From positions 1 through 26,142 of IMG/VR virus record IMGVR_UViG_3300043448_001075: DNA of 26,142 nt; one strand, given 5' to 3'. The stretch comes from a virus. This document shows, in pieces, positions 1-26,142 of this stretch; positions within the stretch are counted from its first letter, which is position 1; each line of letters starts with the position of its first letter. The notes under the pieces were generated by a model. It made no database searches. It had not been told where the DNA came from and saw nothing but the letters and a program-made list of their open reading frames with translations. The position numbers and the translations under genes are program-made.

Positions 1-254
1 TTGATGGCTACAATGATGATATCATGAGCTATGAACTAAAAGGCGGTGGTGGCACTGACTTTGAAGCCAACTATAACTATATGAAGGAACATGATATTAA
101 CCCTAAGAAGTTCATTATGTTTACTGATGGATATCCTTTTGGATCATGGGGTGATGAGAACTATTGCGATACCTTGTTTATTATACATGGTAACACCAGT
201 ATTGTTCCTCCATTTGGTGCATATGCTTATTATGAGGAAGAGGCACAAGGCTAA
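1..254 (+). CDS. VWA-like domain protein, C-terminal fragment (5' end outside window)
   Basis: The reading frame is open from the left edge (first full codon at 3) to a TAA at 252-254, giving about 83 visible residues; the true start lies outside the window. A GGGGTDF segment is followed about 30 residues later by FTDGYPFGSWG and then TLFIIHG. This arrangement resembles the C-terminal part of von Willebrand A-like (DUF2201-type, putative metallopeptidase-associated) proteins, where a Thr/Asp near the glycine run and the later D of FTDG help form the metal-ion-dependent adhesion site. T4-like marine phages commonly carry such a protein, often near a MoxR-type AAA+ ATPase, but that partner is not visible here. 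The stop overlaps the next start in a TAATG, so the two are probably translationally coupled. The family assignment is by motif recognition. Confidence 0.65.
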   Translation, partial: DGYNDDIMSYELKGGGGTDFEANYNYMKEHDINPKKFIMFTDGYPFGSWGDENYCDTLFIIHGNTSIVPPFGAYAYYEEEAQG

Positions 255-532
255 TGGCTCTTAAACACGGTAAGCCAAATCCTTTAAATTTGTTGGACTT
301 GCGGCGGGTGCGGTTTCCGGCTCGCCATTTTCATTATACTACTCTTAATAAGTTTAATCCTAACCGTAGTATGAACGTTTCTGATTGGATATATAAAAAT
401 CTTAATGGTAGATATTATGTAGGACAAACTATTATATTAGATAGCACTAACACAATAGCATATGCAACTAAAATTGGCTTTGAAGAAGAAAAAGAAATGA
501 GTTTCTTTTTACTCAGTTATTCAGATTCTTAA
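254..532 (+). CDS. Conserved phage protein of unknown function, 92 aa
   Basis: A 92-aa ORF that starts on the ATG of a TAATG overlap with the preceding gene, with a weak AAGG at 247-250 as ribosome-binding site. It is basic in its N-terminal half (LRRVRFPARH, about residues 15-25) and has a C-terminal part with the look of a small alpha/beta fold (DWIYKNLNGRYYVGQ, then IILDSTN). I see no signal peptide, membrane segment or catalytic motif. Codons 17-25 are unusually GC-rich for this genome and form a strong potential hairpin at 303-326. I do not recognise a function; its position suggests it belongs to the conserved small-gene set of T4-like marine phages. Confidence 0.7.
   Translation: MALKHGKPNPLNLLDLRRVRFPARHFHYTTLNKFNPNRSMNVSDWIYKNLNGRYYVGQTIILDSTNTIAYATKIGFEEEKEMSFFLLSYSDS
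303..326 (+). other. GC-rich potential hairpin inside the 92-aa gene
   Basis: Bases 303-309 can pair with 320-326 (seven pairs, two of them G-U), and 311-313 can pair with 317-319 around a TTT loop, leaving G310 bulged. Twenty-one of the 26 bases at 301-326 are G or C, in a genome whose nearby intergenic DNA is nearly all A/T. It starts 47 bases after the first base of the ATG of the gene that contains it. No U-run follows, so it is not a standard intrinsic terminator. Its role is unknown. Confidence 0.4.
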
Positions 533-582
533 TATATTTTTATTTTTAAAGATATATATAGTACAACTTGTGGAGGAGAAAT
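533..582 (+). promoter_or_regulatory. AT-rich gap with strong ribosome-binding site
   Basis: This 50-base gap is the only real intergenic space on the + strand side. It is almost entirely A/T and includes TATATATAG at 552-560, which faintly resembles T4-type late promoter boxes (TATAAATA) but does not match them. A strong Shine-Dalgarno sequence, GGAGGAG at 572-578, sits 4 bases before the ATG at 583 and fixes that start. The ribosome-binding site is clear; the promoter is only a guess. Confidence 0.45.
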
Positions 583-804
583 ATGCCTACAAAAATGATC
601 CCTGAAAAAGAACCAGAAGAACAACAACAACAACAATCACAAGACGATTTTAATATCAATGATCTTAATGCATTAAAACAGATTATTGAAATAACAAATA
701 GTCGAGGTTCATATAAAGCCAATGAAATGGAAGCGGTTGGCCGTGTCTATAACAAATTGGCAAGATTTTTAGATCAAACTAATAAAGGTCAAAATAATGA
801 GTAA
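583..804 (+). CDS. Hypothetical phage protein, 73 aa, glutamine-rich N-terminus
   Basis: A 73-aa ORF. I chose the ATG at 583 over an in-frame TTG at 568 because GGAGGAG (572-578) lies just before 583 and would be inside the longer version. The N-terminal part is hydrophilic, with a run of six glutamines encoded mostly by CAA triplets (around 619-636). The remainder is predicted-helix-like and rich in Asn, Lys and Glu, with no cysteine. No known domain is recognised. The last codons overlap the next gene by eight bases (ATGAGTAA), indicating coupled translation. Confidence 0.65.
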   Translation: MPTKMIPEKEPEEQQQQQSQDDFNINDLNALKQIIEITNSRGSYKANEMEAVGRVYNKLARFLDQTNKGQNNE

Positions 805-1408
805 TATGAAACATGTGGGAAGGTTCCTTACCAACGGCAGAAAATGCTTAGTTGCCTATAGAACTTTACCAGGTGATGCTTATAACTGTCTTGTTATTCC
901 TACAGAAGCAGTAGAAGACAGTTATCATGATGCCTTAATCAATCTTGTTGAATCTAATGCAGCACAAAGTTCATATGAATTTGCAGAAATATTGGCAAGA
1001 AATACATTTCCAGATGGTAGTGTCATGTTGGCCAGTTTACACAAATTAGGTAAACTTATCAAAGTAGCTACAGATCAAATTGAAATGATTCCTAATACCC
1101 AACAAAAAATAAGATTAGACGAACTAAACTTGATGATAGCAGAACAGCGTGGTATTGCCGTTGATGACTTAGCATTAAATGATCCCAATGCTGTACCAAG
1201 AAAAGATGTAGAAGTTCAAGAAATTGCTAAGGTACAAGAAATTTTACCTCCAATTGAACCTATTGAACAAAAAACATTAAGTATTGAAGAACAAGCTACA
1301 AGATTACGCGGACAAGCAGATAAGTTAAGTAAAGAAGCAGCCGCATTACGTAGACAGGCAGAAGATCTTGTCCCGACTAAAAAAAATGTTCGTACGAAAA
1401 CTAAGTAA
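797..1408 (+). CDS. Conserved T4-like phage protein of unknown function, 203 aa
   Basis: A 203-aa ORF starting inside the end of the previous gene, with AAAGG at 784-788 eight bases before the ATG; an alternative start is the fourth codon (806). The N-terminal two thirds looks like a folded, well-conserved domain (HVGRFLTNGRKCLVAY, then NLVESNAAQSSYEFAE and RNTFPDGSVMLASLH). The C-terminal 45 residues are charged and Ala/Gln/Arg-rich with heptad-like spacing (QATRLRGQADKL), suggesting a coiled coil, and end in a lysine-rich tail. I believe homologues occur in other marine T4-like phages, but I cannot assign a function. It overlaps the next gene by 23 bases. Confidence 0.7.
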   Translation: MSNMKHVGRFLTNGRKCLVAYRTLPGDAYNCLVIPTEAVEDSYHDALINLVESNAAQSSYEFAEILARNTFPDGSVMLASLHKLGKLIKVATDQIEMIPNTQQKIRLDELNLMIAEQRGIAVDDLALNDPNAVPRKDVEVQEIAKVQEILPPIEPIEQKTLSIEEQATRLRGQADKLSKEAAALRRQAEDLVPTKKNVRTKTK

Positions 1409-1703
1409 AGACGTAATTGAAAGTTGGCCTGAAATATTTGAAGATGTTAACTTGAATGTTGTGCCTATTAGATATCTTTGTAGCATTAATGTAAAATTTA
1501 AAGATAAAAGGGTTTGGAGCATTGCTATCAAACCCGAACATAGAAAAGATCATTGGCAACTAATAGAAAATAATATACATGAAATTGTGATGAACTATAA
1601 AAATCACATTGATAGTATTGACTTCAAATTAGATGCAGAAAGAATTAAACGTGATGTAACGAAAGAAACTAATAAATTTTTACGTAAACGAAAGCTAACA
1701 TGA
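1386..1703 (+). CDS. Conserved phage protein of unknown function, 105 aa
   Basis: A 105-aa basic protein. The ATG at 1386 is preferred to an upstream in-frame TTG at 1368 because it is a standard start. It contains an alternating strand-like segment (SINVKFKDKRVWSIAI, about residues 33-48), then a long charged helical C-terminus ending KFLRKRKLT. No enzymatic motif, signal peptide or membrane segment is visible. It starts 23 bases inside the previous gene and ends in ATGA overlapping the start of thyX, so it is part of the same compact + strand operon. Function unknown. Confidence 0.65.
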   Translation: MFVRKLSKDVIESWPEIFEDVNLNVVPIRYLCSINVKFKDKRVWSIAIKPEHRKDHWQLIENNIHEIVMNYKNHIDSIDFKLDAERIKRDVTKETNKFLRKRKLT

Positions 1704-2374
1704 ATGTTAAACTTATCTCCTACTCCCAACCCACTGAGGAATTTAGATCTAACGGTATCGAGGATGCGCAGGACCTTGTTGCTTTCTGCGCCCGTGTCTC
1801 CAATCCAAGCAATCAGCTCAACACGGAGACAAGCGAACGACTCATCAAATACTTGGTTAAGCACCAACACTGGAGCCCACTGGAAATGGTCAGTGCCTGT
1901 GTCGAAATCACAACCACAAGAGACATTGCCCGACAAATACTCAGACACAGAAGTTTTAGTTTCCAAGAGTTCAGCCAGCGATACGCTGACCCTACTAAAG
2001 ACCTCTCGTTCGTATTTAGAGAAGCCCGTTTGCAGGACACCAAAAATAGACAAAACAGTATTGAACTCGATGCTACCATTGAACATAGTATACTCAGAGA
2101 ACAGTGGATTCAACAACAAGAAGAAGTCATTAAGGCCGCTAGAAAAGCCTACACTTGGGCTATTAATAACGGCATAGCAAAAGAGCAGGCTCGTGCTGTA
2201 TTACCTGAGGGTATTATGGAAAGTAAACTATATATGAATGGTACACTGCGTAGTTGGATACACTACATTGAACTACGCAGTGCTAATGGCACACAATTAG
2301 AACATCAGGAAATTGCTAAGATTTCTGCTCAAGTAATAGCCAAAGTATTTCCACTAGTTTCAGATATTACATAA
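1700..2374 (+). CDS. thyX: FAD-dependent thymidylate synthase ThyX
   Basis: A 224-aa protein, the usual size for ThyX. It carries the signature RHRSFSFQEFSQR at residues 82-94, matching RHRX7S with the final Ser at 92 that polarises dUMP. The enzyme methylates dUMP to dTMP using methylenetetrahydrofolate, FAD and NADPH, and phages use it to supply thymidine nucleotides for replication. The C-terminal region (KEQARAVLPEG, then RSWIHYIELR) also fits the family. The start overlaps the preceding stop in ATGA. The first half of the gene is distinctly richer in GC than the accessory block (about 52% in 1741-1800). Its 3' end overlaps the convergent rSAM gene by 46 bases. Confidence 0.95.
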   Translation: MNVKLISYSQPTEEFRSNGIEDAQDLVAFCARVSNPSNQLNTETSERLIKYLVKHQHWSPLEMVSACVEITTTRDIARQILRHRSFSFQEFSQRYADPTKDLSFVFREARLQDTKNRQNSIELDATIEHSILREQWIQQQEEVIKAARKAYTWAINNGIAKEQARAVLPEGIMESKLYMNGTLRSWIHYIELRSANGTQLEHQEIAKISAQVIAKVFPLVSDIT

Positions 2375-3531
2375 CTTTTATCACCTGGCCATAATGGCAG
2401 CTGAGTTCCTGGAGCCCTTTTAGGTATTTTACTATCTGCACTACTAACACAACTAGGACTTGAACAAGGTTTTGGACTGTCATATAATTGAAAACCTGTT
2501 TCAATATTTCCAATAGGCTTATCATAACAACTATAACTACGTTTGATGCTGCCATCAGGCTCTCTAATAATTATTCCTCTATAGCCGCTACTACATTCCC
2601 AACCATCAAACTTATTAAAGTTAAAGGCATTAAATCGTTCTGCCTGATCCATATACCAAATTTTATTTTTAGAATCAACAAACTCTACTTGAAAATGTTG
2701 TGGTATTTTATTATGTTCTTGTTTAAAAATAGGATCTGGAGTTTTAAAAAATTTAGGCTCTGGTCTTGTAACTTTTTTAGATCGTGTTGATTTATCCTCA
2801 GTATAAGCTCTTTGAGGCATTCCATTATGCAGTTTAGCCAGCATTTCCTTAGTATACCCTTCAACCACTCTACTGGCTGTTGGATCACTCTGTGGTTTTA
2901 ATGTTACATTAATACCTTGATTATGGAAAAATAAAGCATTATCAAAATCTCTATCAAACCATTCAGGAACCATAACCATATTAATAGTAATTTGTACATC
3001 ATGTTCTTGGCATAATATAAGTTTATCTGCAAATTCCTGCATTTTTTCTTTTGTATTCACATGCTCTGTGTGTAGACTTGCTGTAATACTTGCCCTATGA
3101 AATTTACTTACAGCAGGACAATATTTTTCCTCAAACCATTTAATTGGTCTACTCATATTACTGGTCATATGAACACTTGTGTAGTTGGTATTTTTTACAT
3201 CATCATTTAAGTATGCAAGTATGTCTGTATATCCTGGATGGAATGTTGGCTCACCGCCACTTAAACTAAAATGAAAGCTGTTAAAATTTCTATCTCTTGC
3301 TTGCCTTTTTATTTCATCAATAGTTTTAAGACAAAGCTCAGTTGGTCTATGATCTTTTGTATCACTACGAGCGTATGGCCAACAATAACTACATCTGTAA
3401 TTACAATATCTTCCTAATAACCAACTTACTGTAAAAAGATCTTTATACAACATTGTCCTTTGACCTACCCGTACAATATCATCATAAGGGATAGCAGTAA
3501 AATCATAAGCACTCCAACTAAGTTCACTCAT
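2329..3531 (-). CDS. Radical SAM protein with C-terminal twitch/SPASM-like domain, 400 aa
   Basis: A radical SAM enzyme that would cleave S-adenosylmethionine at a [4Fe-4S] cluster to make a 5'-deoxyadenosyl radical. The cluster ligands are C43, C47 and C50 in CNYRCSYC, and the SAM-binding GGEP is at 92-95. After the core, at about residues 290-370, comes a region with C313, C335, C356 and C361 (WECSSGYRG, SYSCYDKPIG), resembling a shortened SPASM/twitch domain that could bind an auxiliary Fe-S cluster. The same arrangement is found, but split into two genes, at 8657-9690. It begins inside the end of the upstream dehydrogenase gene through ATGAGTGA (8-base overlap), and its 3' end runs 46 bases into convergent thyX. 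It is the last gene of the - strand run. Substrate unknown. Confidence 0.9.
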   Translation of the reverse strand: MSELSWSAYDFTAIPYDDIVRVGQRTMLYKDLFTVSWLLGRYCNYRCSYCWPYARSDTKDHRPTELCLKTIDEIKRQARDRNFNSFHFSLSGGEPTFHPGYTDILAYLNDDVKNTNYTSVHMTSNMSRPIKWFEEKYCPAVSKFHRASITASLHTEHVNTKEKMQEFADKLILCQEHDVQITINMVMVPEWFDRDFDNALFFHNQGINVTLKPQSDPTASRVVEGYTKEMLAKLHNGMPQRAYTEDKSTRSKKVTRPEPKFFKTPDPIFKQEHNKIPQHFQVEFVDSKNKIWYMDQAERFNAFNFNKFDGWECSSGYRGIIIREPDGSIKRSYSCYDKPIGNIETGFQLYDSPKPCSSPSCVSSADSKIPKRAPGTQLPLWPGDKSYVISETSGNTLAIT

Positions 3532-4087
3532 AATTCACCTGCATGGGATCTATACTTATTTCATTAATACATATGTCTTTTGGTTGATCTATCAACCATT
3601 TAATATATGCTGCTGCACGTTCAATTGGCATACATTTCCTTGTTGGATGTTTATCTTGTACATTACTTAGCGAACCAAAGCTGATTAGACTAATTTTTGG
3701 GCCATTACTCCATACTCCGTTTAAACCAAGAGTATTACAATAATCACGCAATGCTTTCTTTTCTGCATTATACAACCAAGCTCCACCCTTTTTGACTCTA
3801 TCAGTTGTAGATCCTATACATATTATATGCACTTTATGATTATTATCTATGCAAAACTTATAAATTTGATCCAATAATACTGTTTGATTAAACTTGTATA
3901 AAGCACTACAATTAATTATAGTATCAAAATTTCTAATAAGTGTAACAAATTTTTTTTGATCTTCTTGACGTGTTAAATCATATCCAGAAGATCTGCTTGC
4001 AAAAAATGCTTTCGGGTACAGTGTAAATAATTCTTTAGCTAACCCATAATTTTTATTACCTGCTACAAGAATATTAGATCCAGTCAT
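3524..4087 (-). CDS. Short-chain dehydrogenase-like (SDR) NAD(P)-binding protein, 187 aa
   Basis: A 187-aa protein with features of a short-chain dehydrogenase. There is an N-terminal beta strand and glycine-containing turn (ILVAGNKNYG, residues 6-15), a strand with NCSA at 59-62, a candidate catalytic Ser in CIGSTTDR (S93), and a Y-x3-K pair at Y106 and K110 (YNAEKKA). The nucleotide-binding loop lacks the standard TGxxxGxG spacing, and the protein is shorter than typical SDRs (about 250 aa), so cofactor use is uncertain. A role in reducing or epimerising a sugar or other small molecule is inference from the glycosyltransferase and rSAM neighbours. It overlaps the upstream rSAM gene by 14 bases and the downstream one by 8. 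Confidence 0.7.
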   Translation of the reverse strand: MTGSNILVAGNKNYGLAKELFTLYPKAFFASRSSGYDLTRQEDQKKFVTLIRNFDTIINCSALYKFNQTVLLDQIYKFCIDNNHKVHIICIGSTTDRVKKGGAWLYNAEKKALRDYCNTLGLNGVWSNGPKISLISFGSLSNVQDKHPTRKCMPIERAAAYIKWLIDQPKDICINEISIDPMQVNYE

Positions 4088-5246
4088 TAAATTCCTTCAA
4101 ATTATCTAAAATAGACTCTTGTCTACTATTATCCAAAGCATTTGTATACTCTTTAAACTTATCCCAATACTTTTGATTCCAATCTTCAGCAAACATATAA
4201 TCAATTATACCTTGTACTTTGCTAATTTTTAAATAAGGTAAAAGACGTTGTTTAGCTTGTTCTTTTAAAGGCAAAGGTAATGCTCGTATATTCAAATGTT
4301 CTGGATGATTTAAAATATTAAAATATATATTTTTAATTTGATTTTGACTGAGATAATCTAAAAATTTATCTATATATAAAATATTATATACTTGCACAGT
4401 ATTATGAACTTGCAATTCAAAGTTACCCTGTTGCTCAAGCTCCTTAAATTTAAGTAAATTTTTCTCAACAAGACTCCACCCCGTAGGATACCTTATATAC
4501 CTATTTAAATCTCCAATTGCATCAATACTTGCATTGATTTTAACTTTTTTAAAGTGTTGCCAATAATCCACAAGTTTTTTAGGTAAATTAGTGCAATTAG
4601 TATTATATTTCAAACTTATACCTTTAGCTAAACCTAACTCAATAAGTTTATCAAATAATTTATATTGACTAATGGCTAAAGTTGGTTCCCCTCCCGTTAA
4701 ATATATTTCTTGGATACTTTTAGCAAATAATAACAAATTCTCAGCCACTTTATCGTCATCTGGCCATTTCATTGTGGATAAAAATATTTTTTCCATATCA
4801 GGTAATGTTTTTTCAATTAAATGCCATTCATCAACCCATTGATTACTTGCATATGGATTGCACATTCTGCACTTTAAATTACACAAATTACCTAATCTAA
4901 TATCTACATACTTAATATTTAAAGGCGGTGTTATGGATTCCTCATAGTCAAACATCCATTTATCATTCCAACTTTGTCTGGCAGACTTAATTCCTATATC
5001 CTCTTCTCTAAAACATCTAACACACATATCTGGTTTTTCATTATTCAAAAACTGAGTTCTTATTGTTTTTAATGTTTGGCTATTCCAAAAATTTACAGCA
5101 TCTTTGTCTGTAATATGATAGGGCTTACCGTTATCTCTTAAAATTTGATTTTTACCTGGTGTACTATTGCAGCATACTCTTAATGAACCGCTTGCATTAG
5201 TAGCTAAATGCATCCATGGCAAAATACAAAATGTTTTATTACTCAT
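4074..5246 (-). CDS. Radical SAM protein with N-terminal twitch-like domain, 390 aa
   Basis: This belongs to the unusual group in which a cysteine-rich twitch/SPASM-like domain precedes the radical SAM core. The N-terminal domain has C7 in FCILPW, the pair C25-C26 after a glycine turn, and C75/C78 in NEKPDMCVRC. The core cluster motif CNLKCRMC is C122, C126 and C129, and GGEP is at 185-188. The N-terminal cysteines probably hold an auxiliary Fe-S cluster; that is inference from SPASM/twitch proteins. The C-terminal 100 residues are helical and contain no cysteine. It starts at ATGAGTAA overlapping the oxygenase gene's stop. The same opening pattern recurs in the genes at 7375, 9683, 12198, 13463 and 14857, pointing to repeated duplication. 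Substrate unknown. Confidence 0.9.
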   Translation of the reverse strand: MSNKTFCILPWMHLATNASGSLRVCCNSTPGKNQILRDNGKPYHITDKDAVNFWNSQTLKTIRTQFLNNEKPDMCVRCFREEDIGIKSARQSWNDKWMFDYEESITPPLNIKYVDIRLGNLCNLKCRMCNPYASNQWVDEWHLIEKTLPDMEKIFLSTMKWPDDDKVAENLLLFAKSIQEIYLTGGEPTLAISQYKLFDKLIELGLAKGISLKYNTNCTNLPKKLVDYWQHFKKVKINASIDAIGDLNRYIRYPTGWSLVEKNLLKFKELEQQGNFELQVHNTVQVYNILYIDKFLDYLSQNQIKNIYFNILNHPEHLNIRALPLPLKEQAKQRLLPYLKISKVQGIIDYMFAEDWNQKYWDKFKEYTNALDNSRQESILDNLKEFNDWI

Positions 5247-5979
5247 AATTTAATTGCTTTAATAAATTGTCATAGCTTCTACATATAATTCTATTGAATT
5301 CATCTTTGGCTGCTCCATGTATTATCATATGTATACGTGGTTCAGTTCCTAAATGCCTGACACAATGATACCTACCTATATCAATTGCCCTAACATCTCC
5401 AGGACTCCAAGGTATCATTCCGCCATCTTCCATTATAAATTCGACTCCATGTGGATTATTTAATGCTACGTTATATGCAGCTAACTTTCTTATCTCAAAA
5501 TCTTTATGAGGCATAATATACCCATTAGGTTCTAATAACATATATCTTACCCGATCATACCTCGCAAAAGGAAATACTTCTTTGAGCCAAGATATAGTAA
5601 TAGGCACTTTATCTTTAATCTCTGTCCAATCGTATTTAGGTTTTTCAGTAAAATTATATTCTTCTGCATTCCAATCATTAGTTGTGTGTTTGTTATAACC
5701 ATGTATAACTAAACTTCGCCATCCGCTACTATGGTTTTCTCTATGCTTTATAAAATCATCAATTAAATTATGTGCTTCTACATACATTTCTTTATAAGGT
5801 ATGTCTATATCTAATTTTAGACTTGGACAATTACTTTCCAACTCTATCCATTTAGAATATTGCATCATTAAATTATTACTTGTATTCCAGTCATTAAAGT
5901 GCTTAGGAGGTTGATTGATACTGCTGTAATGATCATATGAATACCACTTAGAAGCGAATTCAATTATTTTTTGATCCAT
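5239..5979 (-). CDS. Aspartyl/asparaginyl beta-hydroxylase-like Fe(II)/2-oxoglutarate oxygenase, 246 aa
   Basis: A 246-aa protein whose C-terminal 110 residues match the aspartyl/asparaginyl beta-hydroxylase family. Candidate metal ligands are H158 (with D160, in PHKD) and H205 (in HCVRH), and the 2-oxoglutarate-binding arginine is R215 (EPRIHMI). The H158-H205 and H205-R215 spacings (47 and 10) are close to those I recall for human AspH. The strand LNNPHGVEF and turn PGDVRAID lie between, as expected for a double-stranded beta-helix. Such enzymes hydroxylate Asp, Asn or Pro residues or small molecules. The N-terminal 125 residues are not recognised. It sits between the 469-aa unknown (16-base overlap) and an rSAM gene (8-base overlap), so it may act on the same product. 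Confidence 0.82.
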   Translation of the reverse strand: MDQKIIEFASKWYSYDHYSSINQPPKHFNDWNTSNNLMMQYSKWIELESNCPSLKLDIDIPYKEMYVEAHNLIDDFIKHRENHSSGWRSLVIHGYNKHTTNDWNAEEYNFTEKPKYDWTEIKDKVPITISWLKEVFPFARYDRVRYMLLEPNGYIMPHKDFEIRKLAAYNVALNNPHGVEFIMEDGGMIPWSPGDVRAIDIGRYHCVRHLGTEPRIHMIIHGAAKDEFNRIICRSYDNLLKQLNYE

Positions 5980-7373
5980 GGTAATATGTCTAACTCTTTA
6001 GTTTTTTGCAAATAAATTTCTGGTTTCGAGAGAATTTCTTTAGGTGTATTACCTAACCATGACATATTAATACCTGGTCTGGTATTGTTTATATAAATTC
6101 TTTCTGCTCCCTTTACTGCCAATTTTTCTAACAAATCTCTTTCTATAGCATATCTACTTTCAGAATTGTATAACCAAGAAGATCCATGATAATGAAATAT
6201 ATTAGATAAGTGCAAAAATACATTATCTTGTTGATCAAACCAATCTAAACACCAAGAAATATCTTGATAAAATATATTTTTATTATGAAACCTAAATTCT
6301 AACTTTGGCCATACATTTTCAATAAAATCATTTAGGTCTGAAGTTTTACGCCAATAGTCTAATTGTTTATTAAAGATGTCTAAATTTGAAGTAGCTTTCA
6401 TAATCTTTAAAATTTCATCAGTTGGGTCAATATGTTTACATACATCATAAAAATCTTTTTTGATATCTTTAAAATTAGATTTAGATGATATATAAGTTTT
6501 TTGTATCTTCAATGCTAAAGGGCTTGCATCAAAAACAATCACTTTATTACCAGGTTTTAATTTACACCTCCATGAAATCAATAAAGGAGTAATACCTCCT
6601 GCGGTACACATAACTCCTTTAAATCCGTTTTCAGGTAATCTTATTTGTTCATAAGTTTCAGTATTAGCAGCAAAATGAAGATAAAATTGATTATCATCTA
6701 TAATATTACCCCATTTAGTAAATGTATCACTTACTTCAGGATATATATAGTATTTTGATCTACGCAAATCTTGGTTAAAACTTTTTATTTCACTATACTC
6801 AATAGCTTTTTTAATAATGTTCCACCCAAATTTTCTGCCAATATAACTTTTACTAACAATACCTTGATTAATCCAATGTGGTGTATAATCATCATGCCAA
6901 TTTTCTTCACTTCTATAAGGTTGAATAGTTTCCCATGTGACTCCACGATGTTCAAACCCTATTTCAGGTTTATTTACTGATTGCCACCAAGTTATATTTA
7001 CTACAAAACATTGATGGTGTAATTCGTAAAATTGATCCTTTTTATCTAAAATATGTCCTAATATAGTAAAATTTGGATTATCATCTATATATTTTACTAA
7101 GCTATCTATAAAATTTGATCTTTCACTTAAATTATTACCAATAGCAACTACAATTAAATATTTTACATTATTATCAGCAGCCCAATGTAATATATTGTTA
7201 GGATCATTATCTATATGAATTTTTACAGGATAATAAGAAAGTTCTTGTACCCAAAATTCTGTAATATTTTGACTGAAGGTTAGAGCAGTTTGGTTTTTAA
7301 TCCTATTAGATATATCATACCAACCAATCGCTAAATTTTTTTCTCTATACTTTTCTTTAGAATAAAACTGCAT
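5964..7373 (-). CDS. Two-part protein of unknown function with possible glycosyltransferase-like and SAM-binding halves, 469 aa
   Basis: I do not recognise this protein as a whole. The N-terminal half (about 1-200) has a hydrophobic strand KYLIVVAIGNN, then TILGHILDKKDQFYELH and QCFVVN. This resembles a GT-A-like glycosyltransferase fold without a classic DxD. The C-terminal half has VMCTAGGITPLLISW (254-268) followed by KVIVFDASPLAL (277-288). That looks like motif I and the acidic end of strand 2 of a class I SAM-dependent methyltransferase, although the glycine spacing is atypical. The end is Trp/Tyr-rich (NIFHYHGSSWLYNSES). No cysteine cluster or membrane segment is seen. It lies between an rSAM gene (one-base gap) and the oxygenase gene (16-base overlap). 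Both half-domain calls are tentative. Confidence 0.6.
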   Translation of the reverse strand: MQFYSKEKYREKNLAIGWYDISNRIKNQTALTFSQNITEFWVQELSYYPVKIHIDNDPNNILHWAADNNVKYLIVVAIGNNLSERSNFIDSLVKYIDDNPNFTILGHILDKKDQFYELHHQCFVVNITWWQSVNKPEIGFEHRGVTWETIQPYRSEENWHDDYTPHWINQGIVSKSYIGRKFGWNIIKKAIEYSEIKSFNQDLRRSKYYIYPEVSDTFTKWGNIIDDNQFYLHFAANTETYEQIRLPENGFKGVMCTAGGITPLLISWRCKLKPGNKVIVFDASPLALKIQKTYISSKSNFKDIKKDFYDVCKHIDPTDEILKIMKATSNLDIFNKQLDYWRKTSDLNDFIENVWPKLEFRFHNKNIFYQDISWCLDWFDQQDNVFLHLSNIFHYHGSSWLYNSESRYAIERDLLEKLAVKGAERIYINNTRPGINMSWLGNTPKEILSKPEIYLQKTKELDILPWIKK

Positions 7374-7374
7374 A

Positions 7375-8664
7375 TTAAGTACCTTGAACTTTTAAATTAA
7401 TTTTATTATTGAATTCCGTAAATCTATTGTAATTTTGTTCATGTTTATTGTTAACTATACATTCATCTATCCAATTAATAGCATCTTCTATATGTCTTTT
7501 AAGATTAATATTATAAAGCGAATCATCTATAATTTGGCTATTTTTAATTATAAGTTTATTTTTAGCAGCAATTAAAGAATCAGTATGTAATACATTAGCA
7601 TGTAAAAAATCAGGCCATTGAAGTCTTGAGGTGTGCCAATCTATTTTCATCTCATTTTGAATAGCTTCTATTGTATCTACCAAATGTTCAACATTATATG
7701 CTGAAATGCATGTACTAGCTCTAATGTAATCTAATTTTTTACCCAAACCCTGCTTTACTGTTTCAATATTATTTTTAATGTCATCCCAATCAGAACCTTG
7801 TCTAATATATGAATTTAAATCTTTGTAACCATCAATACTTATGGTAAGCTTTATTGCTTTAAACTTTTTCCATAAATCAATAATATTCCGACCTTTTTTG
7901 GCTTCCAAGTTAGTTAAATTAGTACTATACTTCAAAATTACGAGATGGGGTTTTGGTATTCTTTCTAAAACTCTATAATGTAAAGGATCCATAAGAGGCT
8001 CACCCCCTGCAAATTCAAATTCTTTTATAGTGGGCAAAAGTTCTTCAATATCTTGTAAAAACTGTTCATTAGTTTCAAATAAATTTAATATGGGTTTATT
8101 TTTTAAGTTATTTTTTTCTATTATATCGTTTATATAATTCTGTTCGCTCTCTTTATAAAATGATTTAACATTATCCCAATCTCTTACCCAGGGGGTACTA
8201 TCCTTAGGCCAACACATTCTACACTTAAGATTACATAGATTACTTAATTTTAGTTCAATTATAGGTATATTATATGGTAAATTTTTTGTATTTACATAAT
8301 CATTTACAAGATAGCCATACTTAGATATACGTTCAAAATTTTGAGTTTGTCTAAGACTTACAATATTATTTTCTTCCATCTTCCAACAAGCAGTGCAATG
8401 CTCATCCTTAATACCATTAATAAGATTATTCCTTACATTTTTATACTTTTTATGATTCCATAATTCCTTAATACTTGTTTTGTTAATGTCCCATATTTTA
8501 CTACTTCTGCAACATAATCTAAAATCTCCATTAGTAGTAGTGCTACTATGTATAAATGGCATTATACAAAAAGTATTGTCATCTACCTTTATATCAAACT
8601 TTTTTTTAAAGTACCGACTTGGTTTATATGCTGATATCTGGGATTTGCCCAAACTTTTAGTCAT
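7375..8664 (-). CDS. Radical SAM protein with N-terminal twitch-like domain, 429 aa
   Basis: The N-terminal auxiliary domain has C33 in FCIMPF, the C51-C52 pair and C90/C93 (EHCTACW). The core motif CNLKCRMC is C144, C148 and C151, and GGEP is at 220-223. It has about 30 extra basic residues before the first twitch cysteine that its relatives lack. The insert between the core motif and GGEP is also long (about 68 residues, acidic and Asn/Lys-rich). A strand with YSTNLTNLE and then ISIDG follows, as in the other cores of the run. The start overlaps the stop of the separate twitch gene in an 8-base ATGACTAA. A distinct substrate or partner from its paralogues is possible but not shown. Confidence 0.88.
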   Translation of the reverse strand: MTKSLGKSQISAYKPSRYFKKKFDIKVDDNTFCIMPFIHSSTTTNGDFRLCCRSSKIWDINKTSIKELWNHKKYKNVRNNLINGIKDEHCTACWKMEENNIVSLRQTQNFERISKYGYLVNDYVNTKNLPYNIPIIELKLSNLCNLKCRMCWPKDSTPWVRDWDNVKSFYKESEQNYINDIIEKNNLKNKPILNLFETNEQFLQDIEELLPTIKEFEFAGGEPLMDPLHYRVLERIPKPHLVILKYSTNLTNLEAKKGRNIIDLWKKFKAIKLTISIDGYKDLNSYIRQGSDWDDIKNNIETVKQGLGKKLDYIRASTCISAYNVEHLVDTIEAIQNEMKIDWHTSRLQWPDFLHANVLHTDSLIAAKNKLIIKNSQIIDDSLYNINLKRHIEDAINWIDECIVNNKHEQNYNRFTEFNNKINLKVQGT

Positions 8665-8992
8665 TTCCTATCCTTAATTTAGCAATATGATTTAATTGCG
8701 CCTTACTTAATTGTATATCTGCTGCACAAGTACAAGATTCTTTAGTACAAATTATAGGGTCAGTTGGGACTTTAAAGTCATCATAAATTGTACCTAATTT
8801 TCCACCCACACGGCATATTGCCCGCCAAACATTCCCTTCATTATCAATAGTAATATTTTGTACACCTGCCCAACACAACCAACCTTTGAATTTGTTTGTT
8901 TCATTTGCTAATAAGTCATTAACATTTGACTCATTAGAAGATCCGTTTTCATAATGAACTATAATATTATTCCAATTAGTTGCCTTAGTCAT
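8657..8992 (-). CDS. Stand-alone twitch/SPASM-like domain, C-terminal half of a split radical SAM enzyme, 111 aa
   Basis: A 111-aa protein with C40 (GWLCWAGV), C60 (WRAICRVGG) and C82, C87 and C89 near the end, probably ligands for an auxiliary Fe-S cluster. It has no radical SAM core of its own. It lines up with the C-terminal region of the intact 400-aa enzyme at 2329 (WxCxxG, then DGS/EGN, SYSC/RAIC, G.I, a C-rich end and ADxxxxK). The core it should partner is encoded directly upstream at 8989-9690, overlapping by ATGA. It may therefore be a natural two-subunit arrangement, a recent one-base frameshift, or a sequencing error; the first would be functional as a complex. Confidence 0.72.
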   Translation of the reverse strand: MTKATNWNNIIVHYENGSSNESNVNDLLANETNKFKGWLCWAGVQNITIDNEGNVWRAICRVGGKLGTIYDDFKVPTDPIICTKESCTCAADIQLSKAQLNHIAKLRIGND

Positions 8993-9690
8993 TTCGATAC
9001 ATTCAGAATAAAATCTAATTCTTCTTCAGTATAGTATTGATCAGTACTTTTGCCATGAACTGTTTTCATTCCACTGAACCCTGGGTTGGCCCAAGTCTTC
9101 ATAGTTGGATCTATTCTTGGTCTTATTCTTCTAATTACCCATTTTATATCATGTTGATTCATTAAATCTATAATTTCCATAGCTTGTTGCATTTTTCCTG
9201 GTAAGTACATCAAATGTACATGTAAATTTTTATCCTTAAAATCTTTTAACTTTTCATTTAACGAAATAATAGTATTAATTATTTTATCATGATATGCAAA
9301 CTCAAAATGATAGCTGAAAATATAATAATTCATATACTCTATGCTATCAATATACTTATTTAAAGGTAAACTACCGTTAGTAGTTACACTTATTTTAGAT
9401 ATTCCATAACTTTTAATAAGCTTAAGTATTTCAATTATTTTAGGATGAACGAAAGGTTCACCTCCTGTAAGACTAATCCTACAACTTTTCCTTTGCAATG
9501 TGGCAGCTTCCGCTATTTTACTGATAGTTTTTTCTATTGTTTCTAATGATAAATGACTACTTACATTGTCATGTATATCACTTCCACAATAACTACAATC
9601 ATAATTACATCGTTTACCTAAATTCCATTCTATACGTAACCATTTATCTTTTGGAGGATGATTATCCTCTATTGCTACAATCTCAGTCAT
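8989..9690 (-). CDS. Radical SAM core, N-terminal half of a split enzyme, 233 aa
   Basis: A 233-aa radical SAM core with cluster ligands C28, C32 and C35 (CNYDCSYC) and GGEP at 76-79, followed by a TTNGS strand (about 103-107). It ends shortly after YTEEEL, the point where the 400-aa relative at 2329 has YTKEML and continues towards its twitch domain. The missing C-terminal domain lies in the next gene, in a frame one base back, and the two overlap by ATGA. It is shorter than most single-gene rSAMs of this type. Its start is in an 8-base overlap (ATGACTGA) with the 840-aa gene. Activity probably needs the 111-aa protein; that is inference. Confidence 0.82.
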   Translation of the reverse strand: MTEIVAIEDNHPPKDKWLRIEWNLGKRCNYDCSYCGSDIHDNVSSHLSLETIEKTISKIAEAATLQRKSCRISLTGGEPFVHPKIIEILKLIKSYGISKISVTTNGSLPLNKYIDSIEYMNYYIFSYHFEFAYHDKIINTIISLNEKLKDFKDKNLHVHLMYLPGKMQQAMEIIDLMNQHDIKWVIRRIRPRIDPTMKTWANPGFSGMKTVHGKSTDQYYTEEELDFILNVSK

Positions 9691-12205
9691 TCCAAAAATC
9701 CTTTAATTCTGGAATCACATCTAAAACTTTTTCATTTCTAATTCTATCAAGAGCTTTAGTAAATTGCTTGAATGTAGTCCAATGTTTTAAGTTATCATTA
9801 TTATCATTTAAAGAATTAATTAGAGATTGAAAATCAGAAATGTTTGCTAAATTACTTATAGCTTGTAATCTAAGTTGTTCTGGCATAACTGTTGGACTTA
9901 GATATATAGGTGAGTTACAAATAGTTTCAAAAGCATTGGAATTATCAACATTCTTATATTTTACTGACCAAGATTGTAATAATTTATAAAGTTCGTGTAA
10001 ATTTAACAAATTATAAGCCTGCATAGTTACATTGAATCCAATTTCTACATTTGGTAGCTCATTATACATACTTATAACAGATTCTAATTCTTCAGTAGTA
10101 TACTTTCCACCTCTTATATACTTGTAAAGCTCACCGGTACCCTCTATACTAAACATTAATTTAACATATCTAAATTTTTCTAACAATTGAAGTATTTTTG
10201 GATTTACTACAGTTCCATTAGTAGTATACACTAATGCTATATCTTTGTTAAATCCATTTTTAATTAAATGTTCCAAAAATGGAACATTACTTTTAGCTAA
10301 CATTGGCTCACCACCTTTAAAATCTATGCGTCTTAATGTATTAAGGTGTGGAGTTAGCTCAGTAAGATTTTCCATTTCCTGTTGAATAATAACTTGATTT
10401 TTTGGATTGCCTTCCCTATGCCATTTAGTATTCATTTTAGATAATAATTGATCCTCCTCAAACCACTGATTGCTAGCCCATGATCCACACATTCTACACT
10501 TTAAATTACATACATTACTAAGATTGATATCCATTTGAACAAATTTTAAATTTTCCTTAGTTAATGGTTTTTGGTAATAATCATTAGGAACTGAAAAGCT
10601 AAATTTTTCATCAAACCATTTTCTTCTACTTTTACCAATTAATTGTTCTCTTTCCCAGCAACTACCACATTCTACAGGCTTTTCATTATAAATAAATTGA
10701 TCTCGTAATTTTTGCATTTTAGGATTATTAATAAAATTATCAATTATATTATCTTTACTTGCTGTTCCTATTGACCCCCTAAACTGACAACATGGCTTAA
10801 TATTATCATTAGCCGTTATAGTTATAGCATGCCATGGCATTTTACAAAATGTTTTCTCTCCTGATTCATATTCTATGAAGTAACTTTCAAAACTTTTATA
10901 TATTCCAGGAGCAACATCTTTAAGACTTTGATTTCTAATTTTATCTAATTCTACTGTATATTTGACAAATTGTCTATGACCGTGTAAAGAATAAGTATTA
11001 ACAGGATTAGCTACAAGATCAGATAGTAGTTTTTTTATATCAAGTAAATATCTTGCTTCTGAGATAGGCTGTTTGCCATTAACTCCAGAAATCCATGGAT
11101 ATTGTTTTAGTAAGTAATTTACTTGTTCAAGACTATCATGTAATGTATCTAAAGATAACCATTGAACATGTAACGATCGTGGACCTGCTAGTACTCTGTG
11201 CTCAAAACTATGCCTATTTTTACTACTTGGAGTTGGTGGAGACTTATCCCATTCGTAAAAATGAAATATCCATTCAATAAAATCTTTTATGTTTAATGCA
11301 TTTAAACTTTGAAAAGTTCCGTTAATATTCAACTTGTAGATACCTGATCTGGGTTTTTCACACCAATCCTTAATTAATTTTGCTTTTTTAACTATACCAT
11401 CCCAATCAATAATACCTGCACTACGCATATAAACAAAAAGATCACCAGTTGCATCTAAACTCAAATTAATATTAACATACTTAAATCCTTCTAAAGCTTC
11501 AAGGTGGTCTTCAGTAATTACACTCCCATTAGTAGTAATCATTAATTCTATTTGTTTGTCTAATCCAGACTTCCTAAGCATAGATAAAAAATCCATGAAT
11601 TGCGGAACGAGAAATGGCTCACCACCTAAAATTTCTACTCTACGTAAATCTTTACCATTATCAACTATTTCCTGTAATTGTTCAATATTAAGAGTATGTT
11701 TACGAGCGTTAAATGTATTACTTGGTCGTATTTCTATAGATCCTGCACCACCAGGTGCTATTCCTTTAGTTTTAAGTTTTTCTTCATCACCTATCCATGC
11801 ATTACTATAAGCACTTGAACACATTCTACACTTAAAATTACACAAATTATTAAATGCTATATCTAAGTGAATAATTTTATTATTTGTTAAATTATTATCC
11901 CAGTCAATATCATTCCATCTATCTTCAACAAGTCCTATGTTCTGCCAATGAATTCGTTTACTTGTTATTTGACGTTCTTCTTTTATACGACAATTTCTAC
12001 ATCCATCTGTCCAAACACCTTCTCGTTGAGCTTTTCTGAGTTTTTGAAAATTTTCATTATCCCATTGTTTTATGATAGATCCATTTTTAACATCTCCCAT
12101 ATCATGTTCGCTCATATGACAACGAACAATTTTACCAGTGGCATGTATAGCTATGCTTGAAACTGGAAGCATACAAATTGTTGGACTTAATTTTTTGTTA
12201 CTCAT
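9683..12205 (-). CDS. Tandem double radical SAM protein with two twitch+core units, 840 aa
   Basis: One continuous ORF encodes two full units of the N-terminal-twitch rSAM type. Unit 1 has C11 (ICMLPV), C29, C69/C72, core CNFKCRMC at C122, C126 and C129, and GGEP at 194-197. Unit 2 has C454 (FCKMPW), the C472-C473 pair, C513/C516, core CNLKCRMC at C566, C570 and C573, and GGEP at 631-634. Unit 1's first twitch site has RCH where relatives have CC, so its auxiliary cluster may differ. The two cores share recognisable strands (YVNINLSLDATGDL near 243 and YVKLMFSIEGTGEL near 657). Residues about 310-440 are a linker-like, Trp/His-rich segment. It is roughly twice the length of its relatives. It starts in ATGAGTAA overlapping the upstream rSAM gene. 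I infer a gene fusion after tandem duplication. Confidence 0.9.
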   Translation of the reverse strand: MSNKKLSPTICMLPVSSIAIHATGKIVRCHMSEHDMGDVKNGSIIKQWDNENFQKLRKAQREGVWTDGCRNCRIKEERQITSKRIHWQNIGLVEDRWNDIDWDNNLTNNKIIHLDIAFNNLCNFKCRMCSSAYSNAWIGDEEKLKTKGIAPGGAGSIEIRPSNTFNARKHTLNIEQLQEIVDNGKDLRRVEILGGEPFLVPQFMDFLSMLRKSGLDKQIELMITTNGSVITEDHLEALEGFKYVNINLSLDATGDLFVYMRSAGIIDWDGIVKKAKLIKDWCEKPRSGIYKLNINGTFQSLNALNIKDFIEWIFHFYEWDKSPPTPSSKNRHSFEHRVLAGPRSLHVQWLSLDTLHDSLEQVNYLLKQYPWISGVNGKQPISEARYLLDIKKLLSDLVANPVNTYSLHGHRQFVKYTVELDKIRNQSLKDVAPGIYKSFESYFIEYESGEKTFCKMPWHAITITANDNIKPCCQFRGSIGTASKDNIIDNFINNPKMQKLRDQFIYNEKPVECGSCWEREQLIGKSRRKWFDEKFSFSVPNDYYQKPLTKENLKFVQMDINLSNVCNLKCRMCGSWASNQWFEEDQLLSKMNTKWHREGNPKNQVIIQQEMENLTELTPHLNTLRRIDFKGGEPMLAKSNVPFLEHLIKNGFNKDIALVYTTNGTVVNPKILQLLEKFRYVKLMFSIEGTGELYKYIRGGKYTTEELESVISMYNELPNVEIGFNVTMQAYNLLNLHELYKLLQSWSVKYKNVDNSNAFETICNSPIYLSPTVMPEQLRLQAISNLANISDFQSLINSLNDNNDNLKHWTTFKQFTKALDRIRNEKVLDVIPELKDFWND

Positions 12206-13466
12206 AATTTAATAGTTTTGCCATTTTTGAGAAAGTCTTGACAAAGCTTTCATTACGTGCTTTATCAATAAAATCAATTTCATATTGTCGTTTTTTGTCT
12301 AAATCTTCACTCCAAAAATCTATACTATTCATAAATTCTAAAGCATCATCTATAATTTTATGATATTTTGTTTGAATTTTAGATTTTGATTTGGTTAAAT
12401 GCTGGGTAATAACTTGTTTTACATCACTATGTAATCCTCTTACGTTCCAAATACCATCTACTGAAGTAACATAATGTGGTATAATAGATGTAATAAATTG
12501 CATATCCTGGACTTCCATAAGAAATTCATCTAAAGTAAAGATATTAAAAACACTTATAGTAGGATCTAAAGTAGTCTTATAATTTGTTTTACCACAAAAG
12601 TATTTTAAATTTTCTTTTACCTCATTCCATGACCCGCCTTTCCTCTGGTATTCAAACTTATCACCAAAGTCATCTATACTCAAAAACCATATAATATTTT
12701 TAAATTTACTATATAATTCTTCATCTTCTTTATTTGGAATTATAGTGCCATTTGTATTATACCATATATCGATTTGCTTTGGATCAAATCTTTCTGATAT
12801 AATTTTAAGCATCTCATAATGTTCTCTGATCATTAAGGGTTCCCCGCCCATTAAATGAATAATTCTTATATCATCAAATTTATCAACATTACGCCAAAAA
12901 TCTATATCATCTATCCATTTAGCTTGTCTGTTATAAAATAACTCAGGGCTTTGTTTAAATATAGGATAATCTTTCTTCAATGACTTATTAATATCATAAG
13001 TTTCTTTTAACCATTTTGAACTATTCCATAATCCACATATTCTACAAGCAAGATTACATCTGTTACCTGCCTTAATTTCAAGCCATAACAAATTTTGTTT
13101 AGGAGCACTCTCATTGTTAGCAATTGCTAAAACTTTATCTATTAAAAGAGAAGATACTGAATACATATACCTGCCAGAAAATTTATCATTTTGAAACTTA
13201 CCCCAACACGGTTTACAAGCAGGATTATTTTGATTATTTAAAAATGACTCACGAAATTCAATATGCGTAGGATGATCAATTATATCTGATATAGATTTTT
13301 CTGCAATATTCAAATTAGTACCATCTTGATTTTTTAATGGATGGGCCAAGCAACAAGGCTTTACGTCGCCATTAGATTCAATTGTAATATGAAAAAATGG
13401 CATGGCACAAAAGTTTGTTTTATCTAAATAATTATATACTACCTGTACTTGTTGTTCATTTGTCAT
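12198..13466 (-). CDS. Radical SAM protein with N-terminal twitch-like domain, 422 aa
   Basis: The twitch-like N-terminus has C20 in FCAMPF, C38-C39 (KPCCLAH) and C84/C87 (NPACKPCW). The core is CNLACRIC at C137, C141 and C144, with GGEP at 207-210. Compared with its neighbours it carries about 12 extra residues ahead of the first cysteine (MTNEQQVQVVYNY). A strand with YNTNGTI and then LSIDD follows GGEP, as expected for the partial TIM barrel. The C-terminus ends in LLNYE. This arises because the last codons AAT TAT GAG TAA contain the next gene's ATGAGTAA start, a junction seen repeatedly in this run. The start overlaps the upstream gene by ATGA. Substrate unknown. Confidence 0.88.
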   Translation of the reverse strand: MTNEQQVQVVYNYLDKTNFCAMPFFHITIESNGDVKPCCLAHPLKNQDGTNLNIAEKSISDIIDHPTHIEFRESFLNNQNNPACKPCWGKFQNDKFSGRYMYSVSSLLIDKVLAIANNESAPKQNLLWLEIKAGNRCNLACRICGLWNSSKWLKETYDINKSLKKDYPIFKQSPELFYNRQAKWIDDIDFWRNVDKFDDIRIIHLMGGEPLMIREHYEMLKIISERFDPKQIDIWYNTNGTIIPNKEDEELYSKFKNIIWFLSIDDFGDKFEYQRKGGSWNEVKENLKYFCGKTNYKTTLDPTISVFNIFTLDEFLMEVQDMQFITSIIPHYVTSVDGIWNVRGLHSDVKQVITQHLTKSKSKIQTKYHKIIDDALEFMNSIDFWSEDLDKKRQYEIDFIDKARNESFVKTFSKMAKLLNYE

Positions 13467-14860
13467 TTAAATATATCCTTCATTTCAGGAAATACATTAA
13501 CAAATTGTAAGTTCCTATGCTGATCAATTTTACTAAGATAATCCTGCATTTCTGGTAATCTTATTGACCAGTCTTCACTTTTCATAAATTTAATCATACC
13601 TCTTAATCTTTTTATACCATATTGATTGTTTAGCCAAGCATTTTTACCTACTCTACGCCTGTCTTTTTCTGCTAAACATAATTGCCAATTTTCTTCAAAC
13701 CATGGTATAAACTCTTCATATTTACGTTCACATTCATCTTTAAACCATTGAGGAAGAACTTTGACGTTTAAAAAAGCGGGCCAATAAACAAAATGATAAT
13801 TAATACCACCTGCTCCTAAAGGCCACATGTTAACTTTCTTAAAATTTTGTAGTAGTTTCCAACGTAAAAAATCTGGAACATAATATATATTTAAAGCTTG
13901 TACTGCACAGGCAATAGTTATTTCAACATTATCAGAAGTTTGCTTATCAAGTATATGAAATACTTCCTCAGTCCGTTCCCATTTGCTGGGATATCTTATA
14001 TACTCGTTCATTTTGAAAATACTATCAACGCTGTAATGATAACGAACAATTTTAAAATGTTTCCATAAATCAAATAAATCTTCTCTCCATTCTACACCGT
14101 TACTATTATATCTAATTTCTATATCTTTGGCTCGACCTTGACGTATTATTTCTTCAAGTATTTCATAATGTTCATCAATAATTAAAGGTTCCCCACCCGC
14201 AAAATAAACTTGTTGCATGTTAGGAATTTGATCATAAAATTGCTGCCAAAATATTGGATTATTTTTGTGCCAATTATAACTGCTACCATTTGTGCTACCT
14301 TTATTTTCCCACTGCCATATTTTACGCACAGATTCATTTTCTATCTTAGGATAGATAGCTTGCCAATCTTTGATCCAACCACTACTGTCATGCGGGCTAC
14401 ACATAATGCACCCAAGTTGACACTTGGTTCCAAATCTAAGATCTATATAACTTAAAAATGGAGGAACTGTTCCATCATCTTCTGTATCAGATATTAATTT
14501 GTTAACATCTACTCGCTGCGCCCAATAATCTGTTTCCCATTGACGTTTACTTTGATGTCCTGATTCTTCTTCTTTATAACATTTCAAACAACTTGGCGGC
14601 TTCTCACCTGCAAGCATTTGTTTCCTTACATTTTTCATATAAGTACTATTCCATGCTGTTTGAAAATCCATTACATTAAGATTACTGGGTAAACCTAATT
14701 CGTCCTTAATTACTCCTACCTGTCTACCACCTATTTTTTTATCATTAGTAGGCCCTACACCACTGGCATTAGCTGTACAACATACACGCATACTACCATC
14801 AGGTCTGGTGCTTAAGTGTGTCCAAGGTAAAATACAAAATGTTTTAGAAGGAAAATTCAT
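13463..14860 (-). CDS. Radical SAM protein with N-terminal twitch-like domain, 465 aa
   Basis: The longest single-unit member of the run. Twitch-like cysteines are C9 (FCILPW), C27-C28 and C91/C94 (PPSCLKC). The core is CQLGCIMC at C147, C151 and C154, and GGEP is at 222-225. Extra length comes from a Gly/Asp-rich insert at about 30-65 inside the twitch domain and a Trp-rich insert at about 160-215, between the core motif and GGEP. The C-terminal third is also rich in Trp and aromatic residues. After GGEP comes YNSNGVEW in place of the usual YNTN/TTNG. It overlaps both neighbours by ATGA. The start at FPSKTFC aligns with the openings of its relatives. Confidence 0.88.
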   Translation of the reverse strand: MNFPSKTFCILPWTHLSTRPDGSMRVCCTANASGVGPTNDKKIGGRQVGVIKDELGLPSNLNVMDFQTAWNSTYMKNVRKQMLAGEKPPSCLKCYKEEESGHQSKRQWETDYWAQRVDVNKLISDTEDDGTVPPFLSYIDLRFGTKCQLGCIMCSPHDSSGWIKDWQAIYPKIENESVRKIWQWENKGSTNGSSYNWHKNNPIFWQQFYDQIPNMQQVYFAGGEPLIIDEHYEILEEIIRQGRAKDIEIRYNSNGVEWREDLFDLWKHFKIVRYHYSVDSIFKMNEYIRYPSKWERTEEVFHILDKQTSDNVEITIACAVQALNIYYVPDFLRWKLLQNFKKVNMWPLGAGGINYHFVYWPAFLNVKVLPQWFKDECERKYEEFIPWFEENWQLCLAEKDRRRVGKNAWLNNQYGIKRLRGMIKFMKSEDWSIRLPEMQDYLSKIDQHRNLQFVNVFPEMKDIFK

Positions 14861-16110
14861 ATATATTTGCTTAAATCAACAAATGTCGATCTCCAATTTG
14901 TTTTTCTTATAGTATCTAATCTATTTAGAGTATTGATACATTTATCTATTAATATTTGATCACTATTTTTATTAGAATTAAGATAATTAATCAAATGATT
15001 AACTTGTATTCCAGATTTTTTACTATCAAAATCTATGTAAAGTTTAATAAGCTCTTGTTTAGCTTCATTAGGCAATATAGCAACATCAAAATAATCAGGA
15101 TTGCTTAAAATCCTAATGCCGGTAGAAGACTTAGTATAATCAGTTAGATAATTTAATAAATTAACTGTAGTAAAGGCAGTTAATATTTGCCAAGTTACAG
15201 TGAAATCTAATTTTAAATTCAAATTAAGATTTTGTAACTTATGTAAATTTTCAGATACTTTAGACCATTTAGCAGGAAATCTAACATAATTAAATTGATC
15301 CCCATAATCATCTAAACTTACTCTTAACCATACCTTTTTAAAATGTTTCCATAAATCAATTGCTCTATTATGTACTGCTGTAAGATTAGTGTCATACTCA
15401 AGAGTAACTTTATTAGCTCTACCACTTTGTATAATTTTCTCTAAGAAATCATAATGCGGCTCTATAAGCATAGGTTCACCGCCTACTAAATATACTTGTT
15501 CTAAAAATGGTATTTTACTTTCAAGTTTTATCCAAAAATCTTTATTATTCCACCAAGAATATTCACCATTATCCTTATATCTATCATTGATATTTTTTAG
15601 TTCTATTTTTATTCCACTATCTGTGAATTTAGTGGTATTGTTTAATAAAACATAATCTTCATACCATTGACTACTGCTTGCTGGATGACACATTACGCAC
15701 TTTAGATTACATAAATTTCCAAATCGTAAATCCCAATATCCTGGTTCCCATGTTGAAAATCCTTCTGTATCAGTTACTTTAAGTGCAACTTCCTCTGTAA
15801 ATGTATTTGCATACATTTTATTACTTACAGTACGTTTGCTTGGAGCTCCAGCTTTTTCTTTAACCCAACAAGTTATACAGTCATTATGTTGTTCACCTTT
15901 AAGTAATGATAAACGAATATCTCTTACTTTTTTTCCATTTTTAATTTCGTCAAAGTTATCTGTACCAAAATTATAAGCCTTGCCCTCATTATCTCTTATA
16001 GTTCCTTGATCTTTGTCCTTACTATTAGTCATTAGGCAGCATACTCTGGCAGTCCCAATAGGTTTACAGGCCATTTGTACCCACGGTATAACACAAAAAG
16101 TATTAGACAT
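14857..16110 (-). CDS. Radical SAM protein with N-terminal twitch-like domain, 417 aa
   Basis: I chose the ATG at 16110 and not the one 12 bases upstream (16122). AGGAG (16123-16127 on the + strand) abuts the upstream ATG with no spacing but lies 12 bases before 16110, and the shorter product begins MSNTFCVIPW like its relatives. Twitch-like cysteines are C6, C24-C25 and C78/C81. The core CNLKCVMC is C134, C138 and C141, with GGEP at 210-213. The region after GGEP has YDTNL and then VSLDDYG. It begins one base after the stop of the next upstream rSAM gene and ends in an ATGA overlap with the following one. Confidence 0.88.
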   Translation of the reverse strand: MSNTFCVIPWVQMACKPIGTARVCCLMTNSKDKDQGTIRDNEGKAYNFGTDNFDEIKNGKKVRDIRLSLLKGEQHNDCITCWVKEKAGAPSKRTVSNKMYANTFTEEVALKVTDTEGFSTWEPGYWDLRFGNLCNLKCVMCHPASSSQWYEDYVLLNNTTKFTDSGIKIELKNINDRYKDNGEYSWWNNKDFWIKLESKIPFLEQVYLVGGEPMLIEPHYDFLEKIIQSGRANKVTLEYDTNLTAVHNRAIDLWKHFKKVWLRVSLDDYGDQFNYVRFPAKWSKVSENLHKLQNLNLNLKLDFTVTWQILTAFTTVNLLNYLTDYTKSSTGIRILSNPDYFDVAILPNEAKQELIKLYIDFDSKKSGIQVNHLINYLNSNKNSDQILIDKCINTLNRLDTIRKTNWRSTFVDLSKYI

Positions 16111-16111
16111 A

Positions 16112-17263
16112 TTACAATGCATCTCCTAAAGCAAAACCAATAAATCTTCCCCAGTGCTTGTCTTTATCAGCCTTATCTTTAATGTATCCTCTTAAATTAT
16201 TAAACTGATCAAACTCGGGATGAGTAGGTTTCCATACTGCATGTTCATCAAAATTGTCAAAACTTCCCCAATCCATAATTAAATTAAAACATAATTTTAC
16301 ATTTTTTTCTGGAATATCATAAAATATACTATTGAATAAATCTATAAAATTAACCATTTCATTGTAATTACCCTTTTGCACAATAAAATACAGTATCATA
16401 AGTGTATCAGAATTATTTTCCTTAATTTTACTTGTAAGCATTAATAAATTAGCTAATAATATGTCCCAATCACCACCTGGGCGTAATTTATCGTATGTTT
16501 CCTTTGTTGCTGCGTCTACTGTAATACATATATTTTTTATTTTATTATGCCATTTAGACATTTTATTCCAATACTTTTCAGTAAACAAAACCCCGTGTGT
16601 TACAATCTCCAATTGTAAATTTGGCCAAGGGGTAGGATCAAAATTTAATAAAAACTCTCTTGTAGATTTACTATAAAAAGCATCTCCAGCTCCATTAGTT
16701 TTAATAATAATATTTTCATTTCTGGGAACACTGAATATAAAATTAACTATAGATTCTATTCCTGCATCAAACTTTTTTTGCATTTCCTCATCACTATTAA
16801 AATCTATTTTGTGACTTCTACAACTTGGACAACTCAAGTTACAACTTGTATCTAAGTTAATAGCTATTTCTATAGGTATAGGCAAATGTGTTTTTATATC
16901 TGTTTCTTTAACATCAGTTAAAACATCATTTACAATCATAGGACATATTGTATGCATACAATAATTGTATGATCCATTTAATATACTTTCTCTAATCAGT
17001 CTAATTTTATCATTTATCCAAATATCTTTCAAATTTTCATAGAATATATTTCCTACTGGATAGGGCATATGTGCTACACAACAGGTATGAACAGAACCAT
17101 TTGGATCTACTTCTATTGAAGTAAAAGGTTTATTGCAATATTTTCCCTTAAGATCTTTCTTATCCTTTTGATCCTCGCTGAGATTTTGAATATTTACATT
17201 ACCAAATATAGGATCGTGTTTAGTAGTCCTCTCTCTGTATATTTTTATTATTTTTGAATCCAT
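16112..17263 (-). CDS. Divergent radical SAM protein with N-terminal twitch/SPASM-like domain, no GGEP, 383 aa
   Basis: The N-terminal cysteine domain has C43 (YCNKPF), C61-C62 (TCCVAH) and C102/C107, with GNIFYENLKDIW between, as in SPASM-type regions. The core is CNLSCPSC at C141, C145 and C148. There is no GGEP; the equivalent strand near 188-197 reads IKTNGAGDAF, so SAM binding must use a variant motif. A later strand CITVDAATKETYDKLRPGG fits the barrel. It has about 40 charged residues before the first cysteine that other members lack. It is close in type to rSAM/SPASM peptide- or sugar-modifying proteins, but the substrate is not known. It lies two bases after the stop of the 388-aa rSAM gene. 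Confidence 0.82.
   Translation of the reverse strand: MDSKIIKIYRERTTKHDPIFGNVNIQNLSEDQKDKKDLKGKYCNKPFTSIEVDPNGSVHTCCVAHMPYPVGNIFYENLKDIWINDKIRLIRESILNGSYNYCMHTICPMIVNDVLTDVKETDIKTHLPIPIEIAINLDTSCNLSCPSCRSHKIDFNSDEEMQKKFDAGIESIVNFIFSVPRNENIIIKTNGAGDAFYSKSTREFLLNFDPTPWPNLQLEIVTHGVLFTEKYWNKMSKWHNKIKNICITVDAATKETYDKLRPGGDWDILLANLLMLTSKIKENNSDTLMILYFIVQKGNYNEMVNFIDLFNSIFYDIPEKNVKLCFNLIMDWGSFDNFDEHAVWKPTHPEFDQFNNLRGYIKDKADKDKHWGRFIGFALGDAL
16123..16127 (-). promoter_or_regulatory. Ribosome-binding site deciding the start of the 417-aa rSAM gene
   Basis: AGGAG on the - strand lies inside the final codons of the upstream rSAM gene. It abuts the ATG at 16122 directly, too close to serve it, and is 12 bases before the ATG at 16110. 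This, with the alignment of MSNTFC to related N-termini, favours 16110. Confidence 0.5.
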
Positions 17264-17265
17264 TT

Positions 17266-18432
17266 TTATGTAAATTGTGCTTTAAATGCATCGTATTTAG
17301 TACCACAAATCTTAGCACAAACTGCCAATTTACCATCCGAACAACTTGTTTTATTCCAACTGTTTGGAATAAAATCTTGAAAATAAAGTCCTTCTACAAT
17401 ATCATCTAAACTATTTTTAATAGCATTTAAATTATCTTTTCCAACCTTTTCTATTAAGTTCCATATTTGCGTACTTTTAGGAGTATGATACCAAACATAC
17501 ATTTGGCCCGCTGTCCAACAACAAGGCTGCACTATTCCTTCTGCACTGATATATATGCTTTTTTCTTCTGCAACTTTACAATTAATTATAGCATTATCCC
17601 AAACTTTTTCAATTGCTTTCTTTTTATTTTCATCTTTATGAAATATTTGAGGAGTTATTTCTATATCTCGTACTTTGCTTGGAATTATTTTGATTGTTTC
17701 GTCACCTTTTGCAAATTCACTGATTTGATCTATAACAATGTTTCTATATTTAGGATTATTAGGAGCCTGTAATAAAGTTGTATATACTCCTTTTCTATTA
17801 CTGGCTTGATGCATTTCCTTTGTTACTCCACTAATATTACTAAAGAATCGTGCAGATTTTTTGAATTGAAATCTTTCGAAACCCATTATTTTACTTAACT
17901 CTTCTGCTTGTTCTACTTGATGCTCATTATGAGCAAAAACTATATAGTCCCAACGTGCTCGACCACCTGCTTGAATAAACGCAGCAGCATTTTCCATTAT
18001 TTTTGACCATATAGTATTTTGTCTATATAAATGATTAGTGTCCTCTAAACCATCAATACTAAAAACTACATATCCTTTACGCCCTAAAACTTTAGCTAAA
18101 TCAGCCCACCATTCTGGTTTTTTAGCACTTCCGTTTGTATGTAAACTTAACATTACATTTTTATTATTACTTCTAAAATATTCAAAAATTTGTAATGTGT
18201 CTTTGGCAGCTATAGGATCACCGTAATTGCCACACATATAGATTCTATCTAATTGCTGTATAAATGAAGGTTTAAAAATCTTTTTAATATCATTAATATA
18301 CAATTCTGTGTTAGGTAATTGTGGATTGTCTTCACCACCGTTTATATTTCTTGCACACATAGGACAGGCAGCATTACAGGAGTCAGTGACTTCAAGATGA
18401 ACAGTTCTAATGTCTTTATATCTATATAACAT
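17266..18432 (-). CDS. Radical SAM/SPASM-type protein with C-terminal auxiliary-cluster domain, 388 aa
   Basis: The core motif lies very near the start: CNAACPMC at C19, C23 and C26. The SAM-contact strand reads CGNYGDP (67-73) instead of GGEP, as in some SPASM-family members. The next strand is HTNGSAKK and then FSIDGLEDTNHLYR. The C-terminal domain has C285, C304-C305 (QPCCWTAG), C364, C372 and C376, enough for at least one auxiliary [4Fe-4S] cluster. This is the conventional order (core then SPASM), unlike most of the run. It is the first rSAM gene in transcriptional order and overlaps the 74-aa gene in TAATG. Its substrate is unknown; peptide modification is typical of SPASM relatives but is not shown here. 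Confidence 0.88.
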   Translation of the reverse strand: MLYRYKDIRTVHLEVTDSCNAACPMCARNINGGEDNPQLPNTELYINDIKKIFKPSFIQQLDRIYMCGNYGDPIAAKDTLQIFEYFRSNNKNVMLSLHTNGSAKKPEWWADLAKVLGRKGYVVFSIDGLEDTNHLYRQNTIWSKIMENAAAFIQAGGRARWDYIVFAHNEHQVEQAEELSKIMGFERFQFKKSARFFSNISGVTKEMHQASNRKGVYTTLLQAPNNPKYRNIVIDQISEFAKGDETIKIIPSKVRDIEITPQIFHKDENKKKAIEKVWDNAIINCKVAEEKSIYISAEGIVQPCCWTAGQMYVWYHTPKSTQIWNLIEKVGKDNLNAIKNSLDDIVEGLYFQDFIPNSWNKTSCSDGKLAVCAKICGTKYDAFKAQFT

Positions 18433-18656
18433 TATTCTAAAATCAATTTAACATCTTTAGCGGGACCAATTTTACTGGGTAGATCTCCATATTGGTTTAC
18501 ATAATCTTGTATTACAACTTTATACCAATTTTGGCTATTATGGTATGCTTGTACATTGTATTTATATATGGCATTATTTGTGGCTTCTAACACCGTAAGA
18601 GCCCTTGCTGCTTCTTTTTGTAATTCACGTAACTGCATATTTGTTATATCTATCAT
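18432..18656 (-). CDS. Small protein of unknown function next to rSAM genes, 74 aa
   Basis: A 74-aa ORF with ATGA and TAATG overlaps on either side, so almost certainly translated. The N-terminal half is helix-like (LRELQKEAARALTVLEATNN), the middle is Tyr/Asn/Gln-rich (AYHNSQNWYKVVIQDYVNQY), and the end is GDLPSKIGPAKDVKLILE. It has no cysteine, no double-glycine leader and no signal peptide. Its size and its place immediately before a SPASM-type rSAM gene make a partner or substrate role conceivable, but nothing in the sequence identifies it as a precursor peptide. A small structural or chaperone protein is as likely. Confidence 0.65.
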   Translation of the reverse strand: MIDITNMQLRELQKEAARALTVLEATNNAIYKYNVQAYHNSQNWYKVVIQDYVNQYGDLPSKIGPAKDVKLILE

Positions 18657-19585
18657 ACTTTGCCTATTAACATTACACGTTTATAACCTTTTAATTGTAG
18701 TTCACCTTCATATAATATCTCCTTCATAGGAAATTTTTTCTTCATATGATCTATGCTATGTACACAGTTAATATGTTCAGGAATATCAAATAAATTATTA
18801 CTTTGAATCACAACTATAGGATCTGTTTCCATATTTTTATTACGTATTTGATGAAACCACTCTTCTGTCATATGTTCAGCACTGGTGTTAATTATTAAAT
18901 TCGGTAAAAACTTTTCCTTATAAATTTCATTAGTTTTAAAATTTTCAATGTCAAATTCATATCCGTTCTTATGACATGTAAGATTATTGATATCAGCACA
19001 TATGCTTTTTACTTTATATTCATTTAAATCATTAGCATTAAAAATTTCATCACTAATTCTACAAGCATTTTTATCAAAATCTAAAATCCTCATTTTCCTA
19101 TAAGTCATTCTGTTAGAATAAATTTGTTTAAACTGCCCAAACCAGCCAGCCATTAATAGCACATTATCAAAATGCTTTTTAATAGGTGTTAATTCTTTAA
19201 TTAACCAAATTTTACTTTTAATTTGACTTCTACTTAAAGCATCTGTAATAACATTAATATTCTCATTACTTCTTTCGTATGCATGTATTATTCTAAACAA
19301 TCTATCATTTTCAAAATAATAACGAGCTATACTGGCAAATTCTACCAAAGAATAATTTTTTTCAATCAGATTTATAAAAAAGGTAACACTTTTATTAAAA
19401 ACCCATTCCTGTGTTTTTAAATTATGTGCTGTGTTAAGCAATTTTTTTAAAGTTGAGTGTGGATTTTCTAATATAATTAGATTAATTAGTTCATGAACAA
19501 AATAACTTATATCATATCTACCACAAAACTTGTAATATTCTTCTAACCCATAAAAACAATCTATACTATTTGTTGATTCAGGCAT
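18653..19585 (-). CDS. Class I SAM-dependent methyltransferase-like protein, 310 aa
   Basis: I chose the ATG at 19585 over one 39 bases upstream. GAGG at 19592-19595 precedes it by six bases, and it makes the same 8-base overlap (ATGCCTGA) seen at many junctions here. Residues 141-152 (NVLLMAGWFGQF) look like methyltransferase motif I, and 165-174 (MRILDFDKNA) end a second strand in an acidic pair as expected for SAM ribose contact. SICADINNL (194-202) and LIINTSAEHM (230-239) resemble motifs III and IV. The N-terminal 130 residues are helical and not recognised. Related proteins occur in marine T4-like phages; the methyl acceptor is unknown. It follows two glycosyltransferase-like genes, which hints at a glycan or protein target. 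Confidence 0.72.
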   Translation of the reverse strand: MPESTNSIDCFYGLEEYYKFCGRYDISYFVHELINLIILENPHSTLKKLLNTAHNLKTQEWVFNKSVTFFINLIEKNYSLVEFASIARYYFENDRLFRIIHAYERSNENINVITDALSRSQIKSKIWLIKELTPIKKHFDNVLLMAGWFGQFKQIYSNRMTYRKMRILDFDKNACRISDEIFNANDLNEYKVKSICADINNLTCHKNGYEFDIENFKTNEIYKEKFLPNLIINTSAEHMTEEWFHQIRNKNMETDPIVVIQSNNLFDIPEHINCVHSIDHMKKKFPMKEILYEGELQLKGYKRVMLIGKV

Positions 19586-20255
19586 TATTTTCCTCAAATA
19601 CTTTTTTAAGCCAAGCAAAATCATTTATCATTTTTAACTTATCTAAATCATTTTGATTTTCTAAACCATAAGCTTTACCTAATTTTGCACCCTGTATTGC
19701 ATACTTACCAAACGGTCTGCTTGCTCCTTTAGTACACCAAACATTTAGCCTATATTCTGATTCGTTACTTTTTTGTCTATCAATAACTTTGCTTGATAAC
19801 TTACAGCACTCTCTAAAAGCACTTTTCCATGTATTAAACTTGGTAGTATTAAACACAGTGATATTACTTACTATATCAACTGCCTTAAATTTAGAACTGA
19901 TACTTGTTGTCATATCTGGTTTATTAACGTCCATTTGTTCAGTTAGATCTTTGGGTAAAAGTTTTACCCCACCATTTCCATATTCAAGATCATTTATTGG
20001 GTTTATACTCCGCCATACATGTACAACATCGTGATTTTTAGTTCTAAAATCAAATTCAAATGACTCAAGTATATCTGCATCTCCGTCAACTACCCAGAAC
20101 ATATGTGTAAGACAAAGTTTAGCAGCTTCAATGTGTGCTTGATGTATACCCTTTACTCCATGAATCCTTTTAGTTAAAGGAAATTTATTGATAAGTTTTT
20201 GATAGTTAACATCTGCGTTAATTTCCTCATAACTTATAAAAACAATATCATACAT
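19578..20255 (-). CDS. Glycosyltransferase-like protein with DGDAD motif, 225 aa
   Basis: A 225-aa protein with an N-terminal strand (YDIVFISYEE), then RIHGVKGIHQAHIEAAK and MFWVVDGDADI. D57, D59 and D61 form a DxD-like acidic site after a hydrophobic strand, as in GT-A glycosyltransferases that bind nucleotide-sugar through a metal. Further on it has VVHVWRSINPINDLEYGNGGVKLLP and a Cys/Lys-rich C-terminal half. It shares its opening (DIV, SYEE/SYDE, FPL/FPW, KR) and later GNGGVK/GNGSIK motifs with the next gene upstream, so the two are paralogues. It is small for a complete glycosyltransferase, so a noncatalytic or nucleotide-binding role is also possible. Confidence 0.7.
   Translation of the reverse strand: MYDIVFISYEEINADVNYQKLINKFPLTKRIHGVKGIHQAHIEAAKLCLTHMFWVVDGDADILESFEFDFRTKNHDVVHVWRSINPINDLEYGNGGVKLLPKDLTEQMDVNKPDMTTSISSKFKAVDIVSNITVFNTTKFNTWKSAFRECCKLSSKVIDRQKSNESEYRLNVWCTKGASRPFGKYAIQGAKLGKAYGLENQNDLDKLKMINDFAWLKKVFEENNA
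19592..19595 (-). promoter_or_regulatory. Ribosome-binding site deciding the methyltransferase start
   Basis: GAGG on the - strand, inside the last codons of the upstream glycosyltransferase-like gene, lies six bases before the ATG at 19585. The alternative ATG at 19624 has no comparable site. Confidence 0.55.
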
Positions 20256-21177
20256 TATTAATCACCCAATCATTATTCATCCTTGGTGGATTAGTATATA
20301 AAACTTTAAAAAACTTACTTTGATCTGGATCCATATATGATGGCCCTGTTAATATTTCTAATTCATCACGCAGATCTTTGCCTAATCTTGAAATTTCAGT
20401 TTTTAATTGTTTTTCTTTTTTAGGTACTATTTCATCAAATAAGTTATTCAAATAAGTAAATGTTCTTACATTTGTATAGTCCCAATCACTTAACATGGTC
20501 ATATGGCATCCGAGCCTTGCTCCATAAATGGCCCATAAACCATTTTCTACATCACTTCCCACATTCATCCATGTTACAAGACGTTGATAATTCTTCCAAT
20601 GTACCTGTTGATTAAAAGGTTTGTCTAAAGATGGTTTACTACCTTCTAATAAACACATCTTTACACCTTCTCTAAAACCTGCTCTCCATGCTTGTCTTGG
20701 ACTGGCATTGTTGATTACCCAACTCATCCATGTTTTCATTTGTAGATACTTAATTTCCCAGCAAAAATCAACCTGTGTTCTATCATTAGTTGGCTCTGCA
20801 TTTTCATGTGTTTTCATATCTAATACAAGTTGAGTTGGCCAATTTTTTATACTTCCATTTCCATATACTAAACCATTTATTACATTTTGTGCAGGAAATG
20901 ATAATACACAAATATCAAGGTTAGCATGGTCAACTAATTCAATTTCAAGATTTAACAACTCTGGTTTAACAATATTATCACCATCAATAATTGTTAATCT
21001 ACTTGATTCTGCTAATCTGGCACAGGCTTTATGAGCACTATCACTACCATGTACACCATCCACACGTTTAACCCATGGAAATTTCTTCTTTAGATCAGCA
21101 TAATTCTTTTCTTTATTAGGCTCATCATAACTTAGATATACAATATCGCATTCGGATAATTTTATTTTTTTACTCAT
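20248..21177 (-). CDS. Glycosyltransferase-like protein with DGD motif, 309 aa
   Basis: A 309-aa paralogue of the 225-aa protein. It opens with DIVYLSYDEPNKEKNY, has KRVDGVHGSDSAHKACARLAE where the other has KRIHGVKGIHQAHIEAAK, and places D65/D67 in LTIIDGDNIV. GNGSIKNWP (near 127) matches GNGGVKLLP. The extra 80 residues at the C-terminus are charged and helical with a Pro/Gly stretch near the end (LTGPSYMDPDQSKFF). It overlaps its paralogue by 8 bases (ATGTATGA) and begins in ATGAGTAA over the 176-aa gene's stop. A nucleotide-sugar transfer role is inferred from the motif; the sugar and acceptor are unknown. Confidence 0.7.
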   Translation of the reverse strand: MSKKIKLSECDIVYLSYDEPNKEKNYADLKKKFPWVKRVDGVHGSDSAHKACARLAESSRLTIIDGDNIVKPELLNLEIELVDHANLDICVLSFPAQNVINGLVYGNGSIKNWPTQLVLDMKTHENAEPTNDRTQVDFCWEIKYLQMKTWMSWVINNASPRQAWRAGFREGVKMCLLEGSKPSLDKPFNQQVHWKNYQRLVTWMNVGSDVENGLWAIYGARLGCHMTMLSDWDYTNVRTFTYLNNLFDEIVPKKEKQLKTEISRLGKDLRDELEILTGPSYMDPDQSKFFKVLYTNPPRMNNDWVINNV

Positions 21178-21700
21178 ATACTATTCCATAAGATTCAGCA
21201 TTTTTTTTCACAAGGATAGATTCATTATTTTTATCATATGCATATTCATAATCAAATCCGCATAACATTTGATCACATTGTATGTTGATGACATGCTTTA
21301 AAAAATTATAATTTATCTTATCAACTATGTAAAAAGTATAAACATAATCATTAGGTATAACAATAAAAGAATGGCTCTTTATAAATTGCAATGTAGATGA
21401 ATTTATTCGAACTTGTACAGTTGATTCATTGTTTAATTCTATAAGCTGAAAAAATAATGATGTATTCTTGATAACTCTTTGTTCTAACTTAAAATCATCA
21501 CCTATTTTTACCCTAAAACTTTGTATAGATTTACCACTTTGTCTAAATTCTGTTACAAAGTCCTCACTTACCTCAATGCATGTACCTATATCTTTCTTAT
21601 AATTTAATAAATCTGTTATATTACCATCTTGATCAAAGTAAAGATAAAATACATTCTTAGGTAATTGTAATGGCTCAAACCAAAATTCTGTGTTTATCAT
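21170..21700 (-). CDS. Protein of unknown function, 176 aa
   Basis: A 176-aa ORF, mostly beta-strand-like with alternating hydrophobic residues (FYLYFDQDGNITDL, SFIVIPNDYVYTFYIV) and few charged helical stretches. It starts 26 bases inside the upstream glycosyltransferase gene, which is the longest overlap in this part of the operon, and I see no strong ribosome-binding site. It has two cysteines near the C-terminus (IQCDQMLCGFDYEY). No family is recognised. Its beta-rich nature could suit a structural, tail or binding protein, but the setting between glycosyltransferase-like genes suggests a role linked to them. Confidence 0.55.
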   Translation of the reverse strand: MINTEFWFEPLQLPKNVFYLYFDQDGNITDLLNYKKDIGTCIEVSEDFVTEFRQSGKSIQSFRVKIGDDFKLEQRVIKNTSLFFQLIELNNESTVQVRINSSTLQFIKSHSFIVIPNDYVYTFYIVDKINYNFLKHVINIQCDQMLCGFDYEYAYDKNNESILVKKNAESYGIVYE

Positions 21701-22520
21701 AATTATCTCTTAAAGTATCTATCACTTGATCTGTTAAAAACTCATCCTCTACGTAATGAAATACACCAGTTTGTTGATTATTTCCAATATACAGCTTTAA
21801 ATCTTTACTAAAATTAATGGATACATTTTCTGTCCATTCATTAATTATACTCATATCCCATGATTGTATTAGTGGCTTCATATGTGTAAATGATAATATA
21901 TGCTTATGTTTTATATCCATGAACTTAGTTGCAAGAGCACTGGCCACATCAAGACTTGGATTTTTTTGTGGGAATTTTGGCATATATATTTCTGTAAATT
22001 TAGACCAATTTTTAATAATAACTTCTAACCATTTATAAAATTCAAAGCTTTTATTGCTTTTTTTAAAATAGTGTAGTCCAAAATATACATCAGGTAAATC
22101 ATTATGCTCAAATACTTTTCTATATGGATTGCCACTTAACTTTATCTGTTGTTTTTTATAGTTATAAACTTTATCTGTTAATACAAAATCAAAATCAGTA
22201 AGATAATACCAGTAATGATCGTTACTGTTTAATAACAACATATCAGCATCATATACTATATTATATTTAAATGGCGTTGAATAAATTAGTTTCCATCTAT
22301 TTTCAATTTTCCATACGCTTTTATCACTCAAATCACCCCAAGGTATTTTTACTATATGATCAAATGCATTAAGGTATTCTAATGGTACAGAATCATTAGT
22401 CATTAAACAGGTTTTATTATTTTTATTATGTATTTTTATGCTAAGAGCTAAAGAATAAGCCTGTCTTAAATAATTTATATCTGAATTTTGAGCAAATATC
22501 AAATGTCCATACTCATTCAT
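21675..22520 (-). CDS. GT-A glycosyltransferase-like protein, 281 aa
   Basis: A 281-aa protein with an N-terminal strand HLIFAQNSDINYLRQAYSLALSIK, as in GT8-type enzymes, and D91-A-D93 in YNIVYDADMLLL, the DxD metal/nucleotide-sugar site following WKLIYSTPF. The DAD site, a later LHYFKKS segment and the conserved LDVASALATKF region are typical of a GT-A fold. It probably transfers a sugar from a nucleotide donor to an unknown acceptor. It overlaps the upstream gene by ATGA and the downstream one by 26 bases. The next gene upstream is a similar enzyme, consistent with sequential steps or duplication. Confidence 0.75.
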   Translation of the reverse strand: MNEYGHLIFAQNSDINYLRQAYSLALSIKIHNKNNKTCLMTNDSVPLEYLNAFDHIVKIPWGDLSDKSVWKIENRWKLIYSTPFKYNIVYDADMLLLNSNDHYWYYLTDFDFVLTDKVYNYKKQQIKLSGNPYRKVFEHNDLPDVYFGLHYFKKSNKSFEFYKWLEVIIKNWSKFTEIYMPKFPQKNPSLDVASALATKFMDIKHKHILSFTHMKPLIQSWDMSIINEWTENVSINFSKDLKLYIGNNQQTGVFHYVEDEFLTDQVIDTLRDNYDKHRILV

Positions 22521-23317
22521 TGTGATATCCTTAATAAAGCATGTTTGTTCATTATATGAACATCAAGATTTTTCACAGTAAAAAGAGCTCTATCGCTGTT
22601 TATACAGTCAAATATTATTTCTGTATCATTATTAAAAACATCATCCTCATCAGTTGTATAATATAATTTTCCAGGTATATAACTAAATTCATTAACTGTA
22701 GCATTAGATAACAATAAATTAATAGCTATACTAAAGGAGTAATCGTTTCTGTACTTAATATCACTAATCTGATAAATTAGTCTATAATATTCCCAATTAT
22801 TTTTAATAAAATCAACTAACTTAAAAAGTAATCTATTTTGTTCTGTTTTTTTAAAGTAAAAAACGGTAGCCCAAAAAAAAGGTACAGTATAACAGTTTAT
22901 TGATTCAAACATCTTACTATAAGAATCATGTAGTAAATGAAAACTATCTTTATAAATTAAAAAATCACTGTTTAATTCAAAACATGATAGTAGGTGTTTT
23001 GAATTAACCATATAATCAGCATCAATAACTATAGTTTCATCATATGGTGATAAATCATAACATAAGCTTCGAGTAAAATTTAACCATTGTATTTTTTCAA
23101 AACCTGACTTACCATCTTTTAACACACGAGATTGATTATAAGTAATATCTTGTCTAATTACGGTATCAAATATTTTATGCTTATCCTTATAATTTTTATC
23201 AGTAATAAGCGTAATAGGTAATTTTAAGTATTGTTTAACTCTTTTAGCAGCTATTTCAGCAAGTTTAGTATATTCAAAACCACCATCATGTGCAAAAATT
23301 AGTACTCCTCTACTCAT
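22517..23317 (-). CDS. GT-A glycosyltransferase-like protein, 266 aa
   Basis: A 266-aa protein opening with GVLIFAHDGGFEYTKLAEIAAKRVK and then LPITLITDKNYKD, the usual first strands of a GT-A domain. The DxD site is D99-A-D101 in ETIVIDADYMV. A Phe/Trp-rich stretch (VPFFWATVFYFKK) and ANTVNEFSYIPG-like strands follow. It is similar in layout to the 281-aa gene but the two are clearly diverged. It overlaps neighbours on both sides by ATGA. Donor, acceptor and product are unknown; it is the first clear accessory-pathway gene after the recombination module. Confidence 0.72.
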   Translation of the reverse strand: MSRGVLIFAHDGGFEYTKLAEIAAKRVKQYLKLPITLITDKNYKDKHKIFDTVIRQDITYNQSRVLKDGKSGFEKIQWLNFTRSLCYDLSPYDETIVIDADYMVNSKHLLSCFELNSDFLIYKDSFHLLHDSYSKMFESINCYTVPFFWATVFYFKKTEQNRLLFKLVDFIKNNWEYYRLIYQISDIKYRNDYSFSIAINLLLSNATVNEFSYIPGKLYYTTDEDDVFNNDTEIIFDCINSDRALFTVKNLDVHIMNKHALLRISQ

Positions 23318-23661
23318 TTTGCAAGTAAGCCTTCAATATTTTTTGAATTAGCTATTTTAGTATACTTGTTATAGTATAAATTTGTAGCTTCTACATATGT
23401 GGCTAATAGATTCTTATAAAATAACGGTATATCTGTTATATTGCATGGTGTATTGTTATCATCTACAATTACCATTGCTTTTATTTTGCGTTGAATTATG
23501 GCGCTGATAAATGCTATACGTTGTTCAGTGGCCTTAAATACACAACCATCATAATAATATAATAAGCTTTGTTCAAACTCTTCATTTAGTATACGTCTTT
23601 GACCGGCTAAAGACGTCATAAAATTTGCAATTTTAAATGCTTTTTCAATTTCAATGTCCAT
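23314..23661 (-). CDS. Conserved T4-like phage protein of unknown function, 115 aa
   Basis: I chose the ATG at 23661 over an in-frame ATG at 23682. GAGAG lies about five bases before 23661, while the GGAGG near 23682 abuts that ATG directly. The product begins MDIEIEKAFKIANFM, which I recall as the opening of a small protein found beside uvsY in other marine T4-like phages. It is helical, contains YYYDGCVFKATEQ and VIVDDNNTPCNITDI, and has no enzymatic motif that I recognise. Placed right after uvsY, it probably belongs to the recombination/replication set. Confidence 0.7.
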   Translation of the reverse strand: MDIEIEKAFKIANFMTSLAGQRRILNEEFEQSLLYYYDGCVFKATEQRIAFISAIIQRKIKAMVIVDDNNTPCNITDIPLFYKNLLATYVEATNLYYNKYTKIANSKNIEGLLAK

Positions 23662-23668
23662 ATTTCTC

Positions 23669-24121
23669 TCAAATAGTTGCATCCTCCATACCGGCTGTAC
23701 GAAGTTTAATTACATTACTTAGTTGCCATTGCTTAACATCAAGTGCTTTTGTGATACCAAGCCATTTATTACGTAGTAAAGCGAATTCATTGATAATTTT
23801 TTCCATATCAACTACATCGCTTTCACCTTCTACGTAACGATCACAATCTCTACTACTTAATGCTCTTTGATAACTTTCAAGATATTTACGAAAATGTTGA
23901 CTTTTTAACTGACGTAACTCAATATTAAGGTATTCAAGAATAGCTTCAATTTCCTGTAACTGATTAAATCTATGTTCCACAATACCGGGCATATTAGCAC
24001 TGGCTTTCTCAATGTTACCTTTAATCTTAGTATCAATTTTGGCCTCATCAAGCTCATTATTGTAGTAATCTATAGCATCAGGTAATACAGTAATATCATT
24101 TATTATCTTAGAATACCACAT
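23669..24121 (-). CDS. uvsY: UvsY-like recombination mediator protein, 150 aa
   Basis: A 150-aa helical protein, close to the length of T4 UvsY (about 137 aa). Its sequence resembles the marine phage proteins annotated as UvsY (VLPDAIDYYNNELDEAK, MPGIVEHRFNQLQEIEAILE, EFALLRNKWLGI, IKLRTAGMEDA). UvsY displaces gp32 and loads UvsX recombinase onto single-stranded DNA during recombination-dependent replication and repair. Position supports the call: uvsX and gp32 lie immediately upstream in the same operon. It starts two bases after the stop of the 79-aa gene. Confidence 0.8.
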   Translation of the reverse strand: MWYSKIINDITVLPDAIDYYNNELDEAKIDTKIKGNIEKASANMPGIVEHRFNQLQEIEAILEYLNIELRQLKSQHFRKYLESYQRALSSRDCDRYVEGESDVVDMEKIINEFALLRNKWLGITKALDVKQWQLSNVIKLRTAGMEDATI

Positions 24122-24123
24122 GA

Positions 24124-24363
24124 TTAATAGTCATCGTCATCATAACTTTCATCATATTCTTCCTCATCAGAATCATCTTCAAGATAATACTCAATAGCAG
24201 TATCAAGATCTGAATCTACTCCTAATGCACCTTGTAATACTTTATCTTTAATACCAAAGTCTGCTAATAAATCTATAAAAGACTCTGCTGCTACGCTAAT
24301 ATCCTCTTTACGCAAATATTCCTTGAAGAATAACCATACTTCTCCAATTTGTGTATCATTCAT
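24124..24363 (-). CDS. Small acidic protein between uvsX and uvsY, 79 aa
   Basis: A 79-aa protein with a helical N-terminal 60 residues (QIGEVWLFFKEYLRK, then GIKDKVLQGALGV) and a strongly acidic tail (DDSDEEEYDESYDDDDY) at about 63-79. The tail could mimic DNA or bind a basic partner, but that is inference. A small protein is often found in this position in marine T4-like phages. It overlaps uvsX by 8 bases (ATGAATGA) and is almost certainly co-translated. Function unknown; a recombination-accessory role is suggested by position only. Confidence 0.7.
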   Translation of the reverse strand: MNDTQIGEVWLFFKEYLRKEDISVAAESFIDLLADFGIKDKVLQGALGVDSDLDTAIEYYLEDDSDEEEYDESYDDDDY

Positions 24364-25414
24364 GTTCTACAGTTTCCTCTAAAATGACTTCATCCTTGAT
24401 TTTGATATTTGGAAAATCTTCCATTATCATATCTAATTTATCATTTTTCCATTCTTTCCTGTAATATAAATGTTCTTGACCTCTGCTGTCAACAAATTTG
24501 AGCCTGTTTCCTTGCTGAGTTAAAATACCTTTACTTTCAAACAAATCTACTAATCCACTATAAGGATCCATGCCTGTTTCATATGGAATCTTAACTTGAA
24601 TATTTTCAAAGGGTTTAGCATAGCGTGTTTTCATAATCTTACAACTACTACGAATACCTTTAACTTGTGTTACCTTGTTACCATCTTCATCTTCTTTTAA
24701 CTTAAGTTTCTTCATGGCAACTACAATACTTGACGCATAGATAAATCCTTGACCACCACTGATTTTGTCATCTGGATCAAACATATCTTGGCTAGCATAT
24801 GTATGATTAGTAGCAACAAGTCCTACATTATGACTACCAAACATATTAACACAATTGCGTACTAAACTGGTTAATGCCTTAGGTTTACGCCCCATGTCGC
24901 CTTTCATATTACCTGCTTCAAATTGATCTACATCAGTAGGAGTTAGTAACATACCCAAACTATCAATAACAAATAATACTTTTGGCTTAGACTCTTCTGG
25001 CATAGCCTTATACTCTTTCATAAACTCACTGATAGTTTTGGCAACATCATCAATCATTGCCATATTAAGTTTAAGAAGTTTTGATTCATCTGTATCTACA
25101 CCCAATGCCTCAAGCCAAGCCTTATCCAATGCGTTTTCACTATCAATCAATACTGTAAAAATACCCTGTTCTTGAGCATGTTTAATTAGGTTACCGCTAC
25201 AGATATAACTTTTTCCTGCACCACTTTCACCAGCAAATACAGTGACTTTACCAAGTGGTACACCTTTCTTAAAATCACTACTAATTAAATAGTTCAAAGC
25301 ATAGTTGCCAGTGCTGACCCAGTCTGTAGGATCATTAAAGCCTACGCCAAGTCCATCAATGCTCTTTGTTAATGTTTTACGAAATTTACTTAAATCGAAT
25401 GCCTTTGTAGCCAT
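24356..25414 (-). CDS. uvsX: UvsX RecA-like recombinase
   Basis: A 352-aa RecA-family strand-exchange ATPase, slightly shorter than T4 UvsX. Walker A GESGAGKS is at 62-69, with Walker B strand VLFVIDS at 146-152 and the catalytic-type Glu within LIDSEN at 89-94. Further RecA features are VATNHTYAS (near 199-208) and the glycine-rich SGGQGF loop. UvsX coats single-stranded DNA and catalyses homologous pairing for T4-type recombination-dependent replication. A good ribosome-binding site, GGGAG at 25421-25425, lies six bases before the ATG. The gene is preceded by the gp32 gene and followed by the 79-aa gene and uvsY. Confidence 0.95.
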   Translation of the reverse strand: MATKAFDLSKFRKTLTKSIDGLGVGFNDPTDWVSTGNYALNYLISSDFKKGVPLGKVTVFAGESGAGKSYICSGNLIKHAQEQGIFTVLIDSENALDKAWLEALGVDTDESKLLKLNMAMIDDVAKTISEFMKEYKAMPEESKPKVLFVIDSLGMLLTPTDVDQFEAGNMKGDMGRKPKALTSLVRNCVNMFGSHNVGLVATNHTYASQDMFDPDDKISGGQGFIYASSIVVAMKKLKLKEDEDGNKVTQVKGIRSSCKIMKTRYAKPFENIQVKIPYETGMDPYSGLVDLFESKGILTQQGNRLKFVDSRGQEHLYYRKEWKNDKLDMIMEDFPNIKIKDEVILEETVEHE

Positions 25415-25464
25415 ACAAATCTCCCAATAGGTGACTCGAGCACTAGGCCCGAGTCATATAATTA
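25415..25464 (-). promoter_or_regulatory. gp32-uvsX intergenic region with ribosome-binding site and hairpin
   Basis: Of the 50 bases between the gp32 stop and uvsX, 25432-25438 and 25450-25456 are complementary (TGACTCG/CGAGTCA), a 7-base-pair stem with an 11-base loop. On the transcribed strand no U-run follows, so it is not a standard terminator; an RNA-stability or processing hairpin is possible. The uvsX ribosome-binding site GGGAG lies at 25421-25425. This is the longest non-coding stretch on the - strand side. Confidence 0.55.
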
Positions 25465-26142
25465 TTACTGCTTATTACGATTGCGAATCATTGACAAAAT
25501 GTCATTAGCACGACTTTCTGTGCTCTTTGATTCATCTGTAGTTTTAGTTACAGCTTTTAATGCTGCTTTAGGTTGTGCTTTTGGTGCATCTTCCTCATCG
25601 TGGTCTTCAACTACTGTGTCACTATTACGACCAGTGGCCATTGGATCACCAGTACGAGCACTGGCACCACTGGGCTTGTAATATTGACCCCAACGATCCA
25701 TATCAAATGCTTCACCATCTACACTGGCTTCAAACATTTCTTTGATAACCTTGAGTTCAACTTCAGTGGGCTTCTTGGGAAGGAAATCTTTAAGATTAAA
25801 TAGGCCATGCTCTTTTAATGCTGCCTGTTCCCGCTCGCTTAATGGACGACTGCGGCGGCTCCATTTGCTGGTACCATAATCCGCATAACCACCTTTGCTT
25901 GATTTGATAAGTTTAAAATCTACACCATTTACTACATCAGTGGGTAGATCTTCCATCTCTGGATCCATCAAAGCACCTTTGATAAGGGTAAAGATTTGAG
26001 GACCGATAATGAACCTACGGATAGGATTTTCTGGAAGTGTATCTTCCTTAAGACCATCTTCTACTACAAAGCCTTGGAACAAGTAGCTACGCTTCTTCCA
26101 ATACTTACGACCCATTGATTCAAGATTGGGATCCTTAAACCA
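25465..26142 (-). CDS. 32: gp32-like single-stranded DNA-binding protein, C-terminal part (5' end outside window)
   Basis: The frame is open to the right edge, giving about 225 residues; an internal Met at 26115 is not the start, because in-frame coding (WFKDPNLES) continues before it. The segment GRKYWKKRSYLFQGFVVED and then FIIGPQIFTLIKGAL resembles the core of T4 gp32 and its marine phage homologues. The zinc-binding cysteine/histidine motif expected earlier in the protein must be outside the window. The C-terminal 60 residues are low-complexity and partly acidic (VVEDHDEEDAPKAQPK), like the acidic tail that in gp32 binds replication partners. The protein covers single-stranded DNA and works with UvsX and UvsY, whose genes follow. 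Confidence 0.85.
   Translation of the reverse strand, partial: WFKDPNLESMGRKYWKKRSYLFQGFVVEDGLKEDTLPENPIRRFIIGPQIFTLIKGALMDPEMEDLPTDVVNGVDFKLIKSSKGGYADYGTSKWSRRSRPLSEREQAALKEHGLFNLKDFLPKKPTEVELKVIKEMFEASVDGEAFDMDRWGQYYKPSGASARTGDPMATGRNSDTVVEDHDEEDAPKAQPKAALKAVTKTTDESKSTESRANDILSMIRNRNKQ

What the first reader, a model, noticed from the sequence alone, without database searches (positions are those of the whole stretch)
9683..12205. One polypeptide with two complete twitch+rSAM units
The 840-aa gene carries two sets of twitch cysteines, two CNxKCRMC motifs and two GGEP motifs in one reading frame. Two rSAM active sites fused in series in one chain are rare. They could process a substrate in two steps, or the first unit (with RCH replacing the usual CC pair) could be a non-equivalent partner.
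Basis: seen in the sequence. Interest (0 to 1): 0.72.

Follow-up and report, generated by a model that had tools for sequence, protein, structure and literature searches.

The report
Two fused radical-SAM enzymes in phages
A marine bacterial virus makes one long protein holding two complete radical enzymes; relatives encode the same two enzymes as neighbouring overlapping genes or as one fused gene, which marks them as working partners in a large enzyme pathway of unknown product.

Summary
An 840-aa ORF (9683-12205, minus strand) carries two complete twitch + radical-SAM units of NCBIfam NF033640, each far above the family cut-off and with every cluster ligand intact. It is not an assembly error. 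Eight other IMG/VR contigs carry the same fusion in the same gene order, and so does one Bdellovibrionales MAG. The units are two old, distinct subfamilies (U1, U2), not a recent duplication. In a sister phage (L193) and two Bdellovibrionia MAGs they are separate neighbouring genes overlapping by 8 nt, so fusion arose at least twice on the favoured tree. U1 orthologues always have U2 beside them; U2 often occurs without U1. "RCH" is not a lost cluster: only the second, non-ligand Cys of CC is missing, throughout the U1 clade. Most likely both sites are active and act as partners on one substrate, U2 doing a core step and U1 an added one. Precedents are FbiC (two rSAM domains fused) and TrnC/TrnD (two rSAM enzymes in one complex). 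The substrate is unknown; a glycan or glycosylated surface component is favoured weakly. The fusion sits in a cassette with 11 rSAM cores, much of it shared by jumbo T4-type phages and Bdellovibrionota.

The parts
9683..12205 (-). 840-aa fused gene with two N-terminal-twitch radical SAM units
   Evidence: fusion conserved in 8 other IMG/VR contigs and MAG G010
10886..12205 (-). Unit 1 (U1, residues 1-440): twitch + rSAM core
   Evidence: NF033640 243.7 bits; U1 clade 100*
11981..12184 (-). Twitch 1 (C11-X12-G24-X4-C29 ... C69xxC72); second Cys of CC replaced by His30
   Evidence: BtrN alignment
11819..11842 (-). rSAM motif 1 CNFKCRMC (residues 122-129)
11615..11626 (-). GGEP motif 1 (residues 194-197)
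10853..10933 (-). Junction/linker between units (residues 425-451), no stop; length and sequence differ among fused relatives
9686..10864 (-). Unit 2 (U2, residues 448-840): twitch + rSAM core
   Evidence: NF033640 292.8 bits; U2 clade 99*
10649..10855 (-). Twitch 2 (C454, C472 C473, C513, C516)
10487..10510 (-). rSAM motif 2 CNLKCRMC (residues 566-573)
10304..10315 (-). GGEP motif 2 (residues 631-634)
8989..9690 (-). Split rSAM, N-terminal core half (233 aa), close to U2 in most relatives
8657..8992 (-). Split rSAM, C-terminal Cys-rich half (111 aa); joined with the N half in L011 and L098
7375..8664 (-). Twitch rSAM w6 of the shared block
   Evidence: 298.4 bits
5964..7373 (-). 469-aa protein w5, weak GT-A-like plus methyltransferase-like fold
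5239..5979 (-). Asp/Arg beta-hydroxylase-like protein w4
   Evidence: PF05118 1.5e-08
4074..5246 (-). Twitch rSAM w3 of the shared block
   Evidence: 378.2 bits
3524..4087 (-). 187-aa protein w2, labelled SDR-like by eye only; directly upstream of stand-alone U2 in most of the stand-alone-U2 phages
   Evidence: Pfam gives only a sub-threshold DUF1477 match
2329..3531 (-). rSAM w1, unsplit counterpart of the split pair
12198..13466 (-). Twitch rSAM w10, directly upstream, overlapping the fused gene by 8 nt
13463..14860 (-). Twitch rSAM w11
   Evidence: 416.2 bits
14857..16122 (-). Twitch rSAM w12
   Evidence: 346.8 bits
16112..18432 (-). Two further rSAM genes (16112-17263, 17266-18432)

Best explanation
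The protein is a genuine covalent fusion of two partner enzymes. U1 and U2 are two old subfamilies of the N-terminal-twitch radical SAM family (NF033640) whose genes sit next to each other; where unfused, the stop of the first overlaps the start of the second, so an indel of one or two bases can join them. Shown here: both units are complete, conserved, under purifying selection, and fused in two lineages. Inferred: each unit binds one SAM-cleaving [4Fe-4S] cluster and one auxiliary cluster and makes its own 5'-deoxyadenosyl radical; the two work as an enforced 1:1 pair on one substrate, U2 carrying out a core step and U1 a further step (FbiC-like), possibly through direct subunit contact (TrnC/TrnD-like). 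Inferred more weakly: the substrate is a sugar or glycan, or a glycosylated component, made or modified by the surrounding cassette of 11 rSAM cores plus hydroxylase-like and glycosyltransferase-like genes.
For: Both units match over full length with all ligands intact. The fusion recurs in 8 other phage contigs and one bacterial MAG. Unfused pairs stand at the same place, with 8-nt overlaps GTGAATAA (G008, G009) and ATGAATGA (L193). U1 and U2 form separate clades, 100* and 99*; careful U1 tree: phage fused clade 100/99*, unfused L193 sister 97/94*, fused L097 grouping with unfused Bdellovibrionia 94/95. Every U1 orthologue on a contig long enough to judge has U2 adjacent; U2 without adjacent U1 in L194-L202 and L204-L206. 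dN/dS below 1 in both units. Fold: AlphaFold model, best matches CteB, SkfB, anSME, DesII at Z about 12 for the U1 core. Precedents: FbiC (PMC11917521), TrnC/TrnD (PMC12093266). Glycan hints: fusions of the same family to Wzt-type ABC ATPase and to sulfotransferase + aminotransferase, w5 fold, carbamoyltransferase and NTP-transferase genes near the cassette in G001.
Against: No activity, substrate or complex has been shown. dS is saturated between the window and its relatives, so dN/dS is only qualitative. The U2 tree pairs fused L203 with unfused L193 (90/91), so the number of fusion or fission events is 2 to 3, and ancestral fusion with two later splits is not excluded. The model's pTM is 0.57, so the mutual arrangement of the units is not known, and the structural matches hardly test unit 2. 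Fold similarity is as good to peptide maturases as to sugar enzymes.
Confidence: 0.55

Rival explanations
1. Obligate asymmetric complex: only one unit does the chemistry and the other positions the substrate or supplies electrons, as reported for TrnC/TrnD, where only TrnC's rSAM activity is strictly essential.
For: Precedent PMC12093266; repeated fusion fits permanent partners.
Against: All SAM-cluster and twitch ligands are conserved in both units and in nearly all stand-alone relatives; U2 occurs without adjacent U1 in many phages, so U2 does not need this partner everywhere.
Confidence: 0.25
2. Fusion without functional coupling: two independent enzymes of one pathway joined by chance because their genes overlap, kept because the fusion is harmless.
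For: Overlapping twitch rSAM pairs are common and other pairs fuse too: L223 and L274, a different subfamily pair.
Against: The U1-U2 fusion arose in two lineages and persists over deep divergence (units 58-73% identical within the phages, 41% over the chain to the MAG); U1 was never seen without adjacent U2.
Confidence: 0.2
3. The cassette modifies a peptide or protein (RiPP-like or post-translational modification) rather than a sugar.
For: Closest solved folds are sactisynthases CteB and SkfB, and anSME; an Asp/Arg beta-hydroxylase-like gene is in the block; weak w5 similarity to collagen hydroxylysine galactosyltransferase.
Against: No peptide-binding (PqqD/RRE-type) domain was found by Pfam in the cassette proteins scanned; no precursor gene was recognised, though ORFs under 80 aa were not searched; glycan-type fusion partners occur elsewhere in the family.
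Confidence: 0.3
4. Assembly or sequencing artefact that joins two genes.
For: Unfused versions exist with an 8-nt stop/start overlap, where an indel of one or two bases would join the frames.
Against: Eight other contigs carry the fusion, from eight metagenome identifiers and in at least three distinct sequence variants, with linkers of different length.
Confidence: 0.01

Closest known systems
NCBIfam NF033640, N_Twi_rSAM (twitch domain-containing radical SAM protein)
   Same: Each unit is a full-length member: 243.7 and 292.8 bits against a cut-off of 170.
   Different: The family model is a single 398-position unit; here two members of different subfamilies share one chain.
FbiC (fused CofG-CofH FO synthase)
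   Same: Two radical SAM domains in one polypeptide, using two separate deoxyadenosyl radicals for one product; separate CofG and CofH polypeptides are typical of archaea (PMC11917521).
   Different: Different rSAM subfamilies; FbiC is not known to carry twitch domains (own knowledge); here the fusion is phage-borne and the substrate unknown.
TrnC/TrnD (thuricin CD sactisynthases)
   Same: Two related rSAM enzymes with auxiliary clusters that form a tight complex and act together (PMC12093266).
   Different: Separate proteins that act on known peptides; SPASM-type auxiliary clusters rather than an N-terminal twitch (partly own knowledge).
BtrN (twitch rSAM dehydrogenase of butirosin synthesis)
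   Same: Twitch with a matching Cys-Gly-Cys ... CxxC pattern; weak sequence match (E 0.013; profile 6e-4).
   Different: BtrN's twitch is C-terminal to the core; here it is N-terminal. BtrN is single-unit.
rSAM gene cassettes in marine T4-like phages (TARA_ERS488813_N000010 with 12 rSAM genes; pelagimyophage rSAM cassettes)
   Same: Many rSAM genes in T4-type marine phages (PMC5332604; PMC7029224).
   Different: In the passages read, those reports name no fused double rSAM gene and no link to Bdellovibrionota clusters; their gene sets were not compared one by one here.

Membership tests
NF033640 N_Twi_rSAM | Score above curated cut-off (170 bits) over the full model | tested here: met
   243.7 and 292.8 bits for the two units
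NF033640 N_Twi_rSAM | N-terminal twitch with four cluster Cys, then rSAM CxxxCxxC and GGEP | tested here: met
   Conserved in both units and in U1-clade and U2-clade relatives, apart from one divergent U2-side row
Radical SAM superfamily (PF04055) | Pfam match and (beta/alpha) barrel fold | tested here: met
   PF04055 8e-30, two stretches; U1 core Z about 12 to CteB, SkfB, anSME; U2 little covered by the match list
FbiC / FO synthase | CofG and CofH domains | tested here: inconclusive
   No FO synthase model among the 25 best of 40 NCBIfam hits; 15 hits not shown
BtrN-type twitch dehydrogenase | Twitch located C-terminal to the rSAM core | tested here: not met
   Twitch is N-terminal in both units
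BtrN-type twitch dehydrogenase | Oxidises a sugar-alcohol type substrate | not testable with these tools
   Needs biochemistry
RiPP rSAM/SPASM maturase | Peptide-binding RRE/PqqD-like domain in or beside the enzyme | tested here: not met
   No such Pfam match in the fused protein or the other cassette proteins scanned; divergent RREs can escape Pfam
RiPP rSAM/SPASM maturase | Adjacent short precursor peptide gene | tested here: inconclusive
   Genes are closely packed; only ORFs of 80 aa or more were listed

The most novel reading that the evidence does not exclude
A phage-encoded two-active-site radical SAM enzyme that performs two linked radical steps inside a roughly ten-gene radical enzyme pathway shared between jumbo marine phages and Bdellovibrionota, making a previously unknown cell-surface or virion modification; repeated fusion of neighbouring rSAM genes in this family would then mark physical rSAM-rSAM complexes.
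Probability: 0.3. Interest if true: 0.8.

Novelty: new variant of a known kind. Interest (0 to 1): 0.5.

Why it matters
Double radical SAM chains are rare, FbiC being the main characterised case (own knowledge plus PMC11917521). Here nature supplies a clean comparison: the same two enzymes fused, separate but overlapping, or with one missing, in otherwise matching gene order. That makes it directly testable whether rSAM enzymes work as physical pairs. It also points to a pathway rich in rSAM enzymes, shared by phages and Bdellovibrionota, whose product is unknown.

Tried and rejected
Artefact hypothesis: rejected. Recent internal duplication: rejected, the units are 26% identical and each groups with stand-alone members of its own subfamily. 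Degenerate twitch in unit 1: rejected. A first IMG/VR scan with the single protein found nothing; the first genome-contig scan with the fused alignment found none. Cultured phages hold only distant homologues, about 25% identity. The first 20-row structure alignment smeared single U1 proteins over both halves and was discarded. A reported 796-aa open frame in G001 looked like another double rSAM fusion but is two separate ORFs. L214 was labelled 'separate', but its contig ends inside U1, so it says nothing about fusion. Literature searches found no description of this fusion in the open-access library. The Foldseek library of viral predicted structures was not searched.

Full report
WHAT IS THERE. 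The ORF at 9683-12205 is on the minus strand and encodes 840 aa without interruption. NF033640 (N_Twi_rSAM) matches it twice over nearly the full 398 positions, 243.7 bits for unit 1 and 292.8 bits for unit 2 (cut-off 170). Pfam finds two Radical_SAM and two SPASM stretches. The window, a 26-kb IMG/VR virus fragment, holds 11 rSAM cores in 10 genes.

NOT AN ARTEFACT. Seven IMG/VR contigs of 39 to 236 kb carry the same fusion at 67-68% identity with the same neighbours, and an eighth, L203, carries a fused 863-aa version. A Bdellovibrionales MAG (L097 = G010) carries an 876-886-aa fusion, 42% identical over residues 5-836. Both units look to be under purifying selection: dN 0.22-0.35 with saturated dS for window against phage relatives; between the near-identical L088 and L090, dN/dS is about 0.08 in unit 1 and 0.45 in unit 2, the latter on few changes.

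HOW IT AROSE. U1 and U2 are not a recent duplication: 26% identical, and in an 84-row tree they fall in two clades, U1 (10 rows, 100*) and U2 (11 rows, 99*), each containing stand-alone proteins; the clades are sisters at 90. In Bdellovibrionia MAGs G008 and G009 the orthologues are separate genes overlapping at GTGAATAA, in a cluster with the same split rSAM and w6 downstream. In phage L193, with the same gene order as the window, they are separate and overlap at ATGAATGA. In the careful U1 tree the fused phages form a clade (100/99*) with unfused L193 as sister (97/94*), while fused L097 groups with unfused L095/L096 (94/95). Two independent fusions (2 changes) are more parsimonious than one ancestral fusion with two splits (3). 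The U2 tree joins L203 to L193 (90/91), so recombination or a third change is possible. A different pair of the same family shows the same behaviour: L223 and L274 are fused, while L057, L081 and L242 have the two genes separate and overlapping by about 14 nt. Those two are single contigs, so an indel error cannot be excluded there. In all, 8 of 704 distinct ORFs with a complete unit have two.

DISTRIBUTION. Every U1 orthologue on a contig long enough to judge (window, 8 fused phage contigs, L193, three MAGs) has U2 adjacent. U2 without adjacent U1, 49-52% identical, is found in L194-L202 and L204-L206, with no close U1 elsewhere in those checked, though all are fragments. In L204 the order is w12, w11, w10, U2, as in the window minus U1. 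Among 369 genomes of the G009 phylum only G008, G009 and G010 carry the U1-U2 pair at this level. U1 thus looks like an addition to a U2-centred pathway.

THE RCH POINT. Over 303 diverse units, 263 have Cys at the second position of CC; the U1 clade lacks it in 10 of 10, stand-alone members included, while the four ligand positions are intact. The published motif CX9-15GX4C (PMC6231123) fits C11-X12-G24-X4-C29. BtrN, fully ligated by four Cys according to that paper, aligns with Phe at the second position. RCH is a subfamily mark, not a lesion.

FOLD. The AlphaFold2 model (mean pLDDT 79.2, pTM 0.57) has secondary structure consistent with two twitch + barrel units; VIA-align gives CteB, SkfB, anSME, DesII, viperin and MoaA at Z 11-12 for residues about 90-400. 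Unit 2 is little covered by that list, and the relative placing of the units is not reliable.

CONTEXT. U1, U2, the split rSAM pair, w3, w6, w10, w12, the Asp/Arg hydroxylase-like gene and the 469-aa w5 protein have relatives in phage cassettes and in Bdellovibrionota clusters. Three of the phage contigs carry a T4-type gp23; the window's UvsX is closest to jumbo phages Phosso and Atu_ph07 (66-71%). In G001 a carbamoyltransferase, an aldolase-like protein and an NTP-transferase/kinase-like protein lie near the cassette. Other members of the family are fused to a Wzt-type ABC ATPase (L149) or lie in one chain with sulfotransferase and aminotransferase (L110). The w5 model resembles GT-A transferases and methyltransferases, weakly. 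These hints favour a glycan-related substrate, but the nearest solved folds include peptide maturases, so this stays open.

MECHANISM. Shown: two intact units, partner genes, repeated fusion. Inferred: two SAM-cleaving sites, two auxiliary clusters, action on one substrate. FbiC (PMC11917521) is the precedent for two fused rSAM sites making one product; TrnC/TrnD (PMC12093266) for two rSAM enzymes acting as one complex. Because U2 occurs without U1 but not the reverse, I favour a core step by U2 and an added step by U1. Confidence is about 0.55 for active partners on one substrate and lower for any particular substrate.

NOVELTY. Large rSAM cassettes in T4-like marine phages are reported (PMC5332604; PMC7029224). 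I found no report of this fusion or of the shared block with Bdellovibrionota in the library searched. It is a new variant of a known kind.

Noticed in passing
8657-9690: A radical SAM enzyme is split into two overlapping genes (233-aa core, 111-aa Cys-rich tail). The split is conserved in phages and Bdellovibrionota, while L011 (2289-3266) and L098 (1285-2274) have it as one gene, and in L194-L199 one or more other genes sit between the halves.
   Followed up: partly
5964-7373: 469-aa protein without Pfam match; motif GHILD..H.Q..S.E..HDDYTP.W conserved across phages and MAGs. Model suggests GT-A-like plus methyltransferase-like domains.
   Followed up: partly
L274 2657-5224; L223 2624-5230: A second, different pair of twitch rSAM genes fused into 856- and 869-aa chains; close relatives keep them as overlapping genes. 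Their nearest kin are unfused, so the two fusions look independent.
   Followed up: partly
L149 4708-7275; L110 5071-9918: Twitch rSAM units fused to a Wzt-like O-antigen ABC transporter ATPase (Zetaproteobacteria MAG) and to sulfotransferase plus class III aminotransferase (Synechocystis salina).
   Followed up: no
L098 (NZGL01000008.1): A contig binned as a Gammaproteobacteria MAG has the same rSAM gene order as viral contig L011, so it may be a phage contig in the bin.
   Followed up: no
19578-21177: Two overlapping paralogous genes (about 225 and 309 aa) without Pfam match, possibly glycosyltransferase-like by eye; homologues recur near the cassette in G001.
   Followed up: no
L203 2585-5173 and L193 2683-5161: U1 and U2 trees disagree on L203 (fused) versus L193 (separate), which hints at recombination inside the fused gene.
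   Followed up: partly
L175, L176 (G010 contig C47): The Bdellovibrionales cluster with the fused gene is flanked by aconitase-, HMGL-, aminotransferase-, MmgE/PrpD-, B12-binding rSAM- and asparagine synthase-like genes, suggesting small-molecule biosynthesis.
   Followed up: no
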